From assembly GCF_009834515.1 (NCBI RefSeq), contig NZ_CP019426.1, positions 248,001 through 312,000 of the forward strand: DNA of 64,000 nt. The letters are read 5' to 3'. The notes under the pieces are model-generated. The model ran no database searches. It was not told the origin of the DNA and saw nothing but the letters and a program-made list of their open reading frames with translations. The translations under genes were made by a program, and so were the position numbers. Each line of letters opens with the position of its first letter. The stretch's first letter is position 1. Shown piece by piece: positions 1 through 64,000 of this stretch. The stretch is from Pseudomonas sp. R84 (GTDB taxonomy: Bacteria > Pseudomonadota > Gammaproteobacteria > Pseudomonadales > Pseudomonadaceae).

Positions 1-1076
1 AACGGCACCCCCACCGCCTGCTCCAGCAAAAACTCCTTCTCACCGAGCCAGTGATCGCCCAGAAAGTCGCCGTGATCGCTGGTGAACACGATCAATGTGT
101 CATCCCAGCGACCGTTGCTCTGTAAAAAATCGAACAGCCGTCCGAGTTGATCATCCACCTGCTTGATCAGACCCATGTACGTAGGGATTACAGTCAGTCG
201 TACTGAATCGCGGGAGAAGTTGAGGCTTTCCTCATGCTGGCGAAAGGCAGTGTATACGGGGTGTTTGCTGGCTTCGGAGGGCGTCGCGCGGACCGCTTCG
301 AGAATCGATTTCGTACTGTACAAGGCGTGGTACGGCGCTGGTACGATGTAGGGCCAGTGCGGTTTGATATAGGAAAGGTGTAAACACCACGATTTCTCGC
401 CTTGCTCGGTGATGAAGTCGATGGCTCGATTTGTAGTGTAGACAGTCTCTGAGTGTTGCTCGGGAATTCGTGCTGGCAAATTCGCATGACGCATTTGCCA
501 GCCGCTGAGGATTTCACCGTTCTCGCCTTCGGCGGCGTTGGCCCAGTCGTGCCAGGGGTTTTTGCCGTCGAAGCCGTGTTCACGCAGGTAATGGTTATAG
601 GGTGCGGATTCGCGCTTGTCGTCGAACAGCGGATCGTCGGGATAGATGCCGTCGTGGCGCATGTAGGGTTCAAAGCCGACTTCGTTGAGGATTTCGGCTT
701 GTTCGCTATCGGGATTGATCGCCAGGCGTTGCAAGGCATCGATATTCGCCGTCGCGTGGGTCTTGCCGACCAAGGCGGTACGGATGCCGTGGGGGCGCAG
801 GTAGTCGCCGATAGTCAGTTCTTCCAGCGGCAACGGCACGGCGTTCCACGCCACTTGATGGCTGCTGACATAGCGTCCGGTGTAGGCCGACATCCGCGAC
901 GGCCCGCAGATCGTGCCTTGGGTGTAGGCGCGTCTGAAACGCACACCGGCCGCAGCGAGTCGATCGATGTTGGGTGTGTGCAGGTGCGGGTGGCCGTAGC
1001 AGGACAGGTAATCGCGGCGCAGTTGATCGCACATGATGTACAGCACGTTGCGCACGGGGTTTGGCGGGGTGGGCAT
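1..1076 (-). CDS. Type I sulfatase / phosphonate monoester hydrolase-like, C-terminus beyond window edge
   Basis: The frame is open from position 1076 to the left edge (358 codons), so the C-terminal part is missing. The motif CGPSR at residues 57-61 fits the CxPSR sulfatase signature, in which the cysteine becomes the catalytic formylglycine. The segment SDHGDFLGDH is the second metal-binding motif, and an HWPYIVPAPY segment is also typical of the alkaline phosphatase superfamily. No signal peptide is visible, so it is probably cytoplasmic. It would hydrolyse sulfate esters or phosphonate/phosphate monoesters. It lies 123 bp downstream of the LysR gene on the same strand. A GTG at 1085 is an alternative start; a stop lies just upstream. 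The substrate cannot be told from sequence. Confidence 0.85.
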   Translation of the reverse strand, partial: MPTPPNPVRNVLYIMCDQLRRDYLSCYGHPHLHTPNIDRLAAAGVRFRRAYTQGTICGPSRMSAYTGRYVSSHQVAWNAVPLPLEELTIGDYLRPHGIRTALVGKTHATANIDALQRLAINPDSEQAEILNEVGFEPYMRHDGIYPDDPLFDDKRESAPYNHYLREHGFDGKNPWHDWANAAEGENGEILSGWQMRHANLPARIPEQHSETVYTTNRAIDFITEQGEKSWCLHLSYIKPHWPYIVPAPYHALYSTKSILEAVRATPSEASKHPVYTAFRQHEESLNFSRDSVRLTVIPTYMGLIKQVDDQLGRLFDFLQSNGRWDDTLIVFTSDHGDFLGDHWLGEKEFLLEQAVGVP

Positions 1077-1199
1077 GGGGTTCACCGGTCAATGGGACAG
1101 GCGAGGTATTTCGCTAGGCGTGAGGGTGTTCGGCAAGTGCATTTGGGGAATGGGTTTTATGCAGGCAGTGCATCGGTGCCTGCTCGCGATAACGGTAGA

Positions 1200-2144
1200 T
1201 CAGACAGCGAGTCCGTCCAGCGAACAGACTTCCTCATCCACCGCATCAATCGCCTTGATCTGCTCAATCATCGCCTCGGCCAACGGCGATAACCGATACC
1301 CCGCCCGGCTGACAATCCCATAACGCGTATACAGCTCCTCAAGATCATCGGCCAACCCTTCAATCCGCAAACACACCAATTCACCCTTGGCCTGGTGCAG
1401 CGCATCGGAATACGCACCGACAATCCCGATCGCATCCGAGCGCAGCACCACACTGAGCAGACTCGAGCTGTTTTCACATTCGACATTCGGGGTGAAATCC
1501 GGCCGCCCACTAAGGTCAACGATGACCTTGCGCAAGTTTGGCGGCCGAATACTCACCGCCAGCGGATAGCTCATCAATTGCTCTGCGCTGACCTTATCGA
1601 AAGCCGCCAGCGGATGCCCTGCGCGGCAACAGAAATGCCATTTACGCGGCCGCAACCGGTGCGTCAGATAATCCGGATCCGCCTCGAAGTAGCGTGTATC
1701 GGCGACAAAGAATTCGAATTCCTCGCTCATCAGTCGCTTGCTCAGGCTCTGCCAGTCATCGACCTGAAACTGCACCCGCGCTTTCGGATAGCGCCCGATG
1801 AAGCTGCCAATCGCCCGAGGAATCAAACCCGCTGCCGGCGCTGGCCCACAACCGAAGCGCAATTCCCCCGCCTCCAGCCCGTTGAACTGGCTGATCTCGT
1901 TGGCCATTTGCTGCGCGCCACTGACCAGTCGCCGCGCATGTTCGAGCAGGACCTGGCCCTGTTTGGTCGGCGGTAATTCCTTGCGTCCGCGATCAACCAA
2001 CTGACAGCCAACGCTGTGTTCCAGCGCCTGAATGCTGCGGCTGAACGCCGACTGCGACAGGTTCACCGCCTGCGCGCCGGCGACGAAGCTGCGTTGTTCA
2101 GCCAGGGCGATGAAGTGACGAAGTTGGCGCAAGTCGATATGCAT
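1200..2144 (-). CDS. LysR-family transcriptional regulator
   Basis: 314 aa, the usual LysR length. The N-terminus has the winged helix-turn-helix (residues about 4-63, with LRHFIALAEQRSFVAGAQAV followed by an LSQSAFSRSIQALE recognition helix). The rest matches the two-lobed periplasmic-binding-like effector domain. It is transcribed away from the TonB receptor/arylsulfotransferase pair and toward the sulfatase, the normal position for a LysR protein that controls its divergent neighbour. A sulfur-box candidate (2241-2266) sits in the shared intergenic region, about 97 bp upstream of this start. The effector is unknown; a sulfate ester, sulfate or a sulfur metabolite is a guess from context. 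Confidence 0.9.
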   Translation of the reverse strand: MHIDLRQLRHFIALAEQRSFVAGAQAVNLSQSAFSRSIQALEHSVGCQLVDRGRKELPPTKQGQVLLEHARRLVSGAQQMANEISQFNGLEAGELRFGCGPAPAAGLIPRAIGSFIGRYPKARVQFQVDDWQSLSKRLMSEEFEFFVADTRYFEADPDYLTHRLRPRKWHFCCRAGHPLAAFDKVSAEQLMSYPLAVSIRPPNLRKVIVDLSGRPDFTPNVECENSSSLLSVVLRSDAIGIVGAYSDALHQAKGELVCLRIEGLADDLEELYTRYGIVSRAGYRLSPLAEAMIEQIKAIDAVDEEVCSLDGLAV

Positions 2145-2240
2145 TTTTCACATAAAAAATATCCGGGAAATGCATTGGATATGCATTAGGTCGACTCCTT
2201 ATAAAGGCAATCTCTTATGCAGTAAATATCTGTAAATACA

Positions 2241-2266
2241 TAAATAAATAACTTAAAAGAATATGC
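2241..2266 (-). promoter_or_regulatory. Candidate sulfur-starvation box, divergent LysR/TonB-receptor promoter region
   Basis: Read on the minus strand it begins GCATATTCTTTTAAGTTA and ends TTTATTTA. It is nearly identical to the copy upstream of tauA (51054-51079) and close to that upstream of the DszC-type operon (32413-32439). It may act on the LysR gene, the TonB receptor gene or both. CysB or the local LysR protein are possible binders. The function is inferred from recurrence and context. Confidence 0.5.
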
Positions 2267-2309
2267 AGCGCTGAAGATGTCTGTGTGTTTTTTGACCAGG
2301 AGCCGCGCC

Positions 2310-4670
2310 ATGAGTCCGTTGAACCTTGCGTCACCCTTAACGCCACGACGGCTCAAACGCCTGCCTCTGGCCCTGTTGCTGGCAGGGAGCGCGAGCTGGA
2401 CTCACGGTTACGCCGCCGATTCTGAAACCCCGGCACCAGTGCCGGCCGGCAAGCCTGCCGCCAACAGTTCGCAACTCGAAACCGTGACCGTCACCACCCG
2501 CCGCCGCGAGGAAAGTTCGCAGGACGTCCCGACGCCAATGAGTGTGGTCAGCGGGCAGAATCTGGAGACGCAGCGGGTCTACCGGATTCAGGATTTGCAG
2601 CAATTGGTGCCCAGCGTCAACGTCGCCTACATGCACGCACGCCAGTCCAGCGTGTCGATCCGCGGCCTTGGCAACAACCCTGCGAGCGATGGTCTTGAAG
2701 GCAGCGTTGGTCTGTACATCGACAACGTCTACCTGGGTCGTCCGGGGATGGCGGTGTTTGATTTGATGGACATCGAACAGCTCGAAGTCTTGCGTGGGCC
2801 GCAGGGCACGCTGTTCGGCAAAAACACCACCGCCGGGGTGATCAACATCAGTACCCGTGCTCCGACGTTCACCCCTGAGCGCAGCATCGAAACTTCGGTC
2901 GGCGAGGACGGTTATTTCCAGACCAAGGGCACTATTTCCGGCCCGCTCAACGATCAACTGGCCGGACGATTTTCGGCGTACCGCACTCGCAGCGACGGTG
3001 ACATCAAAAACGAATACGACGGCCATGATCTCAACGGCGGCTCGCGCGAGGGCTTCCGCGCGCAACTGCTGTTCAAGCCCAACGAAGATTTCAACCTGCG
3101 CTGGATCGGCGACTACAACGAAGAGGACTCCAGCGCCGGCACCCGCGTGCTGTACAACACTGGGCCGACCATCAACGGCGTCAACCTGTACCAATCGCGC
3201 GCCAACGCGGCCGGCGCAACCCTGGTTAACGGTTCGCACCGCAAGGTCAATCTGGACAACGACCAACATGTCACCGTGCATCAGGGCGGCACCTCGGTGG
3301 AGGCCAACTGGACGCTGCCGAGCGATTTCACGCTGACCTCGATCAGTTCCTATCGCTTCTGGAATTTCACCCCGCGCAACGACGACGGCCTCAACGTGCC
3401 GGCGAGTTACAACGCCGGGGTGTCGGTGGAAGACAAACAGTATTCGCAGGAATTTCGCCTGGCCTCGCCCAAGGGTGAGTTCTTCGATTACGTGGTCGGC
3501 GCCTACTACTTCGGTTCGGATCTGGACAATAAATCCTTCGCTTATTACGGCCCACAAGCCGATATCTGGAACGGCACCGCGCGCGGTGCGCTGGCCAACG
3601 TCACCAGTGTTGGTAACGGCCATATCAAGACCGACAGCTTTGCGCTGTTCGCCCAAGGCACCTGGCACCTCAGCGAGCGACTGGATTTCACCGCCGGGGT
3701 GCGTGGCACTTATGAAGAAAAATCCGCTTGGGTCACGAGGGATGCGCCGATTGGTGGCGCTGCTGTAACAGGCGCGGCGGCCACCGCACGGCGTGGTCGT
3801 ACCGGCGCTTACGATTCCGGCGACTTGAATCAGTACAGCTCCAGTCCCTCCGGGCTGCTCAATCTCAGCTATCGCATCACCGATGATGTTCTGGGCTACG
3901 CCACGTTGTCCCACGGCGAGAAATCCGGCGGGGTTAACCTCGCCGTCGGTTCTGCGCCGGTGGCCGGCGCCGATTCGCTACTGATCGGCACCGAACGCGC
4001 GAACAACGCCGAACTCGGCTTTAAGAGCACGCTGTGGGATCACCGTCTGCAACTCAATGCCAACGTGTTCTGGACCCAGGTCAACGCTTACCAGACCAAC
4101 GCCTACGACGCGGAAAATCGCGTGCAGTACCTGACCAACGCCGGTTCCGTGCGTTCGCGCGGCGTCGAGTTCGAAAGTACGGTGATCCCGTTGCGCGGTC
4201 TGACCCTGAACATCAACGGCTCCTACAACGACGTCAGCTATCTCTCGTACAAAGATGCCCCGTGCCCGCCGGAAGTCAGCCAGGCGCCGGGCGCTCCAGC
4301 GTCTTGCGACCTTAGCGGCCATCAAGTGGTCGGCGCCTCGAAATGGATCGGCAACGCCAACGGCGAATACAAATGGAATCTGGATAACGGCTTCGAACCT
4401 TACGTCACCGCCAGCTATGCGTTCCGCTCCAAAGCCGTCGGTACGGTCGAGGATTCCGACTACGGCCAGATCCCGAGTTACGCCGTGGTCAACTTCTCCA
4501 CCGGCCTGCGCGGTGACTTCAATCAGGGCCAGTGGGACGTGTCGCTGTGGCTGAAAAACGCTTTCGACAAAACCTACTACACGACCCTGTGGACGGGCGG
4601 CAACGGCGGCTATGAAGGCCTGCTCGGTACACCGCGCACGCTGGGCGTCACCGGTCGCTACGACTTCTGA
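2310..4670 (+). CDS. TonB-dependent outer-membrane receptor (organosulfur-associated)
   Basis: 786 aa from this start, which has AGGAG about 7 nt upstream; an in-frame ATG at 2277 lacks this and is less likely. A signal peptide ends near residue 35. A TonB-box-like ETVTVT lies near residue 57. The plug domain follows (IRGLGN, then LEVLRGPQGTLFGKNTTAG near residues 155-180). The remainder is a 22-strand-type barrel that ends in the terminal Phe of outer-membrane proteins. There is no N-terminal STN signalling domain, so it probably does not signal through a sigma/anti-sigma pair. The arylsulfotransferase gene follows after 23 nt, so the two are probably co-transcribed. The ligand may be an aryl sulfate or another sulfur compound rather than a siderophore; this rests on context. 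Confidence 0.93.
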   Translation: MSPLNLASPLTPRRLKRLPLALLLAGSASWTHGYAADSETPAPVPAGKPAANSSQLETVTVTTRRREESSQDVPTPMSVVSGQNLETQRVYRIQDLQQLVPSVNVAYMHARQSSVSIRGLGNNPASDGLEGSVGLYIDNVYLGRPGMAVFDLMDIEQLEVLRGPQGTLFGKNTTAGVINISTRAPTFTPERSIETSVGEDGYFQTKGTISGPLNDQLAGRFSAYRTRSDGDIKNEYDGHDLNGGSREGFRAQLLFKPNEDFNLRWIGDYNEEDSSAGTRVLYNTGPTINGVNLYQSRANAAGATLVNGSHRKVNLDNDQHVTVHQGGTSVEANWTLPSDFTLTSISSYRFWNFTPRNDDGLNVPASYNAGVSVEDKQYSQEFRLASPKGEFFDYVVGAYYFGSDLDNKSFAYYGPQADIWNGTARGALANVTSVGNGHIKTDSFALFAQGTWHLSERLDFTAGVRGTYEEKSAWVTRDAPIGGAAVTGAAATARRGRTGAYDSGDLNQYSSSPSGLLNLSYRITDDVLGYATLSHGEKSGGVNLAVGSAPVAGADSLLIGTERANNAELGFKSTLWDHRLQLNANVFWTQVNAYQTNAYDAENRVQYLTNAGSVRSRGVEFESTVIPLRGLTLNINGSYNDVSYLSYKDAPCPPEVSQAPGAPASCDLSGHQVVGASKWIGNANGEYKWNLDNGFEPYVTASYAFRSKAVGTVEDSDYGQIPSYAVVNFSTGLRGDFNQGQWDVSLWLKNAFDKTYYTTLWTGGNGGYEGLLGTPRTLGVTGRYDF

Positions 4671-4693
4671 TTCGTCACTCAAGGAGCTGCATC

Positions 4694-6037
4694 ATGTTGC
4701 GTATCAAAACGGCTTTGCCGGTGTTGCTGTCCGGCGCAGTGCTCAGCGCCGGTGCCTTCGCCGCACCGAGTGTTTACCCGACGGGCGTCACTCGTTACGA
4801 CCCGAACAAGGCGTTCAACCAGTACGTGATTTTCAGCGGCGCCGACAAGCAGACGCACCTGATCGACATGAACGGCAACGAGGTGAAAACCTGGCCACAG
4901 GCAGGTTTCCCGTCAGCGATCATCGACCCGAAACTGGTCGGCGGAGAGCGTGGGCATGTGTTGCTGCAACTGAGTGACAAGGATCCCGGCAAGCTCGGTT
5001 CGGCCGGCAATGGTCTGGGCAATCAGAGCGTCGGTGAGCTGGATTGGCACGGCAAAGTCGTCTGGCAGTGGGGTGACAAGGCCCCCGGTGGCGCGGCGCA
5101 ACAGCACCATGATCAGCGCCGTTTGAGCAATGGCAACACCGTGGTGCTGGCGAACAAGGTGCACAAGGTCAAAGGCTTCAAAGTGCCCGAGGTGATCGAC
5201 GATGCGATCTATGAAGTCAGTCCCGAAGGCGCGGTGAAATGGCAGTGGCTGGCCTCGGAGCATCTCAATGAATTCGGCTTCACGGCCGAACAGTTGAAGC
5301 TGGTGCGCGCCAGTGAAAATCCGGACTACCTGCACATCAACAACCTCAGCCTGGTCGGGCCGAACAAGTGGTTTGATGCCGGTGACAAACGCTTCAATCC
5401 GGACAACCTGCTGATCGATTCACGCAACGCCAACTTCATCGCGATCATCGACAAGAACAGCGGCAAAGTGGTTTGGCGTCTTGGCCCGAATTTGCCGCTG
5501 ATCAACCCGAAAACCGCGCAGAAACTGCCGCGCCCGGTGGATCAGTTTGTCGGTCAGCATGATGCGCACATCATTCCGGCCGGATTGCCCGGTGCTGGCA
5601 ATCTGCTTGTGTTCGACAACCAGGGTTCGGCGGGTTATCCAAACGTCACCCTCGGCTTGATTTCCGGCTCGCGCGTGTTGGAAATCGATCCGCAGAAAAA
5701 CGAGATCGTTTGGCAGTACAGCGCGGCAAATTCGAAGCAACCAGGGTGGGCGTTCTACAGCTCGTTTATCAGCAGTGCGCGGCGCTTGCCCAATGGCAAC
5801 ACGTTGATCGACGAGGGCATGAACGGACGGTTTTTCCAGGTGACGGCCAGCGGCGAAAACGTCTGGGAATACGTCAGTCCGTATCTCGGCAAGGCACCGG
5901 GCAGCGACGCGATCAGCAACTGGGTGTATCGGGCACTGCCTGTGAGTTATGACTGGGTGCCAACGGGGACGCCACGCTCCGAGACGGCGGTTATTGCACC
6001 CGTTATCGGCGTGGAGCAAACCAATGCCAGTCGTTAG
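4694..6037 (+). CDS. Periplasmic arylsulfate sulfotransferase (ASST family)
   Basis: 447 aa with a Sec signal peptide (cleavage near AFA-AP, residues 21-25). The mature part has repeated propeller-like blades such as GKVVWRLGPN and LPNGNTLIDEGMNGR, and conserved histidines in QQHHDQRR (138/139), YLHINN (214) and GQHDAHI (289/292). These fit the bacterial arylsulfotransferase family, which moves sulfate from one phenolic ester to another acceptor without PAPS. It is the second gene of the TonB-receptor unit. Within a scavenging system it might strip or exchange sulfate from aromatic sulfates in the periplasm. I see no DsbA/DsbB-like partners next to it, unlike some enterobacterial assT loci. 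Confidence 0.85.
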   Translation: MLRIKTALPVLLSGAVLSAGAFAAPSVYPTGVTRYDPNKAFNQYVIFSGADKQTHLIDMNGNEVKTWPQAGFPSAIIDPKLVGGERGHVLLQLSDKDPGKLGSAGNGLGNQSVGELDWHGKVVWQWGDKAPGGAAQQHHDQRRLSNGNTVVLANKVHKVKGFKVPEVIDDAIYEVSPEGAVKWQWLASEHLNEFGFTAEQLKLVRASENPDYLHINNLSLVGPNKWFDAGDKRFNPDNLLIDSRNANFIAIIDKNSGKVVWRLGPNLPLINPKTAQKLPRPVDQFVGQHDAHIIPAGLPGAGNLLVFDNQGSAGYPNVTLGLISGSRVLEIDPQKNEIVWQYSAANSKQPGWAFYSSFISSARRLPNGNTLIDEGMNGRFFQVTASGENVWEYVSPYLGKAPGSDAISNWVYRALPVSYDWVPTGTPRSETAVIAPVIGVEQTNASR

Positions 6038-6226
6038 TTGAAATGGAATTAGTGCTCGAACGAACGGCGATAAGTTATGACCGGGTTGAACAGTGCATAT
6101 TGCAATTTAGTTAGTAGCTCGCGTGGACAATAATTGAATGTCCAACCATCCTGACTGTCGTGAGTTTCCAGGAGGAAACTTGCTCTCATCGGAAGACACT
6201 TATCCAACGATAAAGGAAATCTCGTT

Positions 6227-6553
6227 ATGTCGAGCATTAATGGCAATTATGTAAACGATAACGCTGGCGCCAAACTGACGATTACCGATGGCAACGATTC
6301 CAACGGCACCTTCAGCGGAAAATTCAGCCAGAATGGCGTGAATTACGACATCGCTTACGGTCACTACCATTTTCAAAACAGCACCGGGCAGCCTACGATC
6401 ATCACGTTCGCGGCGTTGAATGAAGGCACAGGCTATCAGTCCTGGACACTGTTCTCGCCGGATCACAATTACTCGAAAGTTCGTGCGGTTGGTTCGCGCA
6501 CCAACTTTGACGGTGATGTTGTTGGCCTGGCAGGGGAGTTCCTCAAGCAATAA
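6227..6553 (+). CDS. Small beta-rich protein, possibly avidin-like
   Basis: 108 aa, no signal peptide, no cysteine. An AAAGGA ribosome site precedes the start. The sequence is rich in Gly, Asn, Thr and aromatic residues, with alternating patterns of beta strands. Its N-terminal stretch (GNYVNDNAGAKLTITDG, then GTFSGKF) resembles the first two strands of avidin/streptavidin (G-x-Y-N-x-x-G-S-x-x-x-V-T). Only one tryptophan (YQSW) is present, whereas biotin binders have several, so a biotin site is doubtful. It is a single-gene unit with its own terminator. The identity is tentative; a lectin-like or other small barrel is equally possible. Confidence 0.6.
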   Translation: MSSINGNYVNDNAGAKLTITDGNDSNGTFSGKFSQNGVNYDIAYGHYHFQNSTGQPTIITFAALNEGTGYQSWTLFSPDHNYSKVRAVGSRTNFDGDVVGLAGEFLKQ

Positions 6554-6566
6554 CAGTTGATTAAAC

Positions 6567-6601
6567 AAAAAGGCCGGTGCGCGAAAGTGCCCGGCCTTTT
6601 T
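6567..6601 (+). terminator. Rho-independent terminator after the small beta-rich protein
   Basis: Stem AGGCCGG / CCGGCCT with a 13-nt loop, followed by a T run and preceded by an A run, so it may work in both directions. It begins about 15 nt after the stop codon. Confidence 0.85.
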
Positions 6602-6611
6602 GCTGTTTCTG

Positions 6612-6631
6612 GAAAATAATAATCAACTATC
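6612..6631. promoter_or_regulatory. Weak Fur-box-like sequence upstream of tonB
   Basis: GAAAATAATAATCAACTATC matches 12 of the first 14 bases of the classical Fur site (GATAATGATAATCA), but its right half is shifted by one base. It is about 300 bp from the tonB start. The gene-free stretch 6602-6932 otherwise holds only a sulfur-box-like sequence (6775-6790) and AT-rich DNA that could contain the promoter. Iron control of tonB is common, so this is plausible but unproven. Confidence 0.3.
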
Positions 6632-6774
6632 TACTTCGTATTAGTCGTCCTGCAAAACCGGGTCAGGCGAATTTGATGCGTTGCATGAATACTTTCAATG
6701 CCTGAAAAGCATGCGCTTTTTCACGCATCGCTGCAGCCCGCGTGGCGCGTGGCGTTGGCAGAATTGATCAATTT

Positions 6775-6790
6775 GTATATTCCATAATGA
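6775..6790 (+). promoter_or_regulatory. Candidate sulfur-box-like sequence upstream of tonB-exbB-exbD
   Basis: GTATATTCCATAATGA shares GxATATTCC with the copies ahead of the DszC-type operon and tcyJ, in the same orientation relative to the gene it precedes. The A/T tail is less similar than in the tauA copy. If real, the TonB motor would be induced together with the sulfur-linked receptors. Confidence 0.3.
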
Positions 6791-6932
6791 CCTATGCATA
6801 ACGTTAAAGATTACTTTCGGAGATAAGCGTCAAGCCCAATGATTCACCCATCGATTCGCCGTGGGGGATTCAACAAAACGGTTGATCGGCAGTTTTTGTA
6901 GAGAACGCAAAAAGACCGCAGGGAGTGAATCA

Positions 6933-7742
6933 ATGGGCAATGTCCAGACCGCCGCCAGCGCAGAGGAATTGCTGTGGCGTCAGACGCCGGGTGGCGAATT
7001 GGTCGATCTCGGCCGGCCGCATCGTGTGCCGTTGGGGCAGTTGCGTTTGCAGCGTGCGCCCAAAGGCATTCTGAGTCGGCGCGAAACAATTCTGCTTGGC
7101 GTGCTCGCGCTGGTGGTGCATGGCGCGGTGATCTACTGGATCAGCCAGAAACCGACGCCAGTGCTGCCAATCGTGCCGCCGGAAATTCCGCCGATGACCA
7201 TCGAGTTCTCGCGCCCGGCACCGCCAGCGCCACCGGTTGTCGAGCCGCCGCCACCTGCGCCTGTGGTTGAGCCACCGCCGCCGGTGGAGGACGAACTGGC
7301 GGTAAAACCGCCGCCGCCAAAACCCGTTCCGAAACCCAAACCGGTGGTTAAACAGGCACCCAAACCAGCACCGAAAGCGGTCGAGCAACCACCGACGCCG
7401 CCACAACCGGCAGCCCCGGTTGCAGCCCCTGCGCCACCTGCTCCACCCGCGCCGGCACCGGTAACCCCGGCCTCAGCGAATGCTGCATACCTGAAAAACC
7501 CGGCACCGGAATACCCGTCGCTGGCCCAGCGTCGCGGTTGGGAAGGCACGGTGTTGCTGCGCGTACATGTGCTTGCCAGCGGTAAACCGGGCGAGATCCA
7601 GATAGCCAAAAGCAGTGGCCGGCAACAGCTCGACGACGCGGCGCTGAACGCCGTGAAACGTTGGAGTTTCGTCCCGGCCAAGCAAGGTGATGTGGCCCAG
7701 GACGGCTGGGTCAGCGTGCCCATCGATTTCAAGATTCATTAA
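6933..7742 (+). CDS. tonB: TonB energy transducer
   Basis: 269 aa from the ATG preceded by CAGGGAG. An upstream in-frame start at 6861 has weaker support. A short cytoplasmic segment is followed by one membrane anchor (about residues 50-68). Then comes a long Pro-rich periplasmic spacer (about 70-185) with Pro-Lys and Pro-Ala repeats. The C-terminal TonB domain contains YPSLAQRRGWEGTVLLRVHV and ends VPIDFKIH. It transmits the proton-motive force from ExbB/ExbD to outer-membrane receptors. It is the first gene of tonB-exbB-exbD. Its position between two sulfur-associated TonB receptors suggests, but does not prove, that it serves them. Confidence 0.95.
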   Translation: MGNVQTAASAEELLWRQTPGGELVDLGRPHRVPLGQLRLQRAPKGILSRRETILLGVLALVVHGAVIYWISQKPTPVLPIVPPEIPPMTIEFSRPAPPAPPVVEPPPPAPVVEPPPPVEDELAVKPPPPKPVPKPKPVVKQAPKPAPKAVEQPPTPPQPAAPVAAPAPPAPPAPAPVTPASANAAYLKNPAPEYPSLAQRRGWEGTVLLRVHVLASGKPGEIQIAKSSGRQQLDDAALNAVKRWSFVPAKQGDVAQDGWVSVPIDFKIH

Positions 7743-7787
7743 ACCGAAACCAAATTCGCGCGAAACGTTTACACGAGGGAATACATC

Positions 7788-8513
7788 ATGACGTTACTGG
7801 CATCTCCACTGGAATCCATCGAAAGCGCGGTGATCTGGCTGCTGGTGGTTTTTTCCGTCGCCACCTGGGGTCTGGCATTGCTCAAGGCTTGGCAGTTCGG
7901 GCGTCTGAAGGCGCAGGATCGGCGTTTTCATAAACGTTTCTGGGCGGCGTCGAGTCTCGATTCAGCCGCTGAATTGAGCGAGACCCAACCCGGCGCAGCC
8001 GCGCGAGTAGCACAGGCCGGTTACGCGGCGATTCAGGTGGGCGAGGCGCCACAGGCGAATGATTTGAGCCAGGCGATCAACCATCAGGATCGACTGGAGC
8101 GCGCACTGCGTCAGCAAATTGTCCACGAACGCCGTTCGCTGGAAACGGGCCTGGCGGTGGTCGCGAGTATTGGCAGTACGTCGCCGTTCATTGGTTTGTT
8201 CGGCACGGTGTGGGGAATCATGGAAGCGTTGAAAGGCATCAGCGCGGCTGGCTCGGCGAGCCTGGAAACGGTGGCCGGCCCGATCGGTGCAGCACTGGTC
8301 GCCACGGGTGTGGGGATCGCCGTCGCGGTGCCGGCGGTGCTGGTTTACAACTACTTTTTGCGTCGGTTGAAACTGACGGCGGCGGATCTGGATGACTTCG
8401 CCCACGACTTCTACAGCCTGGCGCAGAAGAGTGCGTTCCGCGTGTTGATCCATCCGACCGCGCACAAGATCGCCGCGCCGGGCAACGCAGCAAAAGTGAA
8501 GGAGGCGTCCTGA
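7788..8513 (+). CDS. exbB: ExbB, TonB-complex proton channel subunit
   Basis: 241 aa of the MotA/TolQ/ExbB family. It has an N-terminal membrane segment (about residues 13-33) and a cytoplasmic stretch. Two further membrane segments flank the conserved LFGTVWGIMEALKGI and PIGAALVATGVGIAVAVPAV regions. It forms the inner-membrane channel with ExbD that powers TonB. It begins 46 nt after tonB behind a GAGGGA ribosome site and ends 1 nt before exbD, so the three genes are one operon. Confidence 0.95.
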   Translation: MTLLASPLESIESAVIWLLVVFSVATWGLALLKAWQFGRLKAQDRRFHKRFWAASSLDSAAELSETQPGAAARVAQAGYAAIQVGEAPQANDLSQAINHQDRLERALRQQIVHERRSLETGLAVVASIGSTSPFIGLFGTVWGIMEALKGISAAGSASLETVAGPIGAALVATGVGIAVAVPAVLVYNYFLRRLKLTAADLDDFAHDFYSLAQKSAFRVLIHPTAHKIAAPGNAAKVKEAS

Positions 8514-8514
8514 T

Positions 8515-8916
8515 ATGGCCTTCTCCACGCAAGACAGTGATGAGGTGCTCAGCGAGATCAACGTAACGCCGCTGGTGGACGTGATGCTGGTGCTGCTGGT
8601 GGTGTTTATCGTCACCGCGCCGCTGCTGACCAATGCGATCCCGATCAACCTGCCGAAGACCGAAGCGGTGGCGCCGGTCGAGCAGAAGGATCCGCTGGTG
8701 GTGAGCATCGATGGCGCCGGCAAGCTGTTTATCAACAAGGACGAGATTCAGCCGGACTTGCTGGAATTCAACCTCAAGTCAGCCAAGGCCAAGGACCCGG
8801 AAGTGCGCGTGCAATTGCAGGCCGATGACGGGGTGAACTACGGCGAAGTGGCGCGGGCGATGGCTTCGATTGAACGGGCGGGGATTACCAAGTTGTCGGT
8901 GATTACTGCGCGGTGA
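8515..8916 (+). CDS. exbD: ExbD, TonB-complex accessory subunit
   Basis: 133 aa of the ExbD/TolR family. One N-terminal membrane helix contains the expected aspartate (INVTPLVDVMLVLLVVF, with Asp near residue 22), which carries protons during energisation. A small periplasmic domain follows and ends in ERAGITKLSVITAR. It is the last gene of the tonB-exbB-exbD operon and is followed by a strong terminator. Confidence 0.95.
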   Translation: MAFSTQDSDEVLSEINVTPLVDVMLVLLVVFIVTAPLLTNAIPINLPKTEAVAPVEQKDPLVVSIDGAGKLFINKDEIQPDLLEFNLKSAKAKDPEVRVQLQADDGVNYGEVARAMASIERAGITKLSVITAR

Positions 8917-8935
8917 CAGATTCAACGTTTTTCCG

Positions 8936-8970
8936 GGGCCGTCTCCTTGGCAGGGTGCGGCCCTTTTTTT
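8936..8970 (+). terminator. Rho-independent terminator after exbD
   Basis: GGGCCG / CGGCCC stem followed by seven T residues, about 20 nt after the exbD stop. Confidence 0.8.
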
Positions 8971-8992
8971 ATTTCTGGCATTAGAAGCAAAG

Positions 8993-9167
8993 CCCTCACC
9001 CTAGCCCTCCCGAAACGTCGGACCGCCCAGAGGGAGAGGGGACTGACCGCGTTGTTTGGCCGCTATACGCCGATCTGAAATATCCAGTCGAACTCCAAAT
9101 CTGAAAACCGCATAGATCGGCTCCCTTTCCCCCTCGCCCCCTTGGGGGAGAGGGCTGGGGTGAGGGG
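8993..9167. repeat. Long intergenic repeat, Pseudomonas type
   Basis: The unit starts CCCTCACCCTAGCCCTC and ends AGGGCTGGGGTGAGGGG, making an imperfect inverted repeat of about 175 bp. Related copies lie at 11922-12380, 15744-15962, 47186-47361, 51152-51312 and 58413-58715. It resembles the dispersed long repeat families reported in P. fluorescens, although I cannot assign the exact family. The rest of the 382-bp gap up to 9298 holds an AT-rich stretch, with CTTATTCCTTAACG at about 9225, that probably contains the promoter of the next gene. Confidence 0.85.
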
Positions 9168-9298
9168 GAAAGGATCTAAAGTCATACACAATACTCATAT
9201 TCAATTCAGATCTTAATAAATAGCTTCTTATTCCTTAACGAATATAAATCCCCTCCCTATACTCGTTCAGGAACAGACACGACGCAGGAGAGCTCCCC

Positions 9299-9880
9299 AT
9301 GCGCAACGAATCAATCCGCTACCTGATTGTGCCGGGCTGGCAAGGATCGCCAGAAGATCATTGGCAAAGCCACTGGCAGAACAGCCTGCCGAACAGCGCG
9401 CGAGTCGAACAGGCCGATTGGCTGACGCCGCGTCGTGAAGATTGGGTCGCGGCACTGGCCGAGGCGATTGCTGCCGACAGTACGCCGGTGATCCTTATCG
9501 CCCACAGCCTTGGCTGCGTCACGGTTGCCCACTGGGCGGCCACGGCGCCGTTGCAATACCTGCGTCAGGTACGCGGCGCATTGCTGGTTGCGCCGGCCGA
9601 TGTCGAGCGCCCGGCGTGCGCGCCGGCGCTGCGCAATTTCGCACCGATTCCGACCGATCTGCTGCCATTTCCAAGCCAGGTGGTCAGCTCCGATAACGAT
9701 GCTGCCGTCAGTGCACCGCGAGCGCTGGAGCTGGCGCGCAACTGGGGCGCCGAGGCGGGGATTCTCGCCGGTGCCGGACACATCAACGTCAAATCCGGGC
9801 ATCAGCGTTGGGAGCAGGGTTTTGCTTATCTCTATCGCCTGCAAAACCGCATGGAACACCACGCTCGTCGCCGCGCCTGA
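9299..9880 (+). CDS. RBBP9/YdeN-family alpha/beta hydrolase
   Basis: 193 aa. It begins with the family's YLIVPGWQGSPEDHWQSHW segment. It has a serine-hydrolase elbow LIAHSLGCVTVAHW (nucleophile Ser in HSLG), an Asp in SSDNDAAVS, and a late His in AGHINVKSG, forming a likely catalytic triad. Family members are small serine hydrolases with poorly defined substrates. The start is supported by AGGAGAG upstream. The sigma-54 activator gene follows after about 54 nt on the same strand, so the two may be co-transcribed; the link is unknown. Confidence 0.9.
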   Translation: MRNESIRYLIVPGWQGSPEDHWQSHWQNSLPNSARVEQADWLTPRREDWVAALAEAIAADSTPVILIAHSLGCVTVAHWAATAPLQYLRQVRGALLVAPADVERPACAPALRNFAPIPTDLLPFPSQVVSSDNDAAVSAPRALELARNWGAEAGILAGAGHINVKSGHQRWEQGFAYLYRLQNRMEHHARRRA

Positions 9881-9934
9881 TTTTTATTTCTTTCAACGCC
9901 CCCGTCTCCCGGCGGTTTTGGGCGGGAGTCTGCC

Positions 9935-10867
9935 ATGAGTTTCGAAACCTTCGGTCAGCCATTGCTGACCTTTCCTGACGCTGAAAAAAGCCCCCTGAGC
10001 ATTCGCGCCAAGGCATTGGTGTTTGTCGACCCACGCTCACGTCAGTTACGTGAAGAGCTGGAGCAATTGGCGCCGCGCTCGACCTCGGTATTGATCCGTG
10101 GCGAGACCGGTACGGGTAAAGAATTGCTCGCTCGGCACATCCATCGCGCCAGTGACCGCGCCGGTCTGTTCGTTTCGGTCAATTGCGGTGCGATCAGCCC
10201 GACCTACGCCGATGCCGAACTGTTCGGCTACGCCGCCGGCAGTTACAGCGGCTCGGCCAGCAGCCGTGCAGGCTGGTTCGGTTCAGCCAATGGCGGCACC
10301 TTGTATCTGGATGAAATCGGCGACTTGCCGCTGCCAATCCAGATCAAATTGCTTGCCGCCCTGGAGAACCACGAAGTCACCCGTGTCGGTGCGCATCAGC
10401 CGAGTCCGGTGGATGTGCGTCTGGTCGCGGCCACCAGTATCGATCTGGCGCAAGCAGTGGACGCCGGGAAATTCCACGAGCGGCTTTATCACTACCTCAG
10501 CGAAGGGCAACTGGAACTGCCCGCCTTGCGCGCACGCATCGGCGACATTCTTTCGCTCGCCGAATACTTCCTCGGCATCTATAGCCAACGCCTCGACCTG
10601 CCCGTGCCGCTGATCAGCGAAGCCGCGCAGCACGTGCTCGAACAACACAGTTGGCCGGGCAACACCCGCGAGCTGGAAAACGTCATTCACTTTGCCTTGC
10701 TGGTGAGTACCGGTGACGAGATTCTGCCGGAGCACCTGAACCTGCCCGAGGCGTCTGGCCCGCAGCTTCAGATCGAACGGCTGGTTGCGCAAATCAACAT
10801 CGGCGGCAGCGTCGATGAGCGTAAGGCATTGAAAGATTTGCTGATTCGTTTGGGTGAGGCGTTGTAA
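9935..10867 (+). CDS. Sigma-54-dependent activator, SfnR-like, with divergent GAFTGA loop and no recognisable HTH
   Basis: 310 aa, made almost only of the AAA+ central domain. Walker A GETGTGKE is at 56-63, Walker B region TLYLDEIGD at 122-130, and the late SWPGNTRELENVIHFALLV segment is conserved. There is no receiver or GAF domain in front. The phrase KALVFVDPRSR at the start, as I recall, resembles the SfnR group that controls sulfone/sulfonate genes in Pseudomonas. The sigma-54 contact loop, normally GAFTGA, reads GSYSGS (102-107). The last 40 residues do not look like a Fis-type helix-turn-helix. It may be a modified activator, a partner of another activator, or a decaying copy. The SfnR link is by similarity and sulfur context only. 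Confidence 0.85.
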   Translation: MSFETFGQPLLTFPDAEKSPLSIRAKALVFVDPRSRQLREELEQLAPRSTSVLIRGETGTGKELLARHIHRASDRAGLFVSVNCGAISPTYADAELFGYAAGSYSGSASSRAGWFGSANGGTLYLDEIGDLPLPIQIKLLAALENHEVTRVGAHQPSPVDVRLVAATSIDLAQAVDAGKFHERLYHYLSEGQLELPALRARIGDILSLAEYFLGIYSQRLDLPVPLISEAAQHVLEQHSWPGNTRELENVIHFALLVSTGDEILPEHLNLPEASGPQLQIERLVAQINIGGSVDERKALKDLLIRLGEAL

Positions 10868-10892
10868 CCGTTTCGTTCAACATGAACAAAAT

Positions 10893-10900
10893 GGAATATG
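10893..10900 (-). promoter_or_regulatory. Sulfur-box core upstream of metQ
   Basis: GGAATATG (CATATTCC on the minus strand) matches the core found ahead of the DszC-type operon and tcyJ. It lies about 134 bp before metQ, in inverted orientation relative to it, and lacks the long A/T tail. A 6-bp stem CCGGGA/TCCCGG lies at 10922-10941 without a following T run. I see no SAM-riboswitch-like structure. Confidence 0.25.
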
Positions 10901-11033
10901 AAGCTGAATAAACGTTATTGTCCGGGAATAAAAAATCCCGGTATTGTCCGACCCACGCCAGCGATATCACTTCACTGGCACACGTATTAATGCCGTCGTC
11001 GATGACGACCGTGATTTTCGATAAGGACACTGC

Positions 11034-11831
11034 ATGAAAAAGGTTCTGTTGTTTACCGCATTGGCGGCTGCTCTGACTGCTTCCCTGGCCAATGCCGGCG
11101 AGAAACTGGTGGTTGCTGCGACCCCGGTGCCGCACGCTGAAATCCTTGAGCTGATCAAACCGACCCTGGCCAAAGAAGGCGTGGATCTGGAAATCAAAGT
11201 GTTTACCGACTACGTTCAGCCGAACGTACAGGTCGGTGAGAAGCGTCTGGACGCCAACTACTTCCAGACCCTGCCGTACCTGAACAGCTTCAACCTGGGC
11301 AAATACAAGGACGACAAGTCCAAGTACCTGGTGACTGTGCAGGGCGTACACGTTGAACCGTTCGGTGGTTACTCGAGCAAGTACAAGACCCTGGCTGAAC
11401 TGCCGGACGGCGCCACCATCGCCATCCCGAACGAAGGCAGCAACAGCGGCCGCGCCCTGATCCTGCTGCAGAAGGCTGGCCTGATCGAACTGAAAGACCC
11501 GAAAAACGCTCTGGCAACGCCAAAAGACATCGCCAAGAACCCGCACAACTTCAAGTTCAAGGAACTGGAATCGGCCCTGCTACCACGCGTTCTGAAAGAA
11601 GTTGATCTGGACATGATCAACACCAACTACGCGCTGGAAGCCAAACTGAATCCGCAGAAAGATGCGCTGGTGATTGAAGGCGCTGACTCGCCGTACGTGA
11701 ACTTCCTGGTGGCCCGTGAGGACAACAAGAACAGCGACGCGATCCAGAAACTGGCCAAAGCCCTGACCAGCCCGGAAGTCAAAGCGTTCATCGAGAAGAA
11801 GTACAACGGCGCGGTACTGCCGGCGTTCTGA
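11034..11831 (+). CDS. metQ: MetQ-type methionine-binding periplasmic protein (stand-alone)
   Basis: 265 aa of the NlpA/MetQ family: cleavable signal peptide to about residue 21, then LVVAATPVPHAEILELIKP, KVFTDYVQPN, and AIPNEGSNSGRALILLQKAGLI. It binds D- or L-methionine and delivers it to a MetNI-type importer. No lipobox cysteine is present at the cleavage site, unlike many MetQ lipoproteins, so it is probably soluble. No permease or ATPase is adjacent. The nearest set is the complete metQNI at 25742-28309, whose permease it might share. It has its own terminator. Confidence 0.92.
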   Translation: MKKVLLFTALAAALTASLANAGEKLVVAATPVPHAEILELIKPTLAKEGVDLEIKVFTDYVQPNVQVGEKRLDANYFQTLPYLNSFNLGKYKDDKSKYLVTVQGVHVEPFGGYSSKYKTLAELPDGATIAIPNEGSNSGRALILLQKAGLIELKDPKNALATPKDIAKNPHNFKFKELESALLPRVLKEVDLDMINTNYALEAKLNPQKDALVIEGADSPYVNFLVAREDNKNSDAIQKLAKALTSPEVKAFIEKKYNGAVLPAF

Positions 11832-11865
11832 TCTGACGCTTGAGTGAACCCCTTCAAGGTGTGAA

Positions 11866-11900
11866 AACGCCGATGGCCAGTGATGGGCATCGGCGTTTTT
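11866..11900 (+). terminator. Rho-independent terminator after metQ
   Basis: AACGCCGATG / CATCGGCGTT stem with a 12-nt loop and a T tract, about 35 nt after the metQ stop. Confidence 0.9.
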
Positions 11901-11921
11901 GTGTGTGCGTTGAAAAGCCCC

Positions 11922-12380
11922 TCACCCTAGCCCTCTCCCAGAGGGAGAGGGGACTGATTGGGGGATGCTGTAGAAGTACGCCGACGTGAAAGATCTCTGC
12001 CGAATCCATAATCGACTCGATCTTTCAGGTCGATGTAAAACGCCAGACACCACGGTCGGCTCCCTCTCCCTCCGGGAGAGGGCTGGGGTGAGGGGACTGA
12101 TTGGGGGATGCTGTAGAGGTACGCCGATGTGAAAGATCTCTGCCGAATCCTTAATCGACTCGATTTTTCAGGTCGATGTAAAACGCCAGATACCGCGGTC
12201 GGCCCCCTCGCCCTCCGGGAGAGGGCTGGGGTGAGGGGACTGATCGGGGGATGCTGTAGAAGTACGCCGACGTGAAAGATCTCTGCCGAATCCATAATCG
12301 ACTCGGTCTTTCAGGTCGATGTATGACGCAAGACACCTCGGTTAGCTCCCTCTCCCTCCGGGAGAGGGCTGGGGTGAGGG
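11922..12380. repeat. Three tandem 143-bp units of the long intergenic repeat
   Basis: The marker GGACTGAT starts at 11951, 12094 and 12237, an exact 143-bp period, and the array ends at about 12379. Each unit carries GATGCTGTAGAAGTACGCCG, AAAGATCTCTGCCGAATCC, ATCGACTCG and GGGAGAGGGCTGGGGTGAGG with a few substitutions. A 29-bp partial unit precedes the first copy. Reading frames within it on the minus strand are repeats of the same peptide and are not regarded as genes. Confidence 0.93.
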
Positions 12381-12389
12381 GTTTTTGAC

Positions 12390-12479
12390 TTACGCTGCAG
12401 CCTTCAACGCCCGCCTCAACGCCACCAACAATTTCACAATCTCTTGCGGATCCAGTCGCTGCGGCACTTTTACGTCCAT
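12390..12479 (-). CDS. Putative 29-residue peptide
   Basis: ATG to TAA, 29 codons, with a strong AAGGAAGAG ribosome site about 5 nt upstream. The peptide contains LDPQEIVKLLVALRRALK, which would form an amphipathic, basic helix. It lies between the tandem repeat and the divergently transcribed amino acid importer. The pattern P-x-x-I-x-x-x-L-x-A is loosely shared with the 22-residue leader peptide at 32246-32314. Function unknown; expression is unproven. Confidence 0.4.
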   Translation of the reverse strand: MDVKVPQRLDPQEIVKLLVALRRALKAAA

Positions 12480-12761
12480 GTTCTCTTCCTTGTTATGAGT
12501 TTGGCCGGGGGAGTCTGGCCAAAAGCTGTTCGTCCTTGGAGGGCTTTCGTGAAAAAAAGATCCGTCCTACAGCGCAAAGGAAAATAGCCTTCTTATTCCT
12601 TCCCGGCAAACCCACAAGATAGTTTTTTGGGTGATATCAATATGCTTTAACGGTATTTAAATTCTTGTTTTTATACCTATAAAGTCGGTGCTTGCCGGAC
12701 AGCCATCTGCTGTCCTTGGACTGCGCCACCGTCGCTTACCGAGCGGCGTCCAGGACGTTTC

Positions 12762-13427
12762 ATGACCTTCGATTACGCATTTATCCTCAGCACCCTGCCG
12801 GCGTTTCTCAAAGCCGTGGGCGTGACGCTGCAGGTCGGATTTATCGCTATCGGTACTTCGTTGCTGGTGGCGCTGCTTAACGCGACCATTCTGGTGTTCC
12901 GCACGCCGTACCTGCAAAAACTGGTGGGCCTGTATGTGGAACTGGCGCGCAACACGCCGCTGCTGATCCAGCTGTTTTTCGTCTACTTCGCCTTGCCGGC
13001 CGTGGGGATCCAGGTGTCCGGTTTCACCGCCGCGATCATCACCATGACCTTCCTCGGCGGCGCCTACCTCACCGAAGTGCTGCGTGCCGGCGTCGATGCG
13101 GTGCCGCTGGCGCAACTGGAATCAGGGCGCTCTATCGGCCTGTCCCACGGCCAATTGCTGCGCTATGTGATCCTGCCGCAAGCGGGGATCCTCAGCCTGC
13201 CGTCGCTGTTCGCCAATTTCATTTTCCTGCTCAAGGAAACCACTGTGGTCTCGGCGGTGGCGGTGCCGGAAATTCTCTACACGACCAAGAGCTACATCGC
13301 GCTCTATTACAAAACCTACGAAATGCTCGCCGTGCTGACGCTGATCTGCGTGCTGCTGTTCTTGCCGCTGTCGCTATTGCTCAGCCGTTTGGAAAGGAGG
13401 CTCCAGCATGGCCAGTTCGGGTCTTGA
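12762..13427 (+). CDS. Polar amino acid ABC transporter permease 1
   Basis: 221 aa of the HisM/GlnP (His/Glu/Gln/Arg/cystine) family, with about five membrane segments and the coupling loop EVLRAGVDAVPLAQLESGRSI. It forms a heterodimer with the next permease. It overlaps that gene by 20 bp, and the whole operon is permease, permease, ATPase, binding protein. The 282-bp gap upstream contains AT-rich DNA and a 7-bp hairpin GGACAGC/GCTGTCC at about 12698-12716. The substrate is unproven; see the binding protein. Confidence 0.92.
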   Translation: MTFDYAFILSTLPAFLKAVGVTLQVGFIAIGTSLLVALLNATILVFRTPYLQKLVGLYVELARNTPLLIQLFFVYFALPAVGIQVSGFTAAIITMTFLGGAYLTEVLRAGVDAVPLAQLESGRSIGLSHGQLLRYVILPQAGILSLPSLFANFIFLLKETTVVSAVAVPEILYTTKSYIALYYKTYEMLAVLTLICVLLFLPLSLLLSRLERRLQHGQFGS

Positions 13428-14067
13428 ATTGCTCTGGGTGTCGTTGCCACAACTGGCCAAAGGCGCCGGACAAACCTTGTCGATCTCTTTTCTGGGCATT
13501 GCCATCAGCACTGTCGGCGGCGTGCTCTACGGCGTATTGCGCACGCTCAACATCACGTGGCTGAACGCGATTCTGAGGGTGTATCTGGAGCTGTTCCGGG
13601 CGATCCCGGTGCTGGTCTGGTTGTATCTATTGTTCTTCGGTTTGCCGATTTTCTTCGGCCTGAGCATTCCCAGCTTCTGGTGCGCGGTGCTGGTGCTATC
13701 GCTGTGGGGCGCCAGCGAGGTCGGCGAAGTGGCGCGCGGAGCCCTGCATTCTTTACCACGCGGCCAGCGTGAAGCGGGGCTGTCGATTGGTTTGAACGCC
13801 GCGCAACTCTACGGTTACGTGTTGCTGCCACAAGCGCTGAAACGCATGACGCCGCCGACCATCAACGTCTACACGCGGATCATCAAGACCAGCTCGCTGG
13901 CGGTGCTCATCGGTGTGGTCGATGTGATCAAGGTCGGCCAACAGATCATCGAGCGCACTTACGAATCGGTGCTGATCTACGGCGCACTGTTTCTGTTTTT
14001 CTTTTTGATCTGCTACCCGCTGTCGGCCGCCTCGCGCGTGCTGGAGCGGCGCTGGACGCAAGCATGA
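13408..14067 (+). CDS. Polar amino acid ABC transporter permease 2
   Basis: 219 aa, the same family as the preceding permease, with LELFRAIPVLVWLYLLFF and the coupling loop GEVARGALHSLPRGQREAG. A ribosome site (GGAAAGGAGG) is embedded in the end of the first permease gene. It overlaps the ATPase gene start by 4 bp, indicating translational coupling. Confidence 0.92.
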   Translation: MASSGLELLWVSLPQLAKGAGQTLSISFLGIAISTVGGVLYGVLRTLNITWLNAILRVYLELFRAIPVLVWLYLLFFGLPIFFGLSIPSFWCAVLVLSLWGASEVGEVARGALHSLPRGQREAGLSIGLNAAQLYGYVLLPQALKRMTPPTINVYTRIIKTSSLAVLIGVVDVIKVGQQIIERTYESVLIYGALFLFFFLICYPLSAASRVLERRWTQA

Positions 14068-14846
14068 GCGCATTGATCGAGTTTCACGGTTTCAACAAAT
14101 TCTACGGCGAGCAGCAGGTGCTCAACGGCATCGACCTGCAGGTGCAGAGCGGCGAAGTGATCGTCATCCTCGGCCCCAGCGGTTGCGGCAAAAGCACCTT
14201 GTTGCGTTGCCTCAATGGCCTGGAAGAGGCCCACAGCGGCAGCCTGAAGTTTCTCGGCCGTGAGCTGCTGGACAAGGCCACCGACTGGCGCGAGATCCGT
14301 CAGCAGATCGGTATGGTGTTCCAGAGTTATCACCTGTTCCCGCACATGAGTGTGCTCGACAACCTGCTGCTCGGCCCGCTCAAGGTGCAGAAGCGCCAGC
14401 GCCGTGAAGCCCAGCAACAAGCCGAAGCGCTGCTTGAGCGCGTGGGACTTTTGGACAAGCGCGATGCTTTCCCGCGTCAGCTCTCCGGCGGCCAGCAGCA
14501 ACGCATCGCCATCGTCCGCTCGTTGTGCATGAACCCGCGCGTGATGCTCTTCGACGAGGTCACCGCCGCCCTCGACCCGGAGATGGTCAAAGAAGTTTTG
14601 CAGGTCATTCAGGGCCTCGCTCGCGAAGGCATGACCCTGTTGATCGTCACGCATGAAATGGCCTTCGCCCGCGCGGTGGCCGACCGCATCGTGTTCATGG
14701 ATGCCGGGCGCATCCTTGAACAGAACCCGCCCGAGATTTTCTTTACGAACCCGCAAACCGCACGCGCGCAGCAGTTTCTGGAGAAGTTCTCCTTCGTGGC
14801 AACACTGCCGAAAACGAATCCGACAAAGGAACTGGAACTGTTATGA
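14064..14846 (+). CDS. Polar amino acid ABC transporter ATP-binding protein
   Basis: 260 aa. Walker A GPSGCGKST (about residues 33-41), Q-loop MVFQSYHLFPHM, signature [15 protein letters not shown], Walker B VMLFDEVTAALDP and switch His in IVTHEM. The Walker B region reads FDEVTAALDP rather than the usual [10 protein letters not shown], a harmless-looking variation. It energises the two-permease importer. It ends 4 bp into the binding-protein gene. Confidence 0.93.
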   Translation: MSALIEFHGFNKFYGEQQVLNGIDLQVQSGEVIVILGPSGCGKSTLLRCLNGLEEAHSGSLKFLGRELLDKATDWREIRQQIGMVFQSYHLFPHMSVLDNLLLGPLKVQKRQRREAQQQAEALLERVGLLDKRDAFPRQLSGGQQQRIAIVRSLCMNPRVMLFDEVTAALDPEMVKEVLQVIQGLAREGMTLLIVTHEMAFARAVADRIVFMDAGRILEQNPPEIFFTNPQTARAQQFLEKFSFVATLPKTNPTKELELL

Positions 14847-15715
14847 AAACTGCCGCTTTTTTACTGCCCCTGCTCAGCCTCGCCTTGCTTGCCGGTTGCA
14901 GCAAGACCGAAGAACCGCCGAAGCCGAAAGTCGCCAGCGAAAGCACCGCGCCGGCCGGTTATCTGGACAAGATCAAGGCCCGCGACAAGTTGATTGTCGG
15001 CGTGTTCACCGACAAGCCACCATTCGGTTTTGTCGATGAAGCTGGGCGCTACGTCGGCTTTGATACTGATATCGGCCGGCGTTTCGCCAAGGATCTGCTC
15101 GGTGATGAAAACAAGGTCGAGTTCGTTGCCGTTGAGCCGGCGAGCCGTATTCCGTTCCTGCAAAGCGACAAGGTCGACCTGATCCTCGCCAACATGACTG
15201 TGACGCCGGAGCGCAAGGAAGCGGTGGAATTCACCAACCCGAACCTCAAGGTTGCGGTGCAGGCGTTGGTGCCGCAAAGCAGCTCGGTGAAAAACCTTGA
15301 TGACCTGGCGACCCGCACCACCATCGTTACTACCGGCACGACTGCTGATATCTGGCTGACCAAGAATCATCCGGACTGGAAACTGCTGAAGTTCGAGAAA
15401 AACTCCGAATCGCTGCAAGCTTTGGCCAACGGTCGTGGTGATGCTTATGCACAGGACAACCTGGTGCTGTTCAGCTGGGCCAAGCAGAACCCGGGCTATC
15501 GCGTGCTCGATGAAAAGCTCGGTGCTGAAGCGCCGATTGCGCCGGCGGTGAAGAAGGGCAATATCGAGTTGCGTGACTGGGTGAATACTGAGCTGGCCAA
15601 GCTGGGTGAGGAGAAGTATCTGCTCAAGCTGTATGACCAATATGTGCGTAAAGAGCTGAGTGATGACACCAAGCCTGAGAGTGTGATTGTTGAAGGCGGC
15701 AAGTGGCAGGGGTGA
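14843..15715 (+). CDS. Amino acid ABC transporter substrate-binding lipoprotein, possibly cystine/cysteine or acidic amino acid type
   Basis: 290 aa of the SBP_bac_3 family. A lipoprotein signal ends in LLAGC (Cys near residue 19), so it is anchored to the membrane. The fold-1 start KLIVGVFTDKPPFGFVDEAG and the VDLILANMTVTPERKEAVEF hinge are typical. Family members of this shape (CjaA, glutamate/aspartate or cysteine binders) are hard to separate by eye. The sulfur-rich neighbourhood favours a cyst(e)ine-like substrate, as inference only. It is the last gene of the operon and is followed by a long intergenic repeat. Confidence 0.9.
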   Translation: MKTAAFLLPLLSLALLAGCSKTEEPPKPKVASESTAPAGYLDKIKARDKLIVGVFTDKPPFGFVDEAGRYVGFDTDIGRRFAKDLLGDENKVEFVAVEPASRIPFLQSDKVDLILANMTVTPERKEAVEFTNPNLKVAVQALVPQSSSVKNLDDLATRTTIVTTGTTADIWLTKNHPDWKLLKFEKNSESLQALANGRGDAYAQDNLVLFSWAKQNPGYRVLDEKLGAEAPIAPAVKKGNIELRDWVNTELAKLGEEKYLLKLYDQYVRKELSDDTKPESVIVEGGKWQG

Positions 15716-15743
15716 TTGTCTGTCAGGTCGGTGGTGAGGCCTG

Positions 15744-15962
15744 CCCCTCACCCCAGCCCTCTCCCGAAGGAGAGGGAGCCGACCGAGGTGTCTTGCATCA
15801 GACATCGACCTGCGGAACCGAGTCGATTATGGATTCACAGATGCATTTCGCGTCGGCGTCACTTCGACTTTGGATTCACAGATGCATTTTCACGTCGGCG
15901 TCACTCTTGAGCATCCCCCAATCAGTCCCCTCTCCCTCTGGGAGAGGGTTAGGGTGAGGGGC
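15744..15962. repeat. Long intergenic repeat, Pseudomonas type
   Basis: It starts CCCCTCACCCCAGCCCTC and ends GGGTTAGGGTGAGGGG. The interior has two degenerate copies of the segment TGGATTCACAGATGCATTT (about 15831-15890). It fills the gap between the importer and the convergent ATPase gene. Confidence 0.85.
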
Positions 15963-15977
15963 TTTTGCCTGAATCAC

Positions 15978-17174
15978 TCAATCCGGCCAGTTCCACGCCG
16001 GCTCATCCAGCACCCGCTGGCCGACAATCCCGGTCTGCCCCAGGGTTTTCTCCAGCACAATGCAATTGCACTCGGGATCTTCCTGCAACGCCGAAATCAA
16101 CCGCCGTGCATGGGACACCACCCACACCTGACACTGCTCCGACGCACGAATGATCAACCGCGCCAACGCCGGCAGCAGATCCGGGTGCAGGCTGGTTTCC
16201 GGTTCGTTCAGCACCATCAGCGACGGCGGCCTCGGCGTCAGCAGCGCCGCGACCAACAATAGATAGCGCAACGTCCCGTCCGACAGCTCCGCCGCCGACA
16301 ATGGCCGCAGCAAACCTTCCTGATAAAACTCGATGGCAAAACGTCCACCGGCCTGCGCTTCGATATGCACCCGCGCGCCAGGAAATGCATCGATAATCGC
16401 CGCCCGCATCGCGTCGCCATCACCAATCTCGATGATGGTCTGCAACGCCGCCGCCAGATCCCGCCCATCGTGATGCAGCACTGGCGTGCGCGTACCCAGT
16501 TGCGGTTGGCGCACCGGCGCATCGGCATCGCTGCGAAAGTGATCATAAAAGCGCCAGCGACGAATGAACTCGCGCATCTGAAACACTTCCGGCGAGCTGC
16601 GCAGGCTGCCAACCTGATCGAACAGGCTGTCAAAGTTCGGCGTGTGTTGTGCCAGCACATCCCATTTGCGCTCGGCGCGTGCGCGGATCATCGGGCCGTC
16701 ACGATCCACCAGCAGGCTGGCGGGGCGGTAAAGCGCGCCGGCCCAGATGCATTCGCGCTTGATCTGCGGGTCGAGGCTGAAGCGCGAGGGAATTGGCCGG
16801 GAATGTTCGGGTAGCATGAAATGCCCGTTGGAATCGGGCAGCCCGAGGCTGATCGAATAACTGAAGTCTTCTCCGGCAAACCCCAGGCGCAGCCGCTTCA
16901 CACCCTGACGCACCGTCGACTGAATGGGCACTTCGCCGTTGCGCATGCGCCGGCTGATGGTTTCCGGCCCGGCCCAGAAGGTCGACTCCAGCCCACCCTC
17001 ACGGGCCAGCGCATTGACTACGCCACCCTGAGCGGTTTCCGCCAGCAGACGCAAGGCCCGGTAGAGGTTGGACTTGCCGCTACCGTTGGGGCCGGTGATC
17101 AGGTTGAGCCGGCCGAGCGGGATCACCAGTTTGTTGATCGAACGGTAATTGGCCACTGCCAGAGTGTTGAGCAT
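15978..17174 (-). CDS. AAA-family ATPase of the RecF/SMC/OLD-like class
   Basis: 398 aa. It has the N-terminal form typical of this class (ANYRSINKL, then Walker A GPNGSGKS at about residues 29-36). A signature-like LSDGTLRYLLLVAALL precedes Walker B LMVLNEPETSLHPDLLP and a final VVSHARRLISAL switch region. No TOPRIM nuclease domain is seen, which separates it from full OLD nucleases. Such ATPases are widespread in bacteria. Some belong to defence modules, but no partner nuclease, reverse transcriptase or toxin lies beside it. It is a single gene bracketed by repeats on both sides. Function unknown. Confidence 0.9.
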   Translation of the reverse strand: MLNTLAVANYRSINKLVIPLGRLNLITGPNGSGKSNLYRALRLLAETAQGGVVNALAREGGLESTFWAGPETISRRMRNGEVPIQSTVRQGVKRLRLGFAGEDFSYSISLGLPDSNGHFMLPEHSRPIPSRFSLDPQIKRECIWAGALYRPASLLVDRDGPMIRARAERKWDVLAQHTPNFDSLFDQVGSLRSSPEVFQMREFIRRWRFYDHFRSDADAPVRQPQLGTRTPVLHHDGRDLAAALQTIIEIGDGDAMRAAIIDAFPGARVHIEAQAGGRFAIEFYQEGLLRPLSAAELSDGTLRYLLLVAALLTPRPPSLMVLNEPETSLHPDLLPALARLIIRASEQCQVWVVSHARRLISALQEDPECNCIVLEKTLGQTGIVGQRVLDEPAWNWPD

Positions 17175-17200
17175 GGAATTCCTTCTCTTGAGACGCTTAT

Positions 17201-17280
17201 TGTAGGAGCTGCCGCAGGCTGCGATCTTTTGATGTTGTTTTTAAAAGATCAAAAGATCGCAGCCTGCGGCAGCTCCTACA
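17201..17280. repeat. REP-type inverted repeat pair
   Basis: TGTAGGAGCTGCCGCAGGCT and its complement face each other around an AT-rich centre, each arm followed by GCGATCTTTTGAT-type sequence. Same class as 36231-36291 and 38421-38495. It lies between divergent genes. Confidence 0.9.
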
Positions 17281-17375
17281 GGAAAACATGGGGGACGAAC
17301 GGGCGAACGTTGAACCCTGTTCTAAGCTCACAGTCGTATCGTCACTTGCACGTTCGTACACAGGAAGGAGTCTGC

Positions 17376-18479
17376 ATGGCGAGTCCCGGTTTGAAAACAG
17401 CGGTCATGCTGAGTCTGTTCACTTTGCTGACCGCATGCGGCGAGAAAAAAGCTCCTGAGGAATACCTGCCCAGGGTCTTCGTACAGGAAGTGAAACCCAC
17501 GGATTACGCGGCTGCGGTGACATTGACCGGTGACGTGCAGGCGCGCGTGCAGACTGAACTGTCGTTCCGCGTCGGCGGCAAGATCATTCAGCGCATGGTC
17601 GATGTCGGTGACCGGGTTAAGGCCAAACAGGTGCTGGCCAAACTCGACCCCAAGGATTTGCAGACTAACGTCGATTCCGCCCAGGCCCAGGTCGTCGCCG
17701 AACAAGCGCGGGTCAAACAGAGCGCCGCGGCGTTCGTGCGCCAGCAAAAACTCCTGCCCAAGGGCTACACCAGCCAGAGCGAGTACGATTCCGCCCAAGC
17801 CGCGTTGCGCAGCAGCCAAAGCGCCTTGAGCGCGGCGCAGGCGCAATTGGCCAACGCCAAGGACCAGCTTAGCTACACCGCGCTGATTGCCGATGCCCCG
17901 GGCGTGATCACCGAGCGTCAGGCCGAAGTCGGCCAAGTGGTGCAGGCCACCGCGCCGATTTTCAGTCTGGCCCGCGACGGCGACCGTGACGCGGTGTTCA
18001 ACGTCTACGAATCGCTGCTGGCCGAGCGTCCTGCGGATCCCTCGATCGTCGTCAGTCTGCTCGATAACCCTGCCATCAAAACCACCGGCACGGTGCGTGA
18101 AATCACCCCGGCGGTGTCAGCGCAGTCCGGCACGGTGCAAGTCAAAGTCAGCCTCGACAGCCTGCCCCAAGGGATGCAGTTGGGCTCGGTGGTCAGCGCT
18201 ACCGCCAAGGGCAGCGGCAAGTCAGCAGTCGAATTGCCATGGTCGGCGCTGACGAAAAACATCAGTGATCCGGCGGTGTGGATGGTCGACGATAAAGGTG
18301 AAGCGCAGTTGCACAACGTGACCGTCGGCCGCTACCTGATCGGCAAGGTCATCATCAGCGAAGGCCTCAAGGGCGGGGAGAAAGTCATTGTCGCCGGTGG
18401 GCAGTTGCTGCATCCCGGCATGAAAGTCGAAATCGCTGAAAACACCTACAAGGATCTGCAACCGGGAGCACAGCCATGA
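17376..18479 (+). CDS. triA: RND efflux periplasmic adaptor, TriA-like
   Basis: 367 aa from the ATG behind AGGAAGGAG. A lipoprotein-type signal ends in LLTAC (Cys near residue 21). It has the HlyD/AcrA lipoyl halves (TELSFRVGGKIIQRMVDVGD and APGVITERQAEVGQVVQATA) around an alpha-helical hairpin rich in Ala/Gln. It joins the RND pump to an outer-membrane channel. Two adaptor genes followed by one pump gene is the arrangement of P. aeruginosa TriABC, so I infer orthology. No outer-membrane channel gene is in the cluster, again as in TriABC. Confidence 0.85.
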   Translation: MASPGLKTAVMLSLFTLLTACGEKKAPEEYLPRVFVQEVKPTDYAAAVTLTGDVQARVQTELSFRVGGKIIQRMVDVGDRVKAKQVLAKLDPKDLQTNVDSAQAQVVAEQARVKQSAAAFVRQQKLLPKGYTSQSEYDSAQAALRSSQSALSAAQAQLANAKDQLSYTALIADAPGVITERQAEVGQVVQATAPIFSLARDGDRDAVFNVYESLLAERPADPSIVVSLLDNPAIKTTGTVREITPAVSAQSGTVQVKVSLDSLPQGMQLGSVVSATAKGSGKSAVELPWSALTKNISDPAVWMVDDKGEAQLHNVTVGRYLIGKVIISEGLKGGEKVIVAGGQLLHPGMKVEIAENTYKDLQPGAQP

Positions 18480-19540
18480 AGCGTCTGGGGCTGTTGTCCG
18501 TGGGTGTGTTGCTGGCGGCCTGCTCAAAAAGCGAGCCACCTCCGGAGCCGGTACGTCCGGTGCTATCGGTCAAAGTTCAAGCGTTGAGCGAGGAAAGCCT
18601 GGGGCGTTTCGCCGGCAGCATCCAGGCGCGTTATGAAAGCAACACCGGTTTCCGCGTCGGTGGCCGCATCGCCAGCCGCAACGTCGATGTCGGAACCGAA
18701 GTGCAAAAGGGCACGCTGCTCGCCACCCTCGATCCGTCTGATCAGCAGAACCAATTGCGTTCGGCCCAGGGCGACCTGGCCAGAGTTCAGGCGCAACTGA
18801 TCAATGCCCAAGCCAATGCCCGCCGTCAGCAGGCGCTGTTCGATCGTGGCGTAGGGGCGCAGGCACAACTGGACATCGCCACCACAGACTTGAAAACCAC
18901 CCAGGCCTCGCTGGACCAGGCACGGGCGGCGGTCAATCAAAGCAAGGACCAGCTCGGCTATACCGAACTGCGTTCCGACCATAAAGCCGTGGTCACCGCG
19001 TGGAACGCCGAAGCTGGGCAAGTGGTGACGGCGGGCCAGCAGGTCGTGACTCTGGCGCAACCGGACATCAAGGAAGCGGTGATCGATCTGCCCGACACCC
19101 TGGTCGATCAGATTCCTTCCGACGTGGTGTTTCTGGTGGCCGGGCAACTCGATCCGAGCATCAACACCAGGGCAACCCTTCGCGAGATCGAACCGCAGGC
19201 GCAAAGCGCCACGCGTACTCGTCGCGCACGCCTGACGCTGGCCGAGACACCGGACGGGTTCCGCCTCGGCACGGCGATCAGCGTGACCCTCAGTTCGGCG
19301 ATCAAACCGCGCATCGAATTGCCGGCTACCGCTTTGCAGGAGGTCGACGGCAAACCACGGATCTGGGTCATCGACACTCAGAGCAAAACCGTCAACCCTC
19401 GCGACGTCAGCGTGATCAGCCGCACCGACAGCAGCGTAGTGCTCGCGGGCGGTGTGAAGAACGGCGAGCGCGTGGTCAGCGCTGGCGTCAACAGCCTCAA
19501 ACCCGGACAATCGGTAAAACTTGACGAGGACAGTCAATGA
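18476..19540 (+). CDS. triB: RND efflux periplasmic adaptor, TriB-like
   Basis: 354 aa. Lipoprotein signal ends LLAAC. It has the same domain order as its neighbour (ESNTGFRVGGRIASRNVDVG, a helical hairpin, then VVTAWNAEAGQVVTAGQQVV), but the two differ clearly, so this is not a recent duplication. It overlaps the upstream adaptor by 4 bp (ATGA) and the pump gene by 4 bp, implying coupled translation of all three. TriABC is unusual in needing both adaptors. Confidence 0.85.
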   Translation: MKRLGLLSVGVLLAACSKSEPPPEPVRPVLSVKVQALSEESLGRFAGSIQARYESNTGFRVGGRIASRNVDVGTEVQKGTLLATLDPSDQQNQLRSAQGDLARVQAQLINAQANARRQQALFDRGVGAQAQLDIATTDLKTTQASLDQARAAVNQSKDQLGYTELRSDHKAVVTAWNAEAGQVVTAGQQVVTLAQPDIKEAVIDLPDTLVDQIPSDVVFLVAGQLDPSINTRATLREIEPQAQSATRTRRARLTLAETPDGFRLGTAISVTLSSAIKPRIELPATALQEVDGKPRIWVIDTQSKTVNPRDVSVISRTDSSVVLAGGVKNGERVVSAGVNSLKPGQSVKLDEDSQ

Positions 19541-22500
19541 AAGGCTCTTTCAACCTCTCCGAATGGGCCCTCAAGCATCAGTCATTCGTCTGGTACCTGA
19601 TGTTCGTCGCGTTGCTGATGGGCGTGTTCTCGTACTTCAATCTGGGCCGCGAAGAAGATCCGTCGTTCACCATCAAGACCATGGTGATCCAGACCAAATG
19701 GCCGGGCGCGACCCAGGAAGAAACCCTCGCGCAGGTCACCGACCGCATCGAGAAAAAACTCGAAGAGCTCGACTCCCTCGACTACGTGAAAAGTTACACG
19801 CGCCCTGGCGAATCGACGGTGTACGTGTACTTGCGCGACACCACCAGTGCCAAGGACATCCCGGAAATCTGGTACCAGGTGCGCAAGAAGATCGACGACA
19901 TTCGCGGGCAGTTCCCCCAAGGTATTCAAGGGCCCGGGTTCAACGACGAGTTCGGTGATGTGTTCGGCTCGGTCTACGCCTTCACCGCCGACGGCCTGAC
20001 CATGCGCCAGTTGCGCGATTACGTAGAACAGGCGCGGGCCGAGATCCGCAATGTGCCGGGGCTGGGCAAGATCGAAATGATCGGCCAGCAGGACGAAGTG
20101 ATATATCTGAACTTCTCTACCCGCAAACTGGCGGCGTTGGGCATCGATCAGCGTCAGGTTGTGCAGAGCCTGCAATCGCAGAACGCCGTGACCCCGGCCG
20201 GTGTGATCGAGGCCGGCCCTGAGCGGATTTCCGTGCGCACTTCCGGGCAGTTCGCCTCGGAAAAAGATCTCGCCGAGGTCAATCTCAAGCTCAACGACCG
20301 TTTCTATCGTTTGGCTGACATCGCCGACATCACTCGCGGTTACACCGATCCGGCGACCCCGGAATTCCGCTTCAATGGCAAGCCGGCCATCGGTCTGGCG
20401 ATTGCCATGCAGAAGGGCGGCAACGTTCAGGCGTTCGGCAAGGCGTTGCACCAGCGCATCGATGAACTGACCGCAGACTTGCCGGTTGGCGTGGGTGTGC
20501 ACACCGTGTCCGATCAGGCGGTGGTGGTGGAAGAAGCGGTCGGTGGCTTTACCAGTGCCCTGTTCGAGGCGGTGATCATCGTGCTGGTGGTCAGCTTCAT
20601 CAGCCTCGGCGTGCGCGCCGGCCTGGTGGTGGCGTGCTCGATTCCGCTGGTGCTGGCGATGGTGTTTGTGTTCATGGAATACAGTGGCATCACCATGCAG
20701 CGGATTTCTCTCGGCGCACTGATCATCGCCCTCGGCCTGTTGGTGGACGACGCGATGATCACCGTGGAGATGATGGTCACGCGCCTGGAAATGGGCGAGA
20801 CCCGCGAGCAGGCCGCGACGTTCGCCTACACCTCGACGGCGTTCCCGATGCTCACCGGTACGCTGGTGACCGTCGCGGGTTTTGTGCCCATCGGCCTCAA
20901 TGCCAGCTCCGCCGGTGAGTACACCTTCACCCTGTTCGCGGTGATTGCAGTGGCGATGCTGGTTTCGTGGGTGGTGGCGGTGTTCTTCGCTCCGGTGATC
21001 GGCGTGCACATTCTCAGCGCCAACGTGAAACCCCATGAGGCCGAGCCGGGCCGCGTCGGGCGTGCGTTCAATGGCGGTCTGTTGTGGGCGATGCGCAATC
21101 GCTGGTGGGCGATCGGTATCACCGTGCTGCTGTTTGCCCTGTCGATTTTTTGCATGCGCTTTGTGCAGAACCAGTTCTTCCCGGCATCGGACCGCCCGGA
21201 AATTCTCGTCGATCTCAACCTGCCACAAAACGCCTCCATCGACGAAACACGCAAGGCCGTCGACAAGCTGGAAGAAACCCTCAAAGGCGACCCGGACATC
21301 GTGCGCTGGAGTACCTACATCGGTCAGGGCGCGATCCGTTTCTACCTGCCGCTCGACCAGCAATTGCAAAACCCGTACTACGCACAACTGGTGATCGTCA
21401 GCAAAGACTTCGAGGCCCGTGAGGCATTGAGTCAGCGTCTGCGCGAGCGCTTGCACAAGGACTTCGTCGGCATCGGCAGTTACGTCCAGGCGCTGGAAAT
21501 GGGCCCGCCGGTGGGGCGGCCGATCCAGTACCGGGTCAGTGGCAAGGACATCGATCAAGTGCGCAAGCACGCCATCGATCTGGCCACCGAACTGGACAAG
21601 AACCCGCACATCGGCGAGATCATTTACGACTGGAACGAGCCGGGCAAAGTCCTGCGCATCGACATCGCCCAGGACAAGGCACGCCAACTCGGGCTGTCGT
21701 CCGAAGACGTGGCGAACCTGATGAACAGCATCGTCAGCGGCGCGCCTCTGACCCAGGTCAACGACGACATCTACCTGATCAATGTGGTCGGCCGGGCGGT
21801 GAATTCGGAGCGTGGTACGCCGGAAACCCTGCAGAATCTGCAGATTGTGACGCCCAACGGCACATCGATTCCGTTACTGGCGTTCGCCACTGTGCGCTAT
21901 GAGCTGGAACAGCCGCTGGTGTGGCGTCGCGACCGCTTGCCGACCATCACCATCAAGGCTTCGGTGCGCGACGAGATCCAGCCGACCGATCTGGTGAAAC
22001 TGCTCAAGCCGTCGATTGATGCCTTCGCTGACAAACTGCCAGTGGGCTACAAAGTCGCCACCGGCGGTACGGTCGAGGAAAGCGGCAAGGCGCAGGGGCC
22101 GATTGCCAAGGTCTTGCCGTTGATGCTGTTTTTGATGGCGACGTTCCTGATGATCCAGTTGCACAGCGTGCAGAAGATGTTCCTCGTCGCGAGTGTCGCG
22201 CCGCTGGGACTGATCGGCGTCGTACTGGCGTTGGTGCCGACCGGTACGCCGATGGGCTTCGTGGCGATCCTGGGGATTCTGGCGCTGATCGGCATCATTA
22301 TCCGCAACTCGGTGATTCTGGTGACGCAGATCGATGAGTTCGAGAAGAAGGGCTATGCGCCGTGGGATGCAGTGGTGGAGGCGACCGAGCATCGGCGTCG
22401 GCCGATCCTGCTGACCGCCGCTGCGGCAAGCATGGGCATGATCCCGATTGCTCGCGAAGTGTTCTGGGGGCCGATGGCGTACGCGATGATTGGCGGGATC

Positions 22501-22602
22501 GTGGTGGCGACGTTGCTGACGCTGTTGTTCCTGCCGGCGCTGTATGTGGCCTGGTACAAGATTCGCGAGCCGAAGAAGGACGCTTCGTCATCGACCCACT
22601 GA
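19537..22602 (+). CDS. triC: RND multidrug efflux pump, TriC-like
   Basis: 1021 aa, the full length of an RND transporter. An N-terminal membrane helix is followed by a large periplasmic porter loop. A membrane bundle follows with LIIALGLLVDDAMITVEMMV, the proton-relay aspartate pair (DD). A second porter loop and a second bundle (IIIRNSVILVTQIDEFEKKG, then HRRRPILLTAAAASMGMIPI) complete it. It exports compounds from the cell using the proton gradient; the TriC relative handles triclosan. The substrate here is unknown. Confidence 0.9.
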   Translation: MKGSFNLSEWALKHQSFVWYLMFVALLMGVFSYFNLGREEDPSFTIKTMVIQTKWPGATQEETLAQVTDRIEKKLEELDSLDYVKSYTRPGESTVYVYLRDTTSAKDIPEIWYQVRKKIDDIRGQFPQGIQGPGFNDEFGDVFGSVYAFTADGLTMRQLRDYVEQARAEIRNVPGLGKIEMIGQQDEVIYLNFSTRKLAALGIDQRQVVQSLQSQNAVTPAGVIEAGPERISVRTSGQFASEKDLAEVNLKLNDRFYRLADIADITRGYTDPATPEFRFNGKPAIGLAIAMQKGGNVQAFGKALHQRIDELTADLPVGVGVHTVSDQAVVVEEAVGGFTSALFEAVIIVLVVSFISLGVRAGLVVACSIPLVLAMVFVFMEYSGITMQRISLGALIIALGLLVDDAMITVEMMVTRLEMGETREQAATFAYTSTAFPMLTGTLVTVAGFVPIGLNASSAGEYTFTLFAVIAVAMLVSWVVAVFFAPVIGVHILSANVKPHEAEPGRVGRAFNGGLLWAMRNRWWAIGITVLLFALSIFCMRFVQNQFFPASDRPEILVDLNLPQNASIDETRKAVDKLEETLKGDPDIVRWSTYIGQGAIRFYLPLDQQLQNPYYAQLVIVSKDFEAREALSQRLRERLHKDFVGIGSYVQALEMGPPVGRPIQYRVSGKDIDQVRKHAIDLATELDKNPHIGEIIYDWNEPGKVLRIDIAQDKARQLGLSSEDVANLMNSIVSGAPLTQVNDDIYLINVVGRAVNSERGTPETLQNLQIVTPNGTSIPLLAFATVRYELEQPLVWRRDRLPTITIKASVRDEIQPTDLVKLLKPSIDAFADKLPVGYKVATGGTVEESGKAQGPIAKVLPLMLFLMATFLMIQLHSVQKMFLVASVAPLGLIGVVLALVPTGTPMGFVAILGILALIGIIIRNSVILVTQIDEFEKKGYAPWDAVVEATEHRRRPILLTAAAASMGMIPIAREVFWGPMAYAMIGGIVVATLLTLLFLPALYVAWYKIREPKKDASSSTH

Positions 22603-22692
22603 GGGAGCTTGTTACACCTTTGGGAACGGTCTGACTTACAACCGTGATGCATTGCGTTACCGTCCTTCCTCCATGTGGAGGAGGGACGCCTG

Positions 22693-24945
22693 ATGTCGAC
22701 GGTCACTTGCTGGCTGCGCCAACTGCTGTTAATGGCCGGCTTGTGCCTGTCGCCCGCATCGCTGGCTGAAACGCTGCTGCAAAACCCGCTGTGGCGCGTA
22801 CAGCTCGACCCCGCAACCCTCGCTGTGCGAGCTACTCCGGCCAACGGCGCGACTGTGCAGGCCTCGACGGGTGTCGCCGCGCACAGGGTCAGCAACCTGG
22901 TGCAACGCGACAATCGCGTCGAATGGCAATGGGACGATGGCGCCTGGTCACTCAGCGTTGATCTCGATCAACGCGACCTGAGCTTCTCGATCACCGCAGG
23001 CGCCGCGTCTGAACTTGAGTTCTTGCGCCAGCCCGGCAATGCCATGGGCAAGGGCCTGATCTGGCCCTTGGCCGAGGGGCATTATGTGCCGCGCGGCGAT
23101 CCGGTGTGGCAGACGTTTCTGGTGAGTCAAAGGGTGCTCAATGCCACTCAGGATATGAGTCTGCCGATCTGGGGTGTCGAGCATGAGGGATTCAGTCTCA
23201 ACTGGTTGCTGACCAACCCCTACAACAAGCAACTGCTGTTCAGCGCTGAGGGCGATACGCTCGCGTTGTCGGTGCGGCATCAATTCACCTCACTCAAGCC
23301 GTCGACAGCGCTGACGTTCAGCCTGTTTCTGGGTGACGCCGAGCCGCTGGCCGGTGCCAAGCGCTATCGACAATGGCTGATTGACACCGGCCGTTACGAA
23401 AGCCTGAGCCGCAAGCTTGAGAAAACACCGGCGTCGCGAAAGCTGTTGGGCGCCAGTCATGTCTACCTGTGGGGTAACGATCTGCTGGGGCAAAAGGATG
23501 TGCGTAACTGGCCGGCGTTACTTGGCAAGTTGCGCGGCCCGAGCCGCCTTGCCGGCGCATTGCGCGAAGGCATGGATCGCGAAGGCTTGCAGTTGCTGGC
23601 CATCGAAACGGTGCTCGATCGTTATCAGCAAGACGTGCTGCTGCGCAGCCTCAATCGGGCGCTGAACACTCAGGCGCGCAAAACCTGGCAAGCCCGCGCG
23701 GTGCCGGACATGCAGGCACTGGTCAACGGCTACGCCGCTCTGCGCGGGCAACTGTCCCGCGAATTCGCCGGTGCCGTCACAGCCAATCCCGAGCAATGGG
23801 GCAACACCTTGTCGCTGGATACCATTGAGCAATTGCAAAACGCCGGGCTGTCGCGCTTGTGGCTGGGTCTTGGCGAGGGATGGGAGGGCGGGCTCTGGCA
23901 TCCCGAGGCGGTTCGAGCAGGCGTGCAGGCCGGTTATCTGCTTGCGCCGTATGATTCTTACGAGACGGCGCTGAGTCGGGATGAGAATCCGGACTGGACC
24001 ACCGCGCATCTGGGTGACACGGCTTACCGCGAGTGCGCCATCGTGCTGGAAAATCGCACGATGAAAAGCGGCTTTCAGCAATCGGGTCATTACACCGACC
24101 CGCGTTGCGTGCGCCCTCTACTGGAGAAACGAGTCAAAGCGGTCAGCGCCGCCGCCGGTTTCAACAGCTGGTTTCTCGATGCCTACGCCACCGGCATGTT
24201 GTTCGACAGCTACCGCGCGGACGCCCCCATGACGCAGGCGCAGAATGCCGAGGGCAACGTCGCGGCGTCGCGCTGGATCAACGAAACGCTGCAATTGCCC
24301 AGCGGCTCCGAGGATGGCAATGCGACAACGGCTCAAGGCGTGCTGTTCGCCCATGGCATGCAGACACCGGTGATCGGTTGGGGCGATGCCGACATGAGTA
24401 AAAAACCGGATTCCGAATACTTTGTCGGCAAGTGGTTTCCGCCGGAGCAACCGGCCCTGTTCTTCAAATCCGTGCCAATAAAGGAACCGTTGCGGCGCAT
24501 TCACTTTGATCCGGCCAGCCGTGTGCCGCTTTATCAAGCGGTGTTCCACGGTTCGCTCATCACCACTCATCACTGGTTGTTCGACAGCCTTAAACCGAGC
24601 AACACAAGGGTGGAGAACGAACTGACGCAATTGCTCTACAACGTGCCGCCGCTGTACCACCTGAGTGCGGCAACGCTGGCGCAGCGACTGCCGCTGATGG
24701 CCCGTCAGGACGCATTCTTCCGTCCGCTGCATGAGCGCCTGGCGACGCAGGCGCTGACCGGTTTCCAATGGCTGAGCGAAGATCGGCAGGTGCAGCAGAC
24801 TTCATTTGAAGACGGCACTCGGCTACTGGCCAACTTCGCTCCAGCCCAGCGTGAAGTGGACGGCCAGACCTTGCCCGGCGAGAGCATCACTGTGCTGCTG
24901 CCGGAAGGTACCGTCAGCCACTACCGGGGGCAGGCAACTCTCTGA
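22693..24945 (+). CDS. Secreted/periplasmic glycoside hydrolase-like protein (GH101-like)
   Basis: 750 aa from the ATG preceded by GGAGGAGGG; a signal peptide ends near SPASLAE. The N-terminal third is beta-rich (sugar-mutarotase-like). The centre looks like an alpha/beta barrel with WLGLGEGWEGGLWHPE and an acidic strand end FNSWFLDAYATGMLFDSY, where a catalytic Asp could lie. The layout reminds me of endo-alpha-N-acetylgalactosaminidase (GH101) relatives, but I cannot confirm the family. It stands alone, with no carbohydrate transport or other glycosidase genes next to it. It might act on envelope or host glycans. Confidence 0.75.
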   Translation: MSTVTCWLRQLLLMAGLCLSPASLAETLLQNPLWRVQLDPATLAVRATPANGATVQASTGVAAHRVSNLVQRDNRVEWQWDDGAWSLSVDLDQRDLSFSITAGAASELEFLRQPGNAMGKGLIWPLAEGHYVPRGDPVWQTFLVSQRVLNATQDMSLPIWGVEHEGFSLNWLLTNPYNKQLLFSAEGDTLALSVRHQFTSLKPSTALTFSLFLGDAEPLAGAKRYRQWLIDTGRYESLSRKLEKTPASRKLLGASHVYLWGNDLLGQKDVRNWPALLGKLRGPSRLAGALREGMDREGLQLLAIETVLDRYQQDVLLRSLNRALNTQARKTWQARAVPDMQALVNGYAALRGQLSREFAGAVTANPEQWGNTLSLDTIEQLQNAGLSRLWLGLGEGWEGGLWHPEAVRAGVQAGYLLAPYDSYETALSRDENPDWTTAHLGDTAYRECAIVLENRTMKSGFQQSGHYTDPRCVRPLLEKRVKAVSAAAGFNSWFLDAYATGMLFDSYRADAPMTQAQNAEGNVAASRWINETLQLPSGSEDGNATTAQGVLFAHGMQTPVIGWGDADMSKKPDSEYFVGKWFPPEQPALFFKSVPIKEPLRRIHFDPASRVPLYQAVFHGSLITTHHWLFDSLKPSNTRVENELTQLLYNVPPLYHLSAATLAQRLPLMARQDAFFRPLHERLATQALTGFQWLSEDRQVQQTSFEDGTRLLANFAPAQREVDGQTLPGESITVLLPEGTVSHYRGQATL

Positions 24946-24946
24946 C

Positions 24947-25573
24947 TCAGCCTTTGCGCCAGACGCTGGCCAACCACGGCTGCTGCTCGCGCGGCAGGCC
25001 GGCGGGACGGAAGTAGTGTTCCAGTTCGACGAATCCGGCGCGGGCAAGCAGCCCGCGCCAAGCCTCAAGATCGTGATACGAACCATACCGCGGCCCGTTC
25101 CAGCCCTCACGATTATCCCCACGTGGATTGGAGCTGAACAACACGCCACCTGGTTTCAACGCACCGTGCAATTGCTTCAATACCCGTGGCAATTCCTGCA
25201 ACGGCACATGAAACAGCACCGCATTGGCAAAGATCCCGTCGAAGCGTTCAGCCGGCAGATCGAGCTTCAGAAAGTCCTGTTGCAGCACCTCGCAACCACT
25301 GTCCTCACGGGCCATTCGCGCGAACTCTTGGGAACCGTCCAGCCCGACGGCGATGTGACCCATACGCGTAAACGTCTGCAAGTCCCGCCCCGGCCCGCAG
25401 CCGAAATCCAGAACCGTGAACGGCGCCACACCTTGAATATGCCGCAGCAACGCATCGATGTTCTGGCTGACATCGTGGTCGCGGGTGCCTTCACGGAAGT
25501 CTTCGGCCACCGAGTTGTAGTGGCCGAGGGTGGTGGCGGTGATCTGTTCGAGATCGGTGGGGGTCTGCTTCAT
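24947..25573 (-). CDS. Class I SAM-dependent methyltransferase
   Basis: 208 aa from the ATG at 25573; a longer frame extends upstream without a convincing start. SAM motif I is VLDFGCGPGRDL (about residues 47-58), followed by an acidic loop GLDGSQEF and FDGIFANAVLFHVP, typical of small-molecule methyltransferases with a Rossmann fold. It converges with the preceding gene, their stop codons only a few bases apart. The substrate cannot be inferred. Confidence 0.88.
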   Translation of the reverse strand: MKQTPTDLEQITATTLGHYNSVAEDFREGTRDHDVSQNIDALLRHIQGVAPFTVLDFGCGPGRDLQTFTRMGHIAVGLDGSQEFARMAREDSGCEVLQQDFLKLDLPAERFDGIFANAVLFHVPLQELPRVLKQLHGALKPGGVLFSSNPRGDNREGWNGPRYGSYHDLEAWRGLLARAGFVELEHYFRPAGLPREQQPWLASVWRKG

Positions 25574-25640
25574 GGTGGGGATACGCGGGCAATTGGGGTT
25601 TGCCGAATATACGCCATGAAGCGGGGCTGCTGCGCAACCC

Positions 25641-25705
25641 ATCGCGAGCAGGCTCACTCCTACATTTGAAATGCGTTCCCCTGTAGGAGTGAGCCTGCTC
25701 GCGAT
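25641..25705. repeat. REP-type inverted repeat pair
   Basis: ATCGCGAGCAGGCTCACTCC and its complement face each other across about 24 bp. It lies between the methyltransferase promoter side and the end of metI. Confidence 0.92.
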
Positions 25706-25741
25706 AGCGGTTGTGAAGTTGCTACATGAGCCCGGCCCGGC

Positions 25742-26386
25742 TCAGCGCTTGTTCAACCCCCGCGCCAAGCGATCCCCACCCAACTGAATCACCGCCACCA
25801 ACGCCACCAGCAACACGATCACCGTCAACATGATCTGACTGTCAAAGCGCTGATAGCCGTAGCGATAGGCGATATCCCCCAACCCGCCAGCGCCAATCGC
25901 CCCGGCCATCGCGGAAGAGTTGATCATCGTCACCAATGTGATAGTGAACCCGCCGACAATCCCCGGCAGCGCCTCCGGCAACAGCACATGCCAGACAATG
26001 TGCCAACGCCGGCAACCCATTGCCTGCGCGGCTTCGATCAAGCCATGATCAACCTCGCGCAGACTCACTTCGGCAATCCGCGCAAAGAACGGAGTTGCCG
26101 CAATCGTCAGTGGCACAACGGCGGCCCACACGCCGTAGGTGGTGCCGACAATCAACCGGGTAAACGGAATCAGCGCGACCATCAGAATCAGAAACGGGAC
26201 CGAGCGGAACAGGTTAACGAACGCGCCCAGAGCACGGTTGAGTACCGGCGCTTCATAGATCCCGCCCTTGTCGCTGGTGACCAGAATCACCGCCATGGGA
26301 ATCCCCACCAGCAACGCGATCAGCGAGGACACGCCGACCATCAGGAACGTGTCGATAAAACCCTGCAACAAGCGATCAAACCACAT
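25742..26386 (-). CDS. metI: MetI methionine ABC transporter permease
   Basis: 214 aa with five membrane segments and the coupling loop [20 protein letters not shown], conserved in MetI. It forms the methionine channel with MetN. It overlaps metN by 11 bp and ends the leftward operon. Because that operon begins with sulfur-releasing oxygenases, the importer may be expressed under sulfur starvation and might accept an oxidised or unusual methionine derivative; this is inference. Confidence 0.93.
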
Positions 26387-27497
26387 AACCCACTACCTCC
26401 ACTCGCTGCGCCCACGGTGCGGCGCGCTCGCGCAATTGTTCGGCGCTGAGCGCTGAGCCGCTGACGGCCAATAACAGTTGCCCCAATGCATGACCCTGAA
26501 TCCGTTCTACGCCGCCCTGCAGCAACTTAACCCGGCCACCTAGTGACGCGAACAGTGCCGCCAGATCCGGCTCATCACTGGCGCTGCCGGTGAACTGCAA
26601 GCGCAGCACCACAGCGGCGTCGGAGGATGGCGGCTGCGCGTGCAAGCGGCTCTGCAATTCCTCCGGCAACGCGTGTTGCAGCGGTGCAAGCAAGGTTTGG
26701 CTGACCTCGTGCTGCGGATTGCCGAACACTTCCCAGACCGGGCCTTGTTCGACAACCTGTCCGTGTTCAAGCACGACAACGCGGTCGCAGATTTCGCGGA
26801 TCACTGCCATCTCATGAGTAATCAGAACGATGGTCAGGCCCAGGCGTTGGTTGATCTCGCGCAGCAGGCCGAGGATCGACTGGGTGGTCTCTGGATCGAG
26901 CGCCGAAGTGGCTTCGTCGCAGAGCAAGATATCCGGGTCATGCACCAACGCGCGGGCGATGCCGACACGCTGTTTCTGCCCGCCGGAAAGCTGCGCCGGA
27001 TAAGCCTTGTGCTTTTCTTGCAGGCCAACCAGTTCGAGCAGTTCGCGCACCTTTTTCTCGCGTTGTTCTTTCGGCACACCCGCGACTTTCAGTGGCAGTT
27101 CGACGTTCTGCCAAACGGTCTTGGCCGACATCAGATTGAAGTGCTGGAAGATCATGCCGATGCGCCTGCGTAGCGCTACCAGACGGTCTTCATCGAACTC
27201 GCCGATGTCGACCTGATCGATCAGCACTCGCCCCGAGGTCGGTTGTTCCAGACGATTGATCGTACGGATCAGCGATGACTTGCCAGCGCCGCTGCGGCCG
27301 ATGATGCCGAACACTTCGCCGCGCTGAATCGCCAGATCGATGCCTTGCAGCGCCGCGACCGGGCCTTGACGGCCGTTGTAGGTTTTACCCAAGCCGATGA
27401 AACGTACGTGGGCGCGATTCAACTCGGGGTGCAGCTCGGTTTTTTCAGCATTGTGTGGCTCTGGAATCTCCAGTCGCCGTTGGATCGCGGCCGTCAT
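26376..27497 (-). CDS. metN: MetN methionine ABC transporter ATP-binding protein
   Basis: 373 aa. It has about 30 extra N-terminal residues before the ATPase core. Then come Walker [10 protein letters not shown], signature [15 protein letters not shown], Walker [14 protein letters not shown] and the His in LITHEM. A C-terminal regulatory NIL-type domain (about residues 285-373) follows, which in E. coli MetN binds methionine and inhibits uptake when it accumulates. The ATG at 27497 has GGGAAAG upstream; a TTG 15 nt earlier is less likely. Confidence 0.93.
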
Positions 27498-27499
27498 GC

Positions 27500-28309
27500 T
27501 CAGCTTTCCCAACCGGCTTGATACAGCTTGCCGTGGGCTTTATCCAGCGCCGCACGAACGACCGGCGAATGCTGGTAAATGTCGACGAATTTGATCAGGC
27601 GCGGATCGGTTTTGCTCTTCGGCTGGATGACGAACTGAATCACGTATTCCTTGTGGTCGAGACCGTCGAACAGCAGTGCCGAACCGGCATCGAAGGTCTT
27701 CGCCAGACGAATGTAGGCCGGGTAACCCTGGACCAGATCAGCGTCGTCGTAGGCGCGCACCAGTTGCACTGCTTCGACCTGGAGGATTTTGATTTTCTTC
27801 GGATTTGCGACGATATCGTCTTCTGTAGCCTTGTAGCCGACGCCCGGTTTCAGCGTGATCAAACCGGCCTTGGCCAGCAGTTGCAGACCGCGACCGCTGT
27901 TGATCGGATCATTGGCGATGGCGACGCTGGCGCCTTCTGGCAGCTGATCGAAGCTTTTGTATTTTTTCGAGTAGAGGCCGACGTTGTTGATGATCCCCGG
28001 GGCGAATGGCACCAGATCAAAACCCGACGCGGCTTTGGCGTTCTCCAGGAACGGGATGTGCTGGAAGTAGTTCACGTCGATGTCGCCGGCGGCGAGGCTG
28101 ACGTTCGGTGCGATCCAGTCAGTGAATTCCACCAGTTCGACTTTCAGACCCTGTTTGGAGGCCTCTTCGACGGCGGCTTCCAGCGGGATGGCGAAGGCGG
28201 CGGTGGTGCCGATTTTCAGGGGGGCGTCGGCGGCGAAAACGGCCGAGCTGAACAGGCCGAGGGCCAGGGCCAGTGCTTTGACTGGGTGGGACAGGCGTTT
28301 TTTGGTCAT
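27500..28309 (-). CDS. metQ: MetQ-type methionine-binding protein of the metQNI set
   Basis: 269 aa of the NlpA family. The signal peptide ends near VFAAD and, like the copy at 11034, lacks a lipobox cysteine. Conserved family segments include [20 protein letters not shown], and [22 protein letters not shown]. It differs substantially from the stand-alone MetQ, so the two may have different ligands. It lies 3 nt from metN and about 118 bp, including a REP pair, from the DszA-type gene upstream. Confidence 0.93.
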
Positions 28310-28359
28310 GTGAGTTTTCCAGTCAGTGCATAAATTTGTGGTGTATTGGATGGCCTCAT

Positions 28360-28423
28360 CGCGAGCAGGCTCGCTCCCACAGGGGAAATGCATTCCAAAT
28401 GTGGGAGCGAGCCTGCTCGCGAA
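28360..28423. repeat. REP-type inverted repeat pair within the operon
   Basis: TCGCGAGCAGGCTCGCTCCC and its complement around about 22 bp. It separates the oxygenase genes from metQNI on the same strand, and could stabilise or partly separate the upstream message. Confidence 0.93.
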
Positions 28424-28427
28424 GCTT

Positions 28428-29786
28428 TTAGCGGCGAAATGCGGAACCCGTATGTTGCTCAGGTAGCTGCGCTTCACCTTGAAACAGCTTCTCGCGCAAG
28501 CTGCCACTGTCGTACGCAGTCTTGTACGACCCGCGCCGCTGCAGCTCCGGAATCACCAGCTCAATAAAATCGACATAGCTCTCCGGCGTAACAATCCGCG
28601 TCAGGTTGAAGCCATCAAGGCCGGTCTCGGCGATCCATGACTCCAGCTCATCCGCTACTTGTTCAGGCGAACCGACCACGGTGATGTAACGTCCACCGAG
28701 GGCGTGCTGTTCAAGCAGCTTGCGCCGGGTCCAGTCGTTGTTCTGCAGGTTCTTGGTAGCCGACTGAATGGCGTTGCTCTTCACGTACTGGATCGGTTCG
28801 TCGATTTCGTACAGGGAAAAGTCGATGCCGGTGGAGGCGGAAAAATGCGCCACGCCGGCCTCGGCGCTGGCGTAGCTCAGGTATTCGGCGTGCTTGGCCC
28901 ATGCGGCCTCTTCGGTCGCGCCGACTATGACGTTGAGGCCCATGAACACCTTGATGTCCTCGGGGTTGCGTCCCGCTTCGACGGCACTGGCGCGCACCTT
29001 GTCGACCTGAACTCTGGTCGACGGTTTATTCTGGCCGCTGATGAATACACACTCGGCGTGACGCCCGGCGAAGAGCAAGCCGCGATCGGAACTGCCGGCC
29101 TGAAACAGCACCGGCGTGCGTTGTGGCGAAGGTTCACAAAGGTGATAACACTCGACCTGATAAAACTCGCCCTTGTGCTCGACCTTGTGCACTTTTTCCG
29201 GGTTAGCGTAGATCCGCTGCTCGCGGTCGTTGAGTACGGCGCCGTTTTCCCAACTGCCTTCCCAAAGTTTGTAGAGCACTTCCAGGTACTCGTCGGCCTG
29301 GTCATAGCGGCGGTCATGTTCCACCTGTTCGCTGAGGCCCATGGCTTTGGCGGCGCTATCGAGATAACCGGTGACGATGTTCCAGCCCACGCGACCACGG
29401 CTCAGATGATCGAGCGTGGACATGCGCCGGGCGAACAGATACGGCGGTTCGTAGGTGAGGTTGGCGGTCAGGCCGAACCCCAGATTTTTGGTCACGGCAG
29501 CCATGGCTGAAACCAGCAACAACGGGTCGTTGACCGGCAACTGGATCGACTCTTTCAGCGGGACGTCGACCGAGTTCTGATAGACGTCATACACACCGAC
29601 GATGTCGGCAATGAACAAGCCGTCGAACAGCCCGCGCTCAAGCAATTGCGCCAGTTCGGTCCAGTATTCGAGGGTGTTGTAGCGCGTTGAGGTGTCGCGC
29701 GGATGCGTCCACAAGCCGTGGTTGATGTGGCCGATGCAGTTCATGTTGAACGCATTGAGCAGGATCTTCTTTTTCGCCGCGCTCAT
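28428..29786 (-). CDS. FMN-dependent monooxygenase, NtaA/SnaA/DszA family
   Basis: 452 aa luciferase-like enzyme. Family hallmarks are NMNCIGHINHGLWTHPRD, SRGRVGWNIVTGYLDSAA, and FQAGSSDRGLLFAGRHAECVF. Such enzymes use reduced FMN and oxygen to open C-S or C-N bonds (sulfones, nitrilotriacetate). A flavin reductase is needed but none is encoded nearby. Its start overlaps the stop of the upstream flavoprotein gene by one base (TGATG). With the two DszC-like genes it mirrors the DszC-then-DszA logic of sulfur removal from organosulfur compounds. Confidence 0.93.
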   Translation of the reverse strand: MSAAKKKILLNAFNMNCIGHINHGLWTHPRDTSTRYNTLEYWTELAQLLERGLFDGLFIADIVGVYDVYQNSVDVPLKESIQLPVNDPLLLVSAMAAVTKNLGFGLTANLTYEPPYLFARRMSTLDHLSRGRVGWNIVTGYLDSAAKAMGLSEQVEHDRRYDQADEYLEVLYKLWEGSWENGAVLNDREQRIYANPEKVHKVEHKGEFYQVECYHLCEPSPQRTPVLFQAGSSDRGLLFAGRHAECVFISGQNKPSTRVQVDKVRASAVEAGRNPEDIKVFMGLNVIVGATEEAAWAKHAEYLSYASAEAGVAHFSASTGIDFSLYEIDEPIQYVKSNAIQSATKNLQNNDWTRRKLLEQHALGGRYITVVGSPEQVADELESWIAETGLDGFNLTRIVTPESYVDFIELVIPELQRRGSYKTAYDSGSLREKLFQGEAQLPEQHTGSAFRR

Positions 29787-30979
29787 CAGATCGTCCCTCG
29801 CAACGGAGGGTTTTCGTCATTGAGGTAGTAGTTGCCCACCGCGTGATATTTCCAGCGCACCGGGTCGTGCAAGGTGTGCACGCGGGCGTTGCGCCAATGA
29901 CGGTCGAGGCCGTGCTCGATCAGCGTGGCCTGGCTGCCGGCCAGTTCGAACAATGTGCTGCCAGCGGTGAGGGAAATTTCAGTGCTGATCGCGCGGGCTT
30001 CGGCGACGGCAATCGATGCGGCGGCGACAGTTTCTGCATTGGTCTCGGCTTGTGCGGCGTCGAGGAATTCGCCGGCACGTTCGAGCAAGGCTTCGGTGGC
30101 GTGTAAGCGAATGCTCAAGTGGCCGAAGCTCTTCAACGTCAGCGGGTCTTCGGTGGCTTTGTCGTTGCCGGAATCGATCCACGGGCGCGTCTTGCTGCGT
30201 ACGAAGTGCAGGGCGTCTTCGTAAGCGGCGCGGGCGATGCCGGTGTCGATGGCGGCGTGAAGGATCTGCGCCAGCGGGCCGACGGTGGTTGGACGTTCAA
30301 AGGCGCTTTGAAACGGCAGCACGTCTTCAGCCGCGACGTACACGTCTTCGAACACCACCGAACCGCTGCCGGTGGTGCGTTGACCGAAGCCGCTCCAGTC
30401 GTCGATCACGGTCAGGCCTTTGCTGTCGCGGGGGACGAAGGCCAGTTGCTGCACGCCGTTTTCATCAACTACTGAGGTCGGAATGCGCTGCGCGTAAATC
30501 GCGCCGGTCGCATAAAACTTGCGACCGTTGATGCGATAGCCGTCACCGTCGCGTTTGAGACTGGTGACGCGGTCGTGAGCGGTTTTTGTGCCCAGTTCAG
30601 CCAGGGCATTACCGAAGCGCTGGCCGGCGAGCACTTCACCATACAGCCGTTGTTTTTGCGCATGGCTGCCGTTTACGCGCAGCACTTCCAATGCATAAAA
30701 ATGGTTCTGCGGAATCTGTCCGAGCGAGCCGTCGGCCTGGGCGATCAGGGCAATGACTTTGGCCAACGTCACGTTGGAAACGCCAGCGCCGCCGTACTCC
30801 TTGGGCACGCTGATGCCCCACAGACCGGAGCGGGAAAATACCTCGAGCTCCGGCAGTGGCAAGCGTCGCTCACGGTCGCGCAGGGCGCTGTCGCGTTTGA
30901 AGTCTTCGGCCAGGTCGCTGGCGACGATCAGGGCTTGCTCATCGCTGGTGATGACCGCGACGTGATGGGAAAGCGTCAT
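29786..30979 (-). CDS. SfnB/DszC-type acyl-CoA-dehydrogenase-fold monooxygenase (copy 2)
   Basis: 397 aa from the ATG at 30979. It has N-terminal helices, the VPKEYGGAG flavin-binding turn, a middle beta domain (INGRKFYATG), and the C-terminal segment HWRNARVHTLHDPVRWKYH, a family signature near the end. The best-studied relatives, DszC and SfnB, use reduced flavin to oxygenate sulfur compounds. It is clearly paralogous to the next upstream gene (same end motif, roughly half identical by eye), so the pair arose by duplication and diverged. Confidence 0.92.
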   Translation of the reverse strand: MTLSHHVAVITSDEQALIVASDLAEDFKRDSALRDRERRLPLPELEVFSRSGLWGISVPKEYGGAGVSNVTLAKVIALIAQADGSLGQIPQNHFYALEVLRVNGSHAQKQRLYGEVLAGQRFGNALAELGTKTAHDRVTSLKRDGDGYRINGRKFYATGAIYAQRIPTSVVDENGVQQLAFVPRDSKGLTVIDDWSGFGQRTTGSGSVVFEDVYVAAEDVLPFQSAFERPTTVGPLAQILHAAIDTGIARAAYEDALHFVRSKTRPWIDSGNDKATEDPLTLKSFGHLSIRLHATEALLERAGEFLDAAQAETNAETVAAASIAVAEARAISTEISLTAGSTLFELAGSQATLIEHGLDRHWRNARVHTLHDPVRWKYHAVGNYYLNDENPPLRGTI

Positions 30980-31004
30980 GTTTTTCTCCAGATGTCTGGT
31001 CGTC

Positions 31005-32246
31005 TCAGATCCAGGAATGGCGAGCCGGTAAAGTGCCGTTGAGGCGATAGGCGCCGACCGCGTGATATTTCCAGCGCACCGGGTCATGCAACGTGTGCAC
31101 GCGGGCGTTGCGCCAGTGCCGGTCGAGATTGAATTCGGCGAGGGTCGCGCGGCTACCGGCCAGTTCGAACAGCTTTTCGCTGGCGAGCAAAGAAATTTCG
31201 GTGGTCAGTACTTTCGCTTCGGCCACGGCGATCGAAGCGCGGGCGGCGGATTCGGCAGTGAGCGGTGCAGCGTGCACTTGATCGAGAACTTGCCCGGCCT
31301 TGCGCAGCAGCGCTTCGGCGGCGTGCAGTTCGATTTTCAGTTTGCCGATGTCGGCGATCACATAGAGGTCATCGCTGGCGCGATCAACCTTGGCGTCGAT
31401 CCACGGCCGTGCGCGGGTTTTGACGAACTCAATGGCGTCATCAATGGCGCCACGGGCGATGCCGGCGTCGATCGCGGCTTGAATCAGTTGCGATACCGCG
31501 CCTTGGGTGTTCGGGGTTTCGTTGATCTTCCAGTTGTCGACCACCAGGCTCGACTCTACGCGCACGTTGTTCAGCAGAATCGTACCGCTGGCGGTGGTGC
31601 GCTGACCGAACCCTGACCAGTCGTCAACGATGCGCAGCCCCGGCGTGCCGCGGCGGACGAAGGCCAGCACTTGCTTGCCGTCATCGTTGAGCGCTTTGAC
31701 CGCAACCCAGTGCGCAAACAGCGCGCCGGTGGAGTAAAACTTCTGGCCATTGATCACGTAATCGTCGCCGTCGGCTGTGATCCGCGCTTTCAATTCCAGG
31801 GTGTTTTTTGTGCCGCGTTCCGGGCCGGCATTGCCGATCCGCCAGCCTTCCAGAACGCTCTGGAACAGCTGTTTTTTTTGCGCTTCGGTGGCGCTGCCGA
31901 GCACCAGATTGATGATGCCGAACTGGTTTTGTGGAATCTGTCCCAGCGCCGGATCAGCGGCGGAAATGATCGCGAACACCTCGGCCAGGGTGACGAATGA
32001 AACCTGCGGGCCACCGTATTCGCGCGGGATGGCGATGCTGCCTAAACCACTGCGGGTGAACTGTTCGATTTCCGACCATGGCAGCTTGCGCTGACGATCG
32101 CGTTTGGCGGCCTGCACGCGGGCGACTAGCGCCAGCTCATGGGCGGCCTTGATGGCTTGTGCGTCGTTGCGCAAAACCTGCGCGGGCAACAACAACGGGG
32201 CGATGTCCAGATCCGACTGGACGTTTGCGTCTGCCAGACTGGACAT
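31005..32246 (-). CDS. SfnB/DszC-type acyl-CoA-dehydrogenase-fold monooxygenase (copy 1)
   Basis: 413 aa, same family as the downstream gene, with IPREYGGPQ, INGQKFYSTG, DWSGFGQRTTASGTILLNNV and HWRNARVHTLHDPVRWKYH. It is the first large gene of the sulfur-scavenging operon. Its AAGGAG ribosome site lies inside a 22-codon leader frame whose TGA overlaps the ATG (TGATG), so its translation is probably coupled to that peptide. A sulfur box lies about 167 bp upstream. The copy-1/copy-2 pair could form a heteromer or act on two substrates. Confidence 0.92.
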   Translation of the reverse strand: MSSLADANVQSDLDIAPLLLPAQVLRNDAQAIKAAHELALVARVQAAKRDRQRKLPWSEIEQFTRSGLGSIAIPREYGGPQVSFVTLAEVFAIISAADPALGQIPQNQFGIINLVLGSATEAQKKQLFQSVLEGWRIGNAGPERGTKNTLELKARITADGDDYVINGQKFYSTGALFAHWVAVKALNDDGKQVLAFVRRGTPGLRIVDDWSGFGQRTTASGTILLNNVRVESSLVVDNWKINETPNTQGAVSQLIQAAIDAGIARGAIDDAIEFVKTRARPWIDAKVDRASDDLYVIADIGKLKIELHAAEALLRKAGQVLDQVHAAPLTAESAARASIAVAEAKVLTTEISLLASEKLFELAGSRATLAEFNLDRHWRNARVHTLHDPVRWKYHAVGAYRLNGTLPARHSWI

Positions 32247-32314
32247 CAGTGCCGCTCCTTGGCTGCACGCAATGCCCTGGCGATCTGCACTGGGGTGATT
32301 GTGTTCCGGACCAT
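32246..32314 (-). CDS. 22-residue leader peptide, translationally coupled to the DszC-type gene
   Basis: ATG to TGA, 22 codons, with GAGGTAGG about 4 nt upstream. The stop shares a base with the next gene's ATG, whose ribosome site is inside this frame. The peptide includes ITPVQIARALRAAKERH, a basic amphipathic helix. The same frame is open upstream to an ATG at 32389 (47 codons in all, with one Cys and across the hairpin at 32336-32359). It could be a regulatory leader or simply open the ribosome site. I have not seen it described. Confidence 0.55.
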   Translation of the reverse strand: MVRNTITPVQIARALRAAKERH

Positions 32315-32335
32315 ACTACCTACCTCACATCTCAT

Positions 32336-32359
32336 GAAAAACGCCGCAAAATTGCGGCG
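32336..32359 (-). terminator. Terminator-like hairpin in the operon leader (possible attenuator)
   Basis: On the minus strand an 8-bp stem CGCCGCAA / TTGCGGCG with a 2-nt loop is followed by TTTTTC. It lies after the sulfur box and before the leader peptide, so it would cut short most transcripts unless relieved. No upstream gene on this strand needs a terminator here: the nearest, the two-repeat protein, ends at 32515 and is separated by the box. Confidence 0.55.
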
Positions 32360-32412
32360 AACGAAAGAATGTCCGGTGGTCCGGTTCATATACCCTAAGC
32401 GTGTATAAATAT

Positions 32413-32439
32413 TAAATAAACTAACTTTTAGGAATATGC
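32413..32439 (-). promoter_or_regulatory. Candidate sulfur-starvation box, DszC/DszA/metQNI operon
   Basis: Read on the minus strand it begins GCATATTCCTAAAAGTTAG and ends TTTATTTA. It shares the order GCATATTC, A/T run, AAGTTA, TTTATTTA with the copies at 2241-2266 and 51054-51079. About 167 bp upstream of the first large gene. CysB, the usual LysR-type regulator of sulfur genes in Gram-negatives, is the leading candidate binder. Confidence 0.55.
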
Positions 32440-32514
32440 ATAGAAGGGGTGATGATCGGGTTGGTTAAGAATTTTCGGGTAAGGGTGTAGGGGCCCCTTA
32501 CCCGCTGAAGAGGA

Positions 32515-33279
32515 TCAATCTTTACGTGATTCGGCAGCCATGAGTTCTGGCTTGAAGGGGACTTTCAGATAAGGGTTTGCACAGCCGATCTTCAATGTAC
32601 GCGGTGGTGCCCAGCGTGAGTTATTGCCCACCCGATCGAGAATGCAATACGTCACATCCAACCGCAGATCCTCACCCGCTTCGACAATCACCGATGGCGG
32701 TACCCAGACCTGAATCGGTAACCCGATATCCGCTGGCGTGATCGGCGCCAGATCCATGCGCACATCACCCCAGCGCAAGGTAATGGCGTCGTCCTCGGCC
32801 ATGTTCAGATACGGTTCGATGGTCAGTGGCACGCCGCGTTTGATCTGGTTCGGGTTCACGCCCTGACGGCGAATGGCGTCGGGGATAGCCACGGGGGCCA
32901 ACTGCTGGTTTTCGTCGCCGCTGAGCACTGAAGGTTGCCCGCCGGGACAGTCCAGTTTGACCTGCACACGCGTTGTCGCCGATAACGCCGGGCCCTGACC
33001 GACCTGCATCACCCGATAGTGAATGCGTGCGGTGCCGTTGGCGATGAAACTCTCGGGCACCCGCAGGCTGACGGCCATGCCGACATCGTCCCCCGTCAGC
33101 ACCCTGGAGGCGACATAGCATTTGTTCCAGAACAGCTCGATGAGGTCTCCGCTATCCATATCGGGATAGGGCGACACCTCGACCAACAGATGGGCGGCGG
33201 CGGTCAGATTAATGCCGGTTTTTTGCGCTGGCGCCAGGGTCGGCGCTGCCAGTTCGGGGGTGTGCGAAGTGCGGGTCAT
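32515..33279 (-). CDS. Protein of unknown function with two similar beta-rich repeats
   Basis: 254 aa, no signal peptide. It appears to hold two copies of one module. Copy 1 (about 24-95) has LLVEVSPYPDMDSGDLIELF, then DVGMAVSLRVPESFI and IHYRVMQVG. Copy 2 (about 148-225) has LTIEPYLNMAEDDAITLRWG, then DIGLPIQVWVPPSVI and VTYCILDRVGNNS. Each looks like an Ig-like or jelly-roll beta sandwich. The mean base composition is close to its neighbours'. It stands alone between two sulfur operons, with AT-rich DNA upstream. I do not recognise the family. Confidence 0.82.
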   Translation of the reverse strand: MTRTSHTPELAAPTLAPAQKTGINLTAAAHLLVEVSPYPDMDSGDLIELFWNKCYVASRVLTGDDVGMAVSLRVPESFIANGTARIHYRVMQVGQGPALSATTRVQVKLDCPGGQPSVLSGDENQQLAPVAIPDAIRRQGVNPNQIKRGVPLTIEPYLNMAEDDAITLRWGDVRMDLAPITPADIGLPIQVWVPPSVIVEAGEDLRLDVTYCILDRVGNNSRWAPPRTLKIGCANPYLKVPFKPELMAAESRKD

Positions 33280-33752
33280 CGATTTCTCTCCTTGAAGCCT
33301 TGCAGCGAAGTCCGTTTCTGAAAGAACAAAAGGCGTGAATAAACCGGCAATAAAACTTTGAACTTTTATTCAAGTTGAATACGGAGTTATTAAACTAAGT
33401 GATACCGGTTGCTGACTAGATAAGAGTGTGCGGCGTGGGGTGTCAATAGAGGAGGTTAGTTAATCCGTGAATTACGAATTAATCAGAAGTTTCCTACGTT
33501 GATGCAGCCAAATGCCTAAGTGCTTAGGAGAAAAGGGCCACGGAACTCAGGGCTTTTTGGCATTTTTCACGTAGATTTATTTGAACGCTGTCGTGCCGGA
33601 TGGCGCGGGTTTCGGGCGGGCATTATCTGTTGCAGAACTTATATATGCACTGCTTCGGATATATTTTGTCTAGGTCGGACGACGGGTTGGGGTGGAAGTT
33701 TTATAAAGGTAACTTCCATCCGTGGAAGTTGCCGGTGACGCCATGAAAGTTC
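33280..33752. other. AT-rich intergenic region without a convincing gene
   Basis: 473 bp between the starts/ends of two minus-strand genes. It probably contains the promoter of the two-repeat protein. A CTTTTATTCAAGTTGAATACG segment lies near 33362-33385, with a partial inverted repeat, and an AT-rich ATATATGCACTGC stretch near 33640. A 72-codon frame on the plus strand (33520-33738) has no ribosome site and odd composition, so I do not call it. Confidence 0.6.
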
Positions 33753-34502
33753 TCAGGCGTGATTCAGAAACTTGCTGAGGAACTGCTGCGTGCGTTGTTC
33801 TTTCGGATTGGCAAACAATGCTTTGGCTTCGCCTTGCTCGACGATCACGCCCTTGTCGAAGAACACCACACGGTTGGCCACGTCGCGGGCAAACCCCATT
33901 TCGTGGGTGACGATCACCATGGTGCGTTTCTCTTCGGCGAGGCCACGAATGGTCGCCAGCACCTCGCCGACCAGTTCCGGGTCGAGGGCCGAAGTCGGTT
34001 CGTCGAAGAGAATCACTTCCGGCTCCATCGCCAGCGCTCTGGCTATCGCCACGCGCTGTTGCTGACCACCGGAGAGACGACGCGGATAAGCGTCTTCCTT
34101 ACCGGCGAGTCCGACCTTGGCCAGCAGCTTCTTGCCCAGAGCAACCGCCTCTTCGCGCGGTATCTTCTTGACCACGATCGGGCCTTCGATGACGTTCTCA
34201 AGCGCCGTGCGATGGGGGAACAGGTTGAAGTTCTGAAAGACGAAGCCAACGTGCTGGCGCAGGTTGCGCACCAGACTCTGCTGCTGATTCAGCGGGCGGC
34301 TGGTATCGATTTCGATATCGCCGACCTTGATCCGGCCGCTGGTGGGTTGTTCAAGGAAATTCAGGCAGCGCAGGAACGTCGTTTTCCCCGAACCGCTTGG
34401 GCCGATGATCGCGACGACTTCGCCTTCCTTGACCTCCAGGTCGATGCCGTTGAGCACGACCTGACCCTTGAATTGCTTGGTCAGTTTTTCCACGACAATC
34501 AT
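33753..34502 (-). CDS. tcyN: L-cystine ABC transporter ATP-binding protein TcyN
   Basis: 249 aa, [11 protein letters not shown] start. Walker [11 protein letters not shown]-loop [10 protein letters not shown], signature [15 protein letters not shown], Walker [14 protein letters not shown], His in IVTHEMG. It drives cystine uptake with TcyL and TcyJ. The gene begins 2 nt after tcyL ends. It is the last gene of the dcyD-tcyJ-tcyL-tcyN group, whose order matches other pseudomonads and resembles E. coli yecC/yecS/fliY/dcyD. Confidence 0.93.
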
Positions 34503-34504
34503 CG

Positions 34505-35221
34505 TCAGGACTCCTGGTCGTGCCGATTGACCCGCTCTTCCAACTTGTTCTGGAAGTGCGAAAGCACCGTGGCCAGAATCCAGTAGATCAGCGCGGCGGC
34601 AAGATACATGGTGAAGACTTCGAAAGTCCGGGCGGTAATCAGTTGCGCCTGACGGAACAGCTCCGGCACCTGAATGGTGGCGGCCAGTGCCGTGTCCTTG
34701 ACCAGCGAAATGAAGCTGTTGCCCAGCGGCGGCAACGCCGTGCGCATTGCTTGCGGCAGGATGGCCCGGCGCAGGGTTTGCGCGCGGGTCATGCCGATAC
34801 TCGCAGCAGCTTCCCACTGACCACGCTCGATCGAACCGATCGCGGCGCGGAGGATTTCACAGGCGTAAGCGGCCATGTTCAGCGAGAAGCCGATCAGCGC
34901 CGCTGGCAGCGGATCCAGTTCGATTCCCAGTTGCGGGAAGCCGTAATAGATCACGAACAGTTGCACCAGCAACGGCGTCCCGCGAAAGAACGACACGTAG
35001 ACGCGCGCCAGCCAGCTCACTGATTTGAAGCGCGACAAGCGCATCAACGCCAGGCCGAAGCCGAGCAGCAAGCCGAAGAACATCCCGCCGAGGCTGAGGA
35101 CTACCGTGTAGTACGCGCCCTTGAGCAGAAAGGGCGCGGAGTCCAGCAACAGCGCCGATGTTTCGGCGAGTTGCTGGCTCAACTGCGGGAAGTGCGCTTC
35201 GAATTGAAATCCAACTTCCAT
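34505..35221 (-). CDS. tcyL: L-cystine ABC transporter permease TcyL
   Basis: 238 aa. About five membrane segments, [20 protein letters not shown] and the coupling loop [20 protein letters not shown], typical of the polar amino acid permease family (E. coli YecS). It probably forms a homodimer, since only one permease is encoded. It starts at the very base where tcyJ ends, so the two overlap by one nucleotide. Confidence 0.93.
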
Positions 35222-36021
35222 TATTTAGTGACGTCTGCGTTGAAGTATTTCTCGGACAGCTTCTTCAGAGTGCCGTCTGCACGCAGTTCGTCGATGGCCT
35301 TGTTTACGGCAGCCAGTAGTTCCGGCTCACCTTTACGCAGGGCAACACCGGCTTCCTGACGGGAGAAAGCTTCGCCGGCGGCCACGGTTTTCGGGGCTTT
35401 CTTGGCGTATTCCAGTGCAGCCAGACGGTCGATCAGAATGGCGTCGGTGCGGCCGTTGTTCAGGTCAGCGAACTTGGTCGGATCATCGTCGTAGGTACGC
35501 ACGTCGGCACCCGGCACGTTGGCGCGGACCCATTGTTCGTAGTTGGTGCCCAGGCCAACACCGACTTTTTTGCCGGACAGGTCATTGGCGGTCTTGATGT
35601 TCAGCGCCGCTTCTTTGCTCTTCAGCACCAGCGCCTGAATCCCGGAAACGGTGTACGGCTCGGAGAAGTCATACTTCTTCTTGCGCTCGTCGGAGATGGT
35701 GACCTGGTTGACTACAACGTCCAGACGCTTGGATTCCAGCGCAGCGAGAATGCCGTCCCACTTGGTCGGTTGAATCTTGGCTTTGACGCCGAGTTTTTGC
35801 GCCAGCGCTTCAGAGAGTTCAACTTCGAAACCGGACAGTTTGCCGTCGGCATCAACGAAGCTGAACGGTGGGTAAGTGCCTTCCAGGCCGACGTTGATAA
35901 CGCCTTTGTCCTTGATCTGTTGCAGCTGCTCACCGGCCACTGCCTGGCCGATCAGACCGGCGCTCAGCGCCAGGCCCAGCGAACCCACCAGCAGATTGCG
36001 ACGTAGTGCGGAAAAATTCAT
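35221..36021 (-). CDS. tcyJ: L-cystine-binding periplasmic protein TcyJ (FliY-like)
   Basis: 266 aa. The signal peptide ends near QAVAGEQ. It has VGLEGTYPPFSFVDADGKLSG, VVVNQVTISDERKKKYDFSEPY and GVGLGTNYEQW. These fit the FliY/TcyJ cystine binders. In enteric bacteria it also binds diaminopimelate weakly. A sulfur-box core (36206-36214) lies about 185 bp upstream. Confidence 0.92.
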   Translation of the reverse strand: MNFSALRRNLLVGSLGLALSAGLIGQAVAGEQLQQIKDKGVINVGLEGTYPPFSFVDADGKLSGFEVELSEALAQKLGVKAKIQPTKWDGILAALESKRLDVVVNQVTISDERKKKYDFSEPYTVSGIQALVLKSKEAALNIKTANDLSGKKVGVGLGTNYEQWVRANVPGADVRTYDDDPTKFADLNNGRTDAILIDRLAALEYAKKAPKTVAAGEAFSRQEAGVALRKGEPELLAAVNKAIDELRADGTLKKLSEKYFNADVTK

Positions 36022-36186
36022 GACAAGCCCCTGTGTTTTCTTATGGAAGACGCTTAAGGAAAGTTGGCAAATTGGTGATTCGTGCGCCTGCGTTATCGTG
36101 CCCTAAAGCAGCTTATGCGTCTTGCGCGAAATTCGCCTGCGGCGAGACTATAAGATGTCTGCGTTAGACTTGAAAATACTTAATAT

Positions 36187-36214
36187 TTGAAATGTTATTC
36201 TTTATTGGAATATG
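36187..36214 (-). promoter_or_regulatory. Candidate sulfur-box copy upstream of tcyJ
   Basis: On the minus strand GCATATTCCAATAAAG is followed by an A/T-rich tail. The first nine bases match the 32413-32439 copy exactly; the tail diverges. It overlaps the edge of the gap before a REP pair that separates tcyJ from dcyD. Confidence 0.4.
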
Positions 36215-36230
36215 CATTATCTGTGGAAAA

Positions 36231-36291
36231 AGATCGCCTTCGGCAGCTCCTACATGTGATCACTTGTAGGAGCTGCCGAAGGCTGCGATCT
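36231..36291. repeat. REP-type inverted repeat pair
   Basis: AGATCGCCTTCGGCAGCTCC and its complement around TACATGTGATCACTTGTA. Lies between dcyD and tcyJ. Confidence 0.9.
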
Positions 36292-36303
36292 TTTGATCTT
36301 CTG

Positions 36304-37296
36304 TTACAGGAAATCCTTGTAGGCGAACAACGCTGGCGCCCCACCGGTGTGCAGGAAGATGATCGGGCCTTCATCAAAACGCTGACGACCAATCCCATCA
36401 AGCAAACCCGCCATGGCCTTGCCGGTGTACACCGGATCGAGCAACACCGCTTCCTGACTCGCCAGCAACTTCACCGCCGCCAACGTCCCGGCATTCGGCT
36501 CGCCATAACGCGGGCCGAAATATTCATCCCACAGCTCGACCTTGAAACTGGCCGGCAGCTCAATGTCGAGCAGCTCTGCCGTGCGTTCCGCCAGGCCTTG
36601 AACCTTCGGCCGTTGATCCTCTTCACTGCGCGAAACCGTCACGCCGATCACCGGCAATTGTGGCAACACTTCGCTCAACGCCAAGGCCAGACCGCTGTGC
36701 GTCCCGGCGCTGCCCGAGGCCAATACCACCGCAGCGAAATCGCGGCCGGTGTCCTTGATTTGCTCAGCCAGTTCCAGGCCGGCGCGTACGTAACCCAGAG
36801 CACCGAGCGCATTGGAGCCGCCAATCGGCACGAGATACGGTTTCTTGCCATTACTGCGCAACCGAACGGCAAGGGCCGCGAGTTGTTCGTCGGCGTTGTC
36901 GAGGTTGTCGACCAGTTCGACCTTGGCATCGAACAGATCCAGCAGCAGGCGATTGCCGTTGCCGGTGTAGTTGCTATCGTCGGTGCCGAGCGGATTTTCC
37001 AGCAGCGCCACACAACCCAATCCCAGTTTGGCGGCCAGTGCGGCGGTCTGGCGAACGTGGTTCGATTGCAGCGCGCCGGCGGTGATCAGCGTGTCGGCGC
37101 CCTGCGCCAAGGCATCGGCGGCGAGGTATTCGAGCTTGCGCAATTTGTTGCCGCCCATGGCCAGCGGCGTCAGGTCATCGCGTTTGATGTACACCTCGCG
37201 GCCGAGCCAGGTGGACAGGCGTTCGAGTTTTTCCAGCGGCGTCGGGTGGCCGAGCAGGTCGAGACGGGTAAAGCGGTCCAGCTGTTGTTTGATCAT
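36304..37296 (-). CDS. dcyD: D-cysteine desulfhydrase
   Basis: 330 aa. PLP-dependent, Trp-synthase-beta fold: [20 protein letters not shown] with the PLP lysine in GNKLRK, then [11 protein letters not shown], and the glycine-rich [15 protein letters not shown] phosphate loop. It splits D-cysteine into pyruvate, sulfide and ammonia. The ACC-deaminase family looks alike, but the cystine-importer context favours desulfhydrase. The start ATG at 37296 is chosen over a much longer upstream frame, which has no homology. Confidence 0.9.
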
Positions 37297-37486
37297 GAGT
37301 CCGTACTGGCGGAGGAAGATGAAAGGACTATAGGCACGCGCTTTTACAGGGGCAACCGCCAATCGCTTATAGCCAAATCGAATGAGCCCAGCACTATCGG
37401 TTCTTAATTCGCTCTCCTGACCTTGCCGTAAAGTAGTCGCCGTTGACGCGGCCAGACAGTCCGGCCGCCCCTGAGGAGTCTTTACC

Positions 37487-38413
37487 GTGAGCGAGCGTTC
37501 CAGCCATTGGCAATTGCAGACCATCGTCACTCAACTGCGCAGCGCGCGGGATCAGTGGCGGGCACAGAACGGCCGGGCTTCCGGCGAGCAGGGTGGTCGC
37601 GAGCTACCGTCGCGGGCGGCGATGGCGGAGATTCTTGAAGCGTTGTGCGGCGCGTTGTTCCCGATGCGTCTGGGGCCGGTGGATCTGCGTGAAGAGAGTG
37701 AAGACTTCTACGTCGGCCACACCCTTGATGTTGCACTGAATGCCTTGCTGGCACAGACCCGTCTGGAACTGCGTTACGTCGCCCGTCATAGCGCGCAGGC
37801 CGACACCGAAGTCGAGGCCCGCGCGATCCAGATCGTGCAGGATTTCGCCCTCGCATTGCCGGGCCTGCGCACGCTGCTCGATACCGATGTGCTGGCGGCC
37901 TATCACGGTGATCCGGCGGCGCGCAGTGTTGATGAAGTGCTGCTGTGCTACCCGGGGATTCTGGCGGTGATTCACCATCGCCTGGCGCATCATTTGTATC
38001 GCGCCGGGTTGCCGTTGCTGGCGCGGATCAGTGCGGAAATCGCCCATTCGGCGACCGGTATCGATATCCATCCGGGTGCGCAGATCGGCCGCAGCTTCTT
38101 TATCGATCACGGCACGGGTGTGGTGATCGGCGAGACGGCGATCATTGGTGAGCGCGTGCGGATTTATCAGGCGGTGACGTTGGGCGCCAAACGTTTCCCG
38201 GCGGATGAGGACGGGCAGTTGCAGAAGGGCCATCCGCGTCATCCTATCGTTGAAGACGATGTGGTGATTTATGCCGGGGCGACGATTCTTGGGCGGATCA
38301 CCATTGGCAAGGGTTCGACCATTGGCGGCAACGTGTGGCTGACGCGCAGCGTGCCGGCCGGATGCAATCTGACCCAGGCCAATTTGCAGCACGATGACGG
38401 CACGCAAAAGTAA
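37487..38413 (+). CDS. epsC: Serine O-acetyltransferase EpsC (CysE family)
   Basis: 308 aa. An N-terminal helical domain leads into the left-handed beta helix of hexapeptide repeats: [40 protein letters not shown], and [20 protein letters not shown]. It makes O-acetylserine from serine and acetyl-CoA, the carbon acceptor for sulfide in cysteine synthesis. It is divergent from dcyD. E. coli CysE is shorter at about 273 aa; the longer N-terminus fits the EpsC type. Confidence 0.93.
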
Positions 38414-38420
38414 GATCCCA

Positions 38421-38495
38421 TGTAGGAGCTGCCGAAGGCTGCGATCTTTTGATCTACAAAAACCACAGCAAAAGATCGCAGCCTTCGGCAGCTAC
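38421..38495. repeat. REP-type inverted repeat pair after epsC
   Basis: TGTAGGAGCTGCCGAAGGCT and its complement; the right arm is slightly shortened (CAGCTACAG lacks TCC). The rest of the 328-bp gap before betT holds the BetI-like operator and the promoter. Confidence 0.9.
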
Positions 38496-38620
38496 AGGTA
38501 TGGGCATAAGGCCATGTTGCTGTTGAACGAATTCCTCCAAACCCGCGTCATACACCTCCTTGGGCTACTGTAGGAAAACTACCGTCGAGCCCTGCGATTA
38601 GTCCTTACCACCCTATCCAT

Positions 38621-38650
38621 GTTTAACTTGAACGTTCATTCAAGTTAAAC
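38621..38650. promoter_or_regulatory. BetI-like operator upstream of betT
   Basis: Perfect 12-bp arms GTTTAACTTGAA / TTCAAGTTAAAC around CGTTCA. This matches the TetR-type half-site style reported for BetI (TTGAACGTTCATTCAA core). About 92 bp upstream of the betT ATG, so choline is the likely inducer. Assignment by resemblance, not by binding data. Confidence 0.65.
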
Positions 38651-38741
38651 CGGTGGTTCGCTGCCCGCTCACAACAGGAGGCTTGCCTTTGCTGAGTCCG
38701 ATCATTTCAGCCACGTTTCAACCCCGCGAGGTGCACGTTTC

Positions 38742-40742
38742 ATGAGTGCATCGTCTACCCCCGCCAGCGGTCTGGTACGCATGAATCCGCCGGTGTTCTA
38801 TTTCGCCGCGACGGTCATTCTGCTGTTTGGTCTCGTCGTCATTGCCATGCCTGAACAGGCCGGCGCCTGGCTGCTGGAAGCGCAAAACTGGGCGGCCAAT
38901 ACGGTCGGCTGGTACTACATGCTTGCGATGACCCTGTATCTGGTCTTCGTGGTGGTCACCGCCTTATCCGGCTACGGCAAGATAAAACTCGGTGCCGACC
39001 ACGACGAGCCCGAATTCAGTTATCTGTCCTGGGCCGGCATGCTGTTCGCCGCCGGGATCAGCATCACGCTGTTCTTTTTCTGCGTCTCTGAACCGCTGAC
39101 TCATATGCTCCAGCCGCCGCAAGGCGAGGCGGGCACCGCGGATGCGGCGCGTCAGGCAATGCAGATTCTGTTTCTGCACTGGGGCCTGCATGGCTGGGGC
39201 GTGTTCGCCTTTGTCGGTATGGCGCTGGCCTATTTCGCTTACCGCCACAACCTGCCGCTGGCCCTGCGCTCGGCGCTGTATCCGCTGATTGGCAAGCGCA
39301 TCAACGGCCCGATCGGTTACGCGGTGGACGGCTTCGGCATCATTGCCACGGTGTTCGGTCTGGGTGCCGACATGGGCTTTGGGGTGCTGCACCTCAACTC
39401 CGGTCTCGACTACCTGTTCGGCATCGCTCACACCCAGTGGATTCAGGTCGGCCTGATCACCCTGATGATGGGCGCGGCGATCATTGTTGCGGTTTCCGGC
39501 GTCGATAAAGGCGTGCGGGTAATGTCCGACATCAACATGCTGCTGGCCTGTGCGCTGCTGCTGTTTGTGTTGTTCGCCGGGCCTACCCAGCACCTGCTCA
39601 ACACCTTGATCCAGAACATCGGCGATTACCTCGGCGCCTTGCCGATGAAGAGTTTCGACCTCTACGCCTACGATAAACCGAGCGATTGGCTCGGCGGCTG
39701 GACGGTGTTCTATTGGGCCTGGTGGATCGCATGGTCGCCGTTCGTGGGCCTGTTCATCGCGCGGATTTCCCGTGGCCGCACCATCCGTGAATTCGTCTTC
39801 GGCGTGCTGTTGATTCCGCTCGGTTTTACTCTCGCGTGGATGTCGATCTTCGGCAACAGCGCCATCGATCAGGTCCTCAACCACGGCATGAGCGCGCTCG
39901 GCATGTCGGCCCTCGACAACCCGTCGATGAGCATTTACCTGCTGCTGGAAACTTATCCATGGAGCAAAACCGTCATCGCCGTGACGGTGTTTATCAGCTT
40001 CGTGTTCTTCGTCACCTCTGCCGACTCCGGTACCGTGGTGCTCTCGACCCTGTCGGCCAAGGGTGGTAGCCCGGACGAAGACGGGCCGAAATGGCTGCGG
40101 GTGTTCTGGGGGGCGATGACCGCGCTGATCACCAGTGCGCTGCTGTTCTCCGGCAGCATTGATGCGCTGAAATCGGCGGTAGTGCTGACCTCGTTGCCGT
40201 TCTCACTGATTCTGCTGCTGATGATGTGGGGCCTGCACAAGGCGTTCTATCTGGAGTCGCAGAAGCAGATCGCGCAGTTGCATTCGCTGGCACCGGTCTC
40301 CGGTTCGCGGCGCGGCACGGGCGGATGGCGACAGCGCTTGAGTCAGGCTGTGCATTTCCCGTCGCGGGACGAGGTGTACCGCTTCATGGACACCACGGTG
40401 CGCCCGGCGATTGAAGAAGTGACGGCGGTGTTCGTCGAGAAAGGCCTGAACGTGGTCACCCAGCCGGATCCGGCGAATGACAGCGTCAGCCTGGAAATCG
40501 GCCACGGTGATGCGCATCCGTTCATCTATCAGGTGCAGATGCGCGGCTACTTCACGCCGTCGTTCGCGCGTGGCGGGATGGGCTCGAAGCAACTCAACAA
40601 TCGTCGCTACTACCGCGCCGAAGTGCACTTGAGCGAGGGCAGTCAGGACTACGATCTGGTCGGCTATACCAAAGAGCAGATCATCAACGACATCCTCGAT
40701 CAGTACGAACGGCACATGCAGTTCCTGCATCTGGTGCGTTGA
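38742..40742 (+). CDS. betT: BCCT-family choline transporter, BetT-like
   Basis: 666 aa with 12 membrane segments. It has the family aromatic box FYWAWWIAWSPFVGLFIARI (about residues 326-345), the GLGADMGFG region, and a C-terminal cytoplasmic extension of roughly 150 residues typical of osmosensing BetT. It imports choline or a related quaternary amine for glycine betaine. The BetI-like operator upstream supports choline. The bet dehydrogenase genes are not in this window. It has no obvious link to sulfur genes. Confidence 0.88.
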   Translation: MSASSTPASGLVRMNPPVFYFAATVILLFGLVVIAMPEQAGAWLLEAQNWAANTVGWYYMLAMTLYLVFVVVTALSGYGKIKLGADHDEPEFSYLSWAGMLFAAGISITLFFFCVSEPLTHMLQPPQGEAGTADAARQAMQILFLHWGLHGWGVFAFVGMALAYFAYRHNLPLALRSALYPLIGKRINGPIGYAVDGFGIIATVFGLGADMGFGVLHLNSGLDYLFGIAHTQWIQVGLITLMMGAAIIVAVSGVDKGVRVMSDINMLLACALLLFVLFAGPTQHLLNTLIQNIGDYLGALPMKSFDLYAYDKPSDWLGGWTVFYWAWWIAWSPFVGLFIARISRGRTIREFVFGVLLIPLGFTLAWMSIFGNSAIDQVLNHGMSALGMSALDNPSMSIYLLLETYPWSKTVIAVTVFISFVFFVTSADSGTVVLSTLSAKGGSPDEDGPKWLRVFWGAMTALITSALLFSGSIDALKSAVVLTSLPFSLILLLMMWGLHKAFYLESQKQIAQLHSLAPVSGSRRGTGGWRQRLSQAVHFPSRDEVYRFMDTTVRPAIEEVTAVFVEKGLNVVTQPDPANDSVSLEIGHGDAHPFIYQVQMRGYFTPSFARGGMGSKQLNNRRYYRAEVHLSEGSQDYDLVGYTKEQIINDILDQYERHMQFLHLVR

Positions 40743-40765
40743 TCGGCGGCTGGGCGCCGGGACGT

Positions 40766-41026
40766 TTACGACTCGGCGCTCAGCACCATGAACAACACCA
40801 TCGCCGCCATCGGCACGCCGAATACCGCACTGCCAATCGCAATTTCCGAACCTAGCGGCTGGCCCGCATGCACCACTCCCACGGCGCCATTAATCACCGT
40901 CAATGCCAGCCACAGGGCGGCGAAGCCGTAGCCCATGGTCTGGCGGCTGAAGCCGATGCGCTCGCCGATGTACAGCATCAGAGCGAGCAGGACCAGGCCG
41001 AAGAAAATGATGATGGCAGTGTGCAT
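40766..41026 (-). CDS. Small inner-membrane protein of unknown function
   Basis: 86 aa, start MHTAIIIFFGLVLLALML. Three likely membrane helices, no charged pocket. A longer frame extends upstream into a REP element and is rejected. It is convergent with betT; in other pseudomonads small membrane proteins of this sort sit singly. Function unknown. Confidence 0.75.
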   Translation of the reverse strand: MHTAIIIFFGLVLLALMLYIGERIGFSRQTMGYGFAALWLALTVINGAVGVVHAGQPLGSEIAIGSAVFGVPMAAMVLFMVLSAES

Positions 41027-41070
41027 GGCGGGTTCTGTCTGGTGAAGGTGCATTGCCTGAATAATCGCTT

Positions 41071-41161
41071 TCGCGAGCAGGCTCGCTCCCACAATGGATC
41101 TCGGCTGGACATAAATTTTACGTACACAGGAAATCCCTGTGGGAGCGAGCCTGCTCGCGAT
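41071..41161. repeat. REP-type inverted repeat pair
   Basis: TCGCGAGCAGGCTCGCTCCC and its complement about 50 bp apart, between the small membrane protein and the LacI regulator end. Confidence 0.92.
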
Positions 41162-41215
41162 AGGGCCACCTCGGTGTTCTTTAGAGCATAGCCAATCCAG
41201 CCCCCACCATATTCA

Positions 41216-42253
41216 TCAGGTGCTTTCGCGCTCGATGACCTGGCATTGCAGCAGGTTCAGCCGTTGCACCTCGTCGCTCGGCAACACGCCAAGACTTTCC
41301 AATACGCGCGTTGCAGCGAGCACGCCGATCTCCAGCGCCGGTGGTTTGATCGTACTCAGGCTGGGCAGCAGCATCTCGGCGAACGGGTAGTCGCCGAAGC
41401 CAAGAACGGCGCAGTCTTCGGGGATTTTCAAACCCGCGCGTTGCCCGGCAAGCAAGCCGCCGGCGGCGAGGTTGTCGTTGGCGAAGATGATCGCGTCGGG
41501 GCGTGGTGAAGCATTCATCAGGGCGTCCATCGCCTGTTTGCCGGCCTCGAATGGTGCGCGATCAGCGTCCGGGGCGTAGACCCAGGGTTCCAGGCTGGAT
41601 TCTTTTAAAGTCGCTGCGTAACCGTCGCGGCGTTCCAATGCGCTGAAGTCGCCCGCAGCACTGTTCTGCACGAAGGCGATACGTTGATAGCCTTTTTTCA
41701 GCAGATATCTGGCGGCTGTCACGCCCACCTCGAAATGCGAAAAGCCAATCTGCATCGGCTCGCGATCCGGCTGGTAATCCCAGGTTTCAATCACCGGAAT
41801 ATCCGCCTCGGCGATCATCTTTTCCGTGCCGGCACTGTGAAAGTGACTGGTCAGCACCAGCGCCGCTGGCGACCAGCCGAGAAACGCCCGCACCGCATTT
41901 TCCTCCTGCTCGGTGCTGAAGTAACTCGACGCCAGCAACAGTTGATAACCGTGATGGCTGAGCGTGTCGCTGAAGCCTTGAATGGTATTGGCGAAGATCG
42001 GCCCGGAGATGTTCGGGATCACCATGCCGACGATTTTGCCCCGCGCCGAAGCCAGCCCGCCGGCCACCAGATTCGGTACATAGCCCAACTCAGCTACCAC
42101 CGCCGCAATCCGCTCGCGGCGTTCGGGCGAAACCTGATCGGGCTGATTGAAATAGCGCGACACGGTAATCGCTGAAACCCCGGCCTCACGTGCCACCGCA
42201 TTCAGGGTCACGCGTCCGGCGCCACGGCGTTTGCGGGGTTTTTCTTCGCTCAA
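41216..42253 (-). CDS. LacI-family transcriptional regulator
   Basis: 345 aa from a TTG start with AGAAGGA 6-9 nt upstream; a TTG 24 nt earlier is possible. N-terminal HTH VTLNAVAREAGVSAITVSRY with hinge-helix region, then IGMVIP-type sugar-binding-protein core (IFANTIQGFSDTLSHHGYQL, FANDNLAAGGLLAGQ). It is divergent from the TonB receptor/monooxygenase/aldo-keto reductase genes and probably controls them. LacI proteins usually sense sugars or sugar derivatives, so the imported substrate here could be a sulfosugar, sugar sulfonate or similar; this is speculation. Confidence 0.9.
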   Translation of the reverse strand: MSEEKPRKRRGAGRVTLNAVAREAGVSAITVSRYFNQPDQVSPERRERIAAVVAELGYVPNLVAGGLASARGKIVGMVIPNISGPIFANTIQGFSDTLSHHGYQLLLASSYFSTEQEENAVRAFLGWSPAALVLTSHFHSAGTEKMIAEADIPVIETWDYQPDREPMQIGFSHFEVGVTAARYLLKKGYQRIAFVQNSAAGDFSALERRDGYAATLKESSLEPWVYAPDADRAPFEAGKQAMDALMNASPRPDAIIFANDNLAAGGLLAGQRAGLKIPEDCAVLGFGDYPFAEMLLPSLSTIKPPALEIGVLAATRVLESLGVLPSDEVQRLNLLQCQVIEREST

Positions 42254-42459
42254 GAGTCGATCCTTCTTAAAAACCAAATCGCATATAAAAGTAATTTTTC
42301 AGTATTGGACGCTCTATGTGTGGCTTGCCAATACTGTCGATGGTAGCGCTAACAAAGCGCGCTGTCTGCTACTCGCTCGAGCGAATGCCCAAGACACCGA
42401 TTCAGGCGCTGTCGTCGCAGAACGGCAGCGGTTAAGGGCCAATTTCGAGCGGGCAGAGC

Positions 42460-44685
42460 ATGCACAATATTCCTGGGGCGACACACAAACTGGCGCAGTC
42501 GATTCGCGCCGCTGGCTGGTTATTCACGGGATTGGCGGTGCTGCCATTGCCCAACGCATTCGCTGCCGAGAGTAGTGATCAGGAGCCGACGCTCAAATCG
42601 GTGACCGTCACTGCCACGCGCCGCGAAGAGTCACTGCAAAAAGTGCCGGTCGCGGTGTCGGTGATCGACGGCGAACAGCTTGAACGCGATAACCGCAACG
42701 GCGTAGCGAGCATCGTCCAGCAGGTACCGTCGCTGAACTTCCGCACCGGCGCGTCGAACAAGGACACCTCGCTGTTCGTGCGCGGCGTCGGCACGATTTC
42801 CACCTCGCCGGGCGTCGAGCCGACCGTGGCCACGGTGATCGATGGCGTGGTCTACGCGCGTCCCGGCCAATCCACTCTCGACTTGCTGGATCTGGAGCGC
42901 GTCGAAGTATTGCGCGGCCCGCAAGGCACGCTGTTCGGCAAGAATGCCTCGGCCGGCGTGCTCAACATCACCAGCAAAGCACCGACCGCCGAGACCCACG
43001 GTTACATCGACCAGTCGTACTACAGCGGCAACGAAAGCCGCACTCGTTTCGGCATTGGCGGCAGCCTGATTCCGGACACGTTGAAAGGCTCGATCAGCAC
43101 GCTGTTCGGCACCTACGATGGTAACGTCGACAACCAACACAATGGCCAAGAGGTCAACGGTTACAACCATCGTGGCGTGCGCGGCAAACTCGAATTCACC
43201 CCGAATGACGACGTTACCTTCACCCTGATCGCCGACTACATGCAGTCCCATGACGACGGCCCCAACGGTGTGGTCAGCAAGTCGCTGACCCCGGCCTTCG
43301 CCAATGCGCTGAGCCCGGTCAATGCGACTAGCCACAATCGCGATATCAACACCGACACCCGCTCACACGTTGAAGACACCAACAAAGGCCTGTCCGGCCA
43401 GCTCGATTGGCAACTGGGCGATTACACCCTGACGTCGATCACGGCCTGGCGCGGTTGGGACAACACGCAATATCAGGACGGTGACCGTCTCGGCACGATA
43501 ACCGCAGCGTTTCCGGGCACGGCGGACAAGGGCGATCTGGCCTTCGATCAATATTCGCAAGAGCTGCGTCTGGCTTCACCGAAAGGCGAGTTCCTCGAAT
43601 ACGTTGGCGGCCTGTTCTACATGCACGGCAAGGACGAAGAAACCTATCAGCGCACACTGACAACGACCACGCGCACTGACCGCGGCGTCGCTGATTACAG
43701 CACCACCAGCGACAGCTACGCAGCGTTCGGCGAGGCCACCCTGAACTTCACGTCCGACTTTCGCGGTATCGCCGGCTTGCGTTATACCCACGATGATCTC
43801 GAATACGATCACCGCCGCGTTTCGACTTCAGCGACCACCGTCAGCGGCATCCAACCGGCCACCAGCAGTTCCGGTTCTGTCGACGAAGATGGCTGGTCCG
43901 GCCGCCTCGGCGTGCAGTACGACTTGAGCGATACGGTCACCACTTATCTGACCTACTCGCGCGGCTACAAAGGCCCGGCCTACAACGTGTTCTTCAATAT
44001 GCAGCCGCGCGACACCGAAGCGCTGAAACCGGAGACCTCCAACACTTGGGAAGCGGGGATCAAGGCGACGAGCTGGAACAATCGCCTGACCACCAACCTA
44101 GCGGTTTTCCACAGCGACTACGACAACTATCAGGCGAACTTCTTCGACACCGTCGCCGGCCAGGTTGTGACACGTTTGATCAACGCCGGCAGCGTCAGCA
44201 CCGAAGGCGTCGAGCTCGACTACGCCTTGCAGGCCACCCAGCAATTGAAGCTGTCCGGCGCACTCGCCTACACCCGCGCACGGATCGACGAGTTCGCCTG
44301 CCCGGCGGGCGCGGCGGCGTCGTGCAACGTCAACGGCAAACCGCTGCCGTTCAGCCCGGACTGGAAAAGCTACGTGCGCGCCGACTACACGATCCCGCTG
44401 GATAACGGCCTGGATATCGAACTCGGCACCGACTACAGCTGGCAGAGCGAAGTGCAGTACGACATCAGCCAGAACGCCGACACCAAGCAGGGTGCCTACG
44501 GCCTGTGGAACGCCAGCGTCGCGCTGGCCGATTACAGCAATGGCTGGCGCGTGGCGCTGCTGGGCAAGAACCTCACCGATAAGTCCTATTCGCCATTGCT
44601 CGCCAGCGGCGGCAACTACATTTATCGCGCCGTGCCACGGGATGACGAGCGCTACTTCGGCGTGCAACTGCGCAAGGATTTCTGA
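42460..44685 (+). CDS. TonB-dependent outer-membrane receptor (second)
   Basis: 741 aa. Signal peptide to about residue 35 (NAFAAE), TonB-box-like KSVTVTA near 47, plug with VEVLRGPQGTLFGKNASAGV, then a full barrel and terminal Phe (RKDF). It is similar in style to the first receptor (2310), without an STN domain. It starts the operon with the DszA-type monooxygenase 1 nt downstream. The upstream region contains GCATATAAAAGTAATTTTTC (about 42281-42300), only weakly like the sulfur box. Confidence 0.93.
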   Translation: MHNIPGATHKLAQSIRAAGWLFTGLAVLPLPNAFAAESSDQEPTLKSVTVTATRREESLQKVPVAVSVIDGEQLERDNRNGVASIVQQVPSLNFRTGASNKDTSLFVRGVGTISTSPGVEPTVATVIDGVVYARPGQSTLDLLDLERVEVLRGPQGTLFGKNASAGVLNITSKAPTAETHGYIDQSYYSGNESRTRFGIGGSLIPDTLKGSISTLFGTYDGNVDNQHNGQEVNGYNHRGVRGKLEFTPNDDVTFTLIADYMQSHDDGPNGVVSKSLTPAFANALSPVNATSHNRDINTDTRSHVEDTNKGLSGQLDWQLGDYTLTSITAWRGWDNTQYQDGDRLGTITAAFPGTADKGDLAFDQYSQELRLASPKGEFLEYVGGLFYMHGKDEETYQRTLTTTTRTDRGVADYSTTSDSYAAFGEATLNFTSDFRGIAGLRYTHDDLEYDHRRVSTSATTVSGIQPATSSSGSVDEDGWSGRLGVQYDLSDTVTTYLTYSRGYKGPAYNVFFNMQPRDTEALKPETSNTWEAGIKATSWNNRLTTNLAVFHSDYDNYQANFFDTVAGQVVTRLINAGSVSTEGVELDYALQATQQLKLSGALAYTRARIDEFACPAGAAASCNVNGKPLPFSPDWKSYVRADYTIPLDNGLDIELGTDYSWQSEVQYDISQNADTKQGAYGLWNASVALADYSNGWRVALLGKNLTDKSYSPLLASGGNYIYRAVPRDDERYFGVQLRKDF

Positions 44686-44686
44686 G

Positions 44687-46006
44687 ATGAGCAGACAGTT
44701 GAAGCTCGGCGCGTTCCTCATGGCCACCGGGCACCATGTAGCGGCGTGGCGTCATCCGGATGTGCCGGCCAACGCGGGTCTGGATTTCGCCCATTACAAA
44801 CGGCTGGCGCAGATTGCCGAGGCGGCGAAGTTCGATACGTTGTTTGTCGCTGACAGCGTCGCCGCGCCGACCCAACAAATCGCCAGTCGCATGGCGCGTT
44901 CCGATCACTTTGAGCCGTTGACATTGCTCTCGGCGCTGAGTGCAGTGACCGAGCACATCGGCCTGATCGCAACGGCGACTACCAGTTACAACGAGCCGTA
45001 TCACGTGGCGCGCAAATTCGCTTCGCTCGATCACCTGTCGGGTGGCCGCGCGGGGTGGAATCTGGTGACCTCGGACAATGCTTCCGAGGCGCTGAATTTC
45101 GGTCGTGATGAACACATTGGTCATGCCGAACGCTATAGCCGCGCTCGCGAATTTCATCAGGTAGTCACCGGGCTTTGGGATAGTTGGGAGGACGATGCCT
45201 TCATTCGCGACAAGGCCAGCGGAGCGTATTACGATCCTGCGAAGCTGCATGTGCTGGATCACGTCGGCGAACACTTCCGGGTCAAAGGCCCGCTGAACGT
45301 CGCGCGCTCGCCGCAGGGGCAACCGGTAATTGTCCAGGCCGGTTCTTCGGAAACAGGGCGCGAATTGGCGGCGCAGACGGCTGAAGTAGTGTTCACCGCG
45401 CAGACTTCGTTGGCCGGTGCTCAGGCGTTCTACGCCGACCTCAAAGGACGTTTGCCCAAGTACGGGCGCAGTGCCGACTCCGTGAAAATCATGCCCGGGG
45501 TTTTTGTCGTGGTCGGCCGCACCGAAGCCGAAGCGCAGGAAAAGTGTGAAACGTTTCAGCAATTAGTCGAACCTGAGGTTGGCGTCGCCTTGCTTGGGCG
45601 TATGCTGGGCAACTTCGATTTGTCGAAGTACCCGCTGGACGGGCCGTTACCGGAGTTGCCGCTAACCGAAAGCGGTCAGCAGAGCCGGCAGAAACTGCTG
45701 ACTGAATTGGCAGGCCGGGAAAACCTGAGCCTTGCGCAATTGGGTCGCAAGATTGCGGGTGGACGTGGGCATTACAGCCTGGTCGGTACGCCGGAGCAGA
45801 TCGCTGATCGCTTGCAGGAATGGTTCGAACAGGGCGCGGCGGACGGGTTCAACGTGCTGGTACCGCACCTGCCGGGTGGGCTCGAAGACTTCGCCACTGG
45901 CGTGGTCCCGGAACTGCAACGGCGTGGGTTGTTCAGAACGGAGTATGAGGGCCGGACGTTGCGCGAGAACCTTGGCCTGGCCCGACCCGGCAATCGATTT
46001 GTGTAA
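44687..46006 (+). CDS. FMN-dependent monooxygenase, NtaA/SnaA/DszA family (second)
   Basis: 439 aa, ATG 1 nt after the receptor stop. Hallmarks LGAFLMATGHHVAAWRHPD, LSGGRAGWNLVTSDNASEAL, QAGSSETGRELAAQTAEVVF. Same broad family as the gene at 28428 but with different motifs (GHHVAAWRHPD versus GHINHGLWTHPRD), indicating another substrate class, commonly the SnaA/NtaA or alkane-sulfonate side. Being coupled to a TonB receptor suggests it acts on the receptor's cargo. No flavin reductase is next to it. Confidence 0.92.
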   Translation: MSRQLKLGAFLMATGHHVAAWRHPDVPANAGLDFAHYKRLAQIAEAAKFDTLFVADSVAAPTQQIASRMARSDHFEPLTLLSALSAVTEHIGLIATATTSYNEPYHVARKFASLDHLSGGRAGWNLVTSDNASEALNFGRDEHIGHAERYSRAREFHQVVTGLWDSWEDDAFIRDKASGAYYDPAKLHVLDHVGEHFRVKGPLNVARSPQGQPVIVQAGSSETGRELAAQTAEVVFTAQTSLAGAQAFYADLKGRLPKYGRSADSVKIMPGVFVVVGRTEAEAQEKCETFQQLVEPEVGVALLGRMLGNFDLSKYPLDGPLPELPLTESGQQSRQKLLTELAGRENLSLAQLGRKIAGGRGHYSLVGTPEQIADRLQEWFEQGAADGFNVLVPHLPGGLEDFATGVVPELQRRGLFRTEYEGRTLRENLGLARPGNRFV

Positions 46007-46011
46007 CACCC

Positions 46012-46077
46012 TTCGCGAGTAAGCTCGCTCCCACAGGGAAATGCATTCCAAAGGTGGGAGCGAGCTTGCTCGCGAAG
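46012..46077. repeat. REP-type inverted repeat pair
   Basis: TTCGCGAGTAAGCTCGCTCC and its complement-type partner around about 26 bp, located between the monooxygenase and the aldo/keto reductase. Confidence 0.9.
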
Positions 46078-46116
46078 CAGTCGACACCCATTTCAAGACA
46101 GACAAGAGAGGATTCG

Positions 46117-47154
46117 ATGACTTACACCGCTGCCGAAAACCGCTACGACTCCATTCCTTACCGCCGCGTCGGGCGCAGCGGTCTGGTGCTGCCGGCGCTG
46201 TCGCTGGGCTTGTGGCACAACTTTGGCGACAGCACACCGATCGACACCCAGCGCGCCTTGCTGCGCACCGCGTTCGATCTGGGCATCAACCACTTCGACC
46301 TGGCCAACAACTATGGCCCGCCGTACGGCAGCGCCGAGATCAATTTCGGCCGCCTGCTGCGTGAAGACTTCAAGCAGTATCGCGATGAACTGATCATCTC
46401 CAGCAAGGCCGGTTGGGACATGTGGCCAGGCCCTTACGGTCAGGGCGGCGGCTCGCGCAAATACGTGCTGGCCAGCCTCGACCAGAGCCTGCAACGCCTC
46501 GGTCTGGACTATGTGGATATTTTCTATTCGCACCGCTTCGACCCGGATACCCCGCTGGAAGAGACCGCCAGCGCCCTCGCCACTGCCGTGCAACAGGGCA
46601 AGGCGTTGTACATCGGGATCTCGTCGTATTCCGGGGTGAAAACCCGTGAGATCGCTGCGCTGTTGAAAGAGTGGAAAGTGCCGTTGTTGATTCATCAGCC
46701 GGCCTACAACCTGCTTAATCGTTGGGTGGAAAAAGACCTGCTTGATACCACCGATGAACTCGGCACGGGCGTGATCGCCTTCACGCCGCTGGCACAAGGT
46801 CTGCTCACCGACAAATACCTCAACGGCGTGCCGGCGGATGCGCGGGTCAATCGTCCGGGGGGTGGTTCGTTGCAGGCTTCGCACTTGTCCGACGCCAACA
46901 TTGCTCACGTGCGCGCATTGAACGAGATCGCCAAGCGCCGTGGTCAGAGCCTGGCGCAACTGGCGCTGGCGTGGACGCTGCGTGATCCACGGGTGACCTC
47001 GGCGTTGATTGGTGCGAGTCGGCCGGAGCAGATTATCGAGAACGTCGGGGCGTTGAAGAATTTGAGTTTCAGTGCTGAAGAGCTGGCGGAGATTGACCGG
47101 TTTGCCCAAGAGGGCGGGATCAATCTTTGGGAGAAGCCTTCGACGGCGGAGTGA
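46117..47154 (+). CDS. Aldo/keto reductase, YghZ/L-glyceraldehyde-3-phosphate reductase-like
   Basis: 345 aa. Start at the ATG preceded by AGAGAGG. Catalytic residues of the fold are visible: Asp and Tyr in HFDLANNYGPPYG, Lys in IISSKAGWDMW, His in FYSHRFDP. It has an NADPH-binding end segment (SALIGASRPEQIIENV). It reduces aldehydes or ketones with NADPH. It follows the monooxygenase with a REP pair between them and could reduce the aldehyde left after desulfonation; this is an inference from the neighbourhood. Confidence 0.9.
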   Translation: MTYTAAENRYDSIPYRRVGRSGLVLPALSLGLWHNFGDSTPIDTQRALLRTAFDLGINHFDLANNYGPPYGSAEINFGRLLREDFKQYRDELIISSKAGWDMWPGPYGQGGGSRKYVLASLDQSLQRLGLDYVDIFYSHRFDPDTPLEETASALATAVQQGKALYIGISSYSGVKTREIAALLKEWKVPLLIHQPAYNLLNRWVEKDLLDTTDELGTGVIAFTPLAQGLLTDKYLNGVPADARVNRPGGGSLQASHLSDANIAHVRALNEIAKRRGQSLAQLALAWTLRDPRVTSALIGASRPEQIIENVGALKNLSFSAEELAEIDRFAQEGGINLWEKPSTAE

Positions 47155-47185
47155 TGACGATTGGGTTGGATCAGCAAGATCCAAC

Positions 47186-47361
47186 CCCCTCACCCCAGCC
47201 CTCCCGAAACGTCGGACCGCCCCCAGGGGGGCGAGGGGGAAAGGGAGCCGATCTTCATGCCTTTCAAAGCTTGAGTTCAACCCGATATTTCAGGTCGATG
47301 TAGCTTGTACAAACACCTCGGTCAGTCCCCTCTCCCTTTGGGAGAGGGTTAGGGTGAGGGG
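47186..47361. repeat. Long intergenic repeat, Pseudomonas type
   Basis: It begins CCCCCTCACCCCAGCCCTCC and ends GAGAGGGTTAGGGTGAGGGG. Same family as the copy at 8993, lying between the convergent aldo/keto reductase and tauD. Confidence 0.88.
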
Positions 47362-47378
47362 CTTTTGCTGTTCAAGGC

Positions 47379-48221
47379 TCAACGAAAAAACGGCACATCC
47401 CCCAACACCGTCGCCCGCTGCATCACCCGTCGCGCCGGCCGATAGTCATCCACCGCGTAATGCTGCGTCACGCGGTTATCCCAGAACGCAATATCGTCCT
47501 GCTGCCAGCGCCAGCGAATGGTGAATTCCGGCCGCGTCGCATGGGCGAACAGAAACTTCAGAATCGCTTCGCTCTCGGTTTCCGACAGCTCATTGATCTT
47601 CGACGTGAAGCCTTCATTGACGAACAGCGAACGCCGCCCACTGACCGGGTGCGTACGAATCACCGGGTGCGACAGCGGCGGATTCTTGCGTCGTGCCTCT
47701 TCCCACTGCGCCAATGCTTCAGGCGTGTTGCCATAACGCTCCAGTGGAAACGAACGAGTGAAATCGTGGGTTGCAGTCAGCCCTTCCAGCAAGTCTTTCA
47801 GGGGTGCCGACAGCGCTTCATACGCGGCAATGCCGCTGGCCCACAACGTGTCGCCACCGAACTCCGGCAGCAACTTGGCGCTGAGCACCGCGCCCATCGC
47901 CGGCGTCGGCAGGAAGGTCACGTCGGTGTGCCAGATCGCGTTGTCACGCACGTCGGTGACGGCGGTGTCGAGGATCAGCACTTCCGGTTGTTCCGGTACG
48001 TTCGGGTAGATCGGGTGAATGTGCAGGTCGCCGAAATAGGCGGCGAAACGAGCCTGTTGCGGCGGCTCGATTGGCTGATTGCGGAAGAATAAAACCTGAT
48101 ATTTGAGCAGTGCCTGCTCGATCGCGTCGCGGTGTTCCAGGCTCAGCGGCTGGCTGATGTCGACGCCGCTGATCTGCGCGCCGAGGGCCGAGCTTAATGG
48201 GGTGATGTTCAGGCTGCTCAT
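47379..48221 (-). CDS. tauD: Taurine dioxygenase TauD
   Basis: 280 aa. Fe(II)/2-oxoglutarate family: HTD facial triad part (WHTDVTF, His98 and Asp100), distal His254 (TQHYAVDDY) and following Arg residues that hold 2-oxoglutarate. It oxidises taurine to sulfite and aminoacetaldehyde. It is the last of the tauABCD genes, about 140 bp from tauC with a REP between. Alkylsulfatase AtsK is a close relative, but the tauABC context favours taurine. Confidence 0.93.
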
Positions 48222-48254
48222 GGTCTTTCTCTTCGAATTCGGGGTTCAAGCTTT

Positions 48255-48344
48255 TGTAGGTGTGAGCCTGCTCGCGAATGCGGAGTGTCAGGCTAAAGTG
48301 CAGTGACTGATCCGACGCTTTCGCGAGCAGGCTCACTCCTACAG
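48255..48344. repeat. REP-type inverted repeat pair between tauC and tauD
   Basis: TGTAGGTGTGAGCCTGCTCG and its complement-type partner about 50 bp apart. It lies inside the tau gene order on the transcribed strand. Confidence 0.9.
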
Positions 48345-48363
48345 GGGATTCACATGAACGTAG

Positions 48364-49203
48364 TCAGTGGGCCTGGCCGTGCCACGGCACCAGTTTGCGC
48401 TGCAGGGCACGCAGGCCCATTTCCATCGCGAAGGCGATCAGGGCGATGACCAGAATCCCCAGCACCACCACGTCGGTGACGAGGAACTGCGCGGCCGATT
48501 GCACCATAAAGCCCAAACCGCTGGTGGCAGCAATCAGTTCGGCCGCGACCAGCGTCGACCAGCCAACGCCCAGACCAATGCGCACACCGGTGAGAATGTC
48601 CGGCAGAGCGCTCGGCAAAATCACATGACGAATCAATTGCACGCGAGTCGCGCCCAGCGACTGCGCCGCACGCAATTTCGCTGGATCAACCGTGCGCACA
48701 CCGGTGGCGGTAGCAATCGCAATTGGCGCGAAAATCGCCAGATAGATCAGCAGCACTTTCGACAACTCACCGATGCCGCACCAGATCACGATCAGCGGCA
48801 GATAGGCCAGCGGTGGGATAGGGCGGTAGAACTCGATCAGCGGATCGAGCACGCCACGGGCAATGCGGTTGGCACCGATGGCGATGCCCACCGGCACGGC
48901 GGTTAGAATCGCGAAACCCAGACCCAGACCGATACGACTCAGGCTGGCGCCAAGGTGCTGCCACAAGGTCGAATCCATGTAACCGGTGGTCGCCAGCAAC
49001 CAGCCCTTCTGCAAAACAGCGGACGGTGGCGGCAGAAACAGTGGTTCGATCAAGCCAGTGGCGGTCACTGCCCACCAGATCGCCAACAAGGCAAATAGCG
49101 TCAGCAGGCTGATCCAGCGCGTACTGAGGCTACGCCGTACGGGTATCGCCGCCGATGCGCTGACGGGTTTTACCGCCGCCGAGGAAACGTCGTAACTGCT
49201 CAT
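48364..49203 (-). CDS. tauC: Taurine ABC transporter permease TauC
   Basis: 279 aa, six membrane segments with the SsuC/TauC-type coupling loop [20 protein letters not shown]. It overlaps tauB by 4 bp. It imports taurine, and perhaps other sulfonates, together with TauB and TauA. Confidence 0.92.
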
Positions 49204-49994
49204 GCGCGCTCCTGCCGTTGCCCGGCGCTGCGTTGCGAGAACACTTTGCTCAGCACGTGTTCGCGGGTTTCGATAAAGCGCGGATCGGATTTGATCGCAC
49301 GTGCTGACTCGCCAGCGGCGTAACGCTGACCGAAATCCAGGTGCAGACGCTCAACGATCTGCCCCGGATTCGGCGCGAGCAGAATCAGGTCAGTGGCGAG
49401 GAACACCGCTTCTTCAATGTCGTGGGTAATCAGGAAAACCGGTTTGGCCGTGCGCTGCCAGACTTGCAGCAACAACTCCTGCATCTGTTCGCGGGTGAAC
49501 GCGTCGAGGGCGCCGAAAGGCTCGTCCATCAGCAATACACGCGGGTCAGCGGCGAGGGCGCGTGCGAGGCCGACGCGCTGTTTCTGGCCACCGGAGAGTT
49601 GCCAGATACGGCGGCTTTCGAAACCGGAAAGATCAACCAGTGCGAGCATTTCGCGGGCGATCTTTTCGCGTTTTTCTTTGGCGACACCGGCCAGTTCCAG
49701 ACCGAATGCGACGTTGGCCAACACGTCCTGCCAAGGCAGCAACGCGTCGTCCTGGAACACCACGCCACGTTCGGCGCTCGGGCCTTTGACCGGCACGCCG
49801 TCGAGGGTGATGCGCCCGGCGCTTGGTTCGACGAAACCGGCAATCAGGTTCAACAGCGAAGTTTTGCCACTGCCGGACGGGCCGAGGGCGACCAGCAATT
49901 GCTGAGGCCCCAGGGTCAGAGAAATATCCGCCAGCACCGGTGTCGGGCTGCCCGGGTACTGTGCGCTGATGCGCTCCAGCTGTAGCAAGGCCAT
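49200..49994 (-). CDS. tauB: Taurine ABC transporter ATP-binding protein TauB
   Basis: 264 aa. Walker [10 protein letters not shown], signature [15 protein letters not shown], Walker [13 protein letters not shown] and [12 protein letters not shown], the usual SsuB/TauB form. It provides energy for TauC. It starts 16 nt after tauA. Confidence 0.93.
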
Positions 49995-50010
49995 CGCAGT
50001 TAACTCCCGA

Positions 50011-50988
50011 TCAGTTGGTGATGAATTTGGCGCTGACGTACGGCGCGTAGTCCGGCAGAACGGCTTCGACCTTGCCTTGCTCCTTGAGGAACGCGGCGGT
50101 GTCGGTGATGGCTTTGGTTGTCGGCGCGCCGAGGGTGACGACCTGATCAGCGGCCAGCGGGTAGACGTTGCCTTGCAGCAGCAATGGGATGTCGCTGGCC
50201 TTGGCGCCAGAGAGTTTCACCAGTTTGTCGACGTTGGATTGGTCGGCGAGCCAGGCTTTCGGGTCTTTGCGGTAATCGGCGTAGGCGTCGAGGGTGACCT
50301 TGGCGAACGCGGTGACGATTTCCGGGTGCTTCTCGGCGAAGTCTTTGCGCACGATCCACGCATCGAAGGTCGGTGCACCGAACTTGGCCAGTTCGCCGGA
50401 GGTGATCAGCACTTTGCCGTTTTCCTTGGCCACGCCGAGTGCCGGATCCCACACGTAAGTGGCGTCGATGTCACCGCGTTTCCATGCGGCAATGATCGCT
50501 GGTGGGGCGAGGTTGAGCACGGTGACTTTCGATGGATCGATGTTCCAGTGCTTCAGCGCCGCCAGCAGGCTGTAGTGACCGGTCGATACGAACGGCACGG
50601 CGATTTTCTTGCCGATCAGATCTTGCGGGGTCTTGATGCCGGAACCGTCTCGAGCGACCAATGCTTCGGCGGCGCCGATCTGGGTCGCGATAAGGAATGT
50701 TTCGACCGGGACTTTGCGGGTGATCGCCGCGGTCAGCGGGCTCGAACCGAGGTAGCCAATCTGCACATCACCGGAGGCGATGGCGGCAATGATGTCGGCG
50801 CCGTTATCGAACTTGCGCCAGGCGATATCGGCTTTGGTGGCTTTTTCGTAAGCGCCGTCAGCCTGGGCGACTTTCGCCGGGTCAACGGTGGTTTGGTAGG
50901 CGACGGTGAGGTCGGCGGCCTGAGCCAGAAAACTCGCGGCAGCCAGGGAGGCCACGGCGAGCAGGCGAAGCGGGAAATTCAGTTTCAT
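50011..50988 (-). CDS. tauA: Taurine-binding periplasmic protein TauA
   Basis: 325 aa. The signal peptide ends near [23 protein letters not shown] start, then [20 protein letters not shown] and [20 protein letters not shown], as in TauA/SsuA. It binds taurine for TauBC. First gene of the operon; the start has TGGAGCTC upstream. A sulfur box lies 66 bp before the ATG. Confidence 0.94.
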
Positions 50989-51053
50989 TGAAGAGCTCCA
51001 TATCAGGCGACCGAGTGTTGGCGTGAAAGGAGACTAAATGATCTAAGAATCAG

Positions 51054-51079
51054 TAAATAAATAACTTTTTAGAATGAGC
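51054..51079 (-). promoter_or_regulatory. Candidate sulfur-starvation box, tauABCD promoter
   Basis: On the minus strand it begins GCTCATTCTAAAAAGTTA and ends TTTATTTA. The downstream part is identical to the copy at 2241-2266 over AAGTTATTTATTTA. It lies about 66 bp upstream of tauA, a plausible activator-site distance. Confidence 0.6.
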
Positions 51080-51151
51080 TTATGAGCGGAAAAATCTAAG
51101 AGCGGGGGAATTGTGGGGTATTTCGGATTTTTCGTTCGGCGTTAGATTTTT

Positions 51152-51312
51152 CCCCCTCACCCCAGCCCTCTCCCCAAAGGGGTGAGGGGGAAAGGGGGCC
51201 GATCTGTGTGCTTTTCAAGGCCTGAGTTCGGCTGGATATTTCAGGTCGGCGTAAATCTCAAGAGCACCTAAATCAGTCCCCTCTCCCTCTGGGAGAGGGT
51301 TAGGGTGAGGGG
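51152..51312. repeat. Long intergenic repeat, Pseudomonas type
   Basis: It begins CCCCCTCACCCCAGCCCTCT and ends with GGGTTAGGGTGAGGGG, touching the gshA stop. Together with the tau box it fills the 327-bp gap between gshA and tauA. Confidence 0.88.
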
Positions 51313-51315
51313 CTT

Positions 51316-52899
51316 TTAGTTACTAATCGCCAAAATACTCGCCTGATACGACCCAACAAACACATCGAAATCCCCCACCTCGTTCTGCTCCAGCTCAGCC
51401 TGCGCTGCCAGCGACGTACGCGCCAGTTCCTCAAACTTCGCCTGTTCATCCGCCGCCAACGGCTCGCTACGGAAAAACTCGGCATGTGCCTGGCTCTGAC
51501 GCAGGGAGAACTGCGCAAAGCTTTCCTTGTGCTCGGCCATCGCCGCCAACACCTGCGCGGATGGCGTCAGGGACGGATCGCTGACCTTGGCCAGTTGCGT
51601 ATCCAGCGCCTTGCTGTGCGCATCGCCGCCATGGCTCTGATCCAGCAACGCCGCCAATGGAGCAATTTGTTCCAGCAGTTCGGCTGCCCAAGCCTTCATC
51701 TCGACCGACTCACCGTCACGCTGCAATTGCAGGCCCGGACGGCGACCTTCCTTGACCACGCTGAGGAAGTTCGACGTCGCGTTGCCACACGAAGTGTTGG
51801 TCAGCAACGGGCTGTCGTTCAGCGCGCAATACAGCAGGAACGCGTCGAGGAAGCGCGATTCAGTGAGATCGATGCCCATCGGCAGGAACGGGTTGATGTC
51901 CAGGCAACGCACTTCAACGTACTGAATGCCACGGGCCACCAACGCCTGAATCGGCCGCTCGCCGGTGTAGGTCACGCGTTTCGGGCGGATGTTGGAGTAG
52001 TACTCGTTTTCGATCTGCAGGATGTTGGTGTTGAGCTGCACCCACTCGCCATCCTGGTGCGTGCCGACTTCAACGTACGGCGCGTACGGCGTGGCCACGG
52101 CTTTGCGCAGGCTGTCGGTGTAGCTCGCCAGATCGTTGTAGCAAGGCGTCAGACCGGCTTGGGCGTTGCTCTGATAACCGAGGTCGCTCATGCGCAGGCT
52201 GGTGGCGTACGGCAGATACAGGGTGTCCGAATCGAGTTGTTCCAGCTGATGCGAACGCCCGCGCAGGAAACCGGCGTCGAGCGCTGGCGAGGCACCGAAC
52301 AGGTACATCAGCAGCCAGCTGTAGCGACGGAAATTACGGATCAGTGCGATGTAGGAGAACGATTGATAATCGCGGTCAGTGCCGACAAATCCTTCGGTTT
52401 CGCGCAGCAGCGGCCAGAGCTTTTCCGGCAGGGAGAAGTTGTAGTGAATCCCGGCGATGCACTGCATGGTCTTGCCATACCGCAGGGCGAGGCCCTTGCG
52501 ATAGACGTACTTGAGCTGACCGATATTGGAGGTGCCGTAATACGCAATCGGGATATCTTCCTCGGCCGGCAACGGGCACGGCATCGATGGACTCCACAGG
52601 TACTCGTTGCCGAGCTTGCTGTAGGCAAAACGGTGAATCTTGTCCAGGCTCGCCAGGGTATCAGCCGGATCCGGCAGGGCGGGCGTGATGAATTCCAGCA
52701 GCGACTCGGAGTAGTCGGTGGTGATTTGTTCGTTGGTCAGCGCGGAACCCAAGGCTTCGGGGTGCGGCGTTTGCGCCAGGCGACCTTCGCTGGTCACGCG
52801 CAGGCATTCACGTTCGATACCGTGCAGGCACTGCTCGAGCAGAGAGAGGTTAGCGCGCTCGCCGAGCAGAGCCAGGCGGCGGTTGAGAAGTTCGCTCAA
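51316..52899 (-). CDS. gshA: Glutamate-cysteine ligase GshA
   Basis: 527 aa. I choose the TTG at 52899 because AAGGA lies about 7 nt upstream and the start [13 protein letters not shown] fits the family; a GTG 15 nt earlier is possible. It has IERECLRVT, the active-site [13 protein letters not shown] and [14 protein letters not shown]. It makes gamma-glutamylcysteine, the first step to glutathione. E. coli GshA is about 518 aa. Its position beside tau and sulfur genes fits cysteine use, though this is also the conserved place of gshA in pseudomonads. Confidence 0.95.
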
Positions 52900-53036
52900 T
52901 TTGGATTCCTTCACGCGTCAGTCGCCCCAATATGGGGGTGGGCAGGACGGTCTACAAGGGTGAAGTTGAAACTGGCGTTTTCGCCTGGTTTTGTAGCGGC
53001 AGGCCATTTGCCGGTCAGTCAGGAACTGCACAATCC

Positions 53037-53127
53037 CTGTGGGAGCGAGCCTGCTCGCGAAGGCGGTGTGTCAGCCAACATCTGCATTGCTGATACACCC
53101 TCTTCGCGAGCAGGCTCGCTCCCACAG
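53037..53127. repeat. REP-type inverted repeat pair with nested inverted repeat
   Basis: Outer arms CTGTGGGAGCGAGCCTGCTC and complement. The loop itself contains GGTGTGTCAG / CTGATACACC, a second palindrome. It lies between gshA and the thioesterase gene end. Confidence 0.92.
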
Positions 53128-53168
53128 GATTCGTTGCGCCGAAATTAACTCAAATTGATGACCACAAG

Positions 53169-53552
53169 CTACAGGACAGCGAACGTGCCTTGCGCTTTTG
53201 CGACCAGTTTGTCGCCCTGCATCACGTCGGCTTCGACCACCAGCGTGCGCCGGCCCGGGTGGATAACCCGCGCCGTGCACATCACCTCGCCATCGGAAAC
53301 GGCGCGGATATAGTTGATCTTGCACTCGATGGTTGCGCTCTGCTGATCGAAACCGTGGGTGCTGGAACAGGCCAGCCCCATGGCAATGTCGACCAGACTG
53401 AACAGCGCACCACCGTGCAATTTGCCGCCGCGATTGCGCAGTTCCGGTTCCAGCACCAGGGCGACTTGCGCCGCCCCGGTTTCCAGGCTGTGCAGGCGGC
53501 AGCCCAACAGCTTGAAAAACGCGCTCTCGACGAGCCCGGCTGGAATTTCCAT
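53169..53552 (-). CDS. Hotdog-fold thioesterase (PaaI-like)
   Basis: 127 aa. HGGALFSLVDIAMGLAC is the family's catalytic region, with the HGG motif, and the preceding LRNRGGKL leads into it. It likely hydrolyses acyl-CoA thioesters. The stop/start arrangement with tex is TGATG at 53552, so translation is coupled to tex. The same pair, as I recall, occurs next to gshA in P. aeruginosa. Confidence 0.9.
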   Translation of the reverse strand: MEIPAGLVESAFFKLLGCRLHSLETGAAQVALVLEPELRNRGGKLHGGALFSLVDIAMGLACSSTHGFDQQSATIECKINYIRAVSDGEVMCTARVIHPGRRTLVVEADVMQGDKLVAKAQGTFAVL

Positions 53553-55876
53553 CAGCGTTTCTTCAATTGCTTGGCGTTGGCGAACAGCGAGGCCATCGCG
53601 TTGTTCACTGGTGCGGCGGTTGCGGTTTCCTTGCGTGGCGCGTTGTTCGAAGGCTGGCGCTGCGCCGAACCCGGACGCGAGCCACGGGCGCCGTCGATCT
53701 TCTCGCCCGGGGTATCGCCCATGCGCATCGACAGGCCAACGCGTTTGCGCGGGATGTCGACTTCCATGACCTTCACTTTCACCACGTCACCGGCCTTCAC
53801 CGCTTCGCGTGGATCCTTGATGAACTTCTCCGACAACGCCGAGATGTGCACCAGACCGTCCTGATGCACGCCGATGTCGACGAATGCGCCGAACGCGGTC
53901 ACGTTGGTGACGACGCCTTCGAGGATCATCCCCAGTTGCAGGTCTTTCAGATCTTCGACGCCTTCCTGGAACTCAGCGGTCTTGAACTCGGGACGCGGGT
54001 CGCGGCCCGGTTTTTCCAGTTCCTGGATGATGTCGGTTACGGTCGGCAGACCGAAGGTTTCGTCGGTGAATTTCTTCGGATCCAGACGCTTGAGGAAGCT
54101 TGCATCGCCGATCAGCGAGCGGATATCACGGTCGGTTTCAGCGGCAATGCGCTGCACCAGCGGATAGGCTTCCGGGTGCACCGCCGAGGAATCCAGCGGG
54201 TTGTCGCCGTTCATCACGCGCAAGAAACCGGCCGCCTGTTCGAAGGTTTTTTCGCCCAGACGCGCGACTTTCTTCAGCGCTGCGCGGGTTTTGAACGCAC
54301 CGTGTTCGTCGCGGTGCGTGACGATGTTTTGCGCCAGCGTTGCGTTGAGGCCAGAGATTCGGGCCAGCAGTGCCACCGAAGCGGTGTTTACATCAACGCC
54401 GACGGCGTTCACGCAGTCCTCGACCACAGCGTCCAGACCACGCGCCAGTTTCAGCTGCGAGACGTCATGCTGGTACTGGCCGACACCGATGGATTTCGGA
54501 TCGATTTTCACCAACTCGGCGAGTGGATCCTGCAAGCGGCGGGCGATAGATACCGCGCCCCGAATCGATACGTCGAGGTCCGGGAATTCCTTGGCCGCCA
54601 GTTCCGACGCCGAGTACACCGATGCACCGGCCTCGGAGACCATGACTTTGGTCATTTTCATCGCTGGGTATTTTTTGATCAGCTCGATCGCCAGTTTATC
54701 GGTCTCGCGGCTGGCGGTGCCGTTGCCGATGGCGATCAGGTCAACCGAGTGCTTGGCGCACAGGGCAGCCAGAATGGCGATGGTCTGATCCCACTTGTTG
54801 TGCGGCACGTGCGGGTAAACCGTGGCGTGATCGAGCAACTTGCCGGTGGAGTCGACCACGGCAACCTTGCAACCAGTGCGCAGGCCCGGGTCGAGGCCCA
54901 GGGTTGCACGCGGGCCGGCCGGTGCGGCCAGCAGCAAGTCGTGCAGGTTGTGGGCGAACACGTTGATCGCTTCGGTTTCGGCGCCGTCACGCAGTTCGCC
55001 GAGCAGGTCGGTTTCCAGGTGCGTGTAGAGCTTGACCTTCCACGTCCAGCGCACCACTTCGCCGAGCCATTTGTCGGCCGGGCGGTTCTGGTTCTGGATG
55101 TTGAATTGCTGGCCGATCATGCCTTCGCACGGGTGCATGGTGCCCGGCAGCTCGTCGCCGACTTTCAAAGCAGAGCTGAGGATGCCTTCGTTGCGGCCAC
55201 GGAAAATCGCCAGTGCCCGGTGCGATGGCATGCTTTTCAGCGGTTCGTCGTGTTCGAAGTAGTCGCGGAACTTGGCGCCTTCCTCTTCTTTGCCGGCGAT
55301 AACGCGGGCACTGAGGGTCGCTTCCTGCTTGAGGTAGTTGCGCAATTTTTCCAGCAGGCTGGCGTCTTCGGCGAAGCGCTCCATGAGGATGTACTTGGCG
55401 CCTTCCAGTGCGGCCTTCACATCGGCCACGCCTTTTTCGGCATCGACGAAGCGTGCGGCTTCGGTTTCCGGGGTCAGGTTCGGATCGTTGAACAGGCCGT
55501 CGGCCAGGTCGCCGAGGCCGGCTTCCAGGGCAATCTGGCCCTTGGTGCGGCGCTTCTGCTTGTACGGCAGGTACAAGTCTTCGAGGCGGGTCTTGGTGTC
55601 GGCGAGTTTGATGTCGCGTTCGAGGGCTGGGGTGAGTTTGCCTTGCTCTTCGATGCTGGCGAGGATGCTGATGCGCCGTTCGTCGAGTTCTCGCAGGTAG
55701 CGCAGACGCTCTTCCAGATGACGCAACTGGGTGTCATCGAGGCTGCCGGTGACTTCTTTCCGGTAACGGGCGATGAAGGGAACGGTAGAGCCTTCATCGA
55801 GTAGCGCGACGGCCGCTTCGACCTGTTGTGGGCGTACGCCGAGTTCCTCGGCAATGCGGCTGTTGATGCTGTCCAT
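53552..55876 (-). CDS. tex: Tex family RNA-binding transcription accessory protein
   Basis: 774 aa from the ATG at 55876 ([12 protein letters not shown]), the start used by relatives; an ATG 15 nt earlier is less likely. It has the N-terminal helical Tex domain, a YqgF-like nuclease fold ([17 protein letters not shown]), a double HhH region ([20 protein letters not shown]) and a C-terminal S1 RNA-binding domain ([20 protein letters not shown]). It is involved in transcription and RNA turnover. It precedes the thioesterase gene. Confidence 0.95.
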
Positions 55877-56234
55877 AAAACCACCTGACATAGTGTGAAA
55901 TCAGGCTCGCAGGCACGGAAATAAAGGCCCGGAGTCTGGTTGAGCGGCTAGAAAATTGCCGCTGCCTGGGTCAAAAGGCAGCCCATTGACCCGTGAAATC
56001 GAACAATTACTGCGCTCGGCAGGAAAAAAAGCCTGCCACCTGCGGTAACGATTCAGACGTTGCCTGGCACAAAACGCCGCGCATTATAACCAGCGTTCTG
56101 TCATTCGGGGGCGTTGCAGTCTGTAGGCATAAACCCCGGTTTTCTGGCAGTGAAGGAAAAATCTGCTAACAATGCACACGGTGCGTATAACGGCAGCTAC
56201 GCCATAATGCGCGCCGAGCTAAAAGGAGCATCTA
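55877..56234. other. Divergent promoter region between tex and ompR
   Basis: 358 bp without a gene. It holds a short hairpin GGCAGG/CCTGCC (56018-56037) with an A run in the loop. A possible -10 CATAAT lies at about 56203-56208 and an AAAAGGAG ribosome site just before ompR. No operator or small ORF stands out. Confidence 0.5.
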
Positions 56235-56975
56235 ATGAGCAGCACTGCACAAACTGCTGAAGGCGAAAAAATTCTCATCGTTGACGACGATCCGGGGCTG
56301 AGCAGCCTGCTGGAACGTTTTTTCGTCAGCAAGGGCTACCGTGCCCGCACCGTACCGAACACCGAGCAGATGGATCGTCTGCTGTCGCGTGAGGTCTTCA
56401 ATCTGGTCGTCCTCGACCTGATGCTGCCCGGCGAAGACGGTCTGACCGCTTGCCGCCGCCTGCGTGGCGCGAACAACCAGATTCCGATCATCATGCTCAC
56501 CGCCAAGGGCGATGAGTTGAGCCGCATCAAGGGCCTGGAACTGGGCGCCGACGATTATCTGGCCAAGCCGTTCAACCCGGACGAGCTGATGGCCCGGGTC
56601 AAAGCCGTCCTGCGTCGTCAGGCCGCTCCGGTACCGGGCGCGCCGGGCAGTGAAGACGAAAACGTCACCTTCGGTGATTACGTGTTGTCGCTGGCCACCC
56701 GCGAACTGAAACGCGGCGACGAAGTGCACATGCTCACCACCGGTGAGTTTGCGGTACTCAAGGCGCTGGTGATGAACGCGCGTCAGCCGCTGACCCGCGA
56801 CAAACTGATGAATCTGGCCCGTGGCCGCGAATGGGATGCACTCGAGCGTTCCATCGATGTGCAGATTTCCCGGCTGCGCCGCATGATCGAGCCTGATCCG
56901 TCGAAACCACGTTACATCCAGACTGTCTGGGGCGTGGGCTACGTGTTTGTACCGGATGGCGCCGCCACCAAGTGA
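56235..56975 (+). CDS. ompR: OmpR-family response regulator (AmgR-like)
   Basis: 246 aa. Receiver domain with acidic pair DDD (LIVDDDPGL), phospho-acceptor Asp in VVLDLMLPGEDGL and Lys in LAKPFNPDELM. A C-terminal winged helix (residues about 145-240) ends WGVGYVFVP. The P. aeruginosa counterpart AmgR responds to envelope stress and aminoglycosides. It is followed by the sensor kinase gene. Confidence 0.94.
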   Translation: MSSTAQTAEGEKILIVDDDPGLSSLLERFFVSKGYRARTVPNTEQMDRLLSREVFNLVVLDLMLPGEDGLTACRRLRGANNQIPIIMLTAKGDELSRIKGLELGADDYLAKPFNPDELMARVKAVLRRQAAPVPGAPGSEDENVTFGDYVLSLATRELKRGDEVHMLTTGEFAVLKALVMNARQPLTRDKLMNLARGREWDALERSIDVQISRLRRMIEPDPSKPRYIQTVWGVGYVFVPDGAATK

Positions 56976-56984
56976 TCGGCGATT

Positions 56985-57070
56985 TGTAGGAGCGGGTCTG
57001 CAGGTTTTGGTCGAACGGCCATGCCCGCAGACTCGCAATCCGCAATATGCGAGCATTGCTCGCTCCTGCA
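56985..57070. repeat. REP-like inverted repeat between ompR and envZ
   Basis: TTGTAGGAGCGGGTCTGCAG and a looser partner ending GCTCGCTCCTGCAA. It lies within the ompR-envZ spacing of 113 bp, so the two genes are not tightly coupled. Confidence 0.75.
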
Positions 57071-57088
57071 AGTGTGTAGCGGTTATCG

Positions 57089-58402
57089 ATGAAAACCCCT
57101 GTCTGGTTCCCTCAAAGTTTTTTCTCCCGCACCCTTTGGCTGGTGCTTATCGTCGTGCTGTTTTCCAAGGCGCTGACCCTGGTTTATCTGTTGATGAACG
57201 AGGACGTGCTGGTGGATCGCCAATACAGCCACGGCGTCGCCCTGACGCTGCGAGCCTATTGGGCTGCCGATGAAGAAAATCGCGCGAAGATCGCTGATGC
57301 CGCCACCCTGATCCGGGTCGTGGGCGCCGGTGTGCCGGAAGGCGAACAGCACTGGCCGTACAGCGAAATCTATCAGCGGCAGATGCAGGCGGAGTTGGGC
57401 GCCGACACCGAAGTACGCTTACGCATGCACTCGCCGCCGGCGTTATGGGTCCGCGCGCCGAGCCTCGGTGACGGCTGGCTGAAGGTGCCGCTGTATCCGC
57501 ATCCTTTGCGCGGCCAGAAAATCTGGAACGTGCTCGGCTGGTTCCTCGCCATCGGCTTGTTGTCGACGGCGTCTGCATGGATTTTCGTCAGTCAGCTCAA
57601 CCAACCCTTGAAGCGTCTGGTCTATGCCGCCCGGCAACTCGGTCAGGGTCGCAGCGTACGTCTGCCGATCAGCGATACGCCGAGCGAAATGACCGAGGTG
57701 TATCGCGCTTTTAACCAGATGGCCGAAGACGTCGAGCAGGCCGGACGCGAGCGTGAGTTGATGTTGGCCGGCGTGTCCCACGACTTGCGCACACCGCTGA
57801 CCCGTTTGCGGCTGTCGCTGGAATTGATGGGCGATCGCAACGACCTGACTGACGACATGGTGCGCGACATTGAAGACATGGACGCGATTCTCGACCAGTT
57901 CCTTGCGTTCATCCGCGATGGTCGTGACGAGTCGGTAGAAGAGGTGGATCTGACTGATCTGGTGCGCGAGGTCGCGGCGCCGTACAACCAGAATGAAGAG
58001 AAAGTGCGTTTGCGTCTGGAGCCGATCCAGCCGTTTCCGCTGCGTCGGGTATCGATGAAACGCTTGCTGAACAACCTGATCGGCAACGCCTTGAACCATG
58101 CTGGCGGTCACGTTGAAGTCGCGGCTTACGTGTCCGGTGACGTCAGTGCGCCGTATGTGGTGCTGAGTGTGATGGACCGTGGTGCGGGGATCGACCCTTC
58201 GGAGTTGGAGGCGATCTTCAACCCGTTTACCCGTGGCGATCGTGCCCGCGGCGGCAAGGGTACAGGGTTGGGTTTGGCGATCGTGAAGCGGATTGCTTCG
58301 ATGCATGGCGGCAATGTTGAACTGCGTAACCGGTCCGGGGGAGGGCTGGAGGCGCGGGTGAGATTGCCGCTGGGGTTGATGTTACCAAGAGACGCCGTCT
58401 AA
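57089..58402 (+). CDS. envZ: EnvZ-family sensor histidine kinase (AmgS-like)
   Basis: 437 aa. Membrane helix at about residues 13-35, a periplasmic loop, a second helix at about 150-172, HAMP, then the H box GVSHDLRTPLTRLRLSLE (phospho-His). N box NNLIGNALNHA, G1 DRGAGID, F box NPFTRG and G2 GKGTGLGLAIV complete the ATPase. It signals to the OmpR-type regulator. In P. aeruginosa the AmgRS pair protects against membrane stress. Confidence 0.93.
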   Translation: MKTPVWFPQSFFSRTLWLVLIVVLFSKALTLVYLLMNEDVLVDRQYSHGVALTLRAYWAADEENRAKIADAATLIRVVGAGVPEGEQHWPYSEIYQRQMQAELGADTEVRLRMHSPPALWVRAPSLGDGWLKVPLYPHPLRGQKIWNVLGWFLAIGLLSTASAWIFVSQLNQPLKRLVYAARQLGQGRSVRLPISDTPSEMTEVYRAFNQMAEDVEQAGRERELMLAGVSHDLRTPLTRLRLSLELMGDRNDLTDDMVRDIEDMDAILDQFLAFIRDGRDESVEEVDLTDLVREVAAPYNQNEEKVRLRLEPIQPFPLRRVSMKRLLNNLIGNALNHAGGHVEVAAYVSGDVSAPYVVLSVMDRGAGIDPSELEAIFNPFTRGDRARGGKGTGLGLAIVKRIASMHGGNVELRNRSGGGLEARVRLPLGLMLPRDAV

Positions 58403-58412
58403 CCCCCAAAAA

Positions 58413-58715
58413 CCCCTCACCCCAGCCCTCTCCCGGAGGGAGAGGGAGCTGACCGAGGTGTCTGGGGTCATACGTCGACCTGAAAATCCGAGTCGATTAT
58501 GGATTCGGCACAGCAAGATCAGGTCGGCGTATCTCTTAATCGTCCCTCAATCTGCTCCCTCTCCCAGAGGGGGCAGACCGAGGTGTCTTGCGTCATACAT
58601 CGACCTGAAAGACTGGGGCGATTGTGGATTCGGCACAGCAGGATCAGGTCGGCGTAGTTCTCCAATATCCCCCAATCAGTCCCCTCTCCCTTCGGGAGAG
58701 GGTTAGGGTGAGGGG
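58413..58715. repeat. Two adjacent long intergenic repeat units
   Basis: Two divergent units share GACCGAGGTGTCT, CATCGACCTGAAA-like and GGATTCGGCACAGCA segments, at about 58452 and 58577. The block starts CCCCTCACCCCAGCCCTCTC and ends GGTTAGGGTGAGGGG. It occupies nearly the whole 341-bp gap between convergent envZ and rimK. Confidence 0.88.
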
Positions 58716-58743
58716 CTGTTGCTCTTAGCTCTAGCTCTTCGCT

Positions 58744-59649
58744 CTAGCCCTTGCCTTTGGTGCGGGTCATATTCGGCCCGCCATTCTTCTCAAGATGCTC
58801 AATGATGATCCCCGCCACATTCTTCCCCGTGGTGGTCTCGATCCCTTCCAGCCCCGGCGACGAATTCACTTCCATCACCAGCGGCCCGTGGTTCGAGCGC
58901 AGGATATCCACCCCCGCCACCGCCAGGCCCATGACCTTAGCGGCGCGCAACGCGGTCATGCGTTCTTCCGGGGTTATCTTGATCAGGCTGGCGCTGCCGC
59001 CGCGATGCAGATTTGAACGGAACTCACCCGGTTTGGCCTGGCGCTTCATTGCCGCGATGACTTTGTCACCGACCACGAAGCAGCGAATATCCGCGCCGCC
59101 GGCTTCCTTGATGTATTCCTGAACCATGATGTTCTGCTTCAGGCCCATGAACGCTTCGATCACCGATTCGGCAGCGGTCGCGGTTTCGCACAGCACCACG
59201 CCGATGCCCTGAGTGCCTTCCAGCACTTTGATCACCAAAGGCGCGCCGTTGACCATGTCGATCAGGTCGGGAATATCATCCGGCGAGTGCGCAAAACCAG
59301 TCACCGGCAAACCAATACCGCGACGCGACAGCAGTTGCAACGAGCGCAACTTGTCCCGCGAACGGGCGATGGCCACCGACTCGTTGAGCGGGAACACCCC
59401 CATCATTTCGAACTGGCGCAACACGGCACAACCATAAAACGTCACCGACGCACCGATCCGCGGTATCACCGCATCGAAGCCTTCCAGCGGTTTGCCGCGA
59501 TAGTGAATCTGCGGCTTGTGGCTGGCGATGTTCATGTAGGCGCGCAAGGTGTCGATCACTACCATTTCATGCCCGCGCTCGGTTCCGGCTTCGACCAGAC
59601 GACGGGTGGAATACAGACGCGGGTTCCGCGACAGCACAGCGATCTTCAT
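58744..59649 (-). CDS. rimK: RimK ribosomal protein S6-glutamate ligase
   Basis: 301 aa, [20 protein letters not shown] start. ATP-grasp fold with [35 protein letters not shown] and [11 protein letters not shown]. It adds glutamates to the C-terminus of S6 and changes ribosome function; in pseudomonads it is linked to cyclic-di-GMP. It overlaps the upstream gene by 4 bp (ATGA). Confidence 0.95.
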
Positions 59650-60125
59650 GCAACACCTGTGGAGGAGGTAGATACCGGGAACACCGGCTTGTCTTGTACA
59701 TATTTGATGCCCGGATTGACCACCAACTGGCCATCGATCAGGGCTTTGGATCCGAGTAACAAGCGATAGCGCATGGACTTGCGGCAGGCGAGAGTGAACT
59801 CGACCGGCCACACTCGATCTCCAAGGGCCAGAGTGGTGCTGATCACGTAGCGCACCTGCGCATGGCCGTTGGAGCTTTTGATGGTTTTGCGTGTTACCAA
59901 GGGGGCTTCGCAGCGGCGATGACGCAGCTGCACCACCGTGCCCAGGTGCGCGGTGAAACGCACCCACTTTTCACCGTCACGCTCGAACGGTTCGATGTCG
60001 GTGGCATGTAGGCTGGAGGTGCTGGCACCGGTGTCGATTTTCGCTCGCAGGCCCGCGACTCCCAAATCCGGAAGCGCCACCCACTCGCGCAGACCGACAA
60101 CGGTCAAATGGTCAAATGTCTTCAA
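59646..60125 (-). CDS. rimB: RimB, retroviral-aspartyl-protease-like / zinc protease family
   Basis: 159 aa from a TTG start ([15 protein letters not shown]). A longer frame opens at a GTG at 60185, but neither has a clear ribosome site, so the start is uncertain. The core [20 protein letters not shown] contains the DTGAS motif of pepsin/retropepsin-like proteases, followed by LLLGSKALI. In P. fluorescens the rimABK operon pairs this protease with RimK. I see no separate rimA-like gene nearby. Confidence 0.85.
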
Positions 60126-60343
60126 AAAAATGCTCAACCGTGACAACCGCTTCAGCCCGCACGAGGCCGGATTCGCGGTATTCACGCAGAATAAGGGTTA
60201 AAAGGCGACAGATTTCTACAGCCCGGATTTCCGGCCCCTGAAGCAGGCGCCGAAACGCGAGCATTGTAATCCGGGACGCGGTCATTCATGACATGAGTGA
60301 AACGGTAGTACAGTTCATCAATATTTCAGAATGAGGAAATGCC

Positions 60344-60751
60344 ATGGCACAAAAAAGCGAAGAGGACGACAAGGTCCGTCTCGACAAGTGGCTGTGGGCC
60401 GCGCGTTTTTACAAAACCCGTGCCTTGGCCAAAGCAGCGATCGAGAGTGGCAAGGTGCATTGTCGCGGCGAGCGCTGCAAGTCTGGCAAAGAGCCACGCA
60501 TTGGCGATGAGTTCGAGATTCGTACCGGGTTTGAAGTGCGTACGGTGAAGGTCGAGGCGTTGTCGATTGTTCGACGGGGCGCTCCCGAAGCGCAGGCGTT
60601 GTACGCGGAGACCGAAGTGAGTATTGCCAAACGTGAAGCGGCTGCGGCGATGCGCAAGGCGGGCGCGTTGGGCGTGAGCACCGACGGCAAGCCGAGCAAG
60701 AAGCAGCGGCGGGATCTGTTCAAGTTCCGGGGTAGCAGTAACGACGAGTAA
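60344..60751 (+). CDS. hslR: S4-domain RNA-binding heat-shock protein Hsp15
   Basis: 135 aa. VRLDKWLWAARFYKTRALAK opens the S4 RNA-binding domain, and a basic C-terminal tail follows. Hsp15 rescues stalled 50S subunits carrying nascent chain. It is a single gene, about 150 bp from rimB, divergent. Start has AATGAGGAAAT just upstream. Confidence 0.92.
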   Translation: MAQKSEEDDKVRLDKWLWAARFYKTRALAKAAIESGKVHCRGERCKSGKEPRIGDEFEIRTGFEVRTVKVEALSIVRRGAPEAQALYAETEVSIAKREAAAAMRKAGALGVSTDGKPSKKQRRDLFKFRGSSNDE

Positions 60752-60773
60752 GCGCTTTGTTGGTGCTGGCCTC

Positions 60774-60833
60774 TTCGCGAGCAGGCTCCCACAGGGGATT
60801 GCATTCCAATGTGGGAGCGAGCCTGCTCGCGAA
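60774..60833. repeat. REP-type inverted repeat pair, left arm deleted
   Basis: The right arm is a full GTGGGAGCGAGCCTGCTCGC. The left arm reads TTCGCGAGCAGGCTCCCACA, missing a few bases of GGCTCGCTCCCAC. Located after hslR. Confidence 0.88.
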
Positions 60834-60868
60834 TCGAGAGCGCAGCCCTCGCTGAAGACAGCTCGGTA

Positions 60869-61669
60869 TCAGGCGCTACGCACCACACTCATCCGCGAAA
60901 GCAGCGGCAACTTGCCGAGCAATGCAAAGATCGGCGCCGTTACCCTCAGCCAGAAGTTCGAGGCGTGATAGGCAAACGGCGTGTAGTAACCCCAGCCCAA
61001 CGCCCATACCGCCAGCAATACACCACCGATGTAATCGTCCTGACCCCAATGCGCACCGGCCACCAGGCGCGGCAGCATGAACAACAGCGCCAGGCCCCAG
61101 GTCGTCACGAACTGGCCGGCCGTGCGGCTGAACACGCCCATGAACAGCGCCCAGATCAACAACACCGAAGCGTGGTCACCGGGAAAGCTCTGGCTCGAGC
61201 GATCCTTCACTTCCCAGGTTTTTTCCAGATTCGGGAAGTAATCGCTGATGTGCACGGCGCCCTCAAGCATCATCGACGGGCTGCTGTGCTGCCAATCCAT
61301 ATGGTCGGAGAACTTGGAAAACAGTGCGCGAATCACCACCATCAATAGCAGGATCGAAAGAAAACCGAAAAAAGCCCGGCGCACGTCAATCGCCTTGAAC
61401 ACCCAGTCGCCCTTGATCAGCAGCGTCAGCAGGATCAAGCCAACGACGATGTCGAACGGACGCATACTTGCAATTGCCCAGATGTGGAGCCATATGGGGT
61501 TGCTGGCCAGCGGTGCATTGAGTGAGCGAAACAGCCACTCGTCGAAAATCACACACAGCGCGTTGCCCGTAGGCCATAACCAGAAAGCCAGTAGCGCCAA
61601 CGGCACTACGTTGCACAGAACCAGCCGGCCGAGGTTCCACCTAGATTGGAACAAACCCGGATTGTTCAT
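60869..61669 (-). CDS. PAP2-family membrane phosphatase
   Basis: 266 aa from the ATG at 61669, which has GGGAGG upstream; longer upstream frames are spurious. About five or six membrane segments. The acid-phosphatase motifs read KDRSSQSFPGDHAS (motif II normally PSGH, here PGDH) and RLVAGAHWGQDD (motif III). It probably dephosphorylates an envelope lipid such as undecaprenyl pyrophosphate or lipid A. The altered PGDH and FPGDHAS motif could affect activity. Confidence 0.9.
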   Translation of the reverse strand: MNNPGLFQSRWNLGRLVLCNVVPLALLAFWLWPTGNALCVIFDEWLFRSLNAPLASNPIWLHIWAIASMRPFDIVVGLILLTLLIKGDWVFKAIDVRRAFFGFLSILLLMVVIRALFSKFSDHMDWQHSSPSMMLEGAVHISDYFPNLEKTWEVKDRSSQSFPGDHASVLLIWALFMGVFSRTAGQFVTTWGLALLFMLPRLVAGAHWGQDDYIGGVLLAVWALGWGYYTPFAYHASNFWLRVTAPIFALLGKLPLLSRMSVVRSA

Positions 61670-61774
61670 AAAATGCCTCCCATGGCAGAGCAGTCGGCAC
61701 CAAAAAGAGTGCCAAGAAGTGCAAATTTTCACGTCTTGTAACCATTTTGTCACCACATTCAGATACCCAAAATT

Positions 61775-62677
61775 ATGACCGACCTACCGGATACCGATTT
61801 CACCCAACGTTTCATCTTTGATGACAGCGACACACGCGGCGAACTGGTTGCACTTGAGCGCAGCTACGCCGAAGTCCTCGCCAAACATCCGTACCCGGAG
61901 CCGGTGGCACAACTGCTCGGCGAATTGATGGCGGCGGCCGCGTTGCTGGTGGGCACCTTGAAGTTCGATGGCTTGCTGATTCTGCAGGCGCGTTCCGAAG
62001 GCCCGATCCCGATGCTGATGATCGAGTGCTCCAGCGAGCGTGAGATCCGTGGCCTGGCGCGTTATCACGCCGAGCAGATCGCGGCGGACGCGACCCTCGC
62101 CGACCTGATGCCGAACGGCGTTCTGGCCCTGACCGTCGACCCGACTGTCGGCCAGCGTTATCAGGGTATCGTCGACCTCGACGGTGAAACCCTGTCCGAC
62201 TGTTTCACCAACTATTTCGTCATGTCGCAACAGGTCGGCACTCGCTTCAAGCTATTTGCCGACGGCCGTCGCGCCCGTGGCCTGCTGCTGCAGCAATTGC
62301 CGGCTGACCGTCTGAAAGACGAAGAAGATCGCGCCGCCAGCTGGCAGCACATCACCGCGCTGGCCACCACCCTGACCGCCGATGAATTGCTCAGCCTGGA
62401 CAACGAAACCGTCCTCCATCGCCTCTACCATGAAGAGCAGGTTCGTCTGTTCGATGTGCAGAAACTGCGCTTTCGTTGCAGCTGCTCGCGGGAACGCTCC
62501 GGCAATGCGTTGGTCAGTCTCGGTCTGGAAGATGCGCAGCAATTGGTGGTCGAACATGGTGGCAACATCGAGGTTGATTGCCAGTTCTGTAACGAGCGCT
62601 ACCTGTTCGATGCCACGGATGTTGCTCAATTGTTCGCTGGCGCAGGCGTCGACACGCCGTCAGATACCCGGCACTAA
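61775..62677 (+). CDS. hslO: Hsp33 redox-activated chaperone HslO
   Basis: 300 aa. The C-terminal zinc switch has CSC and CQFC motifs (CxC and CxxC) about 35 residues apart. The N-terminal substrate-binding domain is typical. It becomes an active holdase under oxidative unfolding stress. It lies beside hslR, but on the other side of the PAP2 gene, and before pckA. Confidence 0.95.
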
Positions 62678-62704
62678 AACGGTTCAGCGCAGGTAAATTC
62701 ACTG

Positions 62705-62730
62705 CGTAACGACGGAATATCGCCGTTACG
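62705..62730 (+). terminator. Possible hairpin between hslO and pckA
   Basis: CGTAACG / CGTTACG stem with a loop, 27 nt after the hslO stop. It is not followed by a T run, so it is only weakly supported. A CATAAT lies near 62764 without a clear -35. Confidence 0.25.
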
Positions 62731-62858
62731 ACGGGAGGACCCTACTCTTTTTGGGCTTTTCTGGCATAATCCGGCCCACTTTTTTCGCGGTAGTAGTGCA
62801 CGACTTTCTACTACAAAACGTTTGGAGCACACTCGGCCACTGGCCGACGGGGAACCTC

Positions 62859-64000
62859 ATGACGCAAGCCAATAACGCCGTGTACACCGATCTGAGTGTT
62901 GATGATCTGGTAAAAGAAGCCCTGAACCGCGGTGAGGGCGAGCTTGCCGATACCGGCGCTCTGGTTGTTCGCACTGGTCACCGCACCGGTCGTTCGCCTG
63001 TTGACCGTTTCATCGTTGAAGAGCCTTCCACCCAGGCCGCTATTGCTTGGGGCCCGATCAACCGCAAGTTCCCGGCCGACAAGTTCGACGCGCTGTGGGC
63101 TCGCGTAGAAGCATTCAACAACGCGCAAGAGCACTTTGTGTCCCACGTGCATGTAGGCGCGGCGGAAGATCACTACCTGGCCGTGAAAATGACCACCCAG
63201 ACTGCCTGGCAGAATCTGTTCGGTCGTTGCCTGTTCATCAACCCGGCCCAGTACAACCCGGCCGGTCGTGAAGAGTGGCAAGTGCTCAACGTCGCCAACT
63301 TCGAGTGCGTGCCTGAGCGTGATGGCACCAACTCCGACGGTTGCGTGATCCTCAACTTCGCACAGAAGAAAGTGCTGATCGCTGGCATGCGTTACGCCGG
63401 TGAGATGAAGAAAGCCATGTTCTCCGTGCAGAACTTCCTGCTGCCGGCCGCTGACGTGCTGCCAATGCACTGCGCTGCCAACATCGGCGAAGAAGGCGAC
63501 GTGACCCTGTTCTTCGGTCTGTCGGGCACCGGTAAAACCACCCTGTCGGCTGATGAAAGCCGTTACCTGATCGGTGACGACGAACACGGCTGGGGTGAAG
63601 GCGTGGTGTTCAACATCGAAGGCGGTTGCTATGCCAAGTGCATCGACCTCTCCGAGAAGAACGAGCCGGTTATCTGGAAAGCCATCAAGCACGGCGCTGT
63701 GCTGGAAAACGTCGTTATCGACGACGCCAAGCACGCCGACTACGCCGATGTCAGCCTGACCCAGAACAGCCGCGCCGCGTACCCGCTGGAGCACGTTGCC
63801 AAGCGCTCCGAGCACAACCTCGGTGGCGAGCCAAACGCGGTGATCTTCCTGACCTGCGACCTGACCGGCGTACTGCCACCAGTGTCGATCCTCAACGAAG
63901 AACAAGCGGCCTACCACTTCCTGTCCGGCTACACCGCACTGGTGGGCTCGACTGAAATGGGTTCGGGCAGCGGCATCAAGTCGACCTTCTCCACCTGCTT
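62859..64000 (+). CDS. pckA: ATP-dependent phosphoenolpyruvate carboxykinase, C-terminus beyond window
   Basis: 380 codons are present; full PckA is about 510-540 aa, so roughly the last quarter is outside. The phosphate loop [13 protein letters not shown] (220-232), the metal site region [20 protein letters not shown] and the substrate segment [12 protein letters not shown] are conserved. It converts oxaloacetate to PEP in gluconeogenesis. The ATG has GGGGAACC upstream. Confidence 0.95.

What the first reader, a model, noticed from the sequence alone, without database searches (positions are those of the whole stretch)
32413..32439. A shared motif precedes several sulfur-related operons
Three sites are strikingly alike when read on the same strand: 2241-2266 (LysR/TonB receptor/arylsulfotransferase), 32413-32439 (DszC/DszA/metQNI) and 51054-51079 (tauA). 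All have GC[A/T]xATTC, an A/T run, AAGTTA, then TTTATTTA. A fourth at 36187-36214 (tcyJ) keeps GCATATTCC only, and weaker cores occur at 6775 (tonB) and 10893 (metQ). The genes all fit sulfur scavenging. A CysB-dependent or other sulfur-starvation regulon is the natural explanation, but I know of no published motif with this exact shape.
Basis: partly seen in the sequence, partly recalled or inferred. Interest (0 to 1): 0.75.

Follow-up and report, generated by a model that had tools for sequence, protein, structure and literature searches.

The report
Conserved sulfur-scavenging promoter box in Pseudomonas
A short DNA box sits just upstream of several Pseudomonas gene sets that scavenge sulfur from taurine and other organic compounds; it is kept across much of the genus and is most likely where the sulfur-starvation switch protein CysB binds.

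Summary
GCnnATTC-N4-AAGTTA, then TTTATTTA, occurs exactly three times in the 6.6 Mb genome, all in the window: before tauABCD, before the sfnB/dszA-like/met-type genes, and between a LysR gene and a TonB receptor. In 149 genus genomes it has 117 exact matches against 21 for a reversed control. Of the 117, 104 fall into three sequence types, and 28 of 30 fetched loci lie at those operons.

The adjacent LysR is not the shared regulator: 39 of 70 genomes with a tau or sfnB site lack its ortholog. CysB is in 149 of 149. Related boxes with another right half precede tcyJ, tonB, metQ and the sbp region.

Best reading: a CysB-type activator site just upstream of the promoter. CysB binding is inferred, and the link to the CysB-bound sfnECR promoter is thin (strict core in 1 of 30). 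The kind of system is known; the exact box was not found in the open papers searched, but RegPrecise, supplements and subscription papers were out of reach.

The parts
2241..2266 (-). Strict box, site 1: GCATATTCTTTTAAGTTATTTATTTA, facing the LysR gene (1200-2144, -), about 45 bp from the TonB-receptor ATG (2311, +) on the other side
   Evidence: a slightly relaxed box is in 37 of 39 LysR upstream regions (one search prints 37 of 40; one of the 40, L187, I had fetched from the wrong side of its gene)
32413..32439 (-). Strict box, site 2: GCATATTCCTAAAAGTTAGTTTATTTA, upstream of the sfnB1-sfnB2-dszA-like-metQNI genes
   Evidence: 39 sfnB-type exact matches in 149 genomes
51054..51079 (-). Strict box, site 3: GCTCATTCTAAAAAGTTATTTATTTA, upstream of tauABCD
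   Evidence: a slightly relaxed box is in 47 of 50 tauA upstream regions examined
36194..36215 (-). Related box before tcyJ: GCATATTCCAATAAAGAATAAC (left half kept, right half GAATAA)
   Evidence: ATTC-N5..7-[GC][AT][ACT]TA in 23 of 30 close and 4 of 20 distant tcyJ upstream regions; strict core in 0 of those 20
6775..6809 (+). Related box before tonB (6861, +): GTATATTCCATAATGACCTATGCATAACGTTAAAG
   Evidence: ATATTC in 13 of 14 recovered orthologs, from 20 regions fetched
10893..10913 (+). Related half-sites before metQ (11034, +): GGAATATGAAGCTGAATAAAC
   Evidence: GGAATAT and GAATAAA in 15 of 15 recovered orthologs, from 20 regions fetched
9213..9247 (+). Related promoter block before the serine-hydrolase (9299) and sigma-54 activator (9935) genes: TTAATAAATAGCTTCTTATTCCTTAACGAATATAA
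   Evidence: CTTATTCCTTAACG[AG]ATAT in 16 of 17 recovered orthologs, from 20 regions fetched
12636..12667 (+). Weak candidate box 95 bp before the amino-acid (cystine/glutamine-type) ABC transporter genes (12762-15715); conservation not tested
   Evidence: matrix score 19.9, fifth in the window; genes
2170..2186 (.). Palindrome ATGCATTGGATATGCAT close to the LysR start: candidate operator of that LysR itself
   Evidence: seen by eye; function inferred
1200..2144 (-). LysR-type regulator (PF00126 + PF03466); only 51.6 bits to the CysB model, whose cut-off is 436
2311..4670 (+). TonB-dependent receptor
   Evidence: start at 2311 chosen by eye from its ribosome-binding sequence (the ORF list gives 2277)
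4694..6037 (+). Arylsulfotransferase (PF05935)
31005..32246 (-). SfnB-family sulfur acquisition oxidoreductase (TIGR04022, 601.3 bits against a cut-off of 430.9)
29786..31087 (-). Second SfnB-family oxidoreductase (TIGR04022, 621.5 bits)
28428..29786 (-).
25742..28507 (-). MetQNI-type ABC transporter genes (NlpA lipoprotein, ATPase with NIL domain, permease)
50011..50988 (-). tauA (TIGR01729)
47379..49994 (-). tauB, tauC, tauD
33753..36021 (-). tcyJ, tcyL, tcyN cystine transporter

Best explanation
The box is a sequence-specific activator site of the Pseudomonas sulfur-starvation response, most likely bound by CysB, the genus-wide LysR-type master regulator of sulfur use. GCnnATTC and AAGTTA would be the protein contacts, and the TTTATTTA run would join the site to the promoter. 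When sulfate and cysteine run low, CysB bound just upstream of the -35 region would recruit RNA polymerase to tauABCD, to the sfnB/dszA-like/met-type genes and to the LysR gene beside the TonB-receptor/arylsulfotransferase genes. Shown here: the box, its conservation in many genomes of the genus, its gene neighbours, its constant orientation, and that the neighbouring LysR is not needed. Inferred: the contacts, that the protein is CysB, that it activates, the position relative to the transcription start, and the effector.
For: 1. Specificity: 3 of 3 exact matches in the own genome are at sulfur genes. Of 5 relaxed matches a fourth is before the second tauA copy.
2. Conservation: 117 exact matches against 21 control in 149 genomes (21 is my sum of its control columns). 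28 of 30 fetched loci are at tauA, sfnB1 or the LysR gene. Majority-base frequency in the box 0.92, 0.93, 0.98 (tauA, LysR, sfnB) against 0.44, 0.60, 0.62 at 60 to 20 bases upstream.
78 of the 80 listed rows are Pseudomonas.
4. CysB family over its cut-off in 149 of 149 genomes; the local LysR ortholog (76% identity or more) in 42 of 149. 39 of 70 genomes with a tau or sfnB site lack that ortholog, and 24 of 70 lack any match to it at 1e-40.
5. One relative's msuE/sfnE promoter (L386) has ATTC-AATA-AAGTTA. Its operon (FMN reductase, acyl-CoA-dehydrogenase-like protein, sigma-54 activator; SsuD-family gene) resembles sfnECR, which I recall as directly CysB-bound in P. putida (Kouzuma 2008; title only).
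6. Related boxes precede tonB, metQ, close tcyJ orthologs and the sbp region.
7. T-N11-A is present in 4 of 4 window boxes.
8. E. coli: the 18-position core prefers a recalled CysB promoter set, AUC 0.70; 0 of 60 column-shuffled matrices reach it.
9. Tau proteins (TauA, TauC) rise 2- to 6-fold in sulfur-starved P. aeruginosa (PMC12581299, passage).
Against: No binding or expression data for these sites. Dyad symmetry does not exceed shuffled sequence. The strict core is in only 1 of 30 sfnE upstream regions, and not in the own one; ATATTC is in 14 of 30. Pseudomonas cysP upstream regions do not show the box. 0 of 20 distant tcyJ regions have the strict core. In E. coli the longer matrix does no better than composition (17 of 60 shuffled matrices reach it); tcyJ ranks low with all three matrices, cbl with two, and cysP and tcyP are not outstanding with the two longer ones. 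In the alignments the bases downstream of the box are also strongly conserved (0.90 at +22 to +42 for tauA and LysR; 0.97 at +42 to +80 for LysR), so conservation is not confined to the box, and those alignments used only sequences that have it. CysB being in every genome makes co-occurrence uninformative. A second global regulator would fit most of the same data.
Confidence: 0.72

Rival explanations
1. The same kind of activator site, but for a different global regulator of organosulfur use (another LysR-family or CysB-like protein), with CysB acting only indirectly.
For: The strict box is at organosulfur operons and is not seen at cysP; E. coli uses CysB together with the related Cbl at tau and ssu (PMC4501297, passages).
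Against: Related boxes also precede the sbp region, metQ and close tcyJ orthologs, which suggests one family of sites. At E<=1e-120 one CysB-family protein per genome was found in 149 of 149; a more distant paralog would not show at that threshold.
Confidence: 0.2
2. The local LysR-type regulator at 1200-2144 binds all three sites.
For: It lies next to site 1, and 19 of 19 genomes with the LysR-type exact site carry its ortholog.
Against: 39 of 70 genomes with exact tau or sfnB sites lack its ortholog, and 24 of 70 lack any match at 1e-40. A separate palindrome lies close to its own start (by eye).
Confidence: 0.03
3. The box is only an A/T-rich core promoter or UP-element, with no specific regulator.
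For: The sites are A/T islands (35-38% G+C around them, against 59% for the window), and the consensus scan finds no sigma-70 promoter in the sfnB region.
Against: The letters ATTC and AGTTA are kept at three unrelated operons, and no other place in the genome has the exact core.
Confidence: 0.04
4. A sigma-54 promoter controlled by an SfnR-like activator (a sigma-54 activator is encoded at 9935-10867).
For: SfnR regulates sulfate-starvation genes of P. putida (titles of cited papers).
Against: No TGGCAC-N5-TTGCW match with up to 2 mismatches lies at any of the three sites.
Confidence: 0.01

Closest known systems
CysB regulon of Pseudomonas (sfnECR and other sulfate-starvation operons of P. 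putida; CysB-1 and CysB-2 gene sets of P. aeruginosa; CysB ChIP-seq of P. syringae)
   Same: Same kind of genes (taurine, SfnB-type, cystine and sulfate uptake), same genus, CysB in all 149 genomes searched. P. aeruginosa CysB gene sets: PMC9023270 (passages). P. syringae CysB ChIP-seq with over 1000 peaks: PMC11957545 (passages).
   Different: No CysB binding seen by me for these sites; the P. syringae peak tables are supplements I could not open. The strict box is in 1 of 30 sfnE upstream regions and not seen at cysP.
CysB/Cbl sites of E. coli and Salmonella
   Same: Upstream of tau and cys promoters; the 18-position core weakly prefers these promoters.
   Different: The longer box is not recognisable there beyond composition. 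The Salmonella half-site description is recalled, not tested.
LysR-family T-N11-A boxes
   Same: T-N11-A present in 4 of 4 window boxes.
   Different: No dyad symmetry above shuffled sequence, whereas the published extended LysR motif is an inverted repeat, CTATA-n9-TATAG (PMC5002191, passages).

Membership tests
CysB operator | Bound by CysB in vitro or in vivo | not testable with these tools
   No binding data for these sites in the passages read.
CysB operator | Lies upstream of sulfur-starvation genes | tested here: met
   28 of 30 loci; 112 of 119 stretches.
CysB operator | Regulator present in the genomes that have the site | tested here: met
   CysB in 149 of 149; uninformative because it is universal in the sample.
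CysB operator | Same box at the promoter with published direct CysB binding (sfnECR) | tested here: inconclusive
   Of 30 sfnE-type upstream regions: strict core 1, ATATTC 14, the looser ATAT[TC][TC] 27, GGAATA 26. The published binding is recalled; only the paper's title was seen.
CysB operator | Core recognisable at E. coli CysB/Cbl promoters | tested here: inconclusive
   Core18 AUC 0.70, reached by 0 of 60 shuffles; core+8 AUC 0.68, reached by 17 of 60 shuffles. The third matrix was not tested by shuffling.
LysR-type box | T-N11-A spacing | tested here: met
   4 of 4 window boxes; a weak criterion in A/T-rich DNA.
LysR-type box | Inverted-repeat (dyad) symmetry | tested here: not met
   Best dyads 0.53-0.67 against shuffled means 0.64-0.68.
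Operator of the adjacent LysR (1200-2144) | Site and regulator occur together | tested here: not met
   39 of 70 genomes with tau/sfnB sites lack the ortholog.
Sigma-54 promoter (SfnR type) | TGGCAC-N5-TTGCW at the site | tested here: not met
   29 matches in the window with up to 2 mismatches (42.7 expected), none at the three sites.

The most novel reading that the evidence does not exclude
Pseudomonas CysB (or a CysB-like partner) reads at least two classes of box: a strict organosulfur class, GCnnATTC-N4-AAGTTA-TTTATTTA, at taurine, sfnB-type, arylsulfotransferase-region and a few msu operons, and looser ATATTC/GAATAA classes at cystine, methionine and sulfate-uptake genes. Operator spacing would then encode which sulfur source is tried first.
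Probability: 0.3. Interest if true: 0.5.

Novelty: new member of a known kind. Interest (0 to 1): 0.38.

Why it matters
It gives a concrete, testable operator for the sulfur-starvation response of environmental Pseudomonas, a genus known for using taurine, sulfonates and other organosulfur compounds. It separates a strict organosulfur class of box from looser relatives at other sulfur genes, lets genes be proposed for the regulon from sequence alone, and names the second tauA copy and perhaps the genes at 9299-10867 as candidate members.

Tried and rejected
One-mismatch search of the own genome: 22 matches against 13 control, not specific.

E. coli comparison: weak. Three matrices gave p of 0.014, 0.023 and 0.0065. 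Column shuffling was done for two of them: the core stood out (0 of 60), the longer one did not (17 of 60). I count only the core result, as suggestive.

Site at 2079940: no convincing downstream gene in its orientation; treated as chance or unknown.

Two of the 30 fetched loci (L043, L049) are not at sulfur genes. 13 of the 117 genus matches fall outside the three types, no more than the 21 control matches would suggest. Of the 119 database stretches, 7 lack a listed gene on the expected side: two are cut tau loci, two lie near weakly tauB/tauC-like genes, three are unexplained.

Adjacent-LysR and sigma-54 explanations: rejected. Dyad-symmetry reading: rejected.

Published motif: ten paper searches and term look-ups showed no such box. 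Passages were seen of PMC11957545, PMC12581299, PMC4501297, PMC3596284, PMC8234197, PMC5372953, PMC10949508, PMC9023270, PMC5002191 and PMC9508857; PMC8041468, PMC7532196 and PMC13086498 had no occurrence of the terms. RegPrecise, supplements and the Kouzuma 2008 paper could not be opened, so this is not proof that it is unpublished.

Circular steps: the sfnB set (14) was collected with the pattern itself, so its 14 of 14 says nothing about frequency. The conservation profiles use only sequences that have the box. The matrix was trained on tau, sfnB and LysR sites and must score those highly.

A mistake of mine: one of the 20 LysR regions (L187) was taken from the wrong side of its gene, so one search's 37 of 40 should be read as 37 of 39.

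Full report
What was checked. The three best sites of the finding are present as stated. Their shared core, TAACTTNNNNGAATNNGC on the + strand, matches all three with no mismatch; resampled windows hold 0.010 exact matches on average, 3 of 300 having any. In the 6.6 Mb own genome the exact core occurs three times, all in this window, and the reversed control not at all. One mismatch already destroys specificity (22 against 13 control). A longer form with up to three mismatches gives five matches and no control match: the three sites, a site before a second tauA copy near 6247580, and one unexplained place.

Conservation. In 149 genomes of the genus the exact core has 117 matches in 74 genomes, against 21 for the reversed pattern (the control total is my sum of its columns). 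So about half of the genomes have no exact match. By sequence type 46 are tau-like, 39 sfnB-like, 19 LysR-like and 13 other. Of 30 loci fetched, 28 lie at tauA, sfnB1 or the LysR gene; the two others do not. Taken from gene searches rather than from the pattern, 47 of 50 tauA upstream regions and 37 of 39 upstream regions of the LysR gene hold the box in a slightly relaxed form (a fortieth LysR region had been fetched from the wrong side of its gene). The 50 and 39 are those fetched, not every ortholog. In sequences that have the box, majority-base frequency is 0.92 (tauA), 0.93 (LysR) and 0.98 (pattern-selected sfnB) inside it, against 0.44, 0.60 and 0.62 at 60 to 20 bases upstream. The bases downstream, towards the gene, are also conserved (0.90, 0.90 and 0.86 for the next 20; for LysR 0.97 beyond that), so the whole promoter is under constraint, not the box alone.

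Database scan. 112 of the 119 have tauA, the LysR gene or tauB starting within 400 bp on the expected side. Two are cut tau loci, two lie near weakly tauB/tauC-like genes, and three are unexplained, two of them from non-Pseudomonas metagenome assemblies.

Anatomy. At all three sites the box has one orientation relative to the gene it faces: GCnnATTC, four free positions, AAGTTA, then TTTATTTA, then further conserved promoter-like sequence, then tauA, sfnB1 or the LysR gene. Site 1 therefore faces the LysR gene; the TonB receptor lies behind it at about 45 bp. The promoter-like hexamers that I see about 22-30 bp after AGTTA would put the core at roughly -60 to -36. That is read by eye; no transcription start is known, and the consensus scan finds no sigma-70 promoter in the sfnB region. 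T-N11-A spacing is met in 4 of 4 boxes but dyad symmetry is not above shuffled sequence.

Which regulator. The LysR protein at 1200-2144 has orthologs (76% identity or more) in 42 of 149 genomes. Of 70 genomes with an exact tau or sfnB site, 39 lack that ortholog and 24 lack any match at 1e-40. It is therefore not the shared regulator; a separate palindrome at 2170-2186 may be its own site. A sigma-54 promoter is not found at any of the three sites. CysB is present in 149 of 149 genomes, which allows but does not prove its role.

Links to other sulfur promoters. Upstream regions of relatives show conserved relatives of the box before tonB (ATATTC in 13 of 14 recovered) and metQ (GGAATAT and GAATAAA in 15 of 15), both from 20 regions fetched. 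Before tcyJ the arrangement ATTC-N5..7-[GC][AT][ACT]TA is in 23 of 30 close relatives but 4 of 20 distant ones, with the strict core in 0 of those 20. Before the small DUF2292 gene ahead of sbp (gene identified in the own genome), ATTCTTAAATAGT[AC]TTTTTAAGAATA is exact in 9 and looser in 13 of the 29 sbp/cysP-type loci from 15 genomes. A block before the 9299-10867 genes is kept in 16 of 17 recovered relatives. The msuE/sfnE promoter has the strict core in 1 of 30 loci, ATATTC in 14 and a looser ATAT[TC][TC] in 27. The one genome with the strict core has an operon of an FMN reductase, an acyl-CoA-dehydrogenase-like protein, a sigma-54 activator and an SsuD-family gene. I recall this type as the directly CysB-bound sfnECR of P. 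putida (Kouzuma and others 2008); the paper is not held and I saw only its title in reference lists. In E. coli the 18-position core weakly prefers promoters of a recalled CysB set (AUC 0.70; 0 of 60 shuffled matrices), while the longer matrix is explained by composition. Pseudomonas cysP upstream regions do not show the strict box.

Conclusion. The regulator and the response are known; the exact box was not found in the open literature searched, but RegPrecise, supplements (including a P. syringae CysB ChIP-seq, PMC11957545, passages only) and subscription papers were out of reach, so I call it a new member of a known kind. What remains open is direct binding and whether the strict box is an organosulfur-specific class.

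Noticed in passing
window 32246-32314 (-), 22 aa; alternative start at 32335: Small open reading frame MVRNTITPVQIARALRAAKERH ending in TGATG, which overlaps the sfnB1 start. A related small frame (20-33 aa as read) is present in 14 of 14 pattern-selected sfnB loci, which suggests a translated leader or translational coupling.
   Followed up: partly
window 32342-32359 (-): Terminator-like hairpin (CGCCGCAATTTTGCGGCG followed by T) between the box and the small reading frame in the sfnB leader. By eye it is present in some relatives and absent in others; possible attenuator.
   Followed up: no
window 32371-32386: Strongly conserved G/C-rich block around ACCGGACCACCGGACAT in the sfnB leader, just after the presumed start of transcription; function unknown.
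   Followed up: no
window 9213-9247: Very conserved promoter block TTAATAAATAGCTTCTTATTCCTTAACGAATATAA before a serine hydrolase gene and a sigma-54 activator gene: CTTATTCCTTAACG[AG]ATAT in 16 of 17 recovered relatives.
   Followed up: partly
L176-L184, upstream of the LysR gene in relatives: In several of these relatives a second, inverted GGAATAT-like half-site lies between the box and the TonB-receptor start (by eye), not seen in the window; it might serve the receptor.
   Followed up: no
G000:C1:2079940-2079962: A lone three-mismatch match near a gene I read as cysH, GCTCATTTCGAAAAGTTATCGAT, with no clear target in its orientation.
   Followed up: partly
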